From contig PMCA01000034.1 of NCBI GenBank assembly GCA_003153935.1, forward strand, positions 12,682-76,681: DNA of 64,000 nucleotides, given 5' to 3'. This DNA comes from Elusimicrobiota bacterium (GTDB lineage Bacteria; CAYTYR01; UBA6262). The position numbers and the translations under genes were made by a program. Within the stretch, counting starts at the first letter, position 1. The number at the start of each line of letters is the position of its first letter. This document shows positions 1 through 64,000 of the stretch, one piece after another. Below the pieces are notes generated by a model that had not been told where the DNA came from, searched no databases, and saw only the letters and a program-made list of their open reading frames with translations.

Positions 1-2
1 CG

Positions 3-398
3 ATGCAGGAGATACAGCATATCCTGAAATTCGAGGATATTTACCAGGACCTGAAGGATAACAACAAGTGGCCGCGCTGGACAGTGGAAGAGGGTGAGAA
101 ACTGGAATTCGTCATCAGGGCGTTCTTCCATGAAGCCAAGAAGGACGAGTCCATCAAGTTGGCCGACAACGTCAAGGGGCTGGAGCTGGCCATGCAGATG
201 GAGAAAAAAGGGTACGCTATGTATGAGCAGTTCCTGGCCAAAGCCAAAGACGCCAATGAGAAGTTGTTCTATAAAGAGCTGCTGAAACAGGAAAATTCCC
301 ATTACGAAGCACTGGCCAACGTGCATTTGTACCTGACCCAGACCAGCGACTGGTTCACGGATGAAGAAAGTAAGGTTTGGAAATGGATGAATCTGTAG
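3..398 (+). CDS. Ferritin-like/rubrerythrin-family protein, 5' truncated by window edge
   Basis: The visible 131 residues end in a four-helix-bundle-like half. A helix with the pattern E-L-A-M-Q-M-E-K-K-G-Y (about residues 60-71) is followed by a helix carrying E-N-S-H-Y-E-A-L (about 97-104), the E-x-x-H type of diiron ligand found in rubrerythrin-like ferritin-family proteins. A D-W-F segment near the C-terminus also fits that family. The frame is open to the first base of the window, and the first half of the bundle appears to be missing, so the ATG at 3 is probably internal and the gene starts upstream. A role in peroxide or iron handling is inferred from the family only. Confidence 0.7.
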   Translation: MQEIQHILKFEDIYQDLKDNNKWPRWTVEEGEKLEFVIRAFFHEAKKDESIKLADNVKGLELAMQMEKKGYAMYEQFLAKAKDANEKLFYKELLKQENSHYEALANVHLYLTQTSDWFTDEESKVWKWMNL

Positions 399-400
399 AA

Positions 401-433
401 TAGATGGCGGATAACAGATGGCAGATGACAGTT
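401..433. repeat. 7 bp-period short tandem array (AGATGRC type), intergenic
   Basis: Roughly four to five degenerate copies of a heptamer (agatggc, ggataac, agatggc, agatgac) fill most of the 52 bp gap between the ferritin-like gene and the IMPase-like gene. The same unit recurs inside hisH at about 15895-15934. The array ends just before the AAGGAG ribosome binding site at 439-444. Confidence 0.6.
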
Positions 434-450
434 GTAACAAGGAGAGTTGA

Positions 451-1263
451 TTGAAAGAATTTTTGAAAGAAGCCATCGCGGTGGCGCTGAAAAGCGGAGA
501 GATGATTCGCCGGCATGTAGGAAAAGCCAAAGATATCTCTTTTAAAGGGGCGGCCGACCTGGTCACGGATGTGGACAAGAGGTCCGAAGCCCTGATCAAA
601 AGCTACCTGGCCAAAAAGTTTCCTACTCACCAGTTCCTGGGAGAAGAGGGTGGGGGAGACCGGACCGGATGTGCTTATCGCTGGGTAGTGGACCCGATCG
701 ACGGCACTACCAATTTCGTCCATGATCTTCCTTATTTCAGCGTTTCTATCGCCTTGGAATCTGACTGTAAGCCGGTCCTCGGAGTGGTTTACGACCCAGT
801 GCATAACGAGCTATTCCACGCTGTCAAAGGCGGCGGGGCTTTCCTAAATAAAAAAAGCATCAAGGTATCCAAAGTCAAAGAATTAAAACAATCACTGCTC
901 TGCACCGGGTTCGCTTACGAGCTGAAAGATACCCGGGACTCCAATGTCGAGCATTTCGTGGATTTCCTGCTGGCTGCGCAGGCGATCAGGCGCCTGGGCT
1001 CGGCTTCGCTGGATATGTGCTATGTGGCCTGCGGCAGGTTTGACGGCTACTGGGAAGTAGGGCTGAAACCCTGGGACACCGCCGCAGCCCTGATAATATT
1101 GAAAGAAGCCGGGGGCAAAGCTACCAAGTTTAACGGCAGCCCTTATTCGCATTACGACCAGGAGATCCTGGTATCCAACGGACTGCTGCATAAAAAAATG
1201 GAAGACGTGCTGATGCGCCGCCGCCGGGTACGCCACTGCAAGGTTACGTTTGGTAAATACTAA
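451..1263 (+). CDS. suhB: Inositol monophosphatase family protein
   Basis: This 270-residue protein has the metal-binding signatures of the IMPase/FBPase superfamily: a G-E-E motif near residue 66, D-P-I-D-G-T-T-N-F near 89-97, and W-D-T-A-A-A near 209-214. The family are Mg2+-dependent phosphatases acting on inositol-1-phosphate or related sugar or nucleotide phosphates. SuhB is the usual bacterial name, but the substrate cannot be told from sequence. The TTG start at 451 is chosen because AAGGAG at 439-444 sits 6 bases upstream. The stop overlaps the polA start by one base (TAATG), which suggests translational coupling. The last ~20 residues are rich in arginine (four in a row) and are unlike the compact family C-terminus. 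Confidence 0.85.
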   Translation: MKEFLKEAIAVALKSGEMIRRHVGKAKDISFKGAADLVTDVDKRSEALIKSYLAKKFPTHQFLGEEGGGDRTGCAYRWVVDPIDGTTNFVHDLPYFSVSIALESDCKPVLGVVYDPVHNELFHAVKGGGAFLNKKSIKVSKVKELKQSLLCTGFAYELKDTRDSNVEHFVDFLLAAQAIRRLGSASLDMCYVACGRFDGYWEVGLKPWDTAAALIILKEAGGKATKFNGSPYSHYDQEILVSNGLLHKKMEDVLMRRRRVRHCKVTFGKY

Positions 1264-3932
1264 TGAAAAAGAAATTGTACATAATCGATGGCAACGCTTA
1301 TATCCATCGCGCTTTCCACGCCCTGCCGATGCTGACCAATTCCCAGGGGCTGGTGATAAACGCTGTTTATGGCTTTACCAGGACCTTATTAAAGATCATC
1401 AAGCGCGACCAGCCCGATTATCTCGCCGTTTGTTTTGACTCGCCTCATCCGACTTTCCGGCACAAAGAATTCGAACAATACAAAGCCACCCGTAAGGAAA
1501 CCCCACCTGAGCTGAAATCCCAACTGCCCATGGTCAGGGAGATGGTGGAGGCCCTGAACATCCCGGTCTACCAGCTGGCGGGCTATGAAGCTGATGACCT
1601 GATCGCCACTATTGCCCATAAAGTGGAGGAACAGGGCATAGATACCGTTATTGTTAGCGGCGACAAGGACGTCCTGCAGATGGTCAATCCGGATGTAAAG
1701 GTCCTGACCGAACCCAAAGAAACCATGTTTACCGAGAAAGAGGTAAAGGAGAAATACGGATTCGGCCCCGAGCATATCATCGACTACCTGGGATTGTGCG
1801 GGGATTCCAGCGATAATATACCGGGCGTGCCCGGCATAGGCGAAAAGACGGCGACCAAGCTGGTCAGCGAATTTGGCAGTATCGAGAATATTTACGCGAA
1901 CCTGGATAAACTTCCGGCCGCGGTCAAGAATAAAATGGAAGCCGGACGTGAATCGGCTTTTGCGTCCAAACGGCTGGTGACCCTGGTTCAGGACGTACCG
2001 GTAGAGGTGGAGCTGGATAAACTGGCGCTTCACCCGATAGACCAGAAAAAGGCGCTGGAGCTGTTTAATAAATACGAATTCAAGACCCTGATCACGGAAC
2101 TGATAGATCAGAAGCAGGATAAGGATACAAATTATAAAGTGCTGGCGGATGGCGCAGGCCTGCGGGAGCTGATCAGCCGGACAGAGAAGCAAAAGGCAGT
2201 ATCCGTAGACTTGGAAACGGACTCTGCCGACCCGATGCGCGCTCATTCCGTGGGTATGGTCTTCAGCCTGGGCCCCAAAGAAGCGTTTTATATACCCACC
2301 GCCCACACTCATGCTGCCGCTCCTAAACAAGATAAGAAGAGTACCCTGGAGTCCTTCCGCGGAGTTCTTGAAGATAAGCAGATTAAGAAATACGGACAGA
2401 ACCTGAAGTACGACCTGTTGGTACTGCGCAATGAAGATATAACCTTGCGGGGCATATCATTTGATACGATGATCGCTTCTTACCTCATCAATCCTTCCAA
2501 ATTCAAACATAATCTCGAAGATATCGTCGCCGAGTACTTGCAATACAAGATGACCCCGATCAGCGACTTGATCGGCAAGGGGGCTAAACAGATCACGATG
2601 GATCAGGTCCAGGTGGAAACCGTATCCGATTATGCCTGCGCCCAGGCGGATATGGTCTGGCGGCTAGTAGAGAAACTATCGGGCCTGCTTAAGGAAAGAG
2701 ATCTGGACAGCCTGTTCTATAAGGTGGAAATGCCGTTGATGGAAATACTGGCGGATATGGAATATGCCGGTATCCTGGTTGACCTGGGCTATCTGAAGAA
2801 ATTGGCCGTTGAGTTTGAAGAAAAAATATACGGGCTGGAACAGCAGATATATAAACTGGCCGGTGGTGAGTTCAATATTAATTCCCCACAGCAGTTGGCC
2901 AAGATATTATTCGAGAAGCTGAATTTGCCGGTGATCGAGCGCACCAAAACAGGCGCTTCCACTAACGAATCGGTGCTGAAGCAGTTATCGTCCAGCCATG
3001 AACTGCCCAAGCTTATCATGCAGTACAGGGAGCTGGCTAAGTTAAAATCAACTTACATCGACCCGGTCCCGGAAATGGTCAATCCCAAAACTGGGCGCCT
3101 GCATACTTCCTTTAACCAAACCGTTACCGCCACGGGGCGGTTGTCGTCAAGTGAACCTAATCTGCAGAATATTCCTATCCGCACCGAGATCGGGCGGTCT
3201 ATCCGCCGCGCCTTCATCCCTAAAGAGGGCTGCGTCTTCATCGACGCGGACTATTCGCAGATCGACCTGCGGGTCCTGGCGCATATGTCCGGCGATGAGA
3301 ATATGAGCGCGGCGTTCCGTAATAACGAGGATATCCACAACCATACCGCCTGCGAAATATTCGGCATCAAACCGGAAGAGGTGGATGAAGAAAAAAGGCG
3401 TATCGCCAAAACAGTTAACTTCGGTCTTTCCTACGGGATGAGCCCGTTTGGGCTGTCGCAGAACCTGGGTATACCTACGGGCATTGCTAAGGAATACATT
3501 GAGAAATATTTTACCCGGTATAAAGGGGTAAAGAAATATATGGAAGATATAGTTAAGACAGCGCAAAAAGACGGGTTTGTAACCACTTTGCTGAACCGGC
3601 GCCGTTATTTGCCGGAGATTAGCGCCAAGAATGGAACGGTCCGGTCATTTGCCGAACGGGTAGCCATTAATATGCCGATACAGGGTACCGCCTCCGACAT
3701 AATCAAGGTAGCGATGATAAACATAGCGCATCGCCTTAATGCGGAAAAACTGAAAACCAAAATGCTGCTGCAGGTGCATGATGAATTAATATTTGAAACG
3801 CTTAAAGATGAGGTCACTAAGGTCAAAAAGCTGGTGAAAGAGGAGATGGAAGGGGCAATTAAGCTGGATGTGCCTCTGATTGCCAATATTAGCATTGGCG
3901 CCAATTGGCGGGACCTGGAGGAAACAGAATGA
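1263..3932 (+). CDS. polA: DNA polymerase I
   Basis: The full three-domain enzyme of 889 residues is present. The N-terminal 5'-3' exonuclease (about 1-290) includes the helix-hairpin-helix G-V-P-G-I-G-E-K-T. The 3'-5' proofreading domain keeps the D-L-E-T-D motif near residue 315 and downstream aspartates in the Exo II and III positions, so proofreading is probably active, unlike in many bacterial PolA proteins. The polymerase domain has D-Y-S-Q-I-D-L-R near 661, the O-helix R-R-I-A-K-T-V-N-F-G-L-S-Y-G near 711-725 and Q-V-H-D-E-L near 836. It fills repair gaps and removes RNA primers. It starts within the stop of the IMPase gene and ends overlapping the next small membrane-protein gene. Confidence 0.97.
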   Translation: MKKKLYIIDGNAYIHRAFHALPMLTNSQGLVINAVYGFTRTLLKIIKRDQPDYLAVCFDSPHPTFRHKEFEQYKATRKETPPELKSQLPMVREMVEALNIPVYQLAGYEADDLIATIAHKVEEQGIDTVIVSGDKDVLQMVNPDVKVLTEPKETMFTEKEVKEKYGFGPEHIIDYLGLCGDSSDNIPGVPGIGEKTATKLVSEFGSIENIYANLDKLPAAVKNKMEAGRESAFASKRLVTLVQDVPVEVELDKLALHPIDQKKALELFNKYEFKTLITELIDQKQDKDTNYKVLADGAGLRELISRTEKQKAVSVDLETDSADPMRAHSVGMVFSLGPKEAFYIPTAHTHAAAPKQDKKSTLESFRGVLEDKQIKKYGQNLKYDLLVLRNEDITLRGISFDTMIASYLINPSKFKHNLEDIVAEYLQYKMTPISDLIGKGAKQITMDQVQVETVSDYACAQADMVWRLVEKLSGLLKERDLDSLFYKVEMPLMEILADMEYAGILVDLGYLKKLAVEFEEKIYGLEQQIYKLAGGEFNINSPQQLAKILFEKLNLPVIERTKTGASTNESVLKQLSSSHELPKLIMQYRELAKLKSTYIDPVPEMVNPKTGRLHTSFNQTVTATGRLSSSEPNLQNIPIRTEIGRSIRRAFIPKEGCVFIDADYSQIDLRVLAHMSGDENMSAAFRNNEDIHNHTACEIFGIKPEEVDEEKRRIAKTVNFGLSYGMSPFGLSQNLGIPTGIAKEYIEKYFTRYKGVKKYMEDIVKTAQKDGFVTTLLNRRRYLPEISAKNGTVRSFAERVAINMPIQGTASDIIKVAMINIAHRLNAEKLKTKMLLQVHDELIFETLKDEVTKVKKLVKEEMEGAIKLDVPLIANISIGANWRDLEETE

Positions 3933-4324
3933 TCCGGAAACTTATATATTGGCTGGCCAGCTGGCTGGGGATATTTATCAGCTCGATCTGGATGATATTT
4001 GTTACCGGGCAATTCGTGACCGGAGCCGATATTGGGTTTATCAACTACCTGATGCAATTGTTCGGGGGATTGATGCTGGTATTTACGGTCCTGATAGCCA
4101 TCAGGCGGCCGGTATTAGGCGGAGCATGGCTTTTTACAGAAGGATTTTTATTTATAATGTTTTGTCGGTACAAAGGAGTATTAACAGCGCCGAATTTATT
4201 TAATGGACTGGCGCCGATGGTAGTGGCGTTGTTGTTCCTGGTCTCACAGCGGGGATACACGAATGAGCCGCCGCTGATCATTCCCGAACCAGATAAGGAA
4301 CATCAATATAAATTCCCGGAGTGA
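3929..4324 (+). CDS. Small multi-pass membrane protein, unknown function
   Basis: A 131-residue hydrophobic protein with three to four predicted membrane segments (about residues 5-25, 34-55, 59-77 and 87-103) and a polar C-terminal tail rich in proline, glutamate and lysine. I do not recognise a family. The ATG at 3929 overlaps the polA stop (ATGA) and has GGAGG about 8 bases upstream, so it is preferred over an in-frame ATG at 3905 inside polA. It is translationally coupled to polA. The gene ends where the first copy of the palindromic repeat begins. Confidence 0.65.
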   Translation: MIRKLIYWLASWLGIFISSIWMIFVTGQFVTGADIGFINYLMQLFGGLMLVFTVLIAIRRPVLGGAWLFTEGFLFIMFCRYKGVLTAPNLFNGLAPMVVALLFLVSQRGYTNEPPLIIPEPDKEHQYKFPE

Positions 4325-4333
4325 TATCGCGCG

Positions 4334-4447
4334 GGTCCTGTCTCAGGTCAATTTCTCGGGCCATCATGGTTTTCGAGACTTCTTGGAAGTACCAACTTGC
4401 TCTCGAAAACCAGATGTCTCTTTCGAAATTAACCTTTCGCCACCCCC
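4334..4447 (+). repeat. Palindromic repeat element, copy 1
   Basis: An imperfect palindrome of about 110 bp. The inner stem TGGTTTTCGAGA (4367-4378) pairs perfectly with TCTCGAAAACCA (4401-4412). The sequence matches copy 3 (5421-5524) in the same orientation, notably at C-C-A-G-A-T-G-T-C-T-C, and copy 2 (4461-4563) in the opposite orientation. It occupies the gap between the small membrane-protein gene and mutM. Confidence 0.75.
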
Positions 4448-4460
4448 GCTGGTTATGAGC

Positions 4461-4563
4461 GGTGTGTTGAGTGGTTGATTTCGACGAGGCATTTACTTTT
4501 CGAACCAAGGCTCTTGACGCTTATTTCGAAAAGTATAATGACCAAGAAATCAATCCGAGACAC
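4461..4563 (-). repeat. Palindromic repeat element, copy 2 (inverted)
   Basis: This is an inverted copy of the element at 5421-5524, about 85% identical by eye. Its inner stem TACTTTTCGAA (4494-4504) pairs perfectly with TTCGAAAAGTA (4525-4535). The stem sequence differs from copy 1, but the changes on the two arms compensate each other. It lies directly upstream of mutM and, by chance, keeps a reading frame open in phase with mutM. Confidence 0.8.
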
Positions 4564-4594
4564 AAGCCGCTCAGATGAGTTTAAATGGAGTTTT

Positions 4595-5416
4595 ATGCCT
4601 GAATTGCCGGAAGTGGAAACAGTACGACGAGCTTTGGAGAAAAGGATCATCGGCAGGAAAATACTGGCCGTGGAATCCAATTTTCCTAAAATAGTCTCGA
4701 CTCCTTCATTTAAAACCTTTGCCAGTCAGATCAAGGGCAGTAAAATTGAGGCTATGTTCCGCCGGGGTAAGTTCCTGATATTCGACCTGAGCGGCGGCCT
4801 GTCCATGATCTCGCACTTGCGCATGACCGGACACTGGCTGGTGACAAAGAACCTGCCCGATAGCAAATTCATCCATCTTAAACTTAAATTATCCGATGGC
4901 CATACACTGGCTTACAGCGATATCCGCAAATTCGGCCGCATCTGGCTGATCGAGCGCCAGGATTTCGCGTTGTTCAAACCTTTTGCCAAGCTGGGTATTG
5001 AACCTCTGTCAAAGGGGTTCACCATGGAAGCATTCTCAGGGAGGCTGGCTAAATACAAGAACAATATAAAGCAAGTATTGCTTAATCAGCAGGTTGTGGC
5101 GGGTCTGGGAAATATTTATGTTGATGAGGTGCTCTTTTCGGCAGGGGTGCGGCCGTCAAGGAAAGTGCCGAGCTTAACCAAAACTGAAATATTGAAAATA
5201 TTCAAGGCCATCAGGCGGATTTTGGCACTGGCGATAAAGCATGGTGGAACCACGGTGGAGAATTTTACGACACCGGAGGGCGGCACCGGGTATTTCCAGA
5301 ATAAGCTGAAAATATATGGCAGAAAAGGCCAGAAGTGCTATAATTGTAAGGGAACGGTCAGCCGGATAGTCATCGCCGGCCGGGGAACGCATTTTTGTAA
5401 GAGTTGTCAAAAATGA
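4595..5416 (+). CDS. mutM: Formamidopyrimidine-DNA glycosylase (Fpg/MutM)
   Basis: This bifunctional glycosylase/AP lyase removes 8-oxoguanine and formamidopyrimidines. The 273-residue protein begins M-P-E-L-P-E-V-E-T-V-R-R; after methionine removal Pro2 is the catalytic nucleophile and Glu3 its partner. The C-terminal zinc finger has C-x2-C-x~16-C-x2-C (near residues 249-272). The frame stays open upstream to 4475, but those 40 codons come from the palindromic repeat and would bury the catalytic proline, so ATG 4595 (GGAG at 4587-4590) is the true start. Repeat copies lie on both sides of the gene. Confidence 0.95.
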   Translation: MPELPEVETVRRALEKRIIGRKILAVESNFPKIVSTPSFKTFASQIKGSKIEAMFRRGKFLIFDLSGGLSMISHLRMTGHWLVTKNLPDSKFIHLKLKLSDGHTLAYSDIRKFGRIWLIERQDFALFKPFAKLGIEPLSKGFTMEAFSGRLAKYKNNIKQVLLNQQVVAGLGNIYVDEVLFSAGVRPSRKVPSLTKTEILKIFKAIRRILALAIKHGGTTVENFTTPEGGTGYFQNKLKIYGRKGQKCYNCKGTVSRIVIAGRGTHFCKSCQK

Positions 5417-5420
5417 GTAA

Positions 5421-5524
5421 GGGTGTCTCGAATTGATTTCTTGGACATCATGATTTTCGAAATAAGCTTCAAGAGCCTTGGTTCGAAAACCAGATGTCTC
5501 TGCGAAATCAACCACTCGACACCC
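5421..5524 (+). repeat. Palindromic repeat element, copy 3
   Basis: A 104 bp element bounded by GGGTGTC (5421-5427) and GACACCC (5518-5524). Its arms are largely self-complementary, including TGATTTTCGAA (5451-5461) with TTCGAAAACCA (5482-5492), one mismatch. It fills almost the whole gap between mutM and coaE. It is too short to encode a protein and resembles a MITE- or REP-type element. Confidence 0.8.
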
Positions 5525-5542
5525 ATCTACGGGGACTAGCAC

Positions 5543-6124
5543 ATGTTAAAGATCGGATTAACCGGAAATATCGCATCGGGCAAGAGTACGGTGGCGGAGG
5601 TTTGGCGGAAGATGGGGGCCGAGATCATCGATGTGGATGAGTTGGCGCATGACCTCTATAGGCCGCGCAGCGTTATCTGGCGGAAAGTGTTCAAAGCCTT
5701 CGGTCCGGATATTGTTAGAAACGATAAAACTATCAACAGGGCAATATTAGCCGCTCTGGTATTCTCTGACCGCAAAAAACTGAAAAAGCTGGAGAAGATA
5801 ATGTATCCGGCCATAGTCAAAGAGCTGAAAAGGCAGATGGCACAGGCCAAAGGCAAAATAGTGGTGGCTGATATGGCTATCCTCTTCGAAGCCCGGGCGC
5901 AGAAACTTTTTGATAAGATAGTATTAGTTAAGGTATCCAAAGCCAACCAGGTAAAACGGTTACTCAAAAGCCGGAAACTTACAAAATCCCAGGCGCTGAG
6001 CAGAATAGGCGCTTTTAAGTCCCAAACCGGCAAAATAACCCAAAGCGACCACACAATTGACGGTAACCTGCCCCTGATCCGCATGCAAAAGCAGGCCCGG
6101 GAATTATTTAGAAAAATACCTTGA
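5543..6124 (+). CDS. coaE: Dephospho-CoA kinase
   Basis: CoaE performs the last step of coenzyme A synthesis, the ATP-dependent 3'-phosphorylation of dephospho-CoA. The 193-residue protein has the P-loop G-N-I-A-S-G-K-S-T at about residues 8-16, a D-V-D-E-L motif near 31 and a lid region with R-L-L-K-S-R-K-L-T near 134. Length and order match the family. The ribosome binding site is weak (GGGG at 5531-5534). The stop codon overlaps the -35 box of the putative rho promoter. Confidence 0.93.
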   Translation: MLKIGLTGNIASGKSTVAEVWRKMGAEIIDVDELAHDLYRPRSVIWRKVFKAFGPDIVRNDKTINRAILAALVFSDRKKLKKLEKIMYPAIVKELKRQMAQAKGKIVVADMAILFEARAQKLFDKIVLVKVSKANQVKRLLKSRKLTKSQALSRIGAFKSQTGKITQSDHTIDGNLPLIRMQKQARELFRKIP

Positions 6125-6149
6125 CGAAAGGGCGTTTTTACAGTATAGT
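6121..6149 (+). promoter_or_regulatory. Putative sigma70-type promoter for rho
   Basis: TTGACG at 6121-6126 and TATAGT at 6144-6149 are separated by exactly 17 bases. Each hexamer differs from the consensus at one position. A start near 6156 would give a leader of about 145 nt before rho, which fits the long gap at this point. I see no terminator between coaE and this site. Confidence 0.6.
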
Positions 6150-6302
6150 ATATGAAACATTAATACTGCTTTTAAGTCCACAGGAGTTCTCTCCATTTTA
6201 ACAGCATGTCATTAACACAATCCAAAACAGCAAAACCCTGAGTATTGATCGCTATATAGCAATATTACGGTTTGGTACGTATTTATAACGGGAGGAAGTA
6301 AA

Positions 6303-7586
6303 ATGGAAAATGCAGCACAAGGTGCAGCGTTAGATATGGCTGCTTTGGCAAAACGGACTGTTTCCGATCTGACGGAGATAGCCAAAGACCTGAAAATGGA
6401 ATCAGTCAGCGGGCTGAAAAAGCAGGAGATCATCTTTAAGATCCTGCAGGCCCAGACTGAAAAAAGCGGCCTGATCTTCGATGAAGGCGTCCTGGAGATA
6501 TTGCCGGACGGCTTCGGTTTTTTACGCTCGCCGCAATATAACTATTTAGCCGGGCCGGACGATATTTACGTTTCTCCCAGCCAGATCCGCCGTTTCGACC
6601 TGCGCAAAGGCGATACCATCAGCGGCCAGGTCAGGCCTCCCAAGGAAGGCGAGAGATATTTCGCCCTGCTGAAGATCGAGGCGGTCAACAGCGCCAACCC
6701 CGATGACATCAAAAAAAGAATTCTATTCGATAACCTAACTCCCTTATATCCGCAAGCCAAGCTGAACCTGGAAACCACCCAGGAAGAGATATCCATGCGC
6801 ATCATGGACATGTTCACCCCGATAGGCAAGGGCCAGCGCGGCCTGATAGTATCCCCGCCGCGGGCCGGCAAGACCATTCTCCTGCAAAAACTCGCCAATG
6901 CCATCAGCACCAATCATCCGGAAGTATCCCTGATAGTCCTATTGATAGACGAGAGACCGGAAGAAGTGACGGATATGCAGCGGTCGGTCAAGGGAGAGGT
7001 AATTTCCTCCACTTTTGACGAGCCGAGCGAACGGCATATCCAGGTGGCCGAAATGGTTATAGAGAAAGCGAAAAGGCTTGTAGAACAGAAGAAAGATGTG
7101 GTAATATTACTGGACAGCATAACCCGGTTAGCCAGGGCTTATAATGCCACGGTCCCGCCCAGCGGCAAAGTGCTCAGCGGTGGCGTGGATTCGAATGCCT
7201 TGCAGCGGCCCAAGAGGTTCTTTGGCGCCGCTCGTAATATTGAAGAGGGTGGCAGTCTGACGATCATGGCTACGGCGCTGGTAGAGACCGGCTCCCGCAT
7301 GGACGAAGTCATATTTGAAGAATTTAAGGGTACCGGCAACATGGAAATGATCCTGGACCGCCGGTTGGTAGACAAGCGAGTGTTCCCGGCCCTGGACATC
7401 AACAAGTCCGGCACGCGGCGCGAGGAATTACTGCTCAGTGAAGATGAATTGAACAAGGTCTGGATCCTGCGTAAGGTGCTCAATACCTTAAGCGTGGTAG
7501 AGACCATGGAACTGGTAGCGGAAAAGGTACGCAAGACTAAGAGCAACAAGGAATTCCTGAAATCGATGGAATTCAACGGCAGATAA
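6303..7586 (+). CDS. rho: Transcription termination factor Rho
   Basis: Rho is the hexameric RNA-dependent ATPase/helicase that ends transcription. The 427-residue protein has an N-terminal Rho_N-like segment (about 15-55), a cold-shock-type RNA-binding domain with G-F-G-F-L-R (about 65-75), the Walker A P-P-R-A-G-K-T near 184-191, D-E-R-P-E-E-V near 217, and Walker B L-L-D-S-I-T-R-L near 269. GGGAGGAAG at 6290-6298 precedes the ATG. The long leader is in keeping with the autoregulated leaders known for rho in other bacteria, but no specific element was identified here. Confidence 0.97.
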
Positions 7587-7612
7587 TAAAAAACACCAAG
7601 GAGGAAGTCGCG

Positions 7613-7930
7613 ATGAAAGAAGGAACACACCCCCAGTATAAGGAAACCGTAATTAAGTGTGTATGCGGGGCCACTTATAAAACACGGTCAACCAAAGAGA
7701 ATATCCACGTGGATATCTGCTCAGCCTGCCATCCGTTCTACACCGGTAAACAGAAGCTGGTAGATACGGCGGGTATGGTGGAGAAATTCCAGAAGAGACT
7801 GTCCAAGAAGACTGGCGAAGAAAAGAAAGTGAAAGGCAAAAAGGCCAAAGCCGCGGCTAAAGAGAAAAAAGTAGAGAAGGCCAAAAAAGAGAAAAAAGCG
7901 GCAGCCGAAACCGAAAAACAGACTTCTTAG
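7613..7930 (+). CDS. rpmE: Ribosomal protein bL31 with Lys/Ala-rich C-terminal tail
   Basis: The first 65 or so residues are a zinc-type L31: Cys16 and Cys18 (C-V-C-G) with Cys36 and Cys39 (C-S-A-C), followed by H-P-F-Y-T-G-K. Residues about 66-105 are an extra tail made almost entirely of K, A and E. Usual bL31 is about 70 residues, so the tail adds about 40. It is probably disordered or helical and could bind rRNA. The gene lies 26 bp after rho with GGAGG upstream and is followed by a strong terminator. Confidence 0.95.
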
Positions 7931-7951
7931 AACGCTAATAAATGCTAAAAC

Positions 7952-7982
7952 AAAAAGGACAGAATACATCTGTCCTTTTTTG
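7952..7982 (+). terminator. Rho-independent terminator after rpmE
   Basis: GGACAGA pairs with TCTGTCC around a 5-base loop, flanked by five A on the left and a run of T on the right (CCTTTTTTG). This is the clearest intrinsic terminator in the window and should end the rho-rpmE transcript. The next start (TTG 7996) follows within about 15 bases. Confidence 0.9.
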
Positions 7983-7995
7983 TTAGGAGAAGATA

Positions 7996-8943
7996 TTGGC
8001 AGAAAATGATAAATTAAAGAAGATCGGCGGGCAGGCAGTGATCGAGGGCGTGATGATGCGCTCACCGCGGTTCTACGCTGTCGCGGTCCGGAATCCTCAG
8101 GGAGAGATCGTCGTCAAGAGCGAACCGGTAGTATCTCTCGCCAGCAAGTACGCGATATTCAAAAAGTTCCTCCTCCGGGGCATATTGGTTTTAGTCGAGA
8201 GCCTGGTTCTGGGTATTAAGGCCCTCAACTATTCGGCTGATATCCAGATGACCGAGTTGGAAAAAGAAAAAGACAAAAAGCCGCAGAATAACACCTGGCT
8301 CTGGTTCAGCACTATCGCTTTTGCCATGATCTTCGGTGTCGGACTTTTCGTGATCCTGCCGTACTGGCTGACCACCAAAGTCATTCACTATGGTTTTGCT
8401 TTTAACGTGATTGACGGGGCTGTCAGAATAGCGGTTTTTGTCCTGTATATTTACGCTATCTCTACTATGAAAGATATCCGGGCGATCTTCCGCTATCACG
8501 GCGCGGAGCACAAAGCGGTATTCGCCCAGGAAGCCGGTGAAGAGCTGACCGTGGAGAACGCGCGGAAATACTCGCCGTTGCACCCGCGCTGCGGTACGGC
8601 TTTCCTCTTAGTGGTGATGGTAGTGGCGATAATCGTCTTTTCCATTATCCCCATAAGCAAAGAATGGCCGAAGCTGTACCAGACCCTGGCCAAGATCGGT
8701 ATCCGCATCGTGTTCATACCGCTGATCGCGGGGCTCAGTTATGAGATCATCAAATGGGCGGACCGAAAACGCAACGCTTTTACCAGAATGTTGATCGCTC
8801 CGGGTTTATGGCTGCAGAACCTGACTACCAAGGAGCCGAACGATAAAGAGATAGAAGTGGCGATAGCCGCTTTGAAAGAAGTCATAAGGAAAGAAAAAGA
8901 AAGCACAGGTGAAGCCGATGATTCTATTGAAGTTGTTCCTTAG
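7996..8943 (+). CDS. DUF1385 family membrane protein
   Basis: This 315-residue protein has the family hallmarks I-G-G-Q-A-V-I-E-G-V-M-M-R near the start and H-G-A-E-H-K-A-V-F near residue 170, followed by H-P-R-C-G-T-A-F. About four membrane segments lie at residues 108-130, 140-155, 198-215 and 233-250. DUF1385 proteins often sit next to prfA and prmC in many bacteria, as here, but their biochemical role is not established. The TTG start is supported by AGGAGA at 7985-7990. The 3' end overlaps the start of the transporter gene. Confidence 0.85.
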   Translation: MAENDKLKKIGGQAVIEGVMMRSPRFYAVAVRNPQGEIVVKSEPVVSLASKYAIFKKFLLRGILVLVESLVLGIKALNYSADIQMTELEKEKDKKPQNNTWLWFSTIAFAMIFGVGLFVILPYWLTTKVIHYGFAFNVIDGAVRIAVFVLYIYAISTMKDIRAIFRYHGAEHKAVFAQEAGEELTVENARKYSPLHPRCGTAFLLVVMVVAIIVFSIIPISKEWPKLYQTLAKIGIRIVFIPLIAGLSYEIIKWADRKRNAFTRMLIAPGLWLQNLTTKEPNDKEIEVAIAALKEVIRKEKESTGEADDSIEVVP

Positions 8944-9436
8944 CTTTTTAAAAGTCGGATTTTTCGTTTTCGGCGGCGGATATGCGATGCTGCCGATGAT
9001 CCAGTCGGAGGTCACCGGTAATAACTGGCTGACCGTGGACCAGTTCATGGACGGATTAGTGCTGGGCAATTCCCTGCCCGGACCTCTGGCGATCAATATG
9101 AGCACCTATACCGGCTATAAAGTGGCGGGCATACCGGGCGCTTTCCTGGCGACGGTGGGTATCTGCCTGCCGGCCTTTGTTTTGACCATGATCGGCGCGT
9201 ATCTGATCATCCAGTATAAGAATAATCCCTATTTAAAGAAGGTTATGCTGGCTCTGCAGCCGGCGGTAGTGGCTTTGATCGCGGTAGCGCTATTCTCGGT
9301 CACCCGGAACGCGACAGCTTGGAACCTGAAATCGGCTCTGCTGGCGCTGGCCAGTTTCATCACCTTGATAGTTTTTAAAGTCAATCCCCTTTATGTTATT
9401 TTGGTCTGCGGGGTTATCGGTTTCCTGATATTCTGA
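8918..9436 (+). CDS. Chromate transporter (CHR) family protein, single domain
   Basis: About 172 residues of hydrophobic protein with the CHR signature [12 protein letters not shown] near residue 17 and the G-x-x-L-P-G-P-L motif near 50, plus about five to six membrane segments. The family includes chromate/sulfate antiporters, but most members have no tested substrate. Short CHR proteins normally come as two adjacent genes forming a complementary pair. Only one is present here. ATG 8918 is preferred (AGGTGA 5 bases upstream); a GTG at 8909 is an alternative. The start lies inside the DUF1385 gene. Confidence 0.8.
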
Positions 9437-9452
9437 AGAAGAGGTAAATATA

Positions 9453-10529
9453 GTGTTAGAAAAATTAGAAACAATAAAACAAAGATATGATGAGCTGTCC
9501 AACCTGCTGTCAAACCCGGCCGCTCTTAGCGGCCAGGATTTCCAGCGCCTGGCCAAGGAACATTCCAGCCTGGCCAAAACCGTGGCCAAGTATAACGAGT
9601 ATGAGAGCGTGGTGCAGGAATTAAAGCACGTGCAGGAGATGCTCAAGAGCCCTGACGCCGAGATGAAAGCTTTGGCAGAAGAGGAATTGAAGGATTTAAC
9701 GGATAAAAGGGCGGTCCTGGAAAAGGAATTGACCGTGCTCCTGATACCGCCCGATCCCGATGACGGCAAGAATATCATCATGGAGATCAGGGCCGGCACA
9801 GGCGGGGATGAAGCGGCCCTGTTCGCGGCCGACCTATTCAGGATGTATTCCCGCTATGTGGCTAACAAGGGTTGGAAGATAGAAATGATGGATTCCCACG
9901 GCACCGATAAGAGCGGCTTCAAAGAGGTGATTTTTAACGTCAGCGGGACCGACGTTTACAAACATATGAAGTTCGAGAGCGGTGTGCACCGGGTCCAGCG
10001 CGTACCGGAAACCGAGGCCAGCGGGCGTATCCATACCTCCGCCGTGTCTGTAGCGGTACTGCCGGAAGCCGAAGAGATAGATGTTAAGATCAACCCTGAG
10101 GACCTGAGAATAGATACTTATTGCGCCGGGGGCCCTGGCGGCCAGTGCGTGAACACTACTTATTCCGCGGTCCGTATCATACATATCCCTACCGGATTGA
10201 TAGTACAGTGCCAGGATGAACGGTCGCAGATCAAGAACCGGGCCAAAGCCATGAAGGTGCTGATGGCGCGCCTGCTGGAACGCGAGCGGCAGGAACGGGA
10301 AAAAGCGCAATCCCAGAACCGCAAGGCCCAGATCGGTACCGGGGACCGGAGCGAGAAGATCCGCACTTATAATTTCCCGCAGGACCGGGTAACTGACCAC
10401 CGTATCGGCCTGTCACTGCATAATATCGGAGCGATCATGGAAGGGGAGATCGATGACCTGGTAACTTCCCTGTTGGCGGCAGAAGAAGAAAAGAAACTGC
10501 AAAGCTTGAAAGAAAGCGACGCCACATGA
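9453..10529 (+). CDS. prfA: Peptide chain release factor 1
   Basis: RF1 reads UAA and UAG stops and triggers peptide release. The 358-residue protein has the GGQ catalytic loop (G-G-P-G-G-Q near residues 227-231) and a P-E-T anticodon tripeptide near 184-187 (P-x-T type, specific to RF1). The GTG start at 9453 follows AGAGG at 9440-9444. The stop overlaps the prmC start by 4 bases. PrmC methylates the GGQ glutamine, so the pairing is functional. Confidence 0.97.
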
Positions 10530-11377
10530 CCTGGGGCGAGCTGCTTAATTGGGCCGCGCAACTTTTGAAAAAAGCGGGGGTAGATAAGCCGGGCCTGGAA
10601 GCGGAATTACTGCTGGCGGAAACCCTGGGAATACCCAGATTAGAGTTAATGTTGTGCCGCCGGGAGACAGCCAAGCGGGCAGGTATTAAGAAATTTAAAA
10701 AATTTATAACCTTACGCCGGAGAAGAATACCAGCCGCCTATATTTTACAGAACGCTTTCTTCTATGGATTGAAATTTAGTATTGAAAAAGGGGTGCTGAT
10801 ACCGCGGCCGGAGACGGAGCTGCTGGTTGAGGAGACACTAAAAGCCGTTCATCGTTCATCGTTCATCGTTGATAGTAAAAAGATTAAAATACTTGATGTT
10901 GGGACGGGGAGCGGGGCGATAGCTGTGACGCTGGCTAAGAATCTGGAAGCTGCCCGGGTATACGGGACCGATGTTTCGGCCAAGGCCCTGACAGTAACGC
11001 GGAAGAATGCCATCAGCCATAAAGTAGCCGGGCGCTTACGCTTGAAACGTGGGAGCCTGCTGGCCGGACTGCCCGGGAAGTTTGATATAATAATTTCCAA
11101 TCCGCCTTATATAAACGAGCGGGATATGAAGCGTTTGCAGCCGGAGGTCAATTACGAACCCAGGACGGCGCTGTCCGGCGGCCAAGACGGCCTGGACTTT
11201 TACCGCAAGATAATACCGCTGGCCAGGGAGCGACTGGCGACCAAAGGTTTCCTGGCCCTGGAGATCGGCTATGATCAGGCCGGAGCCATAGAAAAGATGT
11301 TAAGGACGAGAGGGTTTGAACGGATAGAAATAAAGAAAGATTACGCGGGTATAGACCGAATAATAATCGCAAGCTAA
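10526..11377 (+). CDS. prmC: Release factor glutamine methyltransferase
   Basis: PrmC (HemK) uses S-adenosylmethionine to N5-methylate the glutamine of the GGQ motif in release factors. The 283-residue protein has the SAM loop [10 protein letters not shown] near residue 126 and the N-P-P-Y active-site motif near 192. Start and prfA stop overlap as ATGA. Residues about 107-117 are encoded by a 7 bp tandem array in the loop between the N-terminal helical domain and the methyltransferase domain. It is in frame, so the protein should still work. Confidence 0.95.
10846..10875. repeat. 7 bp-period array (CGTTCAT)n inside prmC
   Basis: CGTTCAT occurs three times in a row followed by the degenerate copy CGTTGAT. 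Read on the other strand the unit is ATGAACG, the same heptamer as in hisH at 15828-15860. It encodes H-R-S-S-F-I-V-D-S at a domain junction of PrmC and leaves the frame intact. Confidence 0.75.
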
Positions 11378-11386
11378 AGGAATCCC

Positions 11387-12637
11387 ATGGATAGAATTGT
11401 CATAACCGGCGGCAGGAAATTAAAAGGCGAAGTCATTATCAGTGGCAGCAAAAACGCCGCGTTACCGATACAGGTAGCGACCTTGCTTACTGACGAGCGC
11501 TGCCTGTTGACCAACGTACCCAGATTGCGCGATATTTACACCATGAATGAGGTACTCAAGGCAATTGGGTCCGAAGTAAAAGAAACTACCGCTGGATTCA
11601 GTTTCCAAAGCAAGCCTAAGCAGAAAAAAGTTGCTCCTTACGAGCTGGTCAAGACCATGAGAGCGTCAGTACTGGTAGTTGGCCCTTTGCTGGTGCGTTT
11701 GGGTGAAGCTAAAGTAGCTCTGCCCGGCGGCTGCGCGATTGGCCAAAGGCCGATCAACATCCATTTGGACGGATTCAAGAAACTGGGAGCTAAAGTTGAG
11801 ATCAAGGAAGGTTATGTTCACCTAAAAGCCAAGAAATTAATCGGTACCAAGATAACCTTTGGTTTTCCCAGCGTAGGGGCAACGGAGAACCTGATGATGG
11901 CCGCGGTCCTGAGCGAAGGCCGGACCATTATTGAGAACGCTGCCCGTGAACCGGAGATCGTGGACCTGGCGGATTTCCTGGTAAAAATGGGCGCCCAGGT
12001 CAGCGGGGCCGGCTCCGGCGTTATCAAGATAAACGGGGTGAAGGAACTACACGGCTGTGAGCATCGGGTGATCCCGGACCGGATAGAAACTGGAACTTTT
12101 ATTATCGCCAGCGCCATAACCGGCGGGGAGATCAAGATCAGGAACGCCCGGCTGGACCACCTTGATGCCTTGATCGACAAGCTTAACCAAACGGGAGTAA
12201 AGATAGAAAAGAAGGAAGACTATATACTGGTGGACGGGACGTCAAAATTAAGTCCCCTGGAAATAGAGACCATGCCTTACCCTGGGTTTCCGACCGACAT
12301 GCAGGCCCAGGTCATGAGCCTGATGTGCGTTACGCCCGGAACCAGTATTTTCACGGAAAACATCTTTGAGAACCGCTTCATGCATGTGTCGGAATTGCAG
12401 AGGATGGGCGCGGAGATCGGCTTGAAGGGTAATGTGGCCTTTGTCAAAGGGGTGAAAAACCTGAGCGGGGCCCCGGTGATGGCCACTGACCTGAGGGCCA
12501 GCGCTGCCCTGGTGCTTGCCGGCCTGGTAGCCAAAGGGGAAACCGACATATCCCGTATCTATCACCTGGACCGGGGCTATGAGCAGATAGAAGTAAAATT
12601 GGCCAAATTGGGCGCGAAAATCAAGAGAATTAAGTGA
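11387..12637 (+). CDS. murA: UDP-N-acetylglucosamine 1-carboxyvinyltransferase
   Basis: MurA transfers enolpyruvate from PEP to UDP-GlcNAc, the first committed step of peptidoglycan synthesis, in the cytoplasm. The 416-residue protein has the family start I-T-G-G-R-K-L-K-G-E-V with S-G-S-K-N-A-A-L-P, and the catalytic loop P-G-G-C-A-I-G near residue 118 keeps the cysteine targeted by fosfomycin. It is slightly shorter at the C-terminus than enterobacterial MurA. It is followed by a 36 bp gap with a putative extended -10 promoter for hisD. Confidence 0.96.
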   Translation: MDRIVITGGRKLKGEVIISGSKNAALPIQVATLLTDERCLLTNVPRLRDIYTMNEVLKAIGSEVKETTAGFSFQSKPKQKKVAPYELVKTMRASVLVVGPLLVRLGEAKVALPGGCAIGQRPINIHLDGFKKLGAKVEIKEGYVHLKAKKLIGTKITFGFPSVGATENLMMAAVLSEGRTIIENAAREPEIVDLADFLVKMGAQVSGAGSGVIKINGVKELHGCEHRVIPDRIETGTFIIASAITGGEIKIRNARLDHLDALIDKLNQTGVKIEKKEDYILVDGTSKLSPLEIETMPYPGFPTDMQAQVMSLMCVTPGTSIFTENIFENRFMHVSELQRMGAEIGLKGNVAFVKGVKNLSGAPVMATDLRASAALVLAGLVAKGETDISRIYHLDRGYEQIEVKLAKLGAKIKRIK

Positions 12638-12663
12638 TATTTACCCGCGCTTTATGCTATAAT
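12634..12663 (+). promoter_or_regulatory. Putative extended -10 promoter before hisD
   Basis: TATAAT at 12658-12663 is preceded by TG one base upstream (TGCTATAAT), an extended -10 element. GTGATA at 12634-12639, 18 bases upstream, matches the -35 consensus at 4 of 6 positions. Predicted initiation near 12670 would leave only a few bases before the ATG at 12674 and would exclude the AGGAG at 12664-12668. A transcript from here would therefore be close to leaderless. Confidence 0.4.
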
Positions 12664-12673
12664 AGGAGATAAC

Positions 12674-13840
12674 ATGGAAAGTATCGAAAAAACAGTAAGA
12701 GAGATCATCACGGAAGTGAAAAAAGACGGTGATAAAGCCGTTCTAAGGTTCACCCGTGACTTTGACGGGTATTCCTTAAATAGCGTTGGTTTGCGCCTGT
12801 CCGATAATGCCCTGCAAGACAGCGTAAACAAGGTGTCCAAAGAGTTCTTAAAGGCGCTAAAAAAGGCCAAGAAAAATATAGAGGTTTTCCAGCGTAAGGT
12901 ACTACCCAAATCATGGCAGATGACCAGGAACGGTATAACCACCGGGGAAAAATATTCACCGATCGAAACGGTCGGGATTTACGTGCCAGGCGGGAAATAC
13001 CCGTATCCTTCTACCGTGCTGATGACCGCAGTTCCGGCCAAAGTAGCCGGGGTTAAAAAGATCGTTATGGTAACGCCGCCTAATAATGTTAATAATGACG
13101 TGCTGGCCGCCGCGTATCTTTGCGGGGTCAACGAGGTATATCAGGTCGGCGGGGCACAGGCCATCGCCGCACTGGCTTATGGAACCGAAACTATTCCGAA
13201 AGTAGACAAAATAGTAGGACCGGGTAATGTTTATGTCTCGGTAGCCAAGAAACTGGTTTTCGGAGACGTCGGCATTGATACTATCGCCGGTCCCAGCGAA
13301 GTAATCGTGATCGCTGATGATTCGGTTAAAACCGAGTACGTGATCACGGACTTGATGGCGCAGGCGGAACACGGCAGCGGCGCCAATGCCCTGTTGCTGA
13401 CCTGCTCAGCCAAGCTGTATAAGCGGGTAAAAGCCAAGATAGGGCATGTTAAAAATGTGAAATTACACCTGGCGGAAAATAACCAGGAGATCATAGCCAT
13501 AACCGATCAGCAGGCTCCGGAGCACGTGGAAGTCCTGACGCGGGACGCAGTCAGTTTGAGCAAGAAGATCACTAACGCCGGGGCGATTTTTGCCGGCGCT
13601 TATTCACCTACGGCTACCGGTGATTACCTAGCCGGCCCGAGTCATGTTCTACCGACCGGACGGACAGCCCGGTTTGCCAGCGGCTTGTCCAGCGCGGATT
13701 TTGTCAAGCGCTCCAGCCTGGTCAGTTGCACCAGGCAGGCGCTGCAAAAGAACGCCAAAGATATCATCGCTCTGGCTGAACGCGAAGGCCTGAAGTACCA
13801 CGGGGCCAGCATTATCCAGAGGACGGAGAAGAAAAAATGA
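12674..13840 (+). CDS. hisD: Histidinol dehydrogenase
   Basis: HisD oxidises L-histidinol to L-histidine in two NAD+-dependent steps. The 388-residue protein carries G-I-Y-V-P-G-G near residue 101, D-x-I-A-G-P-S-E-V near 202-210 and the zinc-site region A-E-H-G-S-G near 235. It is shorter than the usual ~430 residues, because the N-terminal helical lead-in before V-R-E-I-I is missing. ATG 12674 has AGGAG at 12664-12668, and no better upstream start exists because murA ends at 12637. It opens the histidine cluster and overlaps hisC by 4 bases. Confidence 0.95.
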   Translation: MESIEKTVREIITEVKKDGDKAVLRFTRDFDGYSLNSVGLRLSDNALQDSVNKVSKEFLKALKKAKKNIEVFQRKVLPKSWQMTRNGITTGEKYSPIETVGIYVPGGKYPYPSTVLMTAVPAKVAGVKKIVMVTPPNNVNNDVLAAAYLCGVNEVYQVGGAQAIAALAYGTETIPKVDKIVGPGNVYVSVAKKLVFGDVGIDTIAGPSEVIVIADDSVKTEYVITDLMAQAEHGSGANALLLTCSAKLYKRVKAKIGHVKNVKLHLAENNQEIIAITDQQAPEHVEVLTRDAVSLSKKITNAGAIFAGAYSPTATGDYLAGPSHVLPTGRTARFASGLSSADFVKRSSLVSCTRQALQKNAKDIIALAEREGLKYHGASIIQRTEKKK

Positions 13841-14895
13841 AGATCAATATTCAGGGGTTAGTACGGCCGGAAATCCGCACCCTGGAGCCATATTTCGTTC
13901 CCGCGGGTAATTATGAGATTAAGCTTGACGCCATGGAAAACCCATATGATCTGCCTGCAGACCTTAAGAAAACGATCTCTAAAAAGATAAAGGGCTTGGC
14001 GTTCAACCGCTACCCGGACGCGGGGGCAGTAGCTCTGAGGAAAGCGATAGCGGGTTACCTGAAAGTTTCGGCTGACCAAATACTGGTCGGCAACGGATCC
14101 GATGAACTGATCTTAGCGATACTGCTGACCTTCGGTGGTTGGGGCAAAAGGATAGTATATCCTGTCCCGACCTTTTCTGTTTATGGTATCCTGACCCAGG
14201 CGACCGGCGGCATTAAACGAGAGGTCTTCCTGGAGGAGGGGTTCCAGCTGGACCCGCGCAAGATCATGAAGGAATACCCGGACGTGGTTTTCCTGGCTTA
14301 CCCTAACAATCCCACCGGCAATTGTTTCCCGAAGGACGAGATACTGGAGATTGCCGAAAAATCCCGTGGCATCGTGGTCATTGACGAGGCATATTTTGAA
14401 TTCTCCAACCGGACTTTTCTGAACCAACTGTATGAATATGATAATATCATCATCCTGAGGACTTTTTCCAAAGCCTTCAGCCTGGCGGGTTTGCGGGTGG
14501 GGTATTTGGTGGCCAATCCCCAAATAGTCAAAGAGATCGCTAAAGTCAAACTACCTTACAATGTGAATGCGGTCAGCCAGGCGGTGGCCGAGGTTATGGT
14601 TAAGAATATTAAGAGAGTGAACAAGACGGTGGACCTGATCAAACAGGAGAGGGCTGCCCTGATGGAGGAGTTAAAGAATATCGTCACTCCCTATCCGAGT
14701 GAAACCAATTTTATTCTTTTCCGTTGTGAGCGGGCGCAGGATCTGTACGCTTACCTGCTAAAGAAGAAGATATTGATAAAAGCTTTTGGCGAAACCTACC
14801 TGCGTGATTTCCTAAGGGTAACGGTGGGTACGCCGGCGGAAAACAAGAAGTTCCTGCTGGAAACAAAAAAATTTTTGCGGGGGAAAAATGCTTAA
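13837..14895 (+). CDS. hisC: Histidinol-phosphate aminotransferase
   Basis: This fold-type I PLP enzyme converts imidazole acetol-phosphate to histidinol phosphate. The 352-residue protein has the P-N-N-P-T-G motif near residue 153, D-E-A-Y-F-E-F near 179 and the PLP lysine in T-F-S-K-A-F-S-L-A-G near 212. It overlaps hisD by ATGA and hisB by 8 bases, indicating tight translational coupling. Confidence 0.95.
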   Translation: MKINIQGLVRPEIRTLEPYFVPAGNYEIKLDAMENPYDLPADLKKTISKKIKGLAFNRYPDAGAVALRKAIAGYLKVSADQILVGNGSDELILAILLTFGGWGKRIVYPVPTFSVYGILTQATGGIKREVFLEEGFQLDPRKIMKEYPDVVFLAYPNNPTGNCFPKDEILEIAEKSRGIVVIDEAYFEFSNRTFLNQLYEYDNIIILRTFSKAFSLAGLRVGYLVANPQIVKEIAKVKLPYNVNAVSQAVAEVMVKNIKRVNKTVDLIKQERAALMEELKNIVTPYPSETNFILFRCERAQDLYAYLLKKKILIKAFGETYLRDFLRVTVGTPAENKKFLLETKKFLRGKNA

Positions 14896-15490
14896 GAGGA
14901 TAGCAACCGTAAAGCGCGACACCAAAGAAACCAAGATCGAGGTAAAGCTTAACCTGGATGGCAGCGGTAATTACCGGATCGCTACCGGGATAGCGTTCCT
15001 GGATCATATGCTGGGATTATTCGCCAAGCACGGGTTATTCGACCTGGAAGTCAAAGCCAAAGGCGACCTGGATGTCGATATTCATCATACCAATGAAGAC
15101 GTGGGTATCTGCCTGGGGTTGGCTTTTGACAAGGCCTTGGGAGACAAGAAGGGCATTAAGCGCTTTGCCGGCGCCGGTGTGCCGATGGATGAAGCGCTGG
15201 CCAGGATCACTCTGGATATCAGCGGCCGCCCGTCGCTCTATCTCACCCAGGACAAAAAGGTGAAGATCGCGGCCCGCAGCAAGTCTGAATATAACTTTGA
15301 GGATGCCAAGCATTTCCTGCGCTCATTCTGCCAGGAGGCTGGCATCAACGCGCACATCGATATCCTGGCCGGGGAAGACCTGCACCATGTATTGGAATCT
15401 GTTTTTAAAGCCCTGGGGCGGTCGATGGACAACGCTACCAAGACCGACCCGAGAATAAAAGGCATACCAAGCACGAAAGGAACGATATAG
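14888..15490 (+). CDS. hisB: Imidazoleglycerol-phosphate dehydratase
   Basis: This is the monofunctional dehydratase, without the phosphatase domain of enterobacterial HisB. The 200-residue protein has F-L-D-H-M-L near residue 37, D-I-H-H-T-N-E-D near 61 and the second histidine motif D-L-H-H-V-L-E near 164, which together form the Mn2+ sites. Histidinol-phosphate phosphatase must come from another gene. Its start lies inside the end of hisC, and the hisH start follows one base after its stop. Confidence 0.96.
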   Translation: MLKRIATVKRDTKETKIEVKLNLDGSGNYRIATGIAFLDHMLGLFAKHGLFDLEVKAKGDLDVDIHHTNEDVGICLGLAFDKALGDKKGIKRFAGAGVPMDEALARITLDISGRPSLYLTQDKKVKIAARSKSEYNFEDAKHFLRSFCQEAGINAHIDILAGEDLHHVLESVFKALGRSMDNATKTDPRIKGIPSTKGTI

Positions 15491-15491
15491 T

Positions 15492-16157
15492 TTGATAGCC
15501 ATTATAGATTACGGCATGGGAAATTTAAGAAGCGTGGCCAAGGCTCTGGAAAACCTGGGAGCGGAGATCAAGATAACTTCCAGTCCGAAAGTTATTACCA
15601 GTGCCCAGGGAGTTGTTTTGCCCGGAGTTGGCGCTATGCCCGATGCCATGAAAGCGCTGGTTAAGGAAAAATTAGTAAAACCGATAGAAAAGGTGATCTC
15701 CGCCGATAAGCCTTTCCTGGGTATCTGCCTGGGTCTGCAATTATTGTTTGAGACAAGTAAAGAGGGCGGGGGTTCTAAAGGACTTGGTATTTTTGCAGGT
15801 TCTGTTCCTCGCTTTGTTTTCTCTAAACCACGAACGGCCAACGATGAACGATTAACGGCTCTTAAAGTGCCGCACATGGGATGGAACCAGATCAAGCAGA
15901 CAGATAGCAGATGGCAGATGGCAGATAGCAGTAAAAACATCCTGTCGGGTATAGAAGATAATTCTTATGTATATTTTGTCCATTCGTATTACGCCAAACC
16001 CAAAGACCGGACCCTGGTCGCGACTACCACTGATTATGGGATAGAGTTTTGCTCGTCCATTGCCAGGGGTAATCTTTTCGCCTGCCAGTTTCACCCGGAG
16101 AAGAGCCAAAAGGTGGGCCTGCGCATTCTCAAGAACTTTGTCGCCCAATGTAAGTAG
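15492..16157 (+). CDS. hisH: Imidazole glycerol phosphate synthase, glutaminase subunit HisH
   Basis: HisH releases ammonia from glutamine for HisF. The 221-residue protein has the class I amidotransferase triad: Cys near 78 in G-I-C-L-G, and His and Glu in Q-F-H-P-E near 198-202. Typical HisH is about 200 residues. The extra length lies between residues ~112 and ~148, where two different 7 bp-period arrays have been inserted in frame on either side of the conserved V-P-H-M-G-W-N motif. The start is TTG 15492. No strong ribosome binding site is visible, so it probably depends on coupling to hisB. Confidence 0.94.
   Translation: MIAIIDYGMGNLRSVAKALENLGAEIKITSSPKVITSAQGVVLPGVGAMPDAMKALVKEKLVKPIEKVISADKPFLGICLGLQLLFETSKEGGGSKGLGIFAGSVPRFVFSKPRTANDERLTALKVPHMGWNQIKQTDSRWQMADSSKNILSGIEDNSYVYFVHSYYAKPKDRTLVATTTDYGIEFCSSIARGNLFACQFHPEKSQKVGLRILKNFVAQCK
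15828..15860. repeat. 7 bp-period array (AACGATK type) inside hisH
   Basis: The region reads as degenerate heptamers (cgaacgg, ccaacga, tgaacga, ttaacgg), of the same type as the CGTTCAT array in prmC read on the other strand. It encodes P-R-T-A-N-D-E-R-L-T in a loop just before V-P-H-M-G. Confidence 0.65.
15895..15934. repeat. 7 bp-period array (CAGATRG) inside hisH
   Basis: Units cagatag, cagatgg, cagatgg, cagatag occur in succession after a partial copy (agcaga). It is the same heptamer as the intergenic array at 401-433. It encodes T-D-S-R-W-Q-M-A-D-S-S, probably a surface loop of HisH. Confidence 0.75.
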
Positions 16158-16160
16158 TAA

Positions 16161-16176
16161 CCTAAAACCGTTTAGG
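16161..16176 (+). promoter_or_regulatory. Small hairpin overlapping the hisA ribosome binding site
   Basis: CCTAAA-accg-TTTAGG is a perfect 6 bp stem with a 4-base loop in the hisH-hisA gap. The right arm runs into TAGGAG (16173-16178), the likely Shine-Dalgarno of hisA (ATG 16184), so the hairpin could mask it. Confidence 0.35.
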
Positions 16177-16183
16177 AGATATC

Positions 16184-16921
16184 ATGATGATAATCCCAGC
16201 CATCGATTTGCGTGGCGGACAGTGCGTGAGACTGGTACAGGGTAAGTTGGAACAGGAAACCGTCTATTCCAAGGACCCGGTTTTCGTAGCGAAGCTTTTC
16301 CAGGCCAAGGGAGCGCAACGTCTGCATATAATTGATCTGGATGGCGCTTTTTCCGGCGTGGTCCAGAACCTGGAGATCATTGAAAAGATCTGTAAAGAGA
16401 TGACCATCCCCGTACAAGTTGGCGGAGGCATCCGTAAGATGGAAACTATCGACCGGGTCCTGGCTGCCGGGGTGAGCAAGGTTATCTTGGGGACCATAGC
16501 GATTACCGACGCTCCTTTGCTGGAAGAGGCATTAAAGAAATATCCCGGTAAGATAATCGTGGCCATAGATGCTAAGAATGGCCTAGTCGCGATTGACGGT
16601 TGGAAAGACGAGACCCAGGTTAAAGCTTCTGACCTGGCGAAAAAGATGAAGGATAGTGGCGTCGGGGAGATACTTTATACCGATATTATGCGTGACGGAA
16701 TGATGGAGGGCCCCAACCTGCGCGGGATCAAGTCCCTGGCCAAGAGTTGCGGCATTCCCATTATAGCCGCCGGAGGTATTTCCACCCTGCAGGATGTGGA
16801 GAAGATATACGCCCTGGAGAAAGACGGGGTGGAGGGAATGGTGATAGGTAAGGCTATCTATACGGAAGGTATTAAATTGGAAGAAGCGGTCAAGTTAGTG
16901 TCCGGCCAGGCAATAAATTAA
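16184..16921 (+). CDS. hisA: ProFAR isomerase HisA
   Basis: This (beta/alpha)8 isomerase converts ProFAR to PRFAR. The 245-residue protein begins with the family motif I-P-A-I-D-L-R-G-G, whose aspartate is catalytic, and has V-G-G-G-I-R near residue 80 and a second catalytic aspartate in T-D-I-M-R-D-G-M near 166. No trace of PriA (TrpF-bifunctional) behaviour can be judged, and a separate trpF exists at 24024. A small hairpin precedes the ribosome binding site. Confidence 0.95.
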   Translation: MMIIPAIDLRGGQCVRLVQGKLEQETVYSKDPVFVAKLFQAKGAQRLHIIDLDGAFSGVVQNLEIIEKICKEMTIPVQVGGGIRKMETIDRVLAAGVSKVILGTIAITDAPLLEEALKKYPGKIIVAIDAKNGLVAIDGWKDETQVKASDLAKKMKDSGVGEILYTDIMRDGMMEGPNLRGIKSLAKSCGIPIIAAGGISTLQDVEKIYALEKDGVEGMVIGKAIYTEGIKLEEAVKLVSGQAIN

Positions 16922-16944
16922 TACACTTAGAAGGGGAATAGTTA

Positions 16945-17361
16945 ATGGCTAAAAAGAAAAGCGGGATTTTACGTATTCTCTTTTTGATCATCCTTGGGGT
17001 TTTCGTGGTATATCTCTTAAACGGGTTCATGGATAATTTTTTTTCCCACCAGAAGTCAGTGATCATGAAATATTATAAAGTTATGCCAGGGGTATTGGCT
17101 TATTTCCTGGGCGGTCTTTTCATAGGTTATATTGCCAGTGAAAAGGGGATCCTGATGGGTTTGCTTGTGGGTTTGGCCTTTATTTTCTTCGGCGAGTACT
17201 CTAGTTTCACTCAGACACTGAAAGCTGGAGAAACGATCTTCAACAACTTTGATAAGGTACTGCCATTCATCAAAGATAGAAATTTTGATTACCTGCACTG
17301 GTTCCTGATGATCGTCTTCAGCACGCTGGGAGGCTATTTAGGGGAGCGGATGCATAGTTAG
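16945..17361 (+). CDS. Four-helix membrane protein inside the his operon, unknown
   Basis: A 138-residue protein with membrane segments at about residues 9-28, 48-64, 68-86 and 115-133, and a lysine-rich N-terminus (K-K-K). I do not recognise a family. It lies 23 bp after hisA and 14 bp before hisF, in the same direction, with an AGGGGAA ribosome binding site, so it is very likely co-transcribed with the histidine genes. Nothing in the sequence links it to histidine chemistry. Confidence 0.65.
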
Positions 17362-17375
17362 CAGAAGAGGTTCAT

Positions 17376-18131
17376 ATGTTAGCCAAAAGAATAATCCCTT
17401 GCCTCGACGTCGATGCAGGACGCGTAGTCAAGGGTACAAAATTTATAAACATCCGCGACGCCGGCGACCCGGTGGAAGTAGCCAAGCGCTATGACGCCGA
17501 AGGGGCGGACGAGATCGTGTTCCTGGACATCACCGCCAGCTACCAGAAGCGCAACATCATGCTGGAAGTGGTCAGGAAAACAGCGGAGCAGGTATTTATG
17601 CCGTTGACAGTAGGCGGGGGTGTAAGGAACGTCGAAGATATCCGCACCCTGTTAAAAAGCGGCGCCGACAAAGTTTCCATGAATACGGCCGCGGTGGAAG
17701 ATCCCCAGCTGGTCAAGGTATCCAGCGACCGTTTTGGCAGCCAATGCATCGTCGTAGCTATCGATGCTCAAAGAAAAGGCCGCGGCTGGCAGGTCTATAC
17801 TCATGGGGGACGCACGCCGGTAGATCTGGACGCTGTGGATTGGGCCCGTACCGTGGAGAAATTGGGAGCGGGAGAGATCCTGCTGACCAGCATGGATTGT
17901 GATGGCACCAAGGACGGTTACGACCTGGAGCTGACCAAAGCGGTGAGCCGGGCTACGACCATTCCGGTGATCGCCTCCGGCGGCGCCGGCAAACTGGAGC
18001 ATTTCTATGATGCATTTGCCGAAGGAGAAGCTGACGCGGCCCTGGCGGCCTCGTTGTTCCACTTTAAAGAATTAACGATAAAACAAGTAAAGGAATATTT
18101 AAATAAAAGGAAAGTGACGGTAAGAATATGA
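17376..18131 (+). CDS. hisF: Imidazole glycerol phosphate synthase, cyclase subunit HisF
   Basis: HisF joins ammonia from HisH with PRFAR to form IGP and AICAR. The 251-residue TIM barrel has I-I-P-C-L-D-V-D near the start (catalytic aspartate), V-G-G-G-V-R near 81 and T-S-M-D-C-D-G-T near 175 (second aspartate). It overlaps hisI as ATGA. Confidence 0.96.
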
Positions 18132-18523
18132 GCAATAGTATTTTAAAGGAAGTCAAGTTTGACGATAAGGGATTAGTGCCGGCGGTATTGCAGGACTACA
18201 AGACCGATGAGATCCTGATGCTGGCTTATATGGATAAAGAAGCGCTGATACGCACCTTGCGCGATAAAAAATGCTGGTACTGGTCACGCTCTCGGCACAA
18301 ATACTGGTTAAAGGGCGAGACCAGCGGCAATATCCAGAAGGTGAAGTCAATTTGCCTTGATTGCGACGGTGATGCGCTGGTGATAAAGATAGAGCAGGTA
18401 GGCGGTTCTGCTTGCCATACAGGCTACCGCAGCTGCTTTTACCGCACCCTGGAAAAAGGCCGGCTGAAAATTAGGGGCAAGAGGGTCTTCGACCCTGATA
18501 AAGTATACAAAAATATTAAGTAG
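18128..18523 (+). CDS. hisI: Phosphoribosyl-AMP cyclohydrolase
   Basis: HisI opens the adenine ring of PR-AMP and is zinc-dependent. The 131-residue protein has W-Y-W-S-R-S-R near residue 47, C-L-D-C-D-G-D-A near 77 and C-H-T-G-Y-R-S-C-F near 97, which supply the metal ligands. It is HisI alone. There is no fused or adjacent HisE (PR-ATP pyrophosphohydrolase), which must be encoded outside the window if the pathway is complete. Confidence 0.95.
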
Positions 18524-18551
18524 CGGGTGGCGAAGGGTTGCCAGGACCCGC
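18523..18551 (+). promoter_or_regulatory. Hairpin between hisI and trpE
   Basis: GCGGGT (18523-18528) pairs with ACCCGC (18546-18551), and inside it GGC pairs with GCC around gaagggtt. There is no T-run after it, so it is not a standard terminator. It may mark the boundary between the his and trp sections, stabilise mRNA or attenuate expression. No Trp-codon leader peptide or T-box was found. Confidence 0.4.
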
Positions 18552-18570
18552 GCTAAAATGGAGTATATAA

Positions 18571-20061
18571 ATGTTTTACCCAGATATTAAAGAATTTAAG
18601 AAACTGACGAAAACGTATAATTTGATACCGGTTTATAAAGAGATCCTGGCGGATATGGAGACGCCGGTGTCGGCGTTCCATAAAATATCCAAAAAAGCCA
18701 AGTACGCCTACCTGCTCGAAAGTGTGGAGGGCGGGGAGAAATTGGGGCGCTATTCGTTCATCTCCGCGGATCCCTCAATAGTTCTGGAAACCAAAGGCCA
18801 TAGCGCCAAATTAATGCGCAAGGATACCACGGTTACCATTAACCTGATGGATAAGGATCCGCTGTATATCCTGCAGCAGCTGATGAAGGATTACCGGCCG
18901 GTGCATCATCGCGGCCTGCCGCGTTTCTACGGCGGTGCCGTTGGCTATATGGGCTACGATGTGGTCCGGTTCTTCGAGCCGAAACTGCGCGATACCGACG
19001 TTAATCCCGATGAGCTGAAGATACCGGATTGCGTTTACATGTTTACCGACACCATCCTGATCTTCGACCACGTCAAGCACACGATCAAGGTGGTTTCCTG
19101 CGCGCACGTCAGCGGCAATGCCGCCAAGGTTTATAAAGAGGCCTGCGCCAAGATCGATGAATTGATAAACCTTCTGCGCCAGCCGGTTCGTATCCCTTCA
19201 AAACCTTACCGTAAGAAAGCTCCGCTTAAGATGCAGTCCAATTTCACCCCCGCCAATTTCAAGAAAATGATCCTGAAAGCCAAAGAACATATTAAAGCCG
19301 GGGATATTATCCAGGTAGTGCCATCGCAGAGGTTCAGCGTCAAGATAAATACGGACGCGTTCACCATTTACCGGGCTCTGCGGCGTATAAACCCGTCGAG
19401 TTACATGTATTTCCTGAAGTGCGATGATTTTAATATTGTCGGGACCTCGCCTGAGATCCTGGTGCGCAAGGAAGAAGAACTGGTAGAGGTCAGGCCGATT
19501 GCCGGTACCCGGCCGCGCGGCAAAACCGACGAAGAGGATGATAAGTTGGCCAAAGAGTTGCTGGCCGATCCTAAAGAGAGAGCCGAGCATATCATGCTGG
19601 TGGACCTGGGGCGCAACGACGTCGGCCGGGTCTGCGATTATCATACGGTAAAGGTACCGGAGTTGATGGTGATAGAAAAATATTCCCATGTCCAGCACAT
19701 CGTCTCGGATGTGGTTGGTAAGATCAGCAAGGGTAAGGATTGTTTTGACGTGTTAAGGGCGTGTTTCCCGGCCGGGACTGTTTCCGGCGCGCCGAAGATA
19801 CGGGCGATGGAGATAATAGACGAACTGGAACCGGTAAAGCGCGGCTTATACGCCGGCTGTATCGGTTATTTTTCTTTTAGCGGTAACCTGGACGCCTGCA
19901 TTGCCATCAGAACAGCGGTGGTCAAGGACGGAAAAGCCTATGTGCAGGCCGGAGGCGGGATAGTGGCCGACAGCGTGCCGGAAACAGAATACCAGGAGAC
20001 GATCAATAAAGCCAAAGCCATGGTTAAAGCGATTGAAATGGCCGAAGAGGGACTCGAATGA
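18571..20061 (+). CDS. trpE: Anthranilate synthase component I
   Basis: TrpE makes anthranilate from chorismate using ammonia from TrpG. The 496-residue protein has the L-L-E-S motif near residue 50, which is part of the tryptophan feedback site, and the chorismate-binding C-terminal domain with P-I-A-G-T-R-P-R-G near 310, H[10 protein letters not shown] near 342 and the [10 protein letters not shown] signature near 398. ATG 18571 has GGAG at 18559-18562. It overlaps trpG by 4 bases. Confidence 0.96.
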
Positions 20062-20621
20062 TACTAATGATCGATAATTATGATTCGTTTACTTATAACC
20101 TGGTCCAATACCTGGGTGAGATGGGACAGAAACTGAAAGTGGTGCGGAATGACGAGATTTCCGCGGCCGATATTGCCAGGATAAAGCCAAACAAGATAGT
20201 TATTTCCCCTGGGCCGGGCTCACCAGAGGACGCTGGCATCTCCGTCGATGTGATAAGGGATTACGCCGGAAAAATACCCATTTTAGGCGTGTGCCTGGGC
20301 CATCAGGCGATAGGTTATGCTTTTGGCGGCAAGATCATCCGGGCCAAGAACTTGATGCATGGCAAGACTTCCAAAATATACCATGACAAGAAGGGTATAT
20401 TCAATGGTTTGAGCAATCCTTTTGAAGCCACGCGGTATCATTCATTGCTGGTGGAAAGAAAAAGCCTGCCAAAATGTTTACAGGTCACGGCCGAAACTAT
20501 AGAAAAAGAGATAATGGGCCTGCAACATAAAACCATGAAGGTATATGGCGTCCAGTTCCATCCTGAATCCATTTTGACCGCGGAAGGCAAAAAGATCCTG
20601 CATAATTTTATTAAGATGTAA
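20058..20621 (+). CDS. trpG: Anthranilate synthase component II (glutaminase)
   Basis: This class I glutamine amidotransferase feeds ammonia to TrpE. The 187-residue protein has D-N-Y-D-S-F-T near the start, the nucleophile in G-V-C-L-G-H-Q near residue 79 and Q-F-H-P-E-S near 169. In many bacteria it also serves PabB, and no pabB is seen here. It overlaps trpE by ATGA and is immediately followed by the Trm112-like gene. Confidence 0.95.
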
Positions 20622-20632
20622 TGGAGATGAAA

Positions 20633-20788
20633 ATGGTGGAAAAAAGTTTACTGGATATCATGGCCTGTCCCGACTGTAAAGGCGGGGTGATAGAAAAAGA
20701 TAACAAAATTATCTGCCAGAATTGCGGCAAAAAATATCCTATCCGCGACGGTATCCCCGTCATGCTGGTGGAAGAAGCCGAGAAATAA
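20633..20788 (+). CDS. Trm112-like (UPF0434/YcaR type) small zinc-ribbon protein
   Basis: A 51-residue protein with C-P-D-C near residue 12 and C-Q-N-C near 28, followed by [11 protein letters not shown], the standard tail of bacterial Trm112-like proteins. The eukaryotic relative activates methyltransferases; the bacterial role is poorly defined. GGAG at 20623-20626 points to ATG 20633. In-frame ATGs at 20621 and 20627 would overlap the ribosome binding site. It sits between trpG and trpD, 1 bp before the trpD start. Confidence 0.85.
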
Positions 20789-20789
20789 A

Positions 20790-21875
20790 ATGATCAAAGA
20801 AGCGATCGGGAAAATAGTGGAGAAGAAGGACCTGACGGAGCAGGAAGCTATCGGTGTCATGGACGAGATCATGAACGGACAGTCTACTGACGCCCAGATC
20901 GGCGCTTTTATGACTGCGTTGCGCATGAAGGGCGAAAGCGTAGACGAAATTACAGGCTGCGCCCGGGTGATGCGCGAACACGCCACGCCTATCAGGGCCA
21001 GCAATAACGGGGTTATTGACCTGGACCGGGATGACATAAATATAGACCGGGAAACGATAGTAGATACCTGCGGAACCGGCGGCGATAGGACCAATACTTT
21101 TAATATTTCAACCGCCAGCGCGTTCGTGGTGGCGGGAGCGGGTCTGAAGGTTGCCAAGCATGGCAATCGCTCGGTTTCCTCCCTGTGCGGCAGCGCTGAT
21201 GTCATACAAACCCTGGGCGTGAACCTGGATATACCGCCGGAGATGGTGGAGAAATGCCTGAATGAGGTAGGCATTGGATTTTTATTCGCGCAGTTGCTTC
21301 ATGGCGCCATGAAATTCGCGGCAGGACCGCGTAAACAGATCGGCATTCGTTCCATATTCAATATTTTGGGCCCGCTGGCCAACCCGGCTCAAGCCACGGC
21401 GCAAGTTTTGGGAGTGTATAGCGGGCATTTATGCGAGATCATGGCTCAGGTCCTGGGGAATCTCGGAGTGAGCCGGGCCATGGTCGTGCACGGTCTAGAC
21501 GCTATTGATGAGATCTCCATTACCGGACCTACAATAGTGGCGGAACTTAAAGATAAGCAGGTTAAAACATACAATATAGCGCCGGAGCAATTCGGCTTTA
21601 AAGCCGCGACCTTGGCGGATATTGGCGGCGGTAACGCTCAGGAGAACGCGCAAATAATCATAAACATACTCAAAGGCGAGAAAGGACCGAAACGCGATAT
21701 CGTATTACTTAACGCCGGCGCGGCTATTTATGTCGGGGGCAAGGCTATAGACCTGAAAGAGGGCGTAAAACTGGCAGCAGAAAGCATAGATTCAGGGCAG
21801 GCCTTAAAGAAGTTGGAATTATTAAAGGAATTCACTAATAGGGAGAATCATGAGCGTATTGCAAAAAATAGTTGA
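20790..21875 (+). CDS. trpD: Anthranilate phosphoribosyltransferase
   Basis: TrpD joins anthranilate to PRPP. The 361-residue protein has the PRPP-binding C-G-T-G-G-D motif near residue 93, N-I-S-T-A-S-A-F near 102 and K-H-G-N-R-S near 119. It is about 20 residues longer than typical because of an insertion rich in aspartate and isoleucine (about residues 70-91), just before the glycine loop. The last 26 bases overlap the trpC start. Confidence 0.95.
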
Positions 21876-22635
21876 ACATAAGAAAAAACAGATCGCCTTG
21901 GCCAAACAGGAAGTGTCATTATGGGAACTGCAGGGGAAGTTGCTCGAAATGAAAACCCCGGCTAAGAATTTTAAGTCGTCCATCTCGGTGCCCAAAGATA
22001 AATTGCATGTCATCGCGGAGATAAAAAAGGCTTCTCCCAGCGCCGGGCTTATCATAGATAATTACAATCCCGCCCGGATCGCCCGGCTCTACCAGACGCA
22101 CAGGGTGAACGCTATTTCCGTCCTGACCGAGGAAAAATACTTCCAGGGGGACCTGTATCATATTTCCCTGGTCAAGCAAGTTACGACCCTGCCGGTCCTG
22201 CGGAAAGATTTCATTATTGACGAATACCAGATCTACGAGTCCCGGCTGGAAGGCGCGGACGCCATTTTGCTGATCGCCGGATTACTATTCAAAAGCGAGA
22301 TACAGAAGTTTCTGGATATTGCCAAGGAGATCGGCCTGCAATGCCTGGTGGAAGTGCATAACGAGGCCGAATTGAACAAAGTGCTGGATACCTCCGCGGA
22401 TATTATCGGGATCAATAACCGCAATCTTTCCACCCTTAAAGTGGACCTGAAAACTACGGTGGAATTAAGGCCGAAAGTGCCCCGGGATAAAGTGGTGGTC
22501 AGCGAGAGTGGAATAAGGTCAAAAGAGGACATAAAATTGTTGAAAGATTTGAAGGTAAATGCTATACTAATAGGACATTATTTACTGGAGCAAAGGGATA
22601 CCATGGGTAAGGCTCTCAAGGAGCTTTTAACCTAA
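21850..22635 (+). CDS. trpC: Indole-3-glycerol phosphate synthase
   Basis: This TIM-barrel enzyme closes the indole ring. The 261-residue protein has E-I-K-K-A-S-P-S near residue 57 (catalytic lysine), V-L-R-K-D-F near 116 and G-I-N-N-R-N-L near 182. It is monofunctional; trpF is separate. The start lies within trpD with GGGAG upstream. A promoter-like sequence lies near its 3' end. Confidence 0.95.
22540..22568 (+). promoter_or_regulatory. Possible internal promoter in trpC, ahead of trpB2
   Basis: TTGAAA at 22540-22545 and TATACT at 22563-22568 are spaced by 17 bases, with an extended -10 TG (TGCTATACT). It lies inside conserved trpC codons ([11 protein letters not shown]), so it may be fortuitous. 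If used, it would give trpB2-trpF-trpB1-trpA expression independent of trpE. Confidence 0.3.
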
Positions 22636-22661
22636 TTTTAATGTCGGCAAAGGAGAAAATG

Positions 22662-24023
22662 ATGGACGAGAAAATCCTGTTGTCAGAGAACGAAATACCC
22701 AAAGCCTGGTACAACGTGGCCCCGGACCTGCCGGAGCCATTGGCCCCGCCGCTTAACCCCAAGACCGGCAAGCCTGCCGAAGCGGGTGATTTTACTCCTA
22801 TTTTCCCGATGGAACTGATCAAACAGGAGATGTCCCAGGAACCATGGATAGAAATACCCAGCGAAGTCAGGGATATCTTGAAAATATGGCGTCCTACGCC
22901 TCTGGTACGCGCGGTGCGTCTGGAAAAAGCCCTGGGAACACCAGCCAGGATATATTATAAAAATGAAAGCGTCAGCCCGGCAGGCAGTCATAAGCCTAAC
23001 ACCGCCGTGGCGCAAGCCTATTACAACAAAAAAGAAGGGGTCAAGCGCTTATGTACCGAAACCGGCGCCGGGCAGTGGGGCAGCGCTTTATCGTTTGCCA
23101 CTTGTCTGATGGACCTGAAATGCACGGTTTACATGGTCAGGGTGAGTTTCGACCAGAAACCATACCGTAAACTTATGATGCAAACCTGGGGCGGGGAAGT
23201 TTTTGCCTCTCCTTCCGATAAAACTAATTCAGGGCGGGCGATGCTGAAAGAAGACCCGAATTCAGCCGGATCGCTGGGTATGGCTATCAGCGAAGCAGTG
23301 GAAGACGCAGCTACCCATGATGATGCTAAATATGCCCTGGGCAGCGTGCTGAACCATGTAATATTGCACCAGACCGTAATAGGCCTGGAAACCAGGGAAC
23401 AACTTAAAAAGGCCGGAGAAAAAGCCGATGTGCTGATCGCCTGCGTAGGCGGTGGCAGTAACTTCGGCGGTTTTGTTTTCCCGTTCGTGCCGGATAAGAA
23501 AAAAGGGCAGAATATCAAGATGATCGCGGTTGAGCCCTATAGCTGCCCAACCCTGACTAAGGGACCTTTCACTTACGATTTCGGCGATACGGTAGGTTTA
23601 ACGCCTTTACTTAAAATGTACACGCTGGGTCATACTTTTATGCCGCCTTCGATCCACGCTGGCGGACTGCGCTATCACGGAGCTTCGCCGCTGGTCAGCC
23701 TGGCGGTTAAGACCGGACTGGTAGAAGCCAGAGCCGTGCACCAGAACCCATGTTTTGAGGCCGCTGTACAGTTTGCCCGTACCGAAGGCCTTATACCAGC
23801 GCCGGAATCATCCCACGCCATCAGGGTGGCTATCGATGAGGCCCTGTTATGTAAGAAGAACAATGAATCTAAATGCATAGTCTTCAACCTGAGCGGCCAT
23901 GGTCATTTTGATATGGCCAGCTATGACAAGTATTTCGCCAAGAAGCTGGAAGATTACGAATATCCTGACGAGAAGGTCAAAGAAGCTTTAAAACACTTAC
24001 CGAATTTATGTAAGGTAGAATAA
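22662..24023 (+). CDS. trpB: Tryptophan synthase beta-like protein, TrpB2 type
   Basis: This 453-residue protein is the long TrpB2 form. It has a ~90-residue N-terminal region with W-Y-N and P-T-P-L, then the PLP lysine in G-S-H-K-P-N-T near 111, E-T-G-A-G-Q-W-G near 132 and the serine-rich phosphate loop G-G-G-S-N near 263. TrpB2 enzymes condense serine with indole, and many do not form the tight TrpA complex. ATG 22662 is chosen because AGGAG at 22651-22655 fits it; ATG 22641 is less likely. A classic TrpB1 follows two genes later. Confidence 0.92.
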
Positions 24024-24659
24024 TTGGTTAAAATAAAAATTTGCGGTATAACCTGCGCGCAGGATGCGACCTGGGCGGTAAATTTAGGGGCGGATTTTAT
24101 TGGATTAAACTTTTTTAAAGATAGTCCAAGAAAAGTTTCGCCCCAAAATGCAATGGAGATAATCCAGCAGCTGCCTCCCTTTGTGTCCGCGGCCGGAGTT
24201 TTCGTCAACGAGGAGCAGAAAGAGCTGGTCAAGATCGCCCGCAAGCTGGGGCTGAAGATGATCCAACTGCACGGTGACGAGAGTCCAGATTATTGCCGCC
24301 AGCTGAAGGAAGCCTTACCCGAGGCCAAGATCATCAAGGCTTTCCGCATCCAGGATGAGGCCAGCCTGGCCCCAATGTCATCTTTCAGCGAAGCGGCCGA
24401 CTATTTCCTGCTGGATGCCTATGTGCCGGAGATACCCGGTGGGACCGGCGTTACCTTTAACTGGGAACTGGCGGTAAAAGCTAAAGAGCTCGGGAAGCTG
24501 GTTTTCCTGTCCGGCGGACTAAACCCGGAAAACATCCAGGAAGCCATTGAGAAAGTCAAGCCGTTCGCGGTAGACGTTTGCAGCGGCATCGAGCGCTCGC
24601 CAAAACGCAAAGATTACGACAAGATGAAAGATTTTATTACGAAAGCGAAGCAGGTTTAA
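24024..24659 (+). CDS. trpF: Phosphoribosylanthranilate isomerase
   Basis: This isomerase converts PRA to CdRP. The 211-residue TIM barrel begins K-I-C-G-I-T (catalytic cysteine near 7), has a second catalytic aspartate near 130 (L-L-D-A-Y) and the phosphate-binding L-S-G-G-L-N-P-E-N near 163 and D-V-C-S-G-I-E near 185. The TTG start at 24024 abuts the trpB2 stop directly. Confidence 0.95.
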   Translation: MVKIKICGITCAQDATWAVNLGADFIGLNFFKDSPRKVSPQNAMEIIQQLPPFVSAAGVFVNEEQKELVKIARKLGLKMIQLHGDESPDYCRQLKEALPEAKIIKAFRIQDEASLAPMSSFSEAADYFLLDAYVPEIPGGTGVTFNWELAVKAKELGKLVFLSGGLNPENIQEAIEKVKPFAVDVCSGIERSPKRKDYDKMKDFITKAKQV

Positions 24660-24662
24660 AAC

Positions 24663-25853
24663 ATGTTACCAGACAAGAACGGATATTTTGGGATTTTCGG
24701 CGGCAAGTTCGTGCCGGAAACGCTGATGCCGGCCCTGGCCGAACTGGAAGAGACCTATAGCCGGGTAAAGAATGAAGCCCGGTTTAAAAAGGATTTGGCT
24801 TATTACCTGACAGAATATGCCGGCCGACCCACGCCTCTATATTTTGCCGCGAATCTCACGGCTCTATACGGCGGGGCTAAAATTTACCTGAAAAGGGAAG
24901 ACCTCTGTCATACCGGCGCTCACAAGATAAACAATACCATCGGCCAGGCCTTAGTGACCCTGCGCATGGGTAAGAAAAGGATCATTGCCGAAACAGGGGC
25001 GGGCCAGCATGGCGTAGCGGTAGCGACGGTGGCCGCGCTCTTCAAGCTCTCCTGCGACGTGTATATGGGCGCGGAAGACGTAGAGCGCCAGAAGCTCAAC
25101 GTTTACCGCATGCAAAAGCTGGGTACCAGGGTGATACCTGTGACCAGCGGCACCCAAACCTTGAAAGACGCCATGAACGAAGCGTTGCGCGACTGGGTAA
25201 CCAATGTGCGCACGACACACTATATGCTGGGTTCCTGCGCCGGACCGCATCCTTTCCCAATGATGGTCAGGGATTTCCAGGCGGTGATAGGCAAGGAAAC
25301 CAGGAAGCAGATACTGCAAAAGGAAGGGCGCTTGCCTGATTACCTGCTGGCCTGCGTCAATGGCGGCAGTAACGCGATTGGCCTGTTCCACCCATTCTAT
25401 AACGATGATAAAGTGAAATTTATTGGCGTGGAAGCCTCGGGCGCCGGGGTAAATACCAAAAATACCGCGGCGACCATGGCCAAAGGCCGCATCGGTATAT
25501 TGCACGGTTCCAAATCCTATCTCCTGCAGGACCAAAACGGACAGGTCAGTCCGACTCATTCCATCGCCGCTGGATTGGATTACCCGGGAGTAGGACCGGA
25601 GCATAGCTATTATAAATATACCGGCCGGGCCGAGTATGTCAGCGCGACCGACCAGGAAGCCCTGGCGGCATTTGATCTGCTGGCCAGGCAGGAAGGTATC
25701 CTACCGGCTCTGGAAAGCGCGCACGCTGTCGCTTATTTAAAGAAACTAGCCCCTAAATTAGCGAAAAATAAAATAATCGTGGTCTGTCTCTCGGGCCGCG
25801 GAGATAAAGATATGGAACAGATCAAGCATAGAGAAGGTCTAAAGAATACATGA
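24663..25853 (+). CDS. trpB: Tryptophan synthase beta chain, TrpB1 type
   Basis: This 396-residue protein is a classical Trp[10 protein letters not shown] near the start, the PLP lysine in H-T-G-A-H-K-I-N-N near 88, E-T-G-A-G-Q-H-G near 111 and G-G-S-N-A near 233. It joins indole, channelled from TrpA, with serine. It overlaps trpA by ATGA, as expected for subunits of one complex, so this copy is the likely partner of TrpA. Confidence 0.96.
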
Positions 25854-26632
25854 ACCGCATAGAAAAGAAATTTCAGGAACTAAAAAAACTGAAGAAGCCG
25901 GCACTGATCACCTATATTTGCGCCGGTGACCCTAACCTGAAGACCACTTACGAGCTGGTCCTGGAGCTGGAGAGAAGCGGCGCGGATATTATCGAGTTAG
26001 GGGTGCCGTTCAGCGACCCGATCGCCGACGGGCCAACGATACAGCGGGCGGCTTTACGGGCGCTTAAGAAAAACACTTCTTTAAAAGATATAGTCTCACT
26101 GGTCGGGAAGCTCAGGAAAGAGAGCCAGATACCTATTCTCCTGATGACCTATGCCAATCCGGTCTATCAGTTTGGGGTAAAGAAACTGGCCGGATCATCA
26201 CAGGGAAACGGGGTGGACGGGTATATAATACCCGACCTGCCGCCGGAAGCCGGGCGGGAGATCAGGCAGGAATTCAGGAAAGAGAACGTAGACCTGGTTT
26301 ACTTGGCGTCGCCGTTGACCGACAAACGGCGGTTGAACATAATTAACCATAATTCTTCCGGATTCATTTACTACGTATCGGTGACCGGAGTGACCGGGAC
26401 CAGAGTGAGCCTGCCCGGAGAGGTCAGCAACCAGGCCAGGTCTCTGCGCCGGCTGGCGGATAAACCGGTAGCGATAGGATTCGGCGTATCCAACCACGTT
26501 CAGGTGAAGAAATTGGCGGCTGATTTTGACGGTGTTATTGTCGGCAGCGCCATAGTCAATATTATCGAACAGAACCTAGGTAAAAAAGACCTGGTGGAAA
26601 AAGTAGGGAAGTTTGTACGGAGTCTTAAATAA
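25850..26632 (+). CDS. trpA: Tryptophan synthase alpha chain
   Basis: TrpA cleaves indole-3-glycerol phosphate to indole. The 260-residue TIM barrel has [14 protein letters not shown] near residues 46-60, with the catalytic Glu and Asp, and [10 protein letters not shown] near 172. It is the last trp gene. A 99 bp gap with a palindromic 7 bp-period array follows. Confidence 0.96.
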
Positions 26633-26644
26633 GAAAAGCAGTTT

Positions 26645-26710
26645 TAAGTTATAAGTTATTGTTTAAAAATTATATTTCACCATAACTTAACACTTAACAC
26701 TTATAACTTG
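26645..26710. repeat. Intergenic 7 bp-period array with inverted arms (trpA-accD)
   Basis: The left arm (26646-26659, aagttataagttat) is complementary to parts of the right arm (about 26690-26709). The right arm holds degenerate heptamers (taactta, acactta, acactta, taacttg). The spacer is A/T-rich. It could form a long hairpin, but there is no clean T-run. It fits the same 7 bp-period class as the arrays in prmC, hisH and folC. Confidence 0.6.
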
Positions 26711-26731
26711 TCACTGTATTTTGAGGTGAAT

Positions 26732-27553
26732 ATGGCAGTAAAAAATCCAAAAAAGAAAAAGAACGTACCGGAAGGCTTGTGGACCAAGTGCCCGAGCTGT
26801 ACCCAGATCATCTTTAACAAGGACCTGGAAAAGAATCTGAAGGTCTGCCCTAAATGCGATTATCATTTCCCTCTCAGTGCAAAGGAGAGGATCAGCCAGC
26901 TCTCTCCGAAGAAAACGTTTGTCGAACTGGACGCCGATATGCACGCCCTGGACCCGTTGGGATTTGTCGACCTGAAAAAGTATAAGGACCGTTTGAAAGA
27001 GAATATCAAGAAAAGCGGATTGAACGAGGCGGTGATCACCGGGGTCGGGGACATCGGCCGGCACCGGGTAGGCATCGGCGTGCTGGATTTCAATTTCCTG
27101 GGCGGGAGCATGGGTTCGGTGGTGGGAGAAAAAATATCCCGGATGGTCGAGAAAGCCATCGCTAAACGCTTGCCGGTAGTTATGGTCTCGGTCAGCGGCG
27201 GAGCCCGGATGCAGGAAAGCATATTATCGCTGATGCAAATGGCCAAAACCTGCGCCGCATTGGCGAAATTAGGAGAGAATAAGTTGCCTTATATATCCGT
27301 CCTGGCCAATCCAACCACCGGCGGGGTGACCGCCAGTTTTGCCATGATGGGAGACGTGAATCTGGCCGAACCCAAGGCTCTGATCGGCTTCGCGGGCCCG
27401 CGGGTCATCGAACAAACCATCCGACAGCAGTTGCCGGCGGGTTTCCAGCGGTCGGAATTTCTATTGAGCCATGGTTTCGTCGATATGGTGGTGGAACGCA
27501 AAAACCTCAAGGGCACCATCGATAAACTGCTTGATTTCCTGTACAAAGGATAA
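26732..27553 (+). CDS. accD: Acetyl-CoA carboxylase carboxyltransferase subunit beta
   Basis: AccD forms, with AccA, the carboxyltransferase that makes malonyl-CoA. The 273-residue protein has the N-terminal zinc ribbon (C20-x2-C23 and C39-x2-C42) followed by the crotonase-fold domain with S-G-G-A-R-M-Q-E near residue 155 and the glycine-rich N-P-T-T-G-G-V-T near 193. ATG 26732, with GAGGTGA at 26723-26729, is preferred over 26708. accA is not adjacent. The accD-folC order is common in bacteria. Confidence 0.95.
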   Translation: MAVKNPKKKKNVPEGLWTKCPSCTQIIFNKDLEKNLKVCPKCDYHFPLSAKERISQLSPKKTFVELDADMHALDPLGFVDLKKYKDRLKENIKKSGLNEAVITGVGDIGRHRVGIGVLDFNFLGGSMGSVVGEKISRMVEKAIAKRLPVVMVSVSGGARMQESILSLMQMAKTCAALAKLGENKLPYISVLANPTTGGVTASFAMMGDVNLAEPKALIGFAGPRVIEQTIRQQLPAGFQRSEFLLSHGFVDMVVERKNLKGTIDKLLDFLYKG

Positions 27554-27559
27554 TAAATA

Positions 27560-27589
27560 TTGGCATTGGCTGGAAACTTGTGTTATAAT
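27560..27589 (+). promoter_or_regulatory. Promoter-like sequence overlapping the folC start
   Basis: TTGGCA (27560-27565) and TATAAT (27584-27589) are separated by 18 bases, and TG precedes the -10 by one base. A transcript would start near 27596, inside the present reading frame, and would need an unusual downstream start codon. It is either a real second promoter giving a shorter product or mRNA, or a coincidence. Confidence 0.35.
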
Positions 27590-28846
27590 AAAAAAATAAG
27601 GTCATTTACCGAGGCTATTAGCTTCCTGGAAAAGGCCGAGAAATTAGGCATAAATTTTGGCTTGGCAGGTGTAATTAAGGCTTGCGGTTATTTGGGCGAT
27701 CCGCAAGATAAAATTAAGGTAATTCATGTAGCCGGAACTAACGGCAAGGGCTCGGTATGCGCTTTCATCTCCGGCATCCTGCAGTCAGCGGGATACCGGG
27801 TGGGGCTGTACAGTTCGCCGCACCTGATCGATGTGGAAGAGCGCATCCAGATAAACCGGGTGCCGATCAGCAAAAAAGATTTCAGCAGGGTCATCAGCCG
27901 GATCCATGACACTCTTGTAGCCCTGGACCTGAAACTGACCTACTTTGAAATATTAACAGTGGCTGCTTTTCTTTATTTCGCGGAACAAAAAGTGGACTTG
28001 GCCATCCTGGAAGTGGGTATGGGGGGGCGCCTGGATGCTACTAACGTGGTCAGTTCTTCTTTAATATCCGTGATCACTAATATCGATCTGGACCATACTC
28101 AGTATTTAGGTAATACTCTGGCCAAGATCGCCAGAGAGAAAGCGGCCATCATTAAACGCGACAGTATTTTGGTCACAGCCGCTAAACAACCGGAAGTCCT
28201 TTCAGTATTTGAACGGAAATGCCGGCAGCAGCATTCGCTATTTTGGCGGGTTGGCAGGGATATCGCAGTCCCGACCGGCCAACTGGGACTGCGGGGCGAG
28301 CATCAGAGACTTAACGCCGCTTGCGCACTGGGAGCGGTCAAAGCGCTCCGGCAGCGTGGATATAAGATAAAACAGTTAGCTATCAGGCGCGGGTTGGCAA
28401 AAACATCCTGGCCCGGCAGATTAGAAATTCTTAAACTGCCAACTGCCAACTGCCAACTGCGAACGATTATACTTGACGGCGCCCACAATCCCGCTGGCGC
28501 GGAAACCCTCGCCACCTATCTTAATGGCGAGATTCGAGCGTGTAAACCAGTGACTCTGGTCTTCGGCGTATTGAAAGACAAGGACTACCCGGAGATGATC
28601 AGGATAATGGCGCCAGTAGCCACACGGGTGATACTGGTTAGACCTGGGTCGGAACGGGCGTTACCGCCGCGGCGGATGTTAGCCCTGTGGCGTAAGGCGA
28701 TAGGAGCCGGCAAGGTAAGCGCGGCGAAAGATATCGGGCAAGCCTTTAGGCAAGCACGATCGGCAGCGGACGGAAATAGCCTGGTTTGCGTATGCGGCTC
28801 TCTTTATGTAGTCGGCACGGCCAGAAAAATATTGCTAAAAGCTTAA
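27560..28846 (+). CDS. folC: Folylpolyglutamate synthase/dihydrofolate synthase
   Basis: FolC adds glutamate to dihydropteroate and folates. The 428-residue protein has the Mur-ligase P-loop G-T-N-G-K-G-S-V near residue 58, the E-V-G-M-G-G-R-L-D-A-T-N motif near 150 and D-G-A-H-N-P near 305. TTG 27560 has AAGGA at 27546-27550. A TTGGCA-N18-TATAAT sequence overlaps the first codons. A 7 bp array lies in frame at residues ~292-302, just before the C-terminal domain motif. Confidence 0.93.
   Translation: MALAGNLCYNKKIRSFTEAISFLEKAEKLGINFGLAGVIKACGYLGDPQDKIKVIHVAGTNGKGSVCAFISGILQSAGYRVGLYSSPHLIDVEERIQINRVPISKKDFSRVISRIHDTLVALDLKLTYFEILTVAAFLYFAEQKVDLAILEVGMGGRLDATNVVSSSLISVITNIDLDHTQYLGNTLAKIAREKAAIIKRDSILVTAAKQPEVLSVFERKCRQQHSLFWRVGRDIAVPTGQLGLRGEHQRLNAACALGAVKALRQRGYKIKQLAIRRGLAKTSWPGRLEILKLPTANCQLRTIILDGAHNPAGAETLATYLNGEIRACKPVTLVFGVLKDKDYPEMIRIMAPVATRVILVRPGSERALPPRRMLALWRKAIGAGKVSAAKDIGQAFRQARSAADGNSLVCVCGSLYVVGTARKILLKA
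28433..28464. repeat. 7 bp-period array (AACTGCC)n inside folC
   Basis: AACTGCC occurs three times in a row plus a partial fourth copy (AACTGCG). It encodes L-P-T-A-N-C-Q-L-R-T immediately upstream of I-I-L-D-G-A-H-N-P and keeps the frame. Confidence 0.75.
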
Positions 28847-28863
28847 CACGGAGGAGAAAACGT

Positions 28864-29982
28864 ATGGCAGATGTGATCCTGAAACATGTCGGTAAATTAT
28901 TTAAGAGTAAAAAGAGCGGGGAAGATGTCTGGGCGGTAAAAGACTTTAACCTGGAGATAAAGGACAAAGAGTTTTGCGTCTTCGTGGGACCGTCCGGCTG
29001 CGGCAAGACTACTACCCTGCGCATGGTCGCCGGGCTGGAGGATGCTACTGAGGGAGAAATTTACATCGGCGACGTTTTGGTCAACAATATGCAGCCCAAG
29101 GACCGCAACATCGCCATGGTCTTCCAGAACTACGCTCTTTATCCGCACATGACGGTTTTTAATAATATGGCTTTTGGCTTGAAACTGCGCGGTATGCCCA
29201 AAAAAGAGATCAAGCAGAGAGTGGAAGAGGCGGCTGAGATCCTGGAGATCACCCACCTGCTGAACCGGAAGCCCAAGGCCCTGAGCGGCGGGCAGAGACA
29301 ACGAGTGGCCGTGGGCCGGGCCATCGTCAGGAGACCGAAGGTCTTCTTATTTGACGAACCCCTGAGCAATTTGGACGCTAAGTTAAGGGTAGAAATGCGC
29401 ACCCAGCTGAAGAAGATCCATAAAACGCTGGAAGCGACCATCATTTACGTAACCCATGACCAGATCGAGGCCATGACCATGGGCGACCAGATCGTGATCA
29501 TGAAAGACGGCCTGATCCAGCAGATCGCCGATCCCATTACCCTTTATGATAAACCGAACAATAAGTTCGTCGCCGGCTTTATCGGCACGCCGCCCATGAA
29601 TTTCGTGGAATGCCTGGTGGTCAAGCGCGGCAAGGAGATATACCTGGACGAAGGTAAGATCTCCTTGCAGGTGAACAGCCCGATCTCCGACATGCTGGAG
29701 AAATGCGTGGACACAAAAGTTATCTTCGGTATCCGTCCGGAAGATATTTATGACAAGTTTTTCGCCCGGAGTATCCCGGGTTGCTGTCCGGTTAAGTTGA
29801 AAGTGGACCTGATCGAGCCGATGGGCAACGAAGTGTACGTGCACCTGACCACTGGACAGAATCTGTTACTGGCTCGTCTGGATTCACATGTGAAAGCAGA
29901 AGTGGAGAAGGACCTGGAAGTCGTTTTCAATATGAACAAGATCCATATTTTCGACGCGGAAACCAATAAAACCATCATTTAA
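28864..29982 (+). CDS. Sugar ABC transporter ATP-binding protein (MsmX/UgpC type)
   Basis: A 372-residue ATPase with Walker A G-P-S-G-C-G-K-T-T near residue 42, Q-loop, signature L-S-G-G-Q-R-Q-R near 139, Walker B V-F-L-F-D-E-P near 160 and the C-terminal OB-type domain typical of carbohydrate-importer ATPases. No permease or binding-protein genes are adjacent, so it may be a shared ATPase energising several CUT1 importers, as MsmX does in Bacillus. ATG 28864 with GGAGGAG upstream is chosen. The frame is open further into folC, but that segment lacks family similarity. Confidence 0.92.
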   Translation: MADVILKHVGKLFKSKKSGEDVWAVKDFNLEIKDKEFCVFVGPSGCGKTTTLRMVAGLEDATEGEIYIGDVLVNNMQPKDRNIAMVFQNYALYPHMTVFNNMAFGLKLRGMPKKEIKQRVEEAAEILEITHLLNRKPKALSGGQRQRVAVGRAIVRRPKVFLFDEPLSNLDAKLRVEMRTQLKKIHKTLEATIIYVTHDQIEAMTMGDQIVIMKDGLIQQIADPITLYDKPNNKFVAGFIGTPPMNFVECLVVKRGKEIYLDEGKISLQVNSPISDMLEKCVDTKVIFGIRPEDIYDKFFARSIPGCCPVKLKVDLIEPMGNEVYVHLTTGQNLLLARLDSHVKAEVEKDLEVVFNMNKIHIFDAETNKTII

Positions 29983-30001
29983 TATAGCGATGAGGTGAAG
30001 A

Positions 30002-30952
30002 ATGACCCAGTACAGCGTAGGGGTTGACCTTGGGGGCACTAATATCACTATTGCTCTGGTTGACGCCAAGGGAAATATCAAGAATAAAGTTAAGATCTCA
30101 ACCCAGATAGATAAAGACGCGGGTTTCGTGATCAAGACCATTATCGAGAACATCAAACTGATAATCAAAGATGTCAGTGTTAAGAAACTGATGGGAATAG
30201 GGATCGGCGCCGCCGGCCAGATCGATCATGAGAACGGAGTTATCCAGTTCTCGCCTAATCTGCACTGGCGCAATGTGCACATTGTCAAAGAGATTCGCAG
30301 TAAATTCAAGCTGCCGGTTGCAATCGATAATGACGCTAACGTAGCCTGCTACGGGGAATTCATGTTCGGCGCGGGCCAGGGGGCCAATAATGTTATCTGC
30401 GTAACCCTGGGGACTGGTGTGGGCGGCGGTATCATCATTGACCGTAAGATCTACCGCGGGGTTAACGGCAGTGCCGGAGAGATCGGCCATATTACGGTGG
30501 AAAGCAATGGCCGCCGGTGTAACTGCGGCAATCGCGGCTGTATGGAAGCTTATGTAGGCGCGCCTCATATCAAGGAGCGCGCTATCGAAAAGATCAAGAG
30601 CGGCCGCCACAGCATAATTGTTAAGCTGGTAAATGGCAGTCTGAACAAGATCACCCCTAAGAGATTGGAAGAAGCGGCACTGTACAGGGATAAATTAGCT
30701 CTGGAAATATGGCAGGAGACCGGTTTTTACCTGGGTACCGGTTTAGCGAGCTTGATCAATATCCTTAATCCCGAAAAGATCATCATCGGCGGTGGCGTGG
30801 CCAATGCCGGCAAACTTATATTTGATCCCTTGCTGAAGACCATAAAGGAGAGGGCTTTGCCGGTTTCCTGGCAGGATACCAAGATCGTGCGGGCTAAATT
30901 GGGAGAAGATGCCGGCGTTATCGGCGCGGCTATGCTGGTTAAATACAGTTAG
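30002..30952 (+). CDS. ROK family sugar kinase (glucokinase-like)
   Basis: A 316-residue protein with the ATP-binding D-L-G-G-T-N near residue 9, the sugar-binding D-N-D-A-N near 102, G-T-G-V-G-G-G near 140 and the ROK zinc motif C-N-C-G-N-R-G-C-M-E near 178. It probably phosphorylates glucose or a related hexose, feeding the sugar-nucleotide genes downstream. A GAGGTGAAG ribosome binding site precedes the ATG. It follows the ABC ATPase by 20 bp, suggesting a link to sugar uptake. Confidence 0.9.
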   Translation: MTQYSVGVDLGGTNITIALVDAKGNIKNKVKISTQIDKDAGFVIKTIIENIKLIIKDVSVKKLMGIGIGAAGQIDHENGVIQFSPNLHWRNVHIVKEIRSKFKLPVAIDNDANVACYGEFMFGAGQGANNVICVTLGTGVGGGIIIDRKIYRGVNGSAGEIGHITVESNGRRCNCGNRGCMEAYVGAPHIKERAIEKIKSGRHSIIVKLVNGSLNKITPKRLEEAALYRDKLALEIWQETGFYLGTGLASLINILNPEKIIIGGGVANAGKLIFDPLLKTIKERALPVSWQDTKIVRAKLGEDAGVIGAAMLVKYS

Positions 30953-30968
30953 GCCTCAAGGAGCCGTG

Positions 30969-33275
30969 ATGAAACCTAATATGGCCTGTAAAATATCCGG
31001 CATATTAGCAATTTATTTTATAATGGTTTTTGCCCCATCGGTACTTAGCGCCGCGTCTGGTACGCAGGACGCGCCCATAGACCTGACGGCGGATTACCTG
31101 GAATACCAGAAGGGAAACGACCTGGTTTACGGCCGGGGCCATGTGGTGGCTGTTTCGCGGGATATGTCCCTGGCTTGCGATGAGATATACGTGCAGGTAA
31201 AGGATGAGACCCTGCAAGCCAAAGGCCATGTGACCGGCCATGACCAGAGCCAGGAACTTTCCGGTGACGAGCTGGAATATAATTTGAAAACCAAAGTTGG
31301 TAAAATAGTCAAGGGCACTGCTAAATTTGGGCAGGTCTTTGTGCGCGGGCCGGTAATGGAGCGGCAGGGCCCCGACAAAATGTATGTCCCTAAAGGATAT
31401 TTTACTACCTGCGACCTGGCGGAACCGCATTACCGGATCACGGCCAGCCGGATCTCTATTTACCCGCAGAAGAAAATTATTTGCCATAACGCGTTCTTTA
31501 CTATCGGTGATCTGCCGATCTTTTATATGCCGGCTTATTACCAGTCTTTGAAAAAGCAAAAATATTATATCAACATGGCCTTCGGGCATGACTCCACCGA
31601 AGGGGATTTCCTCAAGGTAATATACGGCTATCCCCTGACTGAGCATACCTATGGGCGCCTGTATCTGGATTATTTTTCCCGGTTGGGCTGGGGCAAGGGC
31701 GCGCAGTTTGATTACAACTTCCCTGACCGGATGGTCGGCTCCCTGTATTATTATTACATCAACCAGAGAGCTAATATCGATCCGCCGGTTACCGCAGAGG
31801 ATACCAGGAAGATCTATACCTTCACCCATTGGCAAAAATTTCCGCAGAATTGGATCGCCCAGGCCAATGCCAAGGTTATGACCGATGAAAGTTTTAACCA
31901 GGTCACCAGCGAGCAAGACTACCGTCAGGTCACCAATGATATCACCTCTTACCTGGCTTTAAGCAAAACCGCGCCGCTCTACACTTTCCGGGTGTTGGGT
32001 GAAAGGCACGACCTGTTCAGCAGCGCTACCCAGAAATATATGCCGGATTACGTGTACGCGCCGAGGCTGTCCCTGACCACCAACCAGTTGCGCTTGCCCT
32101 GGAGCGTTTCCTTGAGGGCGCCTTTATATATGAGTTTCAGCCTGGATACGAAACGCGGTTACACCTCGTCCCAGGGGCTGTACATTTGGGATGGCACTTC
32201 GCAGTTAACTCTGACCAGCATCCTCAACCTCAACTGGATGATGTCTTTAACGCCGAGCTTGGGGATAAACGAGAGTTGGCAGGACAAGGTCAGCGCGCTG
32301 GACCTCAGGAAATTGTATCGCACGCAGTATTTTACCAACTTGAATTTAAGGACCCGGCTTAGCCGCTATGTGGACTGGGACCTGGGACATTATTACAGTG
32401 AAGAGATAAGATCAACTCCGGAGGATTTGCGGGGTGTTCTCACTAATCATGTGACCACGGCCCTGGAGTTCAGGATGGCCCGAAGGGGCCAGGCAACACC
32501 ACCGCCACCGCCGACGATGACCGAGGCCACTTATAATCAACTGCAGGGACAAACGCCGAACCTGGTACAAGTATCGAGCGGCACGGTTAGCCAGCCGTAC
32601 GTAGTGTATCCTTCGACTGCAGCGGTATCAATTTCCACCTGGACGGTAAATGTCCCGGCAAGAGTGGCGCCCATCGCGCCCATGTCGCAATTATTGAGAT
32701 TCCGGACCAGCACCGGTTATAATCTTATCAACCGGCAACAATATTTCAGGTTAAGCGGATTATTCCTGGAGAACCGCAAGGCCAGATTTGATAACCTAGT
32801 CAATACCTTAACCATAACGCCGACTATTTGGATAAGCTTGGCGGCCACCGAAGAATATAGCTTTTTGACGACTGATAACCAAAGGGTAACCACCGATATG
32901 AGGGCGTGGGGCAACAAGTTCGACAGCGCGGTTCAGGCCACGTTTCTGAAGAGCACACCAGGCCAAGTCGATGTGCAGAATGACGCCGGCTTGTGGTTGA
33001 CCGCTAATTGGAAGCTTAATTTTCACCTGCGCTATACATTGTTCAATGATAATATAATGATCACCAAGTCCCAGCTTACGGAGAGGGGAATAACGCTGTA
33101 CCGGGACCTGCATTGCTGGGAAGTGACATTTTCCTGGCGTAAATTGCCGCTCAGCGAAGAGGCCTGGATCCGCTTTAACTTGAAAGCGTTCCCTGCCCAG
33201 TCCATCGCCGGTTATCACAATGAACAAATAATTGGGGATACGCAAACCGAAGAATGGAACATCAGGAGAAGATAA
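30969..33275 (+). CDS. lptD: LPS-assembly protein LptD/OstA-like outer-membrane protein
   Basis: A 768-residue exported protein. A signal peptide (about residues 1-28, ending S-V-L-S-A-A-S) is followed by an OstA-like N-terminal jellyroll with repeating x-G-D-E-L-x-Y and A-x-G-H-V patterns (about 38-150), then a long beta-barrel region rich in alternating aromatic residues. LptD inserts lipopolysaccharide into the outer leaflet. An insertion around residues 511-580 contains five prolines in a row and a Thr/Ser/Val-rich stretch, probably an extracellular or periplasmic loop. ATG 30969 with AAGGAG at 30958-30963 is chosen over upstream in-frame ATGs that lack a signal peptide. Confidence 0.85.
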   Translation: MKPNMACKISGILAIYFIMVFAPSVLSAASGTQDAPIDLTADYLEYQKGNDLVYGRGHVVAVSRDMSLACDEIYVQVKDETLQAKGHVTGHDQSQELSGDELEYNLKTKVGKIVKGTAKFGQVFVRGPVMERQGPDKMYVPKGYFTTCDLAEPHYRITASRISIYPQKKIICHNAFFTIGDLPIFYMPAYYQSLKKQKYYINMAFGHDSTEGDFLKVIYGYPLTEHTYGRLYLDYFSRLGWGKGAQFDYNFPDRMVGSLYYYYINQRANIDPPVTAEDTRKIYTFTHWQKFPQNWIAQANAKVMTDESFNQVTSEQDYRQVTNDITSYLALSKTAPLYTFRVLGERHDLFSSATQKYMPDYVYAPRLSLTTNQLRLPWSVSLRAPLYMSFSLDTKRGYTSSQGLYIWDGTSQLTLTSILNLNWMMSLTPSLGINESWQDKVSALDLRKLYRTQYFTNLNLRTRLSRYVDWDLGHYYSEEIRSTPEDLRGVLTNHVTTALEFRMARRGQATPPPPPTMTEATYNQLQGQTPNLVQVSSGTVSQPYVVYPSTAAVSISTWTVNVPARVAPIAPMSQLLRFRTSTGYNLINRQQYFRLSGLFLENRKARFDNLVNTLTITPTIWISLAATEEYSFLTTDNQRVTTDMRAWGNKFDSAVQATFLKSTPGQVDVQNDAGLWLTANWKLNFHLRYTLFNDNIMITKSQLTERGITLYRDLHCWEVTFSWRKLPLSEEAWIRFNLKAFPAQSIAGYHNEQIIGDTQTEEWNIRRR

Positions 33276-33299
33276 TTGATCAAGGAGGCAGATAATATT

Positions 33300-34277
33300 G
33301 TGAAGTGTCTTATAACCGGGGTAAATGGATTTGTTGGCAGTCACATGGTGGAGTTTCTGATGCAGCAGAAAAACGTGGAAATATTTGGCGTGGATAGGTG
33401 GAACACCACTAAAGAGAATATTCAACATTTGGCGGGGAAATTTACCTACCAGGAATTCGATATGACTGACTGGATCTCGGTTTATGATCTCTTGGATCAA
33501 GTCCGGCCGGATAAAATATTTCATTTGGCTGCGCAGAGTTTTGTGCCTAATAGCTGGAAGGCTCCCCGGGAGACCCTGGATACCAATATTATCGGGGAAC
33601 TTAATATTTTTGAATCAGTTAGGCGCTTAAAATTAGATCCCTGGATACAATTAGCCTGTTCCAGTGAGGAATATGGCATGGTCTACCCGAACGAAGTACC
33701 GATTAAAGAAACCAATCCTTTAAGACCTTTATCGCCTTATGGAGTGAGCAAAGTGACCCAAGATTTGCTGGGATACCAATATCACCAAAGCTATAAAATG
33801 AAAATAATCCGTACCAGGGCTTTCAATCATACCGGACCGCGGCGCGGGGAGAATTTTGTCACCAGTAATTTTGCCAAGCAAATTGCGGAGATTGAGCTCG
33901 GGAAGCGCGAACCGGTGATCTACGTCGGGAACATGAATACCAAGCGGGACTTTTCCGATGTGCGTGATATTGTCAGGGCTTACTGGCTGGCGACGGAAAA
34001 GGGACTGCCAGGAGAGGTTTATAATATCTGTTCTAACGAGACCATGTCCATAAAATACATGCTTGATGTGCTCCTCTCTTTCTCCCAATTGAAAGATAAA
34101 ATTCAAATAAAGGAAGACCCGGCCAGGCTGAGGCCGAGCGATGTTGCTGAACTTTTGGGAGACAGCAGTAAATTTCGTCAACAGACGGGGTGGCAGCCTG
34201 AGATTCCTTTCCGTAAGACCATGGAAGATCTGCTTAATTACTGGAGAGCAAAGATTAATGGACGGAGGCCACAGTGA
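33300..34277 (+). CDS. GDP-6-deoxy-D-mannose reductase / GMD-like SDR
   Basis: A 325-residue extended SDR with G-V-N-G-F-V-G-S-H near the start, a Y-G-V-S-K catalytic pair near 152, N-H-T-G-P-R-R-G-E-N-F near 178 and R-D-F-S-D-V-R-D near 222. The last two fit the GMD/RMD branch acting on GDP-mannose derivatives, with RMD the closer match. If RMD, it would make GDP-D-rhamnose from GDP-4-keto-6-deoxymannose. AAGGAGG at 33282-33288 supports the GTG start at 33300 over TTG 33276. It overlaps rmlA by 4 bases. Confidence 0.75.
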   Translation: MKCLITGVNGFVGSHMVEFLMQQKNVEIFGVDRWNTTKENIQHLAGKFTYQEFDMTDWISVYDLLDQVRPDKIFHLAAQSFVPNSWKAPRETLDTNIIGELNIFESVRRLKLDPWIQLACSSEEYGMVYPNEVPIKETNPLRPLSPYGVSKVTQDLLGYQYHQSYKMKIIRTRAFNHTGPRRGENFVTSNFAKQIAEIELGKREPVIYVGNMNTKRDFSDVRDIVRAYWLATEKGLPGEVYNICSNETMSIKYMLDVLLSFSQLKDKIQIKEDPARLRPSDVAELLGDSSKFRQQTGWQPEIPFRKTMEDLLNYWRAKINGRRPQ

Positions 34278-35335
34278 AAGCACTGATACTAAGCGGCGGC
34301 AAAGGCACACGTTTGCGCCCGATCACCCATACTAATGCCAAACAGCTTATTCCCATTGCCAATAAACCAATACTTTTTTACGGCATAGAAGCGATCAAGG
34401 AAGCCGGTATTACCGATATCGGTATTATCGTCGGTGAAACCCGGGAAGATGTGAAGCAGGCGGTTGGTAACGGTGATAAATGGGGAGTGAAGATAACTTA
34501 TATCGAGCAGGACGAACCTCTGGGGTTGGCACATGCGGTTAAGATAGCCGAAGATTTTATCGGCCGGGACAGTTTTGTAATGTATCTGGGAGATAATTTA
34601 ATAAAAGACGGTATCAAGGCGTTGGTGACCGAATTCAAACAAAATAAGCCGAACGCGCAGATTTTACTGGCGAAGGTGCCTCATCCCGAACAATTCGGGG
34701 TTGCGGAGCTGGCTAATGGCAAGGTGATACGGCTGGAGGAAAAACCGGTATATCCTAAGAGTGACCTGGCCCTGGTCGGTGTATACATGTTTGACAGCAG
34801 TATATTCGATGCGGTGAAAAATATTAGACCAAGTTCCAGAAATGAACTGGAGATAACCGACGCGATCCAGTATTTGATCGACCAAAAGAAAGTAGTGCAT
34901 CCGCATGTGGTGACTGGTTGGTGGAAAGATACCGGCAAGCTGGAGGATATGCTGGAAGCCAATAGCATAATCCTGGATACCTTCACTTTCAAGAATGAAG
35001 GTAGGGTGGATTCCGCTTCCAAGATCGAAGGCAAAGTAGTAATAGAAAAAGGGGCAGTGATCGAAGGTAGCACTGTCAGGGGGCCGGCCATAATCGGCGA
35101 AAATGCCAGAATAATAAATTCCTACATCGGTCCATATACCTCGGTCTACTTTGGGTCCCATATTGAATCCAGCGAAATTGAACACAGCATTATTCTGGAG
35201 AATAGCCAGATCGTGGATATAAAAAGGATAGCTGATAGTCTTATCGGACAGAACGTGGAGATAGTTAAGTCTCATACCCGGCCCCAGGCCTATCGCATCA
35301 TGGTGGGAGACAGTTCCAAGATAGAAATAATATAA
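34274..35335 (+). CDS. rmlA: Glucose-1-phosphate thymidylyltransferase, long form
   Basis: A 353-residue nucleotidyltransferase with L-S-G-G-K-G-T-R-L-R-P near the start and L-G-D-N near residue 98, followed from about 245 by a left-handed beta-helix-like tail of hexapeptide repeats. The tail marks the long RmlA/StrD class (usual short RmlA about 290). It makes dTDP-glucose, the entry to dTDP-rhamnose. The GTG start overlaps the preceding stop. Confidence 0.9.
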   Translation: MKALILSGGKGTRLRPITHTNAKQLIPIANKPILFYGIEAIKEAGITDIGIIVGETREDVKQAVGNGDKWGVKITYIEQDEPLGLAHAVKIAEDFIGRDSFVMYLGDNLIKDGIKALVTEFKQNKPNAQILLAKVPHPEQFGVAELANGKVIRLEEKPVYPKSDLALVGVYMFDSSIFDAVKNIRPSSRNELEITDAIQYLIDQKKVVHPHVVTGWWKDTGKLEDMLEANSIILDTFTFKNEGRVDSASKIEGKVVIEKGAVIEGSTVRGPAIIGENARIINSYIGPYTSVYFGSHIESSEIEHSIILENSQIVDIKRIADSLIGQNVEIVKSHTRPQAYRIMVGDSSKIEII

Positions 35336-35361
35336 CATATCGGAAAAAGTAAGGAGACAAC

Positions 35362-35823
35362 ATGATTGCCGGTGTAGTACTTAAAGACTTGAAGTTGCAT
35401 GCGGATGAACGTGGCGCTTTATTCGAAATATTGCGCGCGGATTCCCCGGAGTTTAAGAGCTTTGGACAAGCTTATGTCACTATCTGCAAACCGGGCTGGG
35501 TAAAAGGATGGCACTACCACATGAAGCAGCAGGATTATTTCTGTGTCCTGCGCGGTAAAGCCAAAATTGTCCTATTTGACAGAAGAGAAGACTCGTTAAC
35601 GAAAAATGAGATCAATGAGATTGAACTAGATTCGTCCAAACCGCAAACTCTGGTCATACCCATTGGGGTCGTCCATGGCTTTGAGTGCCTTTCAGCTGAT
35701 GAAGCCTGGATCATGAACATACCCAACCAATTGTATAATTATAAGCAGCCGGACGAGTACCGGATCTTGTTAAATTCAGCGGAAGTACCCTATAAACCCT
35801 GGCAAAGTAAAAAAGGCTGGTAG
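35362..35823 (+). CDS. rmlC: dTDP-4-dehydrorhamnose 3,5-epimerase-like cupin
   Basis: A 153-residue protein with D-E-R-G-A-L-F-E near residue 13 and the cupin core K-G-W-H-Y-H near 50, V-L-R-G-K-A near 66 and I-P-I-G-V-V-H-G-F near 98. It matches the RmlC family in arrangement but is about 30 residues shorter than the classical enzyme. It lies between rmlA and rmlB, so a role as the dTDP-4-keto-6-deoxyglucose epimerase is likely. A related dTDP-sugar isomerase is possible. Confidence 0.8.
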   Translation: MIAGVVLKDLKLHADERGALFEILRADSPEFKSFGQAYVTICKPGWVKGWHYHMKQQDYFCVLRGKAKIVLFDRREDSLTKNEINEIELDSSKPQTLVIPIGVVHGFECLSADEAWIMNIPNQLYNYKQPDEYRILLNSAEVPYKPWQSKKGW

Positions 35824-35857
35824 GGTTGGGGTAAAGTATAATATTTGGAGGTTTCCA

Positions 35858-36823
35858 TTGCGAATTTTAGTAACTGGCGGGGCCGGATTCATTGGCTCTA
35901 ATTTTGTCCGTCATATGCTGCGAAAATACCCTGATTACCGGATAGTTAACCTTGATAAGTTAACTTACGCCGGCAATCTGGAGAATCTGCGAGATGTTGC
36001 AGAGCATAAGAACTATGAATTTATTAAGGGCGATATTACCGATCCGAAGCTGGTTAATAAACTGGCCAAGGACGCAGATGCTATTATAAATTTCGCCGCA
36101 GAAACGCATGTGGACCGGTCGATTGTAGACGCTGGTGATTTTGTTAAAACCAATGTATTTGGCACCTACTGCCTGTTGGAAGCGGCTAAAAAGCATAACG
36201 TAGCCAAGTTCATCCAGATCTCTACTGATGAAGTATACGGGTCCATTGAAAAAGGGGCGTTCAAGGAAACAAATCCGATAATGCCTTCCAGCCCGTATTC
36301 AGCCAGCAAAGCCAGCGCTGACCTGCTGGCCCTGTCGTATTTCACCACCTATAAGATGCCGGTGATGATCACCCGTTCCAGCAACAACTTTGGTCCTTAT
36401 CAATATCCGGAAAAAGTCATACCGTTGTTCATCACCAACGCCTTGGCTGATAAGCCCGTTCCCTTATATGGGACTGGAATGAACGTGCGTGACTGGGTTT
36501 ATGTTCTTGACAATGTGGAGGGTATAGACCAGGTCCTGCATAAGGGCCGGACTGGCGAAGTCTATAACATCGGAGGGGGCAATGAACTTACCAATCTAGA
36601 ATTGACCAAGAAAATTCTGGAGATCTTAGGTAAGAAAGAAGATATGATAAAGCCGGTGGAAGACCGTTTGGGACATGACTGGCGCTATGCCCTGGATTGT
36701 TTCAAGATCAGGACGGAGATCGGCTGGAAACCCCAGTACGATTTTACCAAGGCGTTGCAGGAAACAATATCCTGGTACCAAAACAATAAAAACTGGTGGT
36801 TAAAGTTGAAGGGTGATATATGA
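35858..36823 (+). CDS. rmlB: dTDP-glucose 4,6-dehydratase
   Basis: A 321-residue extended SDR beginning I-L-V-T-G-G-A-G-F-I-G-S-N-F, with A-A-E-T-H-V-D near residue 80, S-T-D-E-V-Y-G near 122 (catalytic Thr/Asp/Glu of the dehydratase class), Y-S-A-S-K near 146 and N-N-F-G-P-Y near 175. It converts dTDP-glucose to the 4-keto-6-deoxy sugar. The TTG start at 35858 has GGAGG at 35847-35851. It overlaps rmlD by ATGA. Confidence 0.95.
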   Translation: MRILVTGGAGFIGSNFVRHMLRKYPDYRIVNLDKLTYAGNLENLRDVAEHKNYEFIKGDITDPKLVNKLAKDADAIINFAAETHVDRSIVDAGDFVKTNVFGTYCLLEAAKKHNVAKFIQISTDEVYGSIEKGAFKETNPIMPSSPYSASKASADLLALSYFTTYKMPVMITRSSNNFGPYQYPEKVIPLFITNALADKPVPLYGTGMNVRDWVYVLDNVEGIDQVLHKGRTGEVYNIGGGNELTNLELTKKILEILGKKEDMIKPVEDRLGHDWRYALDCFKIRTEIGWKPQYDFTKALQETISWYQNNKNWWLKLKGDI

Positions 36824-37713
36824 GAATACTTATAACCGGCGCGACTGGTATGCTGGGCAGTGAACTGGCGGCAACGCTGGCGGGGGAACATGAACTTTGG
36901 GCGGTAGATATCAGGAAGCCACTGGAAACGGTGCCGGGAGTACAATACCAACTTCTGGATATCGTGAACACTAAGGAAACTTTTTCCGCCATCACCCGGA
37001 TAAACCCGGAACTGGTAATTCACACTGCCGCTTTCACTGACGTGGATGGGGCGGAAACCAAGAGCGACCTGGTTTTCCAGGTCAACGCTATCGGTACCAG
37101 GAATGTGGCCCTATCCTGCCAGAAGTTTGACGCAGCGCTCATTTATATCAGCACTGATTATGTTTTTGACGGGCAAAAAACCGAGCCCTATGTGGAATTT
37201 GACCAGCCGCATCCCCTGAGCATCTACGCCCAGAGCAAATACTGGGGGGAATTATATACGCAGTGGCTGGTTAACCGGTTTATGATCATCCGCACCAGTT
37301 GGATGTTCGGCAAGAACGGCCGTAACTTTGTCCAAGCCATGCTCTCCCAGCTGAAAAACCAGCATTCGTTGAAAGTAGTGAAAGACCAGGTGGGTTCACC
37401 TACCTACGCGGTCGACCTGGCCTTGGCGATAAAAGAATTGATAACGGTCAACCAGCAGGTATCCACCGGGCTTTACGGTATCTGGCATTTGACCAATTCG
37501 GGGTTCTGTTCGTGGTATGAGTTCGCTGCGGAAATTGTCAGGCTGAGCCAAAGTCACGAAACCGTAGAGTCCACTACGAGCGAACAATTACAGAGGCCGG
37601 CCGTCAGGCCGAAAAATTCGGTCCTGCGCAATTATAACTGGGAATTGCAGAACTTCGCGGCTTTGCCGCCCTGGCAGGACGCCTTAAGGCGGTATCTGGT
37701 AACAATAAAGTGA
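36820..37713 (+). CDS. rmlD: dTDP-4-dehydrorhamnose reductase
   Basis: This SDR of 297 residues has G-A-T-G-M-L-G-S-E near the start, H-T-A-A-F-T-D-V-D near residue 67 (typical RmlD), S-T-D-Y-V-F-D-G near 110 and Y-A-Q-S-K near 136. It reduces the RmlC product to dTDP-L-rhamnose, completing the rml set in the order A-C-B-D. Confidence 0.93.
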   Translation: MRILITGATGMLGSELAATLAGEHELWAVDIRKPLETVPGVQYQLLDIVNTKETFSAITRINPELVIHTAAFTDVDGAETKSDLVFQVNAIGTRNVALSCQKFDAALIYISTDYVFDGQKTEPYVEFDQPHPLSIYAQSKYWGELYTQWLVNRFMIIRTSWMFGKNGRNFVQAMLSQLKNQHSLKVVKDQVGSPTYAVDLALAIKELITVNQQVSTGLYGIWHLTNSGFCSWYEFAAEIVRLSQSHETVESTTSEQLQRPAVRPKNSVLRNYNWELQNFAALPPWQDALRRYLVTIK

Positions 37714-37741
37714 TACAAACGATTGCCGTGAGAGGAATGTT

Positions 37742-38611
37742 TTGAAAAATTTCTTCGGTATCCTGAGCAAAATAATATTGGTCCTGGTGGTAGCAGCCCT
37801 GGTCTGGTATAACCTGCCGCAAACGCAGGACGATCCGTTTAGTTATTTGCCGGATAAAGCCCTCGGCTACGGGCAGGTGAAAGTAAACTGGTCCGATAAA
37901 GGGCCTCAGGAACTTTTTAACGTTTTCTGGCAGAAAATGGCTGCCGCTAATCCCCAGTTGAATAACGGCCTCGCCAGGCATTTGGCTTTGGCCTGGCTGC
38001 CCCAGGAAATCACAGCTGCGGTGCTGTACGACCGGCAATATGAATTGAGAAAACAATCCCCAGGCTTGGTGACGGTCATCAAGCTTGATAAGAAGACCCG
38101 CCTCCTGAAACTGGTAAAACCCTGGATCAAGGTAATGTCGGGATGGGAAATTGAAAATAACCTGGTGATCATCAGCGACCAGCCGGATAACGCGCCCAGG
38201 ATCAGGCCGGAAGAATTGATTACTTTGAAGAATATGCTGTTGCCACAGCGAAATGCCGATCTGAATTTTTTCTTTCCCAACCGGGACCATCAGCTGACCG
38301 CCCTGGTAAAATCGTTTGAAGAGAAAAATAAGTTTTCCCTTTTCCCCTCTATTAGTATGGTCGACTATCTGGAAATCGACGGTAAATTAGCCGACGCCAA
38401 CCGGTTTCAGGGTAAAATAACGTTCGTGGGTAAACATATATCGGATGTTGACAATATCGGAATGGATACTATTTTCTTAAATAGCCTGTTGCAGAGGTTC
38501 CTGTTGGGTAATGATCTGGATTACACGGGGGAAGTAAGTTCCCTGGCCAATTACGTGGAGATAAATTACCGTTTGGTCAACCTTAATAAAATTTGGGACC
38601 GGTTCAAATGA
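37742..38611 (+). CDS. Membrane-anchored protein, DUF3352-like, unknown function
   Basis: A 289-residue protein with one N-terminal membrane helix (about residues 6-24) and the rest presumably periplasmic. After the helix comes Y-L-P-D-K-A-L-G-Y-G-Q-V, which parallels the Y-L-P-A-N start of the next gene's mature protein, suggesting the two are paralogues. The layout (Y-L-P near the start, long alpha/beta region) resembles DUF3352-type exported proteins, but I would not assign a function. The start is TTG 37742 (GAGAGGAA at 37730-37737). It overlaps the following gene by ATGA. Confidence 0.55.
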   Translation: MKNFFGILSKIILVLVVAALVWYNLPQTQDDPFSYLPDKALGYGQVKVNWSDKGPQELFNVFWQKMAAANPQLNNGLARHLALAWLPQEITAAVLYDRQYELRKQSPGLVTVIKLDKKTRLLKLVKPWIKVMSGWEIENNLVIISDQPDNAPRIRPEELITLKNMLLPQRNADLNFFFPNRDHQLTALVKSFEEKNKFSLFPSISMVDYLEIDGKLADANRFQGKITFVGKHISDVDNIGMDTIFLNSLLQRFLLGNDLDYTGEVSSLANYVEINYRLVNLNKIWDRFK

Positions 38612-39555
38612 GAAGACTATTGATAGTGGCGATGGTCATGGTTTGCCTGGCACTGCCGGTCCGGGGCGCAGGCCTGGCGGGGTATTTACCGGCCAATATG
38701 GATGTAACTTACCAGTTGCTTCATGTTGATTCCCAACCGGCCTGGCAGGAGATATTGAATCTTTACCGTGATAAACTGGCAAATCAGAACGATCCCAATA
38801 TGCTGTTGTTGAGCTATATTTTCAAACAATTTAAATTCCGGGAAATAGCGGGAGGGTATAATCGCGCGGCTCAGCAGAATAACAATGTTTTACTGGTCCA
38901 ACCGCAATTATCCGGCCCGGGAGAACAATTTAACCGGTTCCTAATAGATAACCTGGGCAGCTTCGTAGCCATTGATCAGAATTGGCACCAAACGGCTGAA
39001 GGCGAAGCCAAGATATATTTTGATATAAGAGGTGAAGCCAACGAGAAGTTAACGTCTTTTAACGTAGCCAATGACCAGGTTATCCTGGCTAGCAACAGCG
39101 CCTTGGTAAAAAAGTGCCTGGCCGCCGGGGAAAAACAGGCAAATATTGAAAGCCAAAGCTGGTACAAGGCGTTAAGGGATAAAGCGCTGGCTAATTATGA
39201 CGGCGTGGGAGGCATCAATAACCGGAACCGTAATTTTACTGCTGAGCTAAAAAAATGGGAAAAGAATAACAACCTGGTAGTGTTGATGTCGAGCGATTGG
39301 ATTGACGCCCTGGGACTTAGTTTCAGGTTCCTGAGCGATGACCGCATCCAGGGGCGGCTACTTTTCCAGTGCAGCGAGCCGGGTAAAGTCGCCCTGGTCA
39401 AGAGCGACGCCGAGTTTCTGGGCGAAGTGGCGAAACGCCGTTACAGCGCCAGCCAATTAGGTATCAAAAGCAAAGTGACCGTGAACGGGAACGTAGTAAT
39501 ACTCGATTTTGAAGCCGTAAACTGGCGGCCGATACTTGAAAAGGAATTAAAATAA
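38608..39555 (+). CDS. Exported protein, DUF3352-like, paralogue of the upstream gene
   Basis: A 315-residue protein with a clear signal peptide (L-L-I-V-A-M-V-M-V-C-L-A-L-P ... A-G) and a mature domain beginning Y-L-P-A-N-M. The motif A-S-N-S-A-L-V-K-K-C-L-A near residue 153 resembles the S-N-S segments of DUF3352-type proteins. ATG 38608 overlaps the upstream stop, so the pair is co-translated. The position between dTDP-rhamnose genes and UDP-glucose dehydrogenase suggests a role in envelope biology; that is inference. Confidence 0.55.
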   Translation: MRRLLIVAMVMVCLALPVRGAGLAGYLPANMDVTYQLLHVDSQPAWQEILNLYRDKLANQNDPNMLLLSYIFKQFKFREIAGGYNRAAQQNNNVLLVQPQLSGPGEQFNRFLIDNLGSFVAIDQNWHQTAEGEAKIYFDIRGEANEKLTSFNVANDQVILASNSALVKKCLAAGEKQANIESQSWYKALRDKALANYDGVGGINNRNRNFTAELKKWEKNNNLVVLMSSDWIDALGLSFRFLSDDRIQGRLLFQCSEPGKVALVKSDAEFLGEVAKRRYSASQLGIKSKVTVNGNVVILDFEAVNWRPILEKELK

Positions 39556-39575
39556 GAAATTAATAGGGAGCGAGC

Positions 39576-40868
39576 ATGAATATTTGCGTTATCGGCACGG
39601 GTTATGTCGGCTTGGTGACCGGTACCTGTCTCGCGGACCTGGGCAACCAGGTGATCTGCGTGGACAATAACCAGGACAAGATCAAAATGCTTAAAAAAGG
39701 CAAAATGCCTATCTATGAACCGGGCCTGGCGGAATTAGTGGCTAAGAATACCAAAGAAAAAAGGCTGGAATTTACCACCAAGATCAAAGAGGGCGTGGGG
39801 CAGAGTCAGATCATATTTATTTCAGTCAATACGCCGAGAAAAGAAGACGGCGAACCCGACCTGTCCTATGTAGAAAAAGTAACGGCGGAGATCGCTGCTC
39901 ATATGAAAGATTACAAGATCATTGTCGAGAAAAGCACCGTGCCGGTGGAAACGGGCGAGAAAATAATCCAGACCATAAAATTGCATAATCCTCATAAAAC
40001 TGATTTTGACGTAGTGTCCAATCCGGAATTCCTGAGGGAGGGCTCAGCTATTGAGGATACTATGCATCCTGACCGGATAGTACTGGGTGTATCCAGCAAG
40101 CGTGCGGAAAAGATCATGCGGGACCTGTACCGGCCGCTGAAAGCGCCGATCATTGTTACGGATATTAAAAGCGCTGAAATAATCAAGCATGCTTCCAATT
40201 CATTTTTAGCGATGAAGATATCGTTTGCCAACGCGGTCGCCAATATTTGCGACCGGGTTGGCGCGGATGTTGAAAAAGTGGCGGAAGGAATGGGCTATGA
40301 CAAAAGAATCGGCAGGGCATTCCTGAATGCCGGGGTTGGATTCGGTGGCTCATGCTTTCCTAAGGACTTGGCCGCTTTTATTTATATAGCCAAAAAAAGC
40401 GGTTATGACTTCGAGTTATTAAAGGCTGTGCAAAAAATCAACGAGCAGCAGAAAAAGATCCTGTTGCAGAAAATAGAAGAGTCGCTGTGGGTTTTAAAGA
40501 ATAAAACCATAGGTATTCTCGGCTTGGCTTTCAAACCGGAAACCGATGACTTACGCTCTGCCCCAGCCATAGATATTATCAGGTCATTGCAGGCGGCAGG
40601 CGCTAAAATTAAGGCCTACGACCCTATCGCCATGGGCAAGGCCCGGAAAGTGCTGTCTGGAGTGAAATATGGCCATAACGCGTATGAAGTGGCCAGGGGC
40701 AGCGATATGCTGGTGATCATTACTGAGTGGAACGAATTCAAGCAGCTGGACCTGGAACGGGTCAAAAAGCTCCTCCGGACCCCGATTATAGTGGATGGCC
40801 GCAATATTTACGACCCAGTTAAGATGAAAGAGCTGGGCTATACCTATAAGTGTATTGGCCGAAAATAA
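39576..40868 (+). CDS. ugd: UDP-glucose 6-dehydrogenase
   Basis: A 430-residue enzyme that oxidises UDP-glucose to UDP-glucuronate with two NAD+. It has G-T-G-Y-V-G-L-V near the start, E-F-L-R-E-G near residue 150 and the catalytic cysteine in F-G-G-S-C-F-P-K-D near 256. GGGAGCGAG precedes ATG 39576. The next gene converts the product to UDP-xylose. Confidence 0.95.
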
Positions 40869-40885
40869 AATCAGCGGAGGACGTA

Positions 40886-41815
40886 ATGAAGGTGCTGATC
40901 ACAGGTGGAGCGGGATTCCTTGGTTCGCATTTATGCGATCTGTTCATTAAAAAAGGCCATTCCGTTATCGCCATGGACAACCTGATAACGGGCAATATGG
41001 AAAATATCGACCATTTGGCCGGGAACAAAAATTTCCGGTTCATCCATCATAATGTGACCGAATTTATGTTCATCCCCGGCAAATTGGACGCCATACTGCA
41101 TTTCGCCTCGCCGGCCAGTCCCATAGATTACTTGAATTTACCCATACAAACACTGAAGGTGGGATCACTGGGTACGCATAAGGCCCTGGGGCTGGCGAAA
41201 GAAAAAAAGGCCATTTTTTTACTTGCATCTACTTCGGAAGTTTATGGCGATCCGTTGGTTAATCCCCAGAAAGAAACCTATTGGGGTAATGTCAATCCTA
41301 TCGGACCGCGCGGCGTTTATGATGAAGCCAAACGATTCGCCGAGGCCCTGACTATGGCTTATCACCGGTTTCATGGAGTAGACGTAAAAATAGTCCGGAT
41401 CTTCAATACTTTCGGCCCGCGTATGCGCAAAAACGATGGAAGAGTGGTGCCGAATTTTATCGACCAGGCGCTGAAAGGTGAACCCTTGACGGTGTTCGGG
41501 GATGGTTCGCAAACCCGCAGTTTCTGTTATGTTAGCGACATGGTTGAGGGTATTTATCGCCTGCTGCTCAGCAACACCAACGAGCCTGTCAATATCGGCA
41601 ACCAGGAAGAAATGACAGTGCTGGAATTTGCCAAATTGATTAAAAAGATTACCCGGACCAAGAGCAAGATAGAGTTCAGGGACCTGCCAATCGACGATCC
41701 CAAAGTTAGGCAGCCGAATATTGCCCTGGCAAAGAAATTGATCAATTGGGAACCCAAGATCAGCGTCGAAGAAGGCCTGAACAGAACCATAAAGTGGTTC
41801 CTGAAGAATAAATAA
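40886..41815 (+). CDS. uxs: UDP-glucuronate decarboxylase (UDP-xylose synthase)
   Basis: An extended SDR of 309 residues with [10 protein letters not shown] near the start, H-F-A-S-P-A-S-P near residue 75, Y-D-E-A-K near 143 (with R-G-V-Y before it) and N-T-F-G-P-R-M near 171. These are the diagnostic signatures of UXS rather than RmlB or GalE. It would make UDP-xylose from the UDP-glucuronate made by the preceding gene. ATG 40886 follows GGAGG at 40876-40880. Confidence 0.92.
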
Positions 41816-41898
41816 GCGAAATTATTGAAAGTTAGTCATATTTGATCCCGGGAAATGAAATAGCTTGGATCTATCTATGCTGAAATAGGGGGAATACA

Positions 41899-42672
41899 AT
41901 GAAAGTAGTAATACTGGCAGGTGGTAAGGGGACCAGGATCAGTGAAGAAACTTTAACTATTCCCAAACCAATGATTGAAATAGGCAGCAAGCCGATTCTT
42001 TGGCACATAATGAAGATTTATTCACATTACGGGTTTAATGAATTTATCGTTTGTCTCGGCTATTTGGGTTATGTCGTTAAAGAATATTTCTCTCATTATT
42101 TTTTGCATATGAGCGATGTGACCATGGACCTGGCCAAGAATAAAATGCATATCCATAATACCGCATCGGAACCCTGGCAGGTAACACTGGTAGACACGGG
42201 GGCGGAGACCATGACCGCCGGCCGGATAAAAAGGATCGAGAAATATATAGGGACGGACCCCTTCTTAATGACTTATGGTGACGGCGTGGGGGATATTGAC
42301 CTTAAGGCCCTGGTTAAATTTCATCAGAAAAGCAAGGCTCTGGCCACGGTTACCGCGGTCCAGCCTTTAGGTCGGTTTGGCACTTTAGATATCAGTACTA
42401 CGGGTAAGGTTAATCATTTCCTGGAAAAACCACAGGGTGACAATAACTGGATCAATGCCGGGTTCTTTGTTTTACAGCCGGAAATTTTTAAGTACATTGA
42501 AGCTGATGACATAATATGGGAAAAAGAGCCGATGGAGAAACTGTCACGGGAAGGGCAGTTGACTGCTTACAAGCATCATGGTTTTTGGCGGCCAATGGAT
42601 GCCTTAAGGGATAAAATTGAACTGGAACGGCTCTGGCAGTCGGGTGAGGCCCCCTGGAAGATCTGGAAATAA
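41899..42672 (+). CDS. rfbF: Glucose-1-phosphate cytidylyltransferase
   Basis: A 257-residue nucleotidyltransferase with L-A-G-G-K-G-T-R-I near the start, then T-I-P-K-P-M-I-E-I-G and T-Y-G-D-G-V-G-D near residue 127. These are hallmarks of RfbF/DdhA, which makes CDP-glucose, the entry point to CDP-3,6-dideoxyhexoses. AGGGGGAA precedes ATG 41899 after an 83 bp gap in which I see no clear promoter. It is followed by rfbG. Confidence 0.94.
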   Translation: MKVVILAGGKGTRISEETLTIPKPMIEIGSKPILWHIMKIYSHYGFNEFIVCLGYLGYVVKEYFSHYFLHMSDVTMDLAKNKMHIHNTASEPWQVTLVDTGAETMTAGRIKRIEKYIGTDPFLMTYGDGVGDIDLKALVKFHQKSKALATVTAVQPLGRFGTLDISTTGKVNHFLEKPQGDNNWINAGFFVLQPEIFKYIEADDIIWEKEPMEKLSREGQLTAYKHHGFWRPMDALRDKIELERLWQSGEAPWKIWK

Positions 42673-42682
42673 GCAGGAGATT

Positions 42683-43666
42683 ATGGTGAACTTTTGGCGC
42701 AACAAGAGAGTACTGATAACCGGCAATGAAGGATTCCTGGGGTCTAATCTGACTCTAAAGCTGCTGGCTGCGGGCGCGCAAATAACCGGTTTGGATATAA
42801 GAGTGCGCCGGCCTGATACTATTTTTACCAGTAAAGACTATCAGGGGTTCAAGACTATTAAAGGCAGTGTGGCCGATTTCGCCTTGGTTAGGCGTTTAAT
42901 CAAGCAGAATAAGATTGAATTTGTTTTCCACCTGGCGGCCGAGGCCATTGTCGGACGATCGCTAAAAGATCCGTTAAATACATTTGCTTCTAATGTTGAA
43001 GGTACCTGGAATATCCTGGAAGCCTGCCGGCAATTGGGTACAGTGGAAGCGATCATTGTCGCTTCCAGTGATAAAGCCTATGGTAGCCATAAGATATTAC
43101 CCTATAAGGAAGATGCGCCATTGATTGGCGATCATCCTTATGATGTTTCCAAGAGCTGTGCCGACCTTATCGCCTATTCATATTTTCATACCTATAATTT
43201 GCCGGTGGCCGTGACCAGGTGCGGCAATATCTACGGGCCGGGCGACTTTAATTACAGTCGTATAATACCTGATGCGTTGCGCTGCCTTTACTATGGCCGG
43301 ACCCTGCTGATCCGCAGTGACGGCAGATTTACCAGGGATTATGTTTATGTTGATGACATCGTCAACGGGTATATGCTTTTGGCGGAAAAATTGAAGAAAC
43401 TGAAACTGGCAGGCGAAGCTTTCAATATCAGCGATGAAAATCCTATTTCCGTGCTCGCCTTGCTGGCGCAGATCAACATGCTTTCCGGTAGAAAACTGAA
43501 CTATAAAATACTGGACCGGGCTAAATACGAAATTAAAGATCAATATCTGGCAGCCAACAAAGCCAGAAGGATCTTAGGCTGGAAGCCGCAATTTAATCTG
43601 GATGAGGCTCTAAAAATAACTATGGCCTGGTATGAAAATTATTTTGGGACTGTTTTATGCCAATGA
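42683..43666 (+). CDS. rfbG: CDP-glucose 4,6-dehydratase
   Basis: A 327-residue SDR with I-T-G-N-E-G-F-L-G-S-N, S-S-D-K-A-Y-G near residue 128 (catalytic Asp/Lys arrangement of RfbG), Y-D-V-S-K near 153 and R-C-G-N-I-Y-G-P-G-D near 181. The product, CDP-4-keto-6-deoxyglucose, is the substrate of RfbH at 51284. ATG 42683 with AGGAGA at 42675-42680 is preferred over an upstream ATG inside rfbF. It overlaps the methyltransferase gene by 10 bases. Confidence 0.92.
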   Translation: MVNFWRNKRVLITGNEGFLGSNLTLKLLAAGAQITGLDIRVRRPDTIFTSKDYQGFKTIKGSVADFALVRRLIKQNKIEFVFHLAAEAIVGRSLKDPLNTFASNVEGTWNILEACRQLGTVEAIIVASSDKAYGSHKILPYKEDAPLIGDHPYDVSKSCADLIAYSYFHTYNLPVAVTRCGNIYGPGDFNYSRIIPDALRCLYYGRTLLIRSDGRFTRDYVYVDDIVNGYMLLAEKLKKLKLAGEAFNISDENPISVLALLAQINMLSGRKLNYKILDRAKYEIKDQYLAANKARRILGWKPQFNLDEALKITMAWYENYFGTVLCQ

Positions 43667-44793
43667 GGAAATGCAGAGTATGCGGCCATGAATTTTTTAA
43701 AGAGCCATTGCTGCGATATGAGAATATGCCCAAGGCCGCTCAGTTTTTACCGGACGCGAAATCGGTGGAAAACGAAAAGGGAGAAAATCTAGAAATATAC
43801 CAGTGTTCGGGTTGCGGATTGATTCAGCTAAGTAATGATCCTGTCCCATATTATAAGGAGGTCATACGTGCGGCGGCCTTTTCCGCAGAAATGAAAGATT
43901 TCCGCAACAAGCAATTCCAGAGTTTCGCACAGAAATATTCCCTTAAAGGAGAAAAAGTTATCGAGATCGGCTGCGGCCGCGGGGAATATCTGTCCATAAT
44001 GCAACAATTGGGCGTAGAAGCTTATGGGCTAGAATATGCGGAAGAAGCGGTGATGCAGTGCGTCAAGAATGGTCTAAAAGTTTCCCAAGGATTTATCCAA
44101 AGCGGTTCTGAAAGTTTAAAACACGCTCCCTTTAAGGGTTTTTTTATATTGAATTTTCTTGAGCACCTGCCTGACCCGAATTCAACTCTTAGGGGAATAT
44201 ATAACAACTTGATGAATGATGCTATAGGACTTGTTGAAGTGCCAAATTTTGACATGATTTTGCGGAAAAACCTTTTCTCCGAATTCATTGGCGACCATCT
44301 GTTTTATTTTACCAGGGAAACCTTAAATACAACTTTAAAACTTAATGGTTTTGAGATCCTGGAATGTGATGAAGTGTGGCACGATTATATAATTTCCGCG
44401 GTGGTTAGGAAAAGAGCCAAGATCGGCCTGGAACGTTTTTATAAAGATCAGGCGAAACTTAAAAATGAAATCGAAGAATATATTAACCGCTTCCAGGACA
44501 AAAAAGTAGCCATCTGGGGCGCAGGGCATCAAGCCCTGGCCGTGATTTCTTTAACAAATTTAACCGGTAAGGTTAAGTACGTTGTGGATTCCGCCGTATT
44601 TAAGCAGGGTAAATTTACTCCGGCTACGCATATCCCCATCGTTTCTCCCGATACGCTGGGCACTGATCCGGTCGGGGCGATTATAGTTATGGCGGCCAGC
44701 TATTCTGATGAAGTGGTGAAAATCATACAAGGGAAATTCGGGAAGAAGATAGCTATTGCCGTACTGAGAGATTTTGGCTTAGAAGAAGTTTAA
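43657..44793 (+). CDS. SAM-dependent sugar C-methyltransferase-like protein
   Basis: A 378-residue protein laid out like the NovU/TylC3 C-methyltransferase group: an N-terminal zinc-binding region (C-R-V-C-G near residue 5 and C-S-G-C-G near 50), a SAM-binding domain with E-I-G-C-G-R-G-E near 107 and a C-terminal domain with W-G-A-G-H-Q near 287. Known relatives methylate C3 of nucleotide-4-keto-6-deoxy sugars. It starts inside rfbG, so a CDP-4-keto sugar is a plausible substrate. Confidence 0.8.
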   Translation: MPMRKCRVCGHEFFKEPLLRYENMPKAAQFLPDAKSVENEKGENLEIYQCSGCGLIQLSNDPVPYYKEVIRAAAFSAEMKDFRNKQFQSFAQKYSLKGEKVIEIGCGRGEYLSIMQQLGVEAYGLEYAEEAVMQCVKNGLKVSQGFIQSGSESLKHAPFKGFFILNFLEHLPDPNSTLRGIYNNLMNDAIGLVEVPNFDMILRKNLFSEFIGDHLFYFTRETLNTTLKLNGFEILECDEVWHDYIISAVVRKRAKIGLERFYKDQAKLKNEIEEYINRFQDKKVAIWGAGHQALAVISLTNLTGKVKYVVDSAVFKQGKFTPATHIPIVSPDTLGTDPVGAIIVMAASYSDEVVKIIQGKFGKKIAIAVLRDFGLEEV

Positions 44794-44847
44794 CTGGTGG
44801 GACGCACAGTTAATAAATATTCCCTGGGAAGATGAGGAGAAAATAGC

Positions 44848-45918
44848 ATGGCGAAGGAACAAGAAAAGTTAAAAGCTGATGAACAGGAAAAAAGAAACCG
44901 GTTGAAAAATGAAAAACCTTATGTGTATAAGAAAATCATGCAATTCGATGAAAAAGTTAAAAAGGGTGAAAGTATAGCGATACTGCAGTTTCAATACAAT
45001 TACAAATGCAATTTCCGTTGCCAGCACTGTGACATTACCGGCCTGCGGGATAAAACGGGGGAAAAAAGAAGCTTTACGCCAAAAGACGTAAAGGAACTTT
45101 CGCGCCAGGCGGATGAAATGGGTCTGGCCCATATCGTGATCACTGGTGGTGAACCGCTGGTTTTCGCGGAATTTGACGAAATTGTTAAGGCCATAGACCC
45201 GCAAAAATTTTATATAACCTCTGATACGAATGGCTGGTTTTTAGATACGAAACGAGCAAAGCATCTCAAGGCCATCGGTATTGACAAAATCCAACTTAGC
45301 TTGGACAGCCTTAACGCAGCTGAACATGATGACTTTCGGCGCAGTCCTGGGTCTCACGAACGATGTTTAAAAGCCATTGATGCGGCTTTGGCCGCCGGTT
45401 TGAATATTATTATCCAAACCGTGGTTACCAAGCAAAGGGTACGTTCTCAGGAATTTATAGAATTTTTAGAATTTTTGAACGGAAAAGGTGTGGGCGTTTT
45501 TGTGACCTACGCGAAACCGGTCGGAGAATGGACAGGCAATTATGACGTTATGATCAATCGCGATGATATGGATTATCTGCGGGGGCTGGAGAAGAAATAT
45601 AATGTATTTACCCATCTGACCCCGTCTTACGGCCTCAATTTGGGCTGTATTGCCGTAAAAAGAATGGTTTCTATCACTCAGTACGGGGATGTGCTTCCAT
45701 GCCCGTATATCCATATTTCACTGGGTAATTTCTTTAAAGAGCCGCTAAAGGATATTATCGCCAGAGGCATGAAAATCAGATATTTTGGCGAATATCATGA
45801 TACCTGTTTTATAGCCGAGGATAGAAAATTCATAGAGGAAATAGAGGCTAAGAAGATATACGGCAAACCGCTTCCGGTTCCTTATACGGAAGTGTTTACG
45901 GAAGATGATTATATTTAG
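44848..45918 (+). CDS. Radical SAM protein, unknown substrate
   Basis: A 356-residue protein. A charged ~40-residue N-terminal segment is followed by the [4Fe-4S] motif C-N-F-R-C-Q-H-C (C-x3-C-x2-C) near residues 53-60, G-G-E-P-L near 98, and a C-terminal part with G-C near 269 and P-C-P-Y near 288 that may form a partial SPASM/twitch-type auxiliary site. Sugar-locus radical SAM enzymes are known to act in carbon-skeleton, dehydration or epimerisation reactions. Nothing here fixes the substrate. AGATGAGGAG lies upstream of the ATG. Confidence 0.8.
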   Translation: MAKEQEKLKADEQEKRNRLKNEKPYVYKKIMQFDEKVKKGESIAILQFQYNYKCNFRCQHCDITGLRDKTGEKRSFTPKDVKELSRQADEMGLAHIVITGGEPLVFAEFDEIVKAIDPQKFYITSDTNGWFLDTKRAKHLKAIGIDKIQLSLDSLNAAEHDDFRRSPGSHERCLKAIDAALAAGLNIIIQTVVTKQRVRSQEFIEFLEFLNGKGVGVFVTYAKPVGEWTGNYDVMINRDDMDYLRGLEKKYNVFTHLTPSYGLNLGCIAVKRMVSITQYGDVLPCPYIHISLGNFFKEPLKDIIARGMKIRYFGEYHDTCFIAEDRKFIEEIEAKKIYGKPLPVPYTEVFTEDDYI

Positions 45919-45928
45919 AGGGGGGAAA

Positions 45929-47434
45929 ATGAAGAGTCACGATAAATGGCCATTGTTCGTTTTCGAGATGGCCAATAATCATATGGGTGATGTAGTGCAC
46001 GGGATGAAGATCATCAGGGAAATCAGCCGGGTGTGCCAGGGATTTGATTTTAAATTTGCCTTTAAATTCCAATATCGGGATCTTGACACGTTCATTCATC
46101 CGGATTTCAAAAATAATCTTGAATATAAATATGTTAAAAGGTTTTCTGAGACAAAACTTAGCCAAGATCAGTTTAGAACGCTAAAGGATGAAGCGGTTAA
46201 AGAAGGTTTTGTTACTATGTGCACTCCGTTTGATGAGAATTCCGTTGATTTAATTGAAAAATTTGATTTCGACATTATTAAGATAGCCAGTTGTTCCTTC
46301 ACGGACTGGCCGCTGCTGGAAAGAATAGCAAGAACTAATAAGCCGGTTATTGCTTCGACGGCAGGCGCCTCCTTGGACGATATAGATAAAGTTGTTAGTT
46401 TTTTTACTCATCGGGACAAAGAATTTGCCTTAATGCATTGTGTCGCGGAATATCCTACTCTAAAAAATAATCTTCAATTAAATCAAATTGATTTGATGAG
46501 AGCGCGTTATCCTCAGGTCGTAGTCGGCTATTCCACTCACGAATCTCCGGATATGTATGAGGCTATCAAAGTGGCCATAGGGAAAGGGGCCAAGATATTT
46601 GAAAAACATGTTGGCGTCCAAACCGAAAAGTATAAATTGAATGATTATTCCGCTACTCCGGAGCAAGTTAAAAAATGGCTGGAGGCGGCCAGGGAAGGTT
46701 TGGAGATATGCGGGGTTTCAGGCAGCCGCATGGATTTTACGGAAAAAGAGTTATCCAGCCTGAGATCTTTAGGCAGAGGGGTTTTCGCCGCGCAAAATAT
46801 CAAAAAAGGTGAAAGAATAAACAGGCCCGAGGTATTTCTGGCCATACCTACGCAGGAAAATCAAATTATTGCCAATGATTTCTCAAAGTATGCGGAGTTT
46901 TACGCTACGGATAATATAAAGAAGAATGAGCCGATTCTTTTTAAAAATACTACTAGGATAGATAATAGAGAAAAGATTTATGCCATGGTTCAAAGCGTGA
47001 AAGAAGTTATTATGAAAAGCGGGATATTGGTCCCAAGCAGGCTGGATCTGGAAATTTCACACCATTATGGCATTGATAGGTTTTATGAATACGGATGTAC
47101 TTTAATAAATTTTGTTAACAGGGAATACTGCAAAAAACTTATAGTGGTATTGCCAGGGCAGAAGCATCCGGAACAATATCATAAGGTGAAAGAGGAAACT
47201 TTTCATGTTCTATACGGCGAGGTAATAATAATTCTTGACGGGAAAGAGCGGGTGTGCAAGCCGGGGGAAATAGTAACCGTGGAGCGCGGTATAAAACATA
47301 TATTTACCAGCAAAACCGGTGCCATAATAGAAGAAATATCTTCCACGCATTTCCAGGACGATTCATTCTATACCGCGCCGGAAATTGCCAAAAATAAAAA
47401 CAGAAAAACTCTCATTACTTACTGGTTAGGCTGA
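45929..47434 (+). CDS. NeuB-family synthase with SAF and C-terminal cupin domains
   Basis: A 501-residue three-part protein. Residues about 1-275 form a NeuB TIM barrel (A-N-N-H-M-G-D near 16, K-F-Q-Y near 45, G-Y-S-T-H-E near 194, F-E-K-H-V near 221). An SAF-like domain follows (about 280-345; R-S-L-G-R-G-V-F). Residues about 385-501 are a cupin with H-K-V-K-E-E-T-F-H and G-I-K-H-I-F. NeuB enzymes condense PEP with a six-carbon sugar. The usual G-P-D-H-x-A-S segment after E-K-H is replaced by L-N-D-Y-S-A-T, hinting at a different substrate. ATG 45929 follows GAGGGGGG. The region is visibly more A/T-rich than the his/trp part. Confidence 0.82.
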   Translation: MKSHDKWPLFVFEMANNHMGDVVHGMKIIREISRVCQGFDFKFAFKFQYRDLDTFIHPDFKNNLEYKYVKRFSETKLSQDQFRTLKDEAVKEGFVTMCTPFDENSVDLIEKFDFDIIKIASCSFTDWPLLERIARTNKPVIASTAGASLDDIDKVVSFFTHRDKEFALMHCVAEYPTLKNNLQLNQIDLMRARYPQVVVGYSTHESPDMYEAIKVAIGKGAKIFEKHVGVQTEKYKLNDYSATPEQVKKWLEAAREGLEICGVSGSRMDFTEKELSSLRSLGRGVFAAQNIKKGERINRPEVFLAIPTQENQIIANDFSKYAEFYATDNIKKNEPILFKNTTRIDNREKIYAMVQSVKEVIMKSGILVPSRLDLEISHHYGIDRFYEYGCTLINFVNREYCKKLIVVLPGQKHPEQYHKVKEETFHVLYGEVIIILDGKERVCKPGEIVTVERGIKHIFTSKTGAIIEEISSTHFQDDSFYTAPEIAKNKNRKTLITYWLG

Positions 47435-48024
47435 TGCTGACGATTGTCTGGGATGTTGATGATGTGCTTAATGACCTTATGCATGCCTGGTTTAAGCATA
47501 GCTGGTTAGCTGATCATCCAGATGGTAAAATCAGATACGAAGATTTGACGGGAAACCCGCCGCATCATTTATTAGGAATGACCAGACAACAGTATTTACG
47601 CTCACTCGATGCTTTCCGTAATTCCGCCAGGGGTCAAGCTATGCTCCCGAACGCGGCGCTTTTAAAATGGTTTCATGTTTACGGACATTTGGCCAGGCAT
47701 GTAGCTTTGACCAGCAGGCCGCTTAATACCGTGCCGCTTCTGTCGCAATGGGTTTTCCGGCATTTCGGGGTTTGGATCAGGACCTTCGCATTTGTGCCGG
47801 CGCGCGCTGATAAAGCTATTCCCTTTTATGACCGCGATAAACGCGGGTATCTGAAATGGCTGGCTAAAACCGATGTATTGGTGGATGATAGTACGGAGAA
47901 TATTAAAGACGCCAGGGATTTGGGAATAAAAGGCTTATTATATCCCAGGACCTGGAATCGAAGCGACTTGACGGTTGATCAGCTTTTAAGGATCTTGACG
48001 CAAGAGGTTAAAGCCAAAAAGTAA
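47434..48024 (+). CDS. HAD-superfamily phosphatase-like protein
   Basis: A 196-residue protein with the HAD motif I D-V-D-D-V near residue 7, a T-S-R segment near 94 as motif II and a motif III/IV-like V-L-V-D-D-S near 150. This resembles small nucleotidase or sugar-phosphate phosphatases. Its ATG overlaps the stop of the NeuB-cupin gene by one base. By analogy with nonulosonate-9-phosphate phosphatases, it could dephosphorylate the upstream product, but this is inference. Confidence 0.7.
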   Translation: MLTIVWDVDDVLNDLMHAWFKHSWLADHPDGKIRYEDLTGNPPHHLLGMTRQQYLRSLDAFRNSARGQAMLPNAALLKWFHVYGHLARHVALTSRPLNTVPLLSQWVFRHFGVWIRTFAFVPARADKAIPFYDRDKRGYLKWLAKTDVLVDDSTENIKDARDLGIKGLLYPRTWNRSDLTVDQLLRILTQEVKAKK

Positions 48025-48032
48025 AGGAAACC

Positions 48033-49832
48033 ATGATTAAATTATCCGACTATGTAATCAAATTTGTGGCAGAACAAAAAGTTAAACACATTTTCATGTT
48101 TCCCGGCGGCGGCGCCATGCATTTAGTTGATTCCGCCGGTAAATGTCCGGGTTTGGAATTTGTCTGTAACCTGCATGAACAGGCTTGCGCTATTTGTGCC
48201 GAGGCTTACAGCCAGTGTTCCGGCAATTTGGGGGTCGCTTTGGTGACCACCGGCCCTGGCGGCACTAATGCTGTTACCGGTGTAGCCGGAGCCTGGATCG
48301 ATTCAACGCCAATGATGATTTTCTCCGGGCAGGTTAAAAGGGCCGACCTGGCTGCCGGCCGCGGGGTACGCCAGATGGGTCCGCAGGAGATAGACATCAT
48401 TTCTATAGTTAAGCCAATTACTAAGTACGCCGTTACGGTAGATGATCCTGAAGATATCCGTTATCACTTGGAAAAGGCGTTGTCTCTGGCTAAAAGCGGG
48501 CGGCCGGGTCCGGTATGGCTGGATATCCCGTTAGACGTGCAATCAGCAATGGTCGATGAAAGAAGATTGAAAAGTTTTTCGCCTAAAGAGAAACCCAGGC
48601 TCACTAAGGCATTACGCGGTAAAATTACCAAAGCGATAGGACTTATTAATCAGGCTCAGCGGCCGGTGATAATTGCCGGTAACGGCGTGCGTTTAGCCGG
48701 CGCGTTAGCTGATTTTCGTGCACTTGCTGATTTTTTGGATATACCGGTGCTAACTACCTGGAAGGCTATTGATTTTCTTCCCCAGGATCACCGTTTATAT
48801 GCCGGCCGGCCAGGCATAATAGGACAACGCGGGGCTAATTTTGTACAACAGAACAGCGATTGCCTGATTATGCTGGGTGCGCGCATGGATCTTTTACAAT
48901 TAGCTTTTGACCATAAACATTTCGCTCGCGCAGCCAAAAAAATAATGGTGGAAATCGATCCCAATGAGATCAAAAAAATGACTGCTAAAATAGATTTGCC
49001 CATTTGCGCTGACGCGGGTTTAGCCATCAGGGAGTTTTTAAGAGCCGGAAAGAAGATAAAATCGCCGGATCGTTCACCCTGGATAAACCGCTGCCAGGAA
49101 TGGAACAAAGAATATCCCGTTATATTGCCGCAATATTGGGAAGAGGAGGATATAGTTAATGTTTATGTCCTGATCGATGTCCTATCCGACGCCTTAACCA
49201 AAAAAGACGTGGTAGTCCCGGGCAGCTCAGGCCAGTGCAGCGAAATATTTATGCAGTCATTCAGGGTCAAAGAGGGCCAACGTATTTTAAACACTCCGGG
49301 TTTAGGCGCCATGGGGTTTGGTTTGCCGGCCAGTATAGGCGCCTGTTTAGCTGCTGGCCAGCGCCGGACCATATGTATCAACGGCGACGGCGGTTTCCAA
49401 TTGAACATCCAGGAACTGGAAACCGTGCGCAGGTTAAATCTGCCCATAAAATATTTTATTTTAAATAATCACGGATACGCTTCGATCAAAGCTACCCAGA
49501 AAAATAGTTTTTCCGGGCATTATGTAGCCTGCGATGTTGCCAGCGGTTTAAGCCTGCCTGATATCGCCAAGTTAGCCAAGGCTTACGATATTAAGACCGC
49601 TAGCCTGGAAAATCATACTAATATCAGGGAAAAGATAAGGGAAATATTAGAAACCCCCGGTCCGGTTATCTGCAATGTTAATGTTTCTATAAGCCAGACG
49701 GTGGCGCCAAAAGTCATTTCCAAATTGAACCCCGACGGCTCCGTAGTATCGAAGCCCATGGAAGACATGTGGCCGTTTCTTGACCGTGAAGAGTTTAAGA
49801 AAAACATGATCATAAAGCCCTTAAAAGAATAA
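48033..49832 (+). CDS. Thiamine-diphosphate enzyme, acetolactate synthase-like (YerE-like candidate)
   Basis: A 599-residue protein in three ThDP-family domains: an N-terminal Pyr domain with the catalytic glutamate in H-E-Q-A near residue 50 and V-T-T-G-P-G-G-T-N near 71, a middle FAD/DHS-like domain, and a C-terminal PP domain with G-D-G-G-F-Q-L-N ... N-N (ThDP motif) near 451-478. It is single and catalytic-subunit-like, with no regulatory subunit nearby. Between rfbG and rfbH, the best-known parallel is YerE, which adds an acetyl-derived two-carbon unit to CDP-3,6-dideoxy-4-ketoglucose. Ordinary acetolactate synthase is less likely in this context but not excluded. Confidence 0.8.
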   Translation: MIKLSDYVIKFVAEQKVKHIFMFPGGGAMHLVDSAGKCPGLEFVCNLHEQACAICAEAYSQCSGNLGVALVTTGPGGTNAVTGVAGAWIDSTPMMIFSGQVKRADLAAGRGVRQMGPQEIDIISIVKPITKYAVTVDDPEDIRYHLEKALSLAKSGRPGPVWLDIPLDVQSAMVDERRLKSFSPKEKPRLTKALRGKITKAIGLINQAQRPVIIAGNGVRLAGALADFRALADFLDIPVLTTWKAIDFLPQDHRLYAGRPGIIGQRGANFVQQNSDCLIMLGARMDLLQLAFDHKHFARAAKKIMVEIDPNEIKKMTAKIDLPICADAGLAIREFLRAGKKIKSPDRSPWINRCQEWNKEYPVILPQYWEEEDIVNVYVLIDVLSDALTKKDVVVPGSSGQCSEIFMQSFRVKEGQRILNTPGLGAMGFGLPASIGACLAAGQRRTICINGDGGFQLNIQELETVRRLNLPIKYFILNNHGYASIKATQKNSFSGHYVACDVASGLSLPDIAKLAKAYDIKTASLENHTNIREKIREILETPGPVICNVNVSISQTVAPKVISKLNPDGSVVSKPMEDMWPFLDREEFKKNMIIKPLKE

Positions 49833-49884
49833 GAAAACCGTTTATCCGTGCGCGGCAGTAATTCATATGATAAAGAGGTAATTT

Positions 49885-50763
49885 GTGCGAGTATTTTTAA
49901 CCGGAGGGTCGGGATTTACCGGCCGTAATTTGCTTGAGCAGATGCGGGGCCGCTATGAAATACTGGCTCCCGGGCATAAAGAACTGGAATTGCTTGATGA
50001 GGATGCAGTCAAAAGTTTTATTAAAGGGAATAAAATTGATGTAGTAGTACATGCGGCTATTAAGCCGTTGCATCGCAATGCCAAAGACACGGTTGATTTA
50101 GTTAACAATAATATCCGGATATTTTTTAATATAGCCCGCAATAACGCATATTTTAAAAAGATGGTCTATATAAGCTCGGGTGCTATTTACGATAAACGTT
50201 ATTATCAACCTAAAATGAAAGAGGATTATTTTGATGCGCACGTGCCGGCTGATGATACGGGGTTGTATAAATATGCCGTGGCAAAATATATCGAGAAAGC
50301 TGATAATATAACAGAATTGCGGCCGTTCGGCATTTTCGGTAAAAACGAAGATTACGCTATCAGGTTTATTTCCAATATGATCTGCAAGGCTATTTTTGAT
50401 CTGCCTTTGACCATGCACCAGAACCGCAGGTTTGATTACCTGTATGTCAATGATCTGTCCCAGGTGGTCGAATATTTCATTGAACATAACGGCCGGTATA
50501 AAGCCTATAACGTTACGCCGGATGATTCCATAGAACTGTATCAATTGGCGCAGCTGGTATTGAGAGTTGCCGGAAAAGACTTGCCGATAGCGGTAGTCAG
50601 GGAAGATATGGGACCGGAATACACTGGGGATAACACCCGGTTGCGTAAGGAGATGCCGGGTGTCCTGTTTACTCCGTTCGAAACCGCGGTAAAGGAATTG
50701 TATGATTGGTATCTTGCCAACCGGCAAATGATCGATAAAAATGTGTTGCTGGTGGATAAGTAA
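49885..50763 (+). CDS. NAD-dependent epimerase/reductase (extended SDR)
   Basis: A 292-residue SDR with F-L-T-G-G-S-G-F-T-G-R-N near the start, S-S-G-A near residue 95 and the Y-A-V-A-K pair near 131, followed by R-P-F-G-I-F-G. Its place after the ThDP enzyme suggests a C4-ketoreductase finishing a CDP-dideoxysugar (YerF- or RfbJ-like role), but the sequence does not prove it. GTG 49885 has AGAGG at 49873-49877. Confidence 0.75.
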   Translation: MRVFLTGGSGFTGRNLLEQMRGRYEILAPGHKELELLDEDAVKSFIKGNKIDVVVHAAIKPLHRNAKDTVDLVNNNIRIFFNIARNNAYFKKMVYISSGAIYDKRYYQPKMKEDYFDAHVPADDTGLYKYAVAKYIEKADNITELRPFGIFGKNEDYAIRFISNMICKAIFDLPLTMHQNRRFDYLYVNDLSQVVEYFIEHNGRYKAYNVTPDDSIELYQLAQLVLRVAGKDLPIAVVREDMGPEYTGDNTRLRKEMPGVLFTPFETAVKELYDWYLANRQMIDKNVLLVDK

Positions 50764-50792
50764 GGGGAAATCTATGAAACAAGAAAAGATCC
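50762..50792 (+). repeat. Direct repeat upstream of gtrA (copy of the rfbH start region)
   Basis: A 31 bp stretch containing AAGGGGA, an ATG and the first codons matches 51274-51304 at 27 of 31 positions. Here it encodes a 7-codon reading frame (M-K-Q-E-K-I-Q, ATG 50774, stop 50795-50797) whose stop overlaps the gtrA start. Confidence 0.75.
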
Positions 50793-50793
50793 A

Positions 50794-51264
50794 ATGAACC
50801 GTTTTAAGGAGAAATTAGCGCAGGTAAGCGGTAACCATGGGATGAAAATGCGTTTTGCCATGGTGGGCGCCTGGAATACGGTTTTTGGTTACGGCGTGTT
50901 TTGGTTTTTGGATAATTTTTTCGCTGCTAATTTGAAATCACGAGTTGCGGCCTATATGTGGGCAACTGCGCTTAGCCAGGTTACAGCAGTTATTAATGCG
51001 TTCATTTTTCATAAATATGTAACCTTTAAATCACAGGTTAGAGGTTCGGGAATTGTACTAGAATTCTTTCGTTTCTGTTTGACATACGTAGTTACTTTTT
51101 TTCTGGGTCTGTTATTAATGCCCTTTTTTGTGGAAGTGTTTTCTTTCGATCCGAAAGTATCCGCCGCCTTAATTATTGCCATTTGCACGGCAGTTAGCTA
51201 TTTTGGGCATTTTAAGTTTTCCTTTAATCAACCAGGTAAAAACAAAGGGACAGGCGATCAGTAG
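50794..51264 (+). CDS. GtrA family flippase-like membrane protein
   Basis: A 156-residue protein with four membrane segments (about residues 20-40, 47-68, 85-108, 119-137) and the GtrA-type F-A-x-V-G-A-W-N-T-V-F-G-Y-G near the start. GtrA proteins help transfer lipid-linked sugars across the inner membrane for later attachment to surface polymers. No good ribosome binding site directly precedes ATG 50794. A 7-codon mini-frame with a strong site ends in an ATGA overlap with it, suggesting coupled translation. The gene is bracketed by the 31 bp direct repeat. A GtrB-type glycosyltransferase lies two genes on. Confidence 0.88.
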   Translation: MNRFKEKLAQVSGNHGMKMRFAMVGAWNTVFGYGVFWFLDNFFAANLKSRVAAYMWATALSQVTAVINAFIFHKYVTFKSQVRGSGIVLEFFRFCLTYVVTFFLGLLLMPFFVEVFSFDPKVSAALIIAICTAVSYFGHFKFSFNQPGKNKGTGDQ

Positions 51265-51273
51265 ATAAGCAAA

Positions 51274-51304
51274 GGGGAAGTCTATGAGTCAGGAAAAGAT
51301 CCTG
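51274..51304 (+). repeat. Direct repeat at the rfbH start
   Basis: This is the partner of 50762-50792 (27/31 identical). It contains the AAGGGGA ribosome binding site, ATG 51284 and the first codons of rfbH (M-S-Q-E-K-I-L). This copy leads into a full gene, so it is the probable original. Confidence 0.75.
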
Positions 51305-52594
51305 CGTAATGAGATCCGGAAATTGGTGAAAAAATATTACGCGGTTAAACCTAAAGAAAGGTTTATTCCCGGCCAGACGTACGTTAATTATGCCGGCCGC
51401 GTATATGATGAAAAAGAATTAGTTTCGCTGGTGGATTCGTCTTTAGATTTCTGGCTTACCGCTGATAAATATGCCAGGGAGTTCGAACGAAAACTGGCTG
51501 CTTTCCTGGGAGTTAAATATACGCTGCTGACTAATTCCGGTTCCTCGGCTAATTTATTGGCTATTTCCGCCCTAACTTCACCCTTGCTTAAAGAAAGACA
51601 ATTGAAACCGGGTGATGAAGTGATAACCACGGCCTGCGGTTTTCCTACTACCTTGAATCCGATCCTGCAAAATAACCTGGTCCCGGTTTTCATCGATGTC
51701 GAGCTGGGAACATATAATATCAGGACTGACCTGCTGGAAAAAGCCCTTAGTGGGAAAACTAAGGCTGTTTTCGTGCCACATACTTTGGGAAATCCTGCAG
51801 CTATAGAGGTTATTTCCAGTTTTTGCCGCAAACATAACCTGTGGTTCGTGGAAGACAATTCCGACGCTCTCGGGTCAAAGTATAAAGGAAAATATACCGG
51901 AACCTTCGGCCATATCTCTACGTTTAGTTTCTACCCCGCGCATCATATCACCATGGGGGAGGGCGGCGCTTTAGCCACTAATGATCCTTTGTTACGGCGA
52001 ATAATTTTATCTTTCAGGGATTGGGGCCGTGATTGCTGGTGCGAGCCGGGTCATGATGAAACATGCCAGCGGAGATTTTCCTGGCAATTGGGCCAGCTCC
52101 CGTTCGGATATGACCATAAATATATATATTCGCATATCGGGTATAACCTGAAGGTGACTGATATGCAGGCTGCCATAGGGGTAGCCCAGTTGAAAAAATT
52201 GCCGGCCTTCATCAGGGCCCGGAAAGATAATTTTGCGTATCTGAGCAAAATATTCAAGAAACATGATAATTATTTTGTCCTGCCACAACCTACCAGGCAC
52301 GCTGATCCGAGCTGGTTCGGTTTTCCGATAATGGTGAAAGATAAAGCTCCTTTTATCAGGGCAGACATCGTCAACCACCTGGAGAAGAACAAAATTGCCA
52401 CCCGCATGCTTTTTGGAGGGAATTTAACCAAACAGCCAGCCTATGCAAATGTGAAATACAGGATAGCGGGAAAACTAGATAATACTGATATGGTGATGAA
52501 TAACTTATTCTGGATAGGCGTCTATCCCGGCATAACCAAAGAAAAACTGTCGTATATTAACAAAATCATCATTGAATTTATGGAGCAACTATGA
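51284..52594 (+). CDS. rfbH: CDP-4-keto-6-deoxyglucose 3-dehydrase (E1), RfbH/DdhC family
   Basis: A 436-residue protein of the PMP/[2Fe-2S] dehydrase family that removes the C3 hydroxyl to form CDP-3,6-dideoxyhexoses. The PLP-lysine position is histidine (H220, in P-A-H-H-I-T-M-G), as required for the dehydrase rather than aminotransferase reaction. Three expected cluster cysteines are C251, C253 and C261 (C-W-C-E-P-G-H ... T-C). The fourth, normally at 193 in E-D-N-C-D-A-L-G, is serine here (E-D-N-S-D-A-L-G). The E3 reductase partner (RfbI type) is not in the window. Its start overlaps a duplicated copy of its own leader. Confidence 0.9.
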   Translation: MSQEKILRNEIRKLVKKYYAVKPKERFIPGQTYVNYAGRVYDEKELVSLVDSSLDFWLTADKYAREFERKLAAFLGVKYTLLTNSGSSANLLAISALTSPLLKERQLKPGDEVITTACGFPTTLNPILQNNLVPVFIDVELGTYNIRTDLLEKALSGKTKAVFVPHTLGNPAAIEVISSFCRKHNLWFVEDNSDALGSKYKGKYTGTFGHISTFSFYPAHHITMGEGGALATNDPLLRRIILSFRDWGRDCWCEPGHDETCQRRFSWQLGQLPFGYDHKYIYSHIGYNLKVTDMQAAIGVAQLKKLPAFIRARKDNFAYLSKIFKKHDNYFVLPQPTRHADPSWFGFPIMVKDKAPFIRADIVNHLEKNKIATRMLFGGNLTKQPAYANVKYRIAGKLDNTDMVMNNLFWIGVYPGITKEKLSYINKIIIEFMEQL

Positions 52595-53523
52595 AAAAGA
52601 TATCGATCATTTCCGGAGTCTATAATGAGGAGCAGACCGTAAACGAGGTGTATGAAGTAATTAAAGGCATATTTGCCGGCTTAAAAGGCAAGTATAACTA
52701 TGAACACATTTTCTTGGATAACTGTAGTACTGATAATACCTTGAAAATCCTCAAAGAGATAGCCGGCAGGGATAAGAACATCAAAATCTTATCTTACTCT
52801 AAAAATTTTGGACCGATAAAAAGCGGATTTGTGGGTTTTGTGCACGCCACTGGCGATGCGGTTATTGGGTATGAAGCCAATCTAAAAGACCCTCCAGAAC
52901 TAATTACTGAATTTATTAAATACTGGGAAGACGGCTATGAAGTAGTCTATGGCGTGAGGAATAAAACGCAGGATAATTTCCTGATGCTGTTCATGCGCAA
53001 GCTGTTTTATAAACTGGTTGATCTGTTGAGTGACGAACCATTACCGCAGAATGTCGGTGGATTCAGTTTGGTGGATCGCCAAGTGGTGAACGAACTGGTT
53101 AAAATTAACGATTATAAACCCTATGTCCGCGGGTTGATCAGCACTATCGGCTTCAAGCAGATCGGCATAAACTATGAAAGAAGGGCCAGGCCCCGGGGCA
53201 GCTCAAAGAGTAATTTAGGATACTTAGTGGACTTCGCAATCAATGCTTTCGTCAGCTATTCCATCGTGCCGATCAGATTTTGCACTTATCTGGGCATAGT
53301 GCTGGCTAGTTTAAGTTTCCTGCTGGCTGCCGCCTATGCTATTATCAAAATGTTTATCTGGAACATCCAGGCTCCCGGCATTGCCACAGTTATTGTGCTT
53401 ATCTTGTTTTTCTCTGGCATACAGTTGTTCTTCCTTGGGGTGATCGGCGAATATATCGGGGCCATTCATTCACAGGTGCGCCAGAAGCCTTTTGTGGTCA
53501 TCAAAGAGAAAATAAATATTTAA
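52591..53523 (+). CDS. Family 2 glycosyltransferase, GtrB/DPM1-like
   Basis: A 310-residue protein with an N-terminal GT-A domain (V-Y-N-E-E near residue 9, D-N-C-S-T-D near 43, and an E-x-N-L-K-D-P segment near 93 in place of the usual D-A-D-L-Q-D-P) and two C-terminal membrane helices (about 230-253 and 262-285). It is typical of bactoprenyl-glucosyltransferases that work with GtrA. It overlaps rfbH by ATGA. The substrate is probably one of the nucleotide sugars made by this locus. Confidence 0.88.
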   Translation: MKKISIISGVYNEEQTVNEVYEVIKGIFAGLKGKYNYEHIFLDNCSTDNTLKILKEIAGRDKNIKILSYSKNFGPIKSGFVGFVHATGDAVIGYEANLKDPPELITEFIKYWEDGYEVVYGVRNKTQDNFLMLFMRKLFYKLVDLLSDEPLPQNVGGFSLVDRQVVNELVKINDYKPYVRGLISTIGFKQIGINYERRARPRGSSKSNLGYLVDFAINAFVSYSIVPIRFCTYLGIVLASLSFLLAAAYAIIKMFIWNIQAPGIATVIVLILFFSGIQLFFLGVIGEYIGAIHSQVRQKPFVVIKEKINI

Positions 53524-53542
53524 AGTAAGAATACGATGATAA

Positions 53543-53571
53543 TTGACAGTTGCCGTTTTTTGGGCTATAAT
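53543..53571 (+). promoter_or_regulatory. Consensus sigma70-type promoter
   Basis: TTGACA (53543-53548) and TATAAT (53566-53571) are both perfect hexamers with a 17-base spacer, in the 84 bp gap before the Wzz-type gene. Initiation near 53578 would give a leader of about 30 nt containing GGGAGGGGA. It is the strongest promoter match in the window. Confidence 0.8.
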
Positions 53572-53607
53572 GTTCATTATTTGAACGTAACTTAAAGGGA
53601 GGGGAAA

Positions 53608-54867
53608 ATGCAGTTGGAAGATAATAATGAAATAGAGATAGATCTGCGTAAATATACTAAAATTTTGAAGAAGCGTAAGAAACCCATTTTGATAGTCGCC
53701 ATAGTAGTTGCTGCCTTGACGTTTATCGTGAATCTCAGGGCCCCGAAATTATATGAAGCCGATGTGGTTTTTATAATTGCCGCCAATCCGGCCATTAAGG
53801 CTGATCTCACCGGCAAGATAGAAACTTTCGATATGCCAAATCTTTCTGTTGGCACCTATACTAAGCTTATCAATAATCCATTTATGGCGGCCAAGGTTAT
53901 CGGGGAGTTATCAAAACAGGATGGTTCTTTCAGTAAATTAACGCCGAAAGATTTAGCGGATATGAGTAGCTTGAGAGATATGCCGGGTACTTCATTAATG
54001 GAGCTATCTGTCCGCTATATTTCCCGGGAAGGGGCCGTTATTATAGCTAATACTCTGGCCAATGCGTTCATTGAAGAAACCGGAATGCTTGGCGATATGC
54101 CGCGCACGCAAGAATTATTTGCCGAAAAGCTTAAGAACTGGAAAAATAACTTGGAGAATGCGGAAAATAACCTAAGAAAATTTAATGCCAGCAGTAAGCT
54201 TGGAGTCTTAGATAGTAAAGTCAGCAATGTAACTTTTGAGATTGTCGGTAATGAGGATGCCGTAAGATACCTGGCGTCCGCTATTAAAGAGAATGAACAG
54301 CTATTGGTGCAAATTGACGACCAGCTGAAAGAACAACAACCAAGGCTGGTGACCAACAAGAGCATAACTGACGACCAGTTCCTGCAACAATTAAGCAAAG
54401 ATATTACCAAGGAACAGGCAACCAAACTGAACAGCCTTAAGGTAAGTAACGAGGAATTGAATCCTGTATATATGAATCTTATGCAACGCAAAGTGGATCT
54501 TATCCTGGAAATTGCCAACGATAAGGGAAAACTGGAAGGTTACCGGGAGAGTCTTAGTAGTTTGAAGAAAGAACTTGACGCCGCCAGTAAGGAATTGTCG
54601 GCGGAAAAAATCCAGCTAGAACAATTGAACCGCGAAGTGGACTTGTCAAAGGATACTTATAAACTGATCTCCCAGAAAAATGACGAATTGAGTATTACCT
54701 ACACTAAGGATCCGGGCTGGGTTAAAATCGTTCAGGAAGCTTATGCCTCGCCTTTCCCGGTAAGCCCCAGAATAAAGAAAAATACCTTGGTTGGCGGACT
54801 ATTTGGGTTGTTGTTGGGGATAGCGCTGGCATTATCCCTGGAATACTTCGGTTTAAACGAAGAATAA
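53608..54867 (+). CDS. Wzz/chain-length-determinant family protein
   Basis: A 419-residue protein with the two-helix Wzz topology: a basic N-terminal cytosolic end, a membrane helix at about 27-46, a large periplasmic domain with coiled-coil segments (about 165-210 and 300-345), and a C-terminal helix (about 390-410) preceded by the proline-rich P-F-P-V-S-P-R. Such proteins control polymer length or form part of export complexes. It has no tyrosine-kinase domain. The gene begins a new transcription unit after a consensus promoter. Confidence 0.88.
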   Translation: MQLEDNNEIEIDLRKYTKILKKRKKPILIVAIVVAALTFIVNLRAPKLYEADVVFIIAANPAIKADLTGKIETFDMPNLSVGTYTKLINNPFMAAKVIGELSKQDGSFSKLTPKDLADMSSLRDMPGTSLMELSVRYISREGAVIIANTLANAFIEETGMLGDMPRTQELFAEKLKNWKNNLENAENNLRKFNASSKLGVLDSKVSNVTFEIVGNEDAVRYLASAIKENEQLLVQIDDQLKEQQPRLVTNKSITDDQFLQQLSKDITKEQATKLNSLKVSNEELNPVYMNLMQRKVDLILEIANDKGKLEGYRESLSSLKKELDAASKELSAEKIQLEQLNREVDLSKDTYKLISQKNDELSITYTKDPGWVKIVQEAYASPFPVSPRIKKNTLVGGLFGLLLGIALALSLEYFGLNEE

Positions 54868-54889
54868 TATTTGGGGTTAAAAAGAACTT

Positions 54890-55468
54890 ATGGAAGTAAA
54901 CGACAAAGAATTAGTTATCTTGAAAGAGATTGCCATTAATCATTTACCAGACCAGAGGAAAATCGCTAAAAATTCGAGTTTTTCACTGGGGCTGGTAAAT
55001 TTGATTATTAAACGTCTGGTCAATAAGGGCCTGATCAAGACCAAACGCCTGAATAAAAAACGTATCCAGTATATCATGACCGCTAAGGGTTTTGCCGAGC
55101 AGACCAAAAAATCATACCACTATACTTTAGAAACCATAAAACAATTCAAATTAATGAATAAGAAAATACAGGATTTGGTGACTGGATGCCATAAGAAAGG
55201 TATCCGGGAGATTGTCATCCTGTCAGATATGGAACTCACGATAATGATCGAGATGGCTATTAAGTCCTCTAACCTGGACGATTTGCAGTGCCGGGTTATT
55301 AATAACCCGGCGGATTATCAACGGAGTAATGGATCCATTTTATTAACCGACGGGGCGAAGATGAACGGTCTCAAGAGCAGTAAAGATACTGCTGGCATAG
55401 ATATAATAGAATATTTGGCCCATAGCGGCAATGGCGGGCGGCAAGAGAATTTATCGGCAAAGCTATAA
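54890..55468 (+). CDS. Winged-helix regulator, EPS-associated MarR-like
   Basis: A 192-residue protein. The first ~70 residues are a winged helix (Q-R-K-I-A-K-N-S-S-F-S-L-G-L-V-N-L-I-I-K, then a basic wing K-T-K-R-L-N-K-K-R), close in layout to MarR-type regulators often found in exopolysaccharide loci. Residues about 75-190 form a second domain with R-E-I-V-I-L-S-D near 106 that may sense a ligand. It lies 23 bp after the Wzz-type gene and may regulate this cluster. Confidence 0.7.
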   Translation: MEVNDKELVILKEIAINHLPDQRKIAKNSSFSLGLVNLIIKRLVNKGLIKTKRLNKKRIQYIMTAKGFAEQTKKSYHYTLETIKQFKLMNKKIQDLVTGCHKKGIREIVILSDMELTIMIEMAIKSSNLDDLQCRVINNPADYQRSNGSILLTDGAKMNGLKSSKDTAGIDIIEYLAHSGNGGRQENLSAKL

Positions 55469-55491
55469 CAGTGAATACAAAGGATGTGACG

Positions 55492-56463
55492 ATGAAAATT
55501 TTAATAACTGGAGCAGCCGGATATATCGGGTCGGTGCTTACTAAAAACCTATTGGATCAAGGATACCAGGTCAGAGGTCTGGATTGCCTGAACTTTGGCG
55601 GAGAGTCCCTGCTGGGGGTTTACTCCCAACGGAATTTTGAGTTCCTTAAAGGAGATATTCGCAGAAAAGATGACGTGGTCAAGGCTTTACGGGGTGTTGA
55701 CGCGGTGGTGAACTTGGCGGCGATCGTGGGTGATCCGGCTTGCGCCAAACAACCCGAAGTAGCTAGAGAAACAAATTGGGAAGCGGCTAAAATGTTATTT
55801 GACCTCTCGCAAAAGTCCGGTCGGGTCAAGAGATTCGTTTCCGCTTCCACCTGCAGCAATTACGGTAAAATGTCCGGGACTGGTTACTTAAATGAAGAAT
55901 CCCCTTTGAATCCCGTATCTTTATACGCGGAACTTAAAGTGCAATTCGAGCGCTATATGTTAAGCGCGAAAAAAGTGAAGGGGTTTGCTACCACCTCCTT
56001 GCGGTTTGCCACCGCTTTTGGCCTGGCTCCGAGGATCAGGTTTGATCTGACCGTAAATGAGTTCGTTAAAGAAGCGGCCCTGGGCCGGGAACTGGTTATA
56101 TATGGTGAACAATTCTGGCGGCCATATTGCCATGTTTATGATATCGCTAGAGCCTGCCAGCTGGTATTGGAGAGCAATGTACAGAAAGTTGACCGGCAGG
56201 TATTTGGCGTAGGAGATACCAAGGAGAATTACCAGAAGAAAATGCTGGCTGAAGAGATCACTAAAATAATACCGGCGGCGAATATCCGTTTTGTCCATAA
56301 AAATGAAGACCCGCGCGATTATCGCGTGGATTTCAGTAAGATCCGGCGAACGCTGGGTTTTAAAATTGAGAGAAATGTACCATTTGGCATGCGCGAATTA
56401 TACGCCTGCATTAGAGACGGCATTATTCAAGAACCGGACTCCCAGCGCTATAAGAATGTGTAG
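55492..56463 (+). CDS. NAD-dependent epimerase/dehydratase (extended SDR)
   Basis: A 323-residue SDR with G-A-A-G-Y-I-G-S near the start, A-S-T-C-S-N-Y-G near residue 120 and Y-A-E-L-K near 145. A cysteine lies in the position often filled by Ser/Thr in front of the tyrosine. It resembles sugar-nucleotide reductases or epimerases of surface loci. It does not look like the LegB-type dehydratase expected upstream of LegC. ATG 55492 (AAGGA about 8 bases before) is preferred over GTG 55471. Confidence 0.75.
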   Translation: MKILITGAAGYIGSVLTKNLLDQGYQVRGLDCLNFGGESLLGVYSQRNFEFLKGDIRRKDDVVKALRGVDAVVNLAAIVGDPACAKQPEVARETNWEAAKMLFDLSQKSGRVKRFVSASTCSNYGKMSGTGYLNEESPLNPVSLYAELKVQFERYMLSAKKVKGFATTSLRFATAFGLAPRIRFDLTVNEFVKEAALGRELVIYGEQFWRPYCHVYDIARACQLVLESNVQKVDRQVFGVGDTKENYQKKMLAEEITKIIPAANIRFVHKNEDPRDYRVDFSKIRRTLGFKIERNVPFGMRELYACIRDGIIQEPDSQRYKNV

Positions 56464-56470
56464 GTAATTT

Positions 56471-57622
56471 ATGATCCTGCTTTCTGAGCCTTTTTTTGGC
56501 GGTAAGGAATGGAAATACGTCAAGGAATGTATCGATACTGCCTGGGTATCTACCGCCGGTAAATATGTGGAACGTTTTGAACGGGATATCTGCGCTTATA
56601 CCGGGGCGGCCAATGCCGTAGCCTGTATGAACGGCACTTCAGGTTTACAAATTGCGCTACTACTGGCCGGGGTTAAACCTGGAGACGAAGTTATTGTTCC
56701 CACTTTGACTTTTATCGCTCCGGTCAACGCGATTCGTTACGTACAGGCGGAACCGGTCTTTATGGATTGCGATGACTATATGAATATTTCCGCGGAGAAA
56801 TTGGACGAGTTCTGCCGGCGGGAATGTCTGCTTACCAAAGCCGGGTTAAAGAACAAGAAAAGCGGGAAAATAATTAAAGCCGTGATCCCGGTGCATATTT
56901 TCGGTAATCCTTGCCTCCTTGATCTGATCATGAAGACCGCGGGTAAATATAAATTGAAGGTGATTGAAGACGCAACTGAAAGCCTGGGTACGTATTTTAC
57001 TTCAGGCAAATATGTGAACAAGTTTACCGGCACTATAGGAGATTTTGGAGTTTTTTCATTTAACGGGAATAAGATCATTACTACCGGGGGCGGAGGCATG
57101 ATCGTGTCCTGTAACCGCCGGGAAGCGGAACAGGCTAAGTATCTTACCACGCAAGCCAAAGATGATCCTATTAGATATGTGCACCATCAGATCGGTTATA
57201 ACTTCCGTCTAACTAATATTCAGGCCGCTTTGGGCGTGGCCCAACTGGAGCAATTGGAGCGGTTTATTCAAATAAAGAAAAAAAATTATAAGCTTTATGA
57301 AAAAGGTTTAGAAAATATCGCAGGATTGACCTTGCTGGGGGTGCCGGCGGAAACTCGGCCTAATTACTGGTTTTACTCGTTGCTGGTTGACAAAAAAGCA
57401 TTTGGTTTGGACCGGGAGCAATTAATGAAAAAATTGCAGGAAAAGAAGATCCAGGCCAGGCCGATATGGTATTTAAACCACTGGCAAAAGCCTTATCGTC
57501 ATAATCAAAGCTACAAAATAGAGAAAGCCTGCTGGTATTGGGAGCGGGTATTGAATATACCCTGTTCCACAGGATTGAAGCCGCAGGAAATTCAGAGCGT
57601 GATCACGGCGATCACCCGCTAA
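56471..57622 (+). CDS. legC: LegC-family sugar-nucleotide aminotransferase
   Basis: A 383-residue DegT/DnrJ/EryC1/StrS enzyme with G-T-S-G-L-Q near residue 56, the PLP lysine in S-F-N-G-N-K-I-I-T-T-G-G-G-G near 201 and V-W/Y-H-H-Q-I-G-Y-N-F-R-L-T-N near 241. The F-N-G-N-K motif is the form seen in LegC aminotransferases, which aminate the C4 keto group in the legionaminic acid route. The genes that follow fit this pathway, but LegB, the dehydratase before it, is not in the window. Confidence 0.85.
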   Translation: MILLSEPFFGGKEWKYVKECIDTAWVSTAGKYVERFERDICAYTGAANAVACMNGTSGLQIALLLAGVKPGDEVIVPTLTFIAPVNAIRYVQAEPVFMDCDDYMNISAEKLDEFCRRECLLTKAGLKNKKSGKIIKAVIPVHIFGNPCLLDLIMKTAGKYKLKVIEDATESLGTYFTSGKYVNKFTGTIGDFGVFSFNGNKIITTGGGGMIVSCNRREAEQAKYLTTQAKDDPIRYVHHQIGYNFRLTNIQAALGVAQLEQLERFIQIKKKNYKLYEKGLENIAGLTLLGVPAETRPNYWFYSLLVDKKAFGLDREQLMKKLQEKKIQARPIWYLNHWQKPYRHNQSYKIEKACWYWERVLNIPCSTGLKPQEIQSVITAITR

Positions 57623-57631
57623 GGGACTGTT

Positions 57632-58690
57632 ATGGAAAAAATACAAAAGATATTTATAAAACCCGACAGGAACATCAATGCGGCCTTGAAACAGATCGAC
57701 GAATCGGCGGAGAAGATCCTGGTCGTAGTAGGGCCCCATGACCAGCTGATAGGCACCCTGACTGACGGTGATATAAGGCGTTGGATCTTAAAGGGGGGAA
57801 GTCTGCAGGTTCCTGTATCCAGGGTAATGAATAGAACTCCGCGTTGCCTGAGAGAAGGATATACGGCTGACGAAGCTAAAAAATTAATGGTTACCAATAA
57901 GATCGAATGCCTCCCGGTGGTTAATAAAGCTGGAGTGGTAATTTCCGCTATCCGTTGGGTAGAGTTATTTGAAACCAGGTTCACTAAACACAGTACAATT
58001 GACGCGCCCGTAGTGATCATGGCTGGCGGTGAAGGTACACGCCTGGCGCCTTTTACCAAAGTTTTGCCGAAACCGCTATTACCGGTGGGTGAACAGCCGA
58101 TCATTACCTTGATCATAGATAAGTTTGTCGAGTTTGGCTGCGAGAAGTTTTACCTGTCATTGAACTATAAAGCCAGCATTATTAAAGCTTATTTTCACGA
58201 CCTGCATCCTAAATATCATCTGGAATATATCTATGAGGAAGAGCCGCGGGGGACTGCGGGCAGCCTGCAGATGATGAAAAAGACCCTGAAAACTTCTTTT
58301 TTTGTCAGTAATTGCGATATTTTAATTAACGCGGATTATGCCGATATCCTGCACTTTCACCAAACCAGAGGGAACGCCATTACTTTAGTCGGTTCGGTGA
58401 AACACTATGTTATCCCGTACGGGGTGTGCGAAATAGGCGCCAAAGGGGTATTAAAGAAAATCCAGGAAAAACCGGAACAGGATTTACTGGTGAATACAGG
58501 CTTATATATTCTGGAACCGGAAGTACTTAAGGATATCCCAGTACGCGGCGTGTATCATATCACCGATCTTATCAGCAAGTATTTGCGCCGTAACAAAAAG
58601 GTAGGGGTTTATCCGGTTTCAGAAAAATCGTGGTTGGATATGGGCCAGTGGGAGGCTCTGCAGGATATGGTAAAAAGGCTGGGAGTATAA
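57632..58690 (+). CDS. ptmE: CBS-domain nucleotidyltransferase, PtmE-like
   Basis: A 352-residue protein with a tandem CBS pair (about residues 1-118, with G-T-L-T-D-G-D-I-R-R-W near 45) fused to a nucleotidyltransferase (G-G-E-G-T-R-L-A-P-F near 132, K-P-L-L-P-V-G near 148). This architecture is that of PtmE, the glucosamine-1-phosphate guanylyltransferase that starts the GDP-linked legionaminic acid pathway. Position between LegC- and NeuD-like genes supports this, although nucleotide specificity cannot be proven from sequence. Confidence 0.85.
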   Translation: MEKIQKIFIKPDRNINAALKQIDESAEKILVVVGPHDQLIGTLTDGDIRRWILKGGSLQVPVSRVMNRTPRCLREGYTADEAKKLMVTNKIECLPVVNKAGVVISAIRWVELFETRFTKHSTIDAPVVIMAGGEGTRLAPFTKVLPKPLLPVGEQPIITLIIDKFVEFGCEKFYLSLNYKASIIKAYFHDLHPKYHLEYIYEEEPRGTAGSLQMMKKTLKTSFFVSNCDILINADYADILHFHQTRGNAITLVGSVKHYVIPYGVCEIGAKGVLKKIQEKPEQDLLVNTGLYILEPEVLKDIPVRGVYHITDLISKYLRRNKKVGVYPVSEKSWLDMGQWEALQDMVKRLGV

Positions 58691-58691
58691 T

Positions 58692-59339
58692 ATGAGTAAA
58701 ATACTCTTAATAGGCGCCGGCGGTCATTGCCGGGTAGTTCTGGATACTTTGTTTTTACTAAAAAATTATCAGGTTACCGGTATTATTGATCGGCAGGATA
58801 AGATGGGGCAAAACCTATTTGGAGTCCCAGTAGTTGGCACAGACGATAAGTTAAAAGCCTTCCGGGAAAAGGGAATTAAGTATTGCTTTATAACAGTCGG
58901 CAGTGTTGGGGATCCAGCCCTGAGAGTGGCCCTTGGCCGGAAAGTGATAAAAATGGGGTTTCAATGTCCCAATATCATCAGTCCGGCGGCTGTTGTGTCA
59001 AAATTCGCAGAAATGGGTACGGGTAATTTCGTTGCTCCTGGAGTGGTGATCGGCCCCGGAACGGTGTTGGGTAATAACTGTATAATCAATACCGGAGTTG
59101 TAGTAGACCATGATTGCCGGCTGGGAGATTACGTTCATTTGGCTCCCGGGGTTACCATCAGCGGCGGGGTAAAGATCGGGGATCATAGCCATGTTGGCAC
59201 CGGAGCCTGTGTGATCCAGGGAATAACTATCGGTACTGATGTGCTGATAGGCGCGGGCAGCGTGGTAGTGGGAAACATTGGCAATAAGATCATAGCCTAC
59301 GGCAATCCCTGCCGGAAAGTTAGAAAAAATAATGGGTAA
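58692..59339 (+). CDS. NeuD/PglD-family acetyltransferase
   Basis: A 215-residue protein with an N-terminal Rossmann-like domain (G-A-G-G-H near residue 8) and C-terminal hexapeptide repeats forming a left-handed beta helix (D-H-D-C near 139, then G-V-T-I-S-G-G-V-K-I-G). In this gene order it could be the N-acetyltransferase (LegH role) acting after LegC, or a sialic-acid O-acetyltransferase. It overlaps the next gene by 8 bases. Confidence 0.85.
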   Translation: MSKILLIGAGGHCRVVLDTLFLLKNYQVTGIIDRQDKMGQNLFGVPVVGTDDKLKAFREKGIKYCFITVGSVGDPALRVALGRKVIKMGFQCPNIISPAAVVSKFAEMGTGNFVAPGVVIGPGTVLGNNCIINTGVVVDHDCRLGDYVHLAPGVTISGGVKIGDHSHVGTGACVIQGITIGTDVLIGAGSVVVGNIGNKIIAYGNPCRKVRKNNG

Positions 59340-60336
59340 AGTATTTGTTATCGCGGAAGCAGGCGTAAATCATAATGGTTCGCTGAGACTGGCGCGTAAA
59401 ATGGTGGCGGCAGCGGCCAGGGCCGGAGCCGATGCGGTAAAATTCCAGACGTTCAGGGCTGACGAACTGGTCTCCGCGAATTCGCCTAAGGCGCCTTACC
59501 AGCAAAGAACTACCTCAGCGGATGAAAACCAGCTGGAAATGCTGCAGCGACTGGAGCTTAAGGAAGAAGCGTTCAAGTCTCTTATAAAGTACTGCCATAG
59601 TCAGCGAATATCTTTTATCTCGTCTCCTTTTGACCTGCCAAGCATCGAACTATTATCCCGGTTAGGAGTGCGCACTTTAAAAATACCGTCCGGTGAGATC
59701 ACTAATGTGCCCTATTTAAGAAAAATAGGCGCTTTGAAAAAGAAAATAATTCTCTCTACGGGCATGGCTACTTTAGCTGAAATTAAACAGGCTTTAGTTT
59801 TATTAAAGCGTGCCGGGACAAGGAAAAAGGATATTATCGTCCTGCACTGCCACTCCGAATATCCTACTCCCATGAACCTGGTTAATCTTAAAGTAATGCC
59901 CGCGCTGAAGAAAGCTCTCGGAGTGGAAGTGGGGTACTCAGACCATACTGTGGGAATTGAGATCCCGATCGCCGCTGCCGCCTTAGGAGCAATGGTAATA
60001 GAGAAACATTTTACCCTTAGCCGGAAACTGAAAGGCCCCGATCACCAGGCCAGCATAGAACCGTCGGAACTGGCAGCTATGGTCAGGGCTATCAGGAATG
60101 TGGAAAAGGCGCTGGGTAATACGGTCAAGAAGCCAAGCGCCGCTGAGAAAATAAATATGAGGGTAGTGAGGAAAAGCATAGTAGCGGCGGGAGATATTTT
60201 CCGTGGCGAGAAGTTCAGTGAACAGAATCTTACTCTTAAGCGTCCCGGGACCGGTTTGTCCCCGTTACTCTGGGATAAAGTGCTGGGCCTGACCGCCCGG
60301 CGGGATTTTAGGAAAGACGAGCTGATAACCCTATGA
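59332..60336 (+). CDS. legI: N-acetylneuraminate/legionaminate synthase (NeuB/LegI)
   Basis: A 334-residue enzyme with I-A-E-A-G-V-N-H-N-G near the start, K-F-Q-T-F near residue 42, G-Y-S-D-H-T near 201, E-K-H-F-T-L near 223 and G-P-D-H-Q-A-S near 234, plus a C-terminal SAF domain (R-K-S-I-V-A). It condenses PEP with a hexosamine-derived sugar. Unlike the NeuB-cupin protein at 45929, all standard barrel motifs are present. It overlaps the NeuC-like gene by ATGA. Confidence 0.92.
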   Translation: MGKVFVIAEAGVNHNGSLRLARKMVAAAARAGADAVKFQTFRADELVSANSPKAPYQQRTTSADENQLEMLQRLELKEEAFKSLIKYCHSQRISFISSPFDLPSIELLSRLGVRTLKIPSGEITNVPYLRKIGALKKKIILSTGMATLAEIKQALVLLKRAGTRKKDIIVLHCHSEYPTPMNLVNLKVMPALKKALGVEVGYSDHTVGIEIPIAAAALGAMVIEKHFTLSRKLKGPDHQASIEPSELAAMVRAIRNVEKALGNTVKKPSAAEKINMRVVRKSIVAAGDIFRGEKFSEQNLTLKRPGTGLSPLLWDKVLGLTARRDFRKDELITL

Positions 60337-61493
60337 GAAAAAAGATATGCGTAGTGACCGGAGGCCGCGCCGAATATGGGCTTCTCTATCCGTTGTTGCA
60401 AAAAATAAAGGCAAAAAAGTCCTTTGACCTGTCAGTTGTTGCCACCGGTATGCATCTGGAAAAGGCTTTCGGTCTCACCTACAGGGAAATTGAAAAAGAC
60501 GGTTTTAAGATCAGAGAAAAGGTATCTCTGCGACTGGTTGATGATTCGCCGGCCGGGATACTGCGGTCTATGGGGTTGGCTTTAGCGGGGTTTGGTGAAG
60601 CCTTAAAACGGATCAAACCTGATCTGGTGCTTGTATTGGGTGATCGTTTTGAGATATTCTGCGCCGCTACCGCGGCTCATGTGAGCCGCATTCCACTTGT
60701 TCATATACACGGTGGGGAGAGCACTGAAGGCGCTTTTGACGACGCTTTTCGCCATGCCATTACAAAAATGAGCATTATACATTTTACTTCCGCCAAAAAA
60801 TACCGTAACCGGGTGATCCAGCTGGGAGAAGATCCCCGCCGCGTGTTTAATGTCGGCGCCTTAGGGCTGGATAATATCAAGCAACTGCCATTATTGGACA
60901 AAAAGAAAGTAGAAGACAAGTTTCGTTTCAAATTCAAAAAACACAATCTTTTGGTTACTTATCATCCGGTGACTCTGGAAAATGACCGGCAAGGAAAAGG
61001 GTTTGCTGAACTTCTTAAGGTGTTGGACCGGCGACCTGACACCTTGTTGATCTTTACTAAGGCCAACGCTGATACGAACGGACGGGTGATCAACCGGATG
61101 ATCGATGATTATGTCAATCGTAATGCGGATAAGGCCGTGGCGTTTGCCGCACTGGGCAGGGTTGGGTATCTATCTACCATGAAGTATGTAGAAGCTGTGG
61201 TCGGGAATTCTTCGAGCGGTATAATCGAAGCCTCCAGCTTCAAGATCGGCACGATCAATATCGGGGACCGGCAAAAAGGACGTATCCAGGCAGATAGTGT
61301 GATCAATTGCGGTACCACAGCGGCCGAGATCACCGATGCTTTCAGAAAGCTTTATTCCCCGGAGTTTCAAAAAAAGCTTAACGCAGTGCGCAGCCCTTAT
61401 GGAGACGGGAAAACCGCTGACCGCATGGTCCAAGTTTTGGAGTCTATCCCTCTTAAGGGTTTGCTAAAAAAATCATTTCATGATTTACGATAA
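60333..61493 (+). CDS. legG: Hydrolysing UDP/GDP-N-acetylglucosamine 2-epimerase (NeuC/LegG)
   Basis: A 386-residue NeuC-type protein with V-T-G-G-R-A-E-Y-G near residue 8, H-I-H-G-G-E near 124 and V-G-N-S-S-S-G-I-I-E near 289. NeuC-type enzymes release the nucleotide and epimerise C2, providing the sugar for NeuB/LegI. Together with the previous three genes it forms a compact nonulosonate module. No CMP-sugar synthetase (NeuA/LegF) is seen in the window. Confidence 0.92.
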   Translation: MRKKICVVTGGRAEYGLLYPLLQKIKAKKSFDLSVVATGMHLEKAFGLTYREIEKDGFKIREKVSLRLVDDSPAGILRSMGLALAGFGEALKRIKPDLVLVLGDRFEIFCAATAAHVSRIPLVHIHGGESTEGAFDDAFRHAITKMSIIHFTSAKKYRNRVIQLGEDPRRVFNVGALGLDNIKQLPLLDKKKVEDKFRFKFKKHNLLVTYHPVTLENDRQGKGFAELLKVLDRRPDTLLIFTKANADTNGRVINRMIDDYVNRNADKAVAFAALGRVGYLSTMKYVEAVVGNSSSGIIEASSFKIGTINIGDRQKGRIQADSVINCGTTAAEITDAFRKLYSPEFQKKLNAVRSPYGDGKTADRMVQVLESIPLKGLLKKSFHDLR

Positions 61494-62441
<948 letters not shown>

Positions 62442-62465
62442 TAAAACAGAAAGGAAAGCAGCGGC

Positions 62466-63620
62466 ATGATAAATTTTGATTTTAGGATTTCTACGCACCT
62501 GCATTATGGTGCAGGAGTAAGCGAAAAATTAGGAGAAGAGATCAAAAAACTGGGTTATGCCCGGGTCGCCGCCGTTGTCGATCAGGGAGTATTCAACCAT
62601 CCCCAGATACTCAAGGCCCTGGACAGCGTAAAGCAAGCCGGCATTGAACTGGAAATTTTCAAGAATACGGCGATGGAGCCGACTTACTCTTACCTGGAGA
62701 ATTTCAGGAAGAATTTCACCGGCAAGACTTATGACGGCCTTATCGGCATTGGCGGCGGCAGCGCCCTGGACCTTACCAAGGGCCTGGCAGTACTGCTTAC
62801 CAATGAAGGCGAGGCCCTTTCTTTCCGCGGATTTCCCCAGTTGAAGCAAAAGCCCTTACCTGTCCTGGCGGTACCAACTACCGCCGGTACCGGCAGTGAA
62901 GTAACTTTTAACGCGGTTTTCACTGAAGAAAAGGAAAAAAAGAAACTAGGGATAAACTCCTGGGCTAACTTTCCGGTAGGGGCATTTATTGATCCGCTTA
63001 TTACGGTAAATTGTCCGAAAAATGTCACAGTTTCAGCCGGGGCCGATGCCCTGGTCCATACTTTGGAGAGCTATGTGCATAAGAACCATACGCCGGTGTC
63101 CAGGATGTATTCTTTGCGGGCTTTCCAGTTACTGTATAATAATCTGATCAAAGTGTTAAAGGAGCCGGCTGATGTTGAAATCAGGGGAAATATTGCGCTG
63201 GGCGCCTACCTTGCAGGGGTGGCGCTTATTAATTCCGGGTCGGGTCCATCCGGGGCGTTCTCCTATCCGCTGGGTGCCGTATACAAAGTCCCGCACGGTT
63301 ATGCCGGGGCCATGTTCCTGCCTTCCATAACCAATATCAATATACGGAAAGGTTACCAGGATTACGCGGCTCTGTACGATCTGATCGAAGGGGTTGATGC
63401 TTCTATATCCCTGAAAGAAAAAAATATCAAATTCGGCGATAAAATACAATTACTTATGGATACACTGGAAGTGCCGCAGAAACTTAGTCATTATAAACTA
63501 GGTCCGGCGGATGTGGATTTTATGATCGGCCAGCATGACGTGCTGAAAGCGGCTATTGCCCAGAATCCTATTGAGATCACCAAGGAAGAAACAGCTGTAT
63601 TAATGAAAAATCTTGCCTAA
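62466..63620 (+). CDS. Iron-containing alcohol dehydrogenase, KdnB-like
   Basis: A 384-residue group III dehydrogenase with G-G-G-S-A-L-D near residue 98, T-T-A-G-T-G-S-E near 140 and metal ligands D-A-L-V-H-T-L-E-S-Y-V-H near 198-209 and V-P-H-G-Y near 278. Directly downstream is a KdnA-like aminotransferase. KdnB (Shewanella) oxidises the C8 hydroxyl of Kdo so that KdnA can aminate it, giving 8-amino-3,8-dideoxy-octulosonate. The pairing suggests this role; other sugar or polyol substrates remain possible. Confidence 0.78.
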   Translation: MINFDFRISTHLHYGAGVSEKLGEEIKKLGYARVAAVVDQGVFNHPQILKALDSVKQAGIELEIFKNTAMEPTYSYLENFRKNFTGKTYDGLIGIGGGSALDLTKGLAVLLTNEGEALSFRGFPQLKQKPLPVLAVPTTAGTGSEVTFNAVFTEEKEKKKLGINSWANFPVGAFIDPLITVNCPKNVTVSAGADALVHTLESYVHKNHTPVSRMYSLRAFQLLYNNLIKVLKEPADVEIRGNIALGAYLAGVALINSGSGPSGAFSYPLGAVYKVPHGYAGAMFLPSITNINIRKGYQDYAALYDLIEGVDASISLKEKNIKFGDKIQLLMDTLEVPQKLSHYKLGPADVDFMIGQHDVLKAAIAQNPIEITKEETAVLMKNLA

Positions 63621-63634
63621 AGGAGACTAAAAAA

Positions 63635-64000
63635 TGCCGGGATTTGAACTGATCGGTGAAGAAGAAAAACAAGCGGTAATGGAAATCTTTGATAATGGCG
63701 GTGTATTGTACCGATATGGGTTAAATGACAAGAGAAAGAATATTTTCCGAGTTGACCAATTTGAAGAAAGAATAGCGGCCCGGGTCGGGGCACAGCATGC
63801 GCTCTGCGTTTGCAGCGGTACCGCCGCTTTGAAGCTTTCACTTATTGCGTTAGGGGTGAAGGCTGGCGATGAAGTAATTACCCAAAGTTTCACGTTTATC
63901 GCCACTGTTGAGGCGATTCTGGAGCTGGGGGCTATTCCGGTCATAACGGAAATTGACCGGTCATTGAATATGGATCCCCTGGACCTGGAGAAAAAAATTC
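63635..64000 (+). CDS. DegT-family aminotransferase, KdnA-like, 3' truncated by window edge
   Basis: 122 codons are visible and the frame runs off the window. The start M-P-G-F-E-L-I-G-E-E-E, followed by G-V-L-Y-R-Y-G and C-S-G-T-A-A-L-K near residue 63, matches the N-terminus of KdnA-type octulosonate aminotransferases. AAGGAG at 63620-63625 lies about 10 bases before ATG 63635. The PLP lysine lies beyond the edge. Pairing with the Fe-dependent dehydrogenase upstream supports the call. Confidence 0.8.

Follow-up and report, generated by a model that had tools for sequence, protein, structure and literature searches.

Decades after higher sugars with long branches became known, the source of the branches is, to our knowledge, unclear. 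YerE-like ThDP enzymes couple 2-oxo acids to CDP-3,6-dideoxy-4-ketoglucose, which rfbFGH-type enzymes supply (PMC12247030). Pyruvate is used by YerE in the yersiniose A pathway, 4-hydroxy-2-oxo acids are favoured by ErwE in the erwiniose pathway, and a range of C3–C8 is accepted by MygE of Mycobacterium gastri (PMC12247030). Caryophyllose, for which the corresponding enzyme is MMAR_2332, carries a 3,6-dideoxy-4-C-(1,3,4,5-tetrahydroxyhexyl) structure with a CH2 at C2' of the branch (PMC5706390). That article, citing Gilleron 1993, describes a C4-branched 3,6-dideoxyhexose as typical of the surface lipid of M. gastri.

The window analysed here, a stretch of 64,000 nucleotides from an Elusimicrobiota bacterium, holds one tight run of genes (41,899–53,523) that extends from rfbF to a glycosyltransferase with no large gaps. 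The run quite probably encodes a single route to a CDP-linked 3,6-dideoxyhexose with a long branch, of the same kind as gastriose, caryophyllose and erwiniose and made for a surface polysaccharide; in this pathway a NeuB-cupin fusion protein and a HAD phosphatase would make the donor for the ThDP enzyme. Its genes are as follows.

41899..42672, + strand: rfbF, glucose-1-phosphate cytidylyltransferase, acceptor arm (TIGR02623, 417 bits, cut-off 300)
42686..43666, + strand: rfbG-like sugar-nucleotide 4,6-dehydratase, acceptor arm (best model TIGR02622, 227 bits, below the cut-off of 278)
43657..44793, + strand: sugar C-methyltransferase-like protein of MycC/TcaB9/TylC3 type, tailoring (PDB 4rv9 and 4e2x; Pfam; conserved residues)
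44848..45918, + strand: radical SAM/SPASM enzyme, predicted tailoring (Pfam; conserved cysteines; viral homologues)
45929..47434, + strand: NeuB-cupin, putative PEP-condensing ulosonate synthase with a D-lyxose-isomerase-fold domain (PDB 3g8r, 398 bits; model)
47434..48024, + strand: HAD-superfamily phosphatase with a nucleotidase-like fold (model; conserved motifs)
48033..49832, + strand: YerE-like ThDP carboligase (JanthE, PDB 8rph, 403 bits; tree; conserved motifs)
49885..50763, + strand: SDR/epimerase family, probable branch-ketone reductase in the role of YerF (Pfam Epimerase)
50794..51264, + strand: GtrA-like membrane protein (PF04138)
51284..52594, + strand: rfbH, CDP-4-keto-6-deoxyglucose 3-dehydrase, acceptor arm (PRK15407, 712 bits, cut-off 423)
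52591..53523, + strand: glycosyltransferase family 2, last gene of the run (PF00535)

In common with the yersiniose A pathway (PMC12247030), the locus has the ThDP family, the rfbFGH-type route to CDP-3,6-dideoxy-4-ketoglucose and a later reductase-like SDR. It differs in that a dedicated donor synthase (NeuB-cupin and HAD) adjoins the ThDP gene, where YerE draws on pyruvate, and in the additional C-methyltransferase and radical SAM enzyme. Like the proposed pathway, those for erwiniose and caryophyllose use a 4-hydroxy-2-oxo acid to build a long branch. For erwiniose-type clusters the expected donor enzyme is a pyruvate aldolase, as in L109; the NeuB-isomerase fusion would be another route to the same class of donor. 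The gastriose pathway of M. gastri has the same cassette: the NeuB-cupin (59% identical to that of the window), the ThDP enzyme (48%) and a HAD protein are encoded by overlapping genes, accompanied by rfbF and rfbH. The HAD protein and the methyltransferases there belong to other families, and no radical SAM enzyme of the window's family was found at the M. gastri locus.

The genes for the methyltransferase, radical SAM enzyme, NeuB-cupin, HAD protein and ThDP enzyme are colinear at 43657–49832 with almost no spacing, an arrangement proposed in the original prediction and upheld by the open reading frames, the Pfam matches and the HAD model. The methyltransferase frame overlaps rfbG by 10 bp and the HAD frame overlaps that of the NeuB-cupin by 1 bp, with a gap of 8 bp between the HAD and ThDP genes. 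The NeuB-cupin frame can be read from 45905 (45905–47434), although the ATG at 45929 is the more likely start because homologues begin there. The separation of rfbH from rfbFG, also predicted originally, is real, and the interval additionally contains the SDR and GtrA genes. This rfbH is the sole close copy in the genome. No RNA element was found with Rfam. As the rfbG product falls below the TIGR02622 cut-off, its sequence is best read as that of a 4,6-dehydratase that has diverged or is related in function; with this proviso, the rfbF, rfbG and rfbH company of the ThDP gene is present in the window.

The NeuB-cupin matches Pfam NeuB (PF03102, 152 bits) and Cupin_2, and its structure model has a pLDDT of 90.8. 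The PDB match 3g8r is 54% identical in the structure alignment. The metal-binding histidine pair and the PEP-binding residues of NeuB are present (His212, His235, Lys126 and Glu233, conserved in 97 sequences), but the curated synthase cut-offs are missed for both NeuB_NnaB (142 bits, cut-off 400) and PseI (132 bits, cut-off 340). The NeuB fold and active-site residues are common to the NeuB/LegI/PseI nonulosonate synthases, to the uncharacterised 3g8r of Chromobacterium violaceum and to the window protein, which differs in its C-terminal isomerase-fold domain and in that its product is predicted to be consumed by the ThDP enzyme and not to be CMP-activated. A fold search with the model returned 2y0o and 7nzp as the best matches of the cupin domain (for 2y0o, E 8.9e-12 and rmsd 1.8 Å over 166 columns, with the extra elements of that family present). 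The D-lyxose isomerase match spans the whole domain, and the D-lyxose/D-mannose isomerases (2y0o, 7nzp, 3kmh) share the C-terminal motif as well. The window cupin departs from them in being fused to NeuB and in a His-x-His that is mostly changed to Gln-x-His: the metal ligands His426, Glu431 and His465 are invariant, and the first ligand is Gln in most members and His in some. From this modelled fold, isomerase activity may be expected.

The HAD frame has no Pfam match, yet its model (pLDDT 96) is confidently a HAD fold of the deoxyribonucleotidase type, closest to nucleotidases, and the DxD, T/S, K and D motifs (D7, D9, T93, K136, D152) are all conserved in 34 relatives. In Pfam the methyltransferase matches Methyltransf_23 together with a zinc-binding N-terminus and the C-terminal domain of sugar C-methyltransferases; the zinc residues Cys6/9/50/53 and His214 are conserved in 39 relatives. 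The radical SAM protein matches Radical_SAM and SPASM, with the CxxxCxxC motif and C-terminal cysteines conserved in 38 relatives. Scanning viruses with individual sequences of the radical SAM enzyme and the methyltransferase gave nothing usable, but a radical SAM profile did, and viral homologues of this enzyme are linked to ThDP, rfbH and methyltransferase genes. The SDR family has 28 relatives within clusters.

From the observed gene content, linkage, phylogeny, folds and conserved residues we infer each reaction of the pathway and the chain length of its product. In the acceptor arm, rfbF, rfbG and rfbH would convert glucose-1-phosphate to CDP-3,6-dideoxy-4-ketoglucose. In the donor arm, the isomerase-fold cupin would turn a ketose into an aldose (of the D-lyxose or D-mannose type, possibly phosphorylated), and condensation of this aldose with PEP by the NeuB domain would yield a 4-hydroxy-2-oxo acid, namely a 3-deoxy-2-ulosonic acid; the phosphate would be taken off by the HAD protein. 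After decarboxylating the ulosonic acid, the ThDP enzyme would attach the acyl anion at the CDP sugar's C4 ketone; C1' of the branch would then be the former keto carbon and C2' the CH2 from PEP. The CH2 at C2' of caryophyllose is what this chemistry predicts. Reduction of C1' would fall to the SDR, and modification of the product to the methyltransferase and radical SAM enzyme; a pentose as the aldose would give a C7 chain.

Linkage was examined in 80 genome loci fetched by the NeuB-cupin alone. A ThDP gene is found in 74 of them, a forward count inflated by selection through NeuB, and usually lies directly downstream of the NeuB-cupin; rfbH occurs in 53 and rfbF in 49. HAD proteins of the window family are present in 36, with other HAD families elsewhere (mycobacteria and some proteobacteria). 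The recurring order is rfbF-rfbG-rfbH-NeuB-cupin-HAD-ThDP-SDR-MT-rSAM. A few NeuB-cupin loci lack a ThDP gene (e.g. L040, L073, L102). These loci, the limited occurrence of the HAD family and its closeness to nucleotidases, the Gln at the first cupin ligand, the low rfbG score and the distant NeuB-cupins without a ThDP gene (below) count against the proposed pathway. Its carriers, among them the cultured Rhodoblastus acidophilus (L080), include many bacteria, archaea and phages; a plasmid search with the NeuB-cupin returned distant NeuB only. Among 245 Nitrospirota genomes, seven have a ThDP enzyme of at least 53% identity, all seven with the NeuB-cupin directly upstream, as against none of 17 genomes with a more distant ThDP enzyme; one extra close NeuB-cupin lies at the end of a contig, where a ThDP fragment is also present. 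Among 198 Mycobacterium genomes both genes occur in the same four, 57 bp apart. NeuB and ThDP distances are correlated (r 0.59, shuffles ≤0.11), which is supportive though confounded by species relatedness. In relatives, therefore, the genes are neither scattered nor members of unrelated pathways, either of which would have spoken against the originally predicted pathway.

That pathway had been seen as a foreign, self-contained set of five enzymes inserted between rfbFG and rfbH. The displacement of rfbH downstream, a departure from the commonest order, fits such an insertion, but we regard it as highly improbable and reject it on composition and on the constant company of rfbFGH. The G+C content of the block (43.6%) matches its surroundings (45.0% in rfbF–rfbG, 42.8% over 49.8–56.5 kb), the shift away from 50% begins at about 33 kb, well before the block, and the G+C profile and gene layout of the window show no break in composition or gene content at its borders. 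Moreover, rfbF, rfbG and rfbH travel with the NeuB-cupin in most relatives, and YerE-like enzymes depend on rfbFGH for their acceptor (PMC12247030). What stands of the earlier idea is a linked carbohydrate pathway with PEP condensation, dephosphorylation and ThDP-dependent C–C bond formation, its acceptor supplied by the flanking genes. Just as improbable is a reading of the ThDP enzyme as a diverged acetolactate synthase, or as another pyruvate enzyme unrelated to sugar branching, with the ulosonic acid of the NeuB-cupin put to other use. The TIGR00118 match is strong (412 bits) but lies below every acetolactate synthase cut-off listed, and in the PDB search JanthE far outscores the best acetolactate synthase (273 bits). 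The frame has three TPP domains, and the GDG...N ThDP-binding motif and catalytic Glu49 are conserved across the family. The ThDP gene has rfbFGH as constant company, and acetolactate-synthase-like copies (31–34% identity) occur elsewhere in the genome; on these copies and the scores, a housekeeping role is rejected. By sequence the enzyme is YerE-like, with JanthE its best relative in the PDB.

A further alternative, unlikely but less so than these two, is that NeuB-cupin and HAD make a sialic-acid-like ulosonic acid, which is CMP-activated and enters the polysaccharide as a sugar, while the ThDP enzyme separately makes a pyruvate-derived C2 branch of yersiniose type, the two being neighbours only through that one polysaccharide. 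More distant NeuB-cupins (44–45%) do lie beside a PseF-like CMP-ulosonate cytidylyltransferase without a ThDP gene (L112, L113), so that the family product is not always a ThDP donor, and cytidylyltransferases are encoded just downstream of the window. The nearest, however, accompanies a second, canonical NeuB with a NeuC-like epimerase (59332–61493), and sialic-type CMP activation at the locus is disfavoured for this reason. In the ThDP-linked loci no CMP-ulosonate cytidylyltransferase was found near NeuB, the NeuB_NnaB score is far below its cut-off, and neither the direct NeuB-(HAD)-ThDP adjacency across many phyla nor the mutually exclusive modules beside ThDP genes would be expected from mere co-membership.

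These modules vary, which supports the donor role proposed for the NeuB-cupin. A YerE-like gene lies beside 4-hydroxy-2-oxovalerate aldolase and acetaldehyde dehydrogenase, both passing curated cut-offs, in L109, and beside a plain NeuB in L110 and a cupin-less NeuB in mycobacterial L240 and L242. In M. marinum, deleting MMAR_2331, MMAR_2332 or MMAR_2333 leads to build-up of the LOS-II precursor, which lacks caryophyllose (PMC5706390); going by the gene order in L240, MMAR_2331 may be the NeuB next to the ThDP gene, and if so these deletions would lend genetic support to a NeuB in a pathway of this type. The ThDP profile matched 358 viral contigs, where neighbours include a PanB-like enzyme (21 loci) and HMGL-like aldolases (8); the viral neighbour classes never overlap and track the ThDP tree (21 changes, 48 in shuffles). 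We lean, with less assurance than for the pathway itself, towards a modular system with YerE-like ligases as its constant core, in which the branch on a common CDP-ketosugar would owe its length and shape to interchangeable makers of 2-oxo acids (NeuB-isomerase fusion, plain NeuB, 4-hydroxy-2-oxovalerate aldolase, PanB-like enzyme); the ulosonic acids would serve as acyl-anion donors and never as glycan sugars, and phages would carry and swap the modules.

The system had also been put forward as undescribed. Since the ThDP enzyme is of a described type (PMC12247030), the framework of branching a CDP-ketosugar is known; the NeuB-isomerase donor arm and a NeuB–YerE link were not found in the searchable literature, a scope outside which the primary papers on ErwE, JanthE and the YerE-like survey fall. 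The proposed pathway predicts a specific donor route for long branches, an ulosonic acid from the NeuB-isomerase fusion, which would explain the CH2 in the caryophyllose branch and needs no more than four or five proteins to be tested. Natural enzyme pairs for tertiary-alcohol synthesis would be a further benefit. More broadly, the gene next to a YerE-like enzyme may predict the branch, and the viral loci suggest that branching chemistry is widely carried by phages.

All five genes of the original prediction were found at window 43657–49832, and their family names were confirmed by domain or family matches. The proposal that they form a foreign insert found no sign in its favour: at 43.6% G+C the block differs little from the sequence on either side (45.0% and 42.8%), and it is embedded in a longer plus-strand run whose genes are spaced by at most 54 bp or overlap slightly. 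The shift away from 50% G+C begins about 33 kb into the window. The run comprises:

41899 (start), + strand, rfbF, first gene of the run
42686 (start), + strand, rfbG-like
43657 (start), + strand, methyltransferase (MT)
44848 (start), + strand, radical SAM protein (rSAM)
Between rSAM and SDR, + strand, in this order: NeuB-cupin (start at 45,929 likelier than 45,905), HAD, ThDP enzyme
49885 (start), + strand, SDR
50794 (start), + strand, GtrA
51284 (start), + strand, rfbH
52591–53523, + strand, GT2, last gene of the run

A perfect sigma-70-type consensus (TTGACA-17-TATAAT, window 53543–53571) lies just 5' of a Wzz-like gene (53608) and likely marks a new transcription unit; its position directly before the next gene is consistent with the run ending at GT2. 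Further downstream, window 55471–61493 encodes an aminotransferase, a CBS-nucleotidyltransferase, an acetyltransferase, a canonical NeuB (59332–60336) and a NeuC-like epimerase (60333–61493), followed just outside the window by CMP-type cytidylyltransferases (L246:1492–2139). Judged by its gene families, this region is a second pathway, of legionaminic-acid type.

The best relative of known structure for the ThDP enzyme is JanthE (8rph, 403 bits, versus 273 for acetolactate synthases). The ThDP enzyme itself scores under the acetolactate synthase cut-offs, and acetolactate-synthase-like copies are present elsewhere in the same genome. The genes rfbF, rfbG and rfbH, whose product is the acceptor CDP-3,6-dideoxy-4-ketoglucose, stand on both sides of the five-gene block. 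YerE-like enzymes remove the carboxyl group of a 2-oxo acid and attach what is left to the ketone of this sugar; the donor of YerE is pyruvate, ErwE prefers 4-hydroxy-2-oxo acids and MygE of Mycobacterium gastri accepts C3 to C8 acids (review PMC12247030).

The NeuB domain of the NeuB-cupin retains its catalytic residues and is nearest to an uncharacterised protein (3g8r). NeuB enzymes join PEP to an aldehyde sugar; the product is a 3-deoxy-2-oxo-4-hydroxy acid, exactly the class favoured by long-branch YerE-like enzymes. The C-terminal domain matches D-lyxose/D-mannose isomerases across its full length, both in sequence and in predicted structure (pLDDT 90.8), and is by these comparisons no generic cupin; as a fused isomerase it could supply the aldose. 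The HAD has a confidently predicted HAD fold with every motif residue present and nucleotidases as closest folds. In mycobacteria and some proteobacteria other HAD families stand in its place, which is consistent with a dephosphorylation step of a generic kind. NeuB-cupins without ThDP (44–45%) occur at L112:4298–7393 and L113:6212–9498, where the next genes are those of a HAD and of a PseF-like CMP-ulosonate cytidylyltransferase, in what looks like a CMP-ulosonic-acid cassette. This association supports a free ulosonic acid as the NeuB-cupin/HAD product.

A NeuB-cupin profile scan of 84,980 species genomes returned 345 relatives. The best 80 of these, which were examined, are spread over distant phyla (among the sources are Nitrospirota, Omnitrophota, Chloroflexi, Cyanobacteria, Patescibacteria, archaea and Mycobacterium), and their loci contain ThDP (74/80), rfbH (53/80), rfbF (49/80), HAD (36/80), rSAM (32/80) and MT (31/80), commonly in the order rfbF-rfbG-rfbH-NeuB-HAD-ThDP-SDR-Nudix-MT-rSAM. 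Two recurrent members of NeuB-ThDP clusters are missing from the window cluster, the Nudix protein (27 loci; e.g. L056:14127–14588) and a B12-binding radical SAM protein (12 loci; e.g. L046:16401–18000). Because the 80 loci had been picked by NeuB, the reverse linkage was also tested. Among 245 Nitrospirota genomes, NeuB-cupin lies directly upstream of ThDP in all 7 with a ThDP of at least 53% identity and in none of the 17 with a more distant one, and in 198 Mycobacterium genomes the two genes are found in the same 4. Viral contigs, which may contain host DNA and near-duplicates, were picked by ThDP; of the 21 whose ThDP has at least 45% identity, 20 have NeuB-cupin next to it, the exception being a short contig.

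The SDR would reduce the branch ketone, a role that a ketoreductase is known to have for the paulomycin octose (PMC4753412). MT is similar to sugar 3-C-methyltransferases. Together with rSAM it also accompanies rfbGH and ThDP in four loci in which no NeuB-cupin was found (L135, L137, L138, L144), so the acceptor sugar or the final product is the probable substrate of both enzymes.

The branch of the M. gastri sugar, 1,3-dimethoxy-4,5,6,7-tetrahydroxyheptyl, would correspond to what decarboxylation leaves of an eight-carbon ulosonic acid, such as PEP and a pentose would yield, and resembles the caryophyllose branch in its CH2 at C2'. M. gastri typically bears a C4-branched 3,6-dideoxyhexose, according to PMC5706390 (citing Gilleron 1993). 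Caryophyllose is 3,6-dideoxy-4-C-(1,3,4,5-tetrahydroxyhexyl)-hexose, and in M. marinum deletion of any one of MMAR_2331, MMAR_2332 (the YerE-like gene) and MMAR_2333 leads to build-up of a precursor and no caryophyllose (PMC5706390). GT2, ThDP and NeuB are consecutive in a Mycobacterium locus (L240); by analogy, MMAR_2331 may be a NeuB.

Where NeuB-cupin is lacking, another 2-oxo-acid maker often fills its place beside ThDP: a plain NeuB in L110, a cupin-less NeuB in other mycobacteria (L240, L242), and 4-hydroxy-2-oxovalerate aldolase with acetaldehyde dehydrogenase immediately 3' of rfbF-rfbG-ThDP in L109. In 21 viral loci the neighbour, directly 3', is a homologue of PanB, the ketopantoate-hydroxymethyltransferase (L196:9798–10736, 326 bits, and 20 more), which suggests a one-carbon-extended 2-oxo acid as donor; HMGL-like aldolases take this place in 8. 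About nine others (L203:6394–7625, L208:7618–8004 and similar) carry a DJ-1/PfpI protein together with a small HAD-like protein and a cupin-like protein of 227 aa that matches no Pfam family, among which no donor chemistry is evident where other viral loci have a 2-oxo-acid maker. These four classes (NeuB-cupin, PanB, HMGL, DJ-1) cover 70 of 80 viral loci with zero overlap and track the ThDP tree (21 changes versus 48 in shuffles), on which the NeuB-cupin/ThDP pairing arose more than once. Another YerE-like ThDP is followed 3' by an HpcH-type aldolase, an SDR, a dehydroquinate-synthase-like protein and a KdsC-like HAD (L108:12780–15999); the dehydroquinate-synthase-like gene also adjoins ThDP in viral loci. 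Altogether 358 viral contigs (L161–L239 among them) encode relatives detected by the YerE-like ThDP profile, and rfbH-like and SDR genes are common on them. From this gene content, branched-sugar synthesis seems to be widespread in phages.
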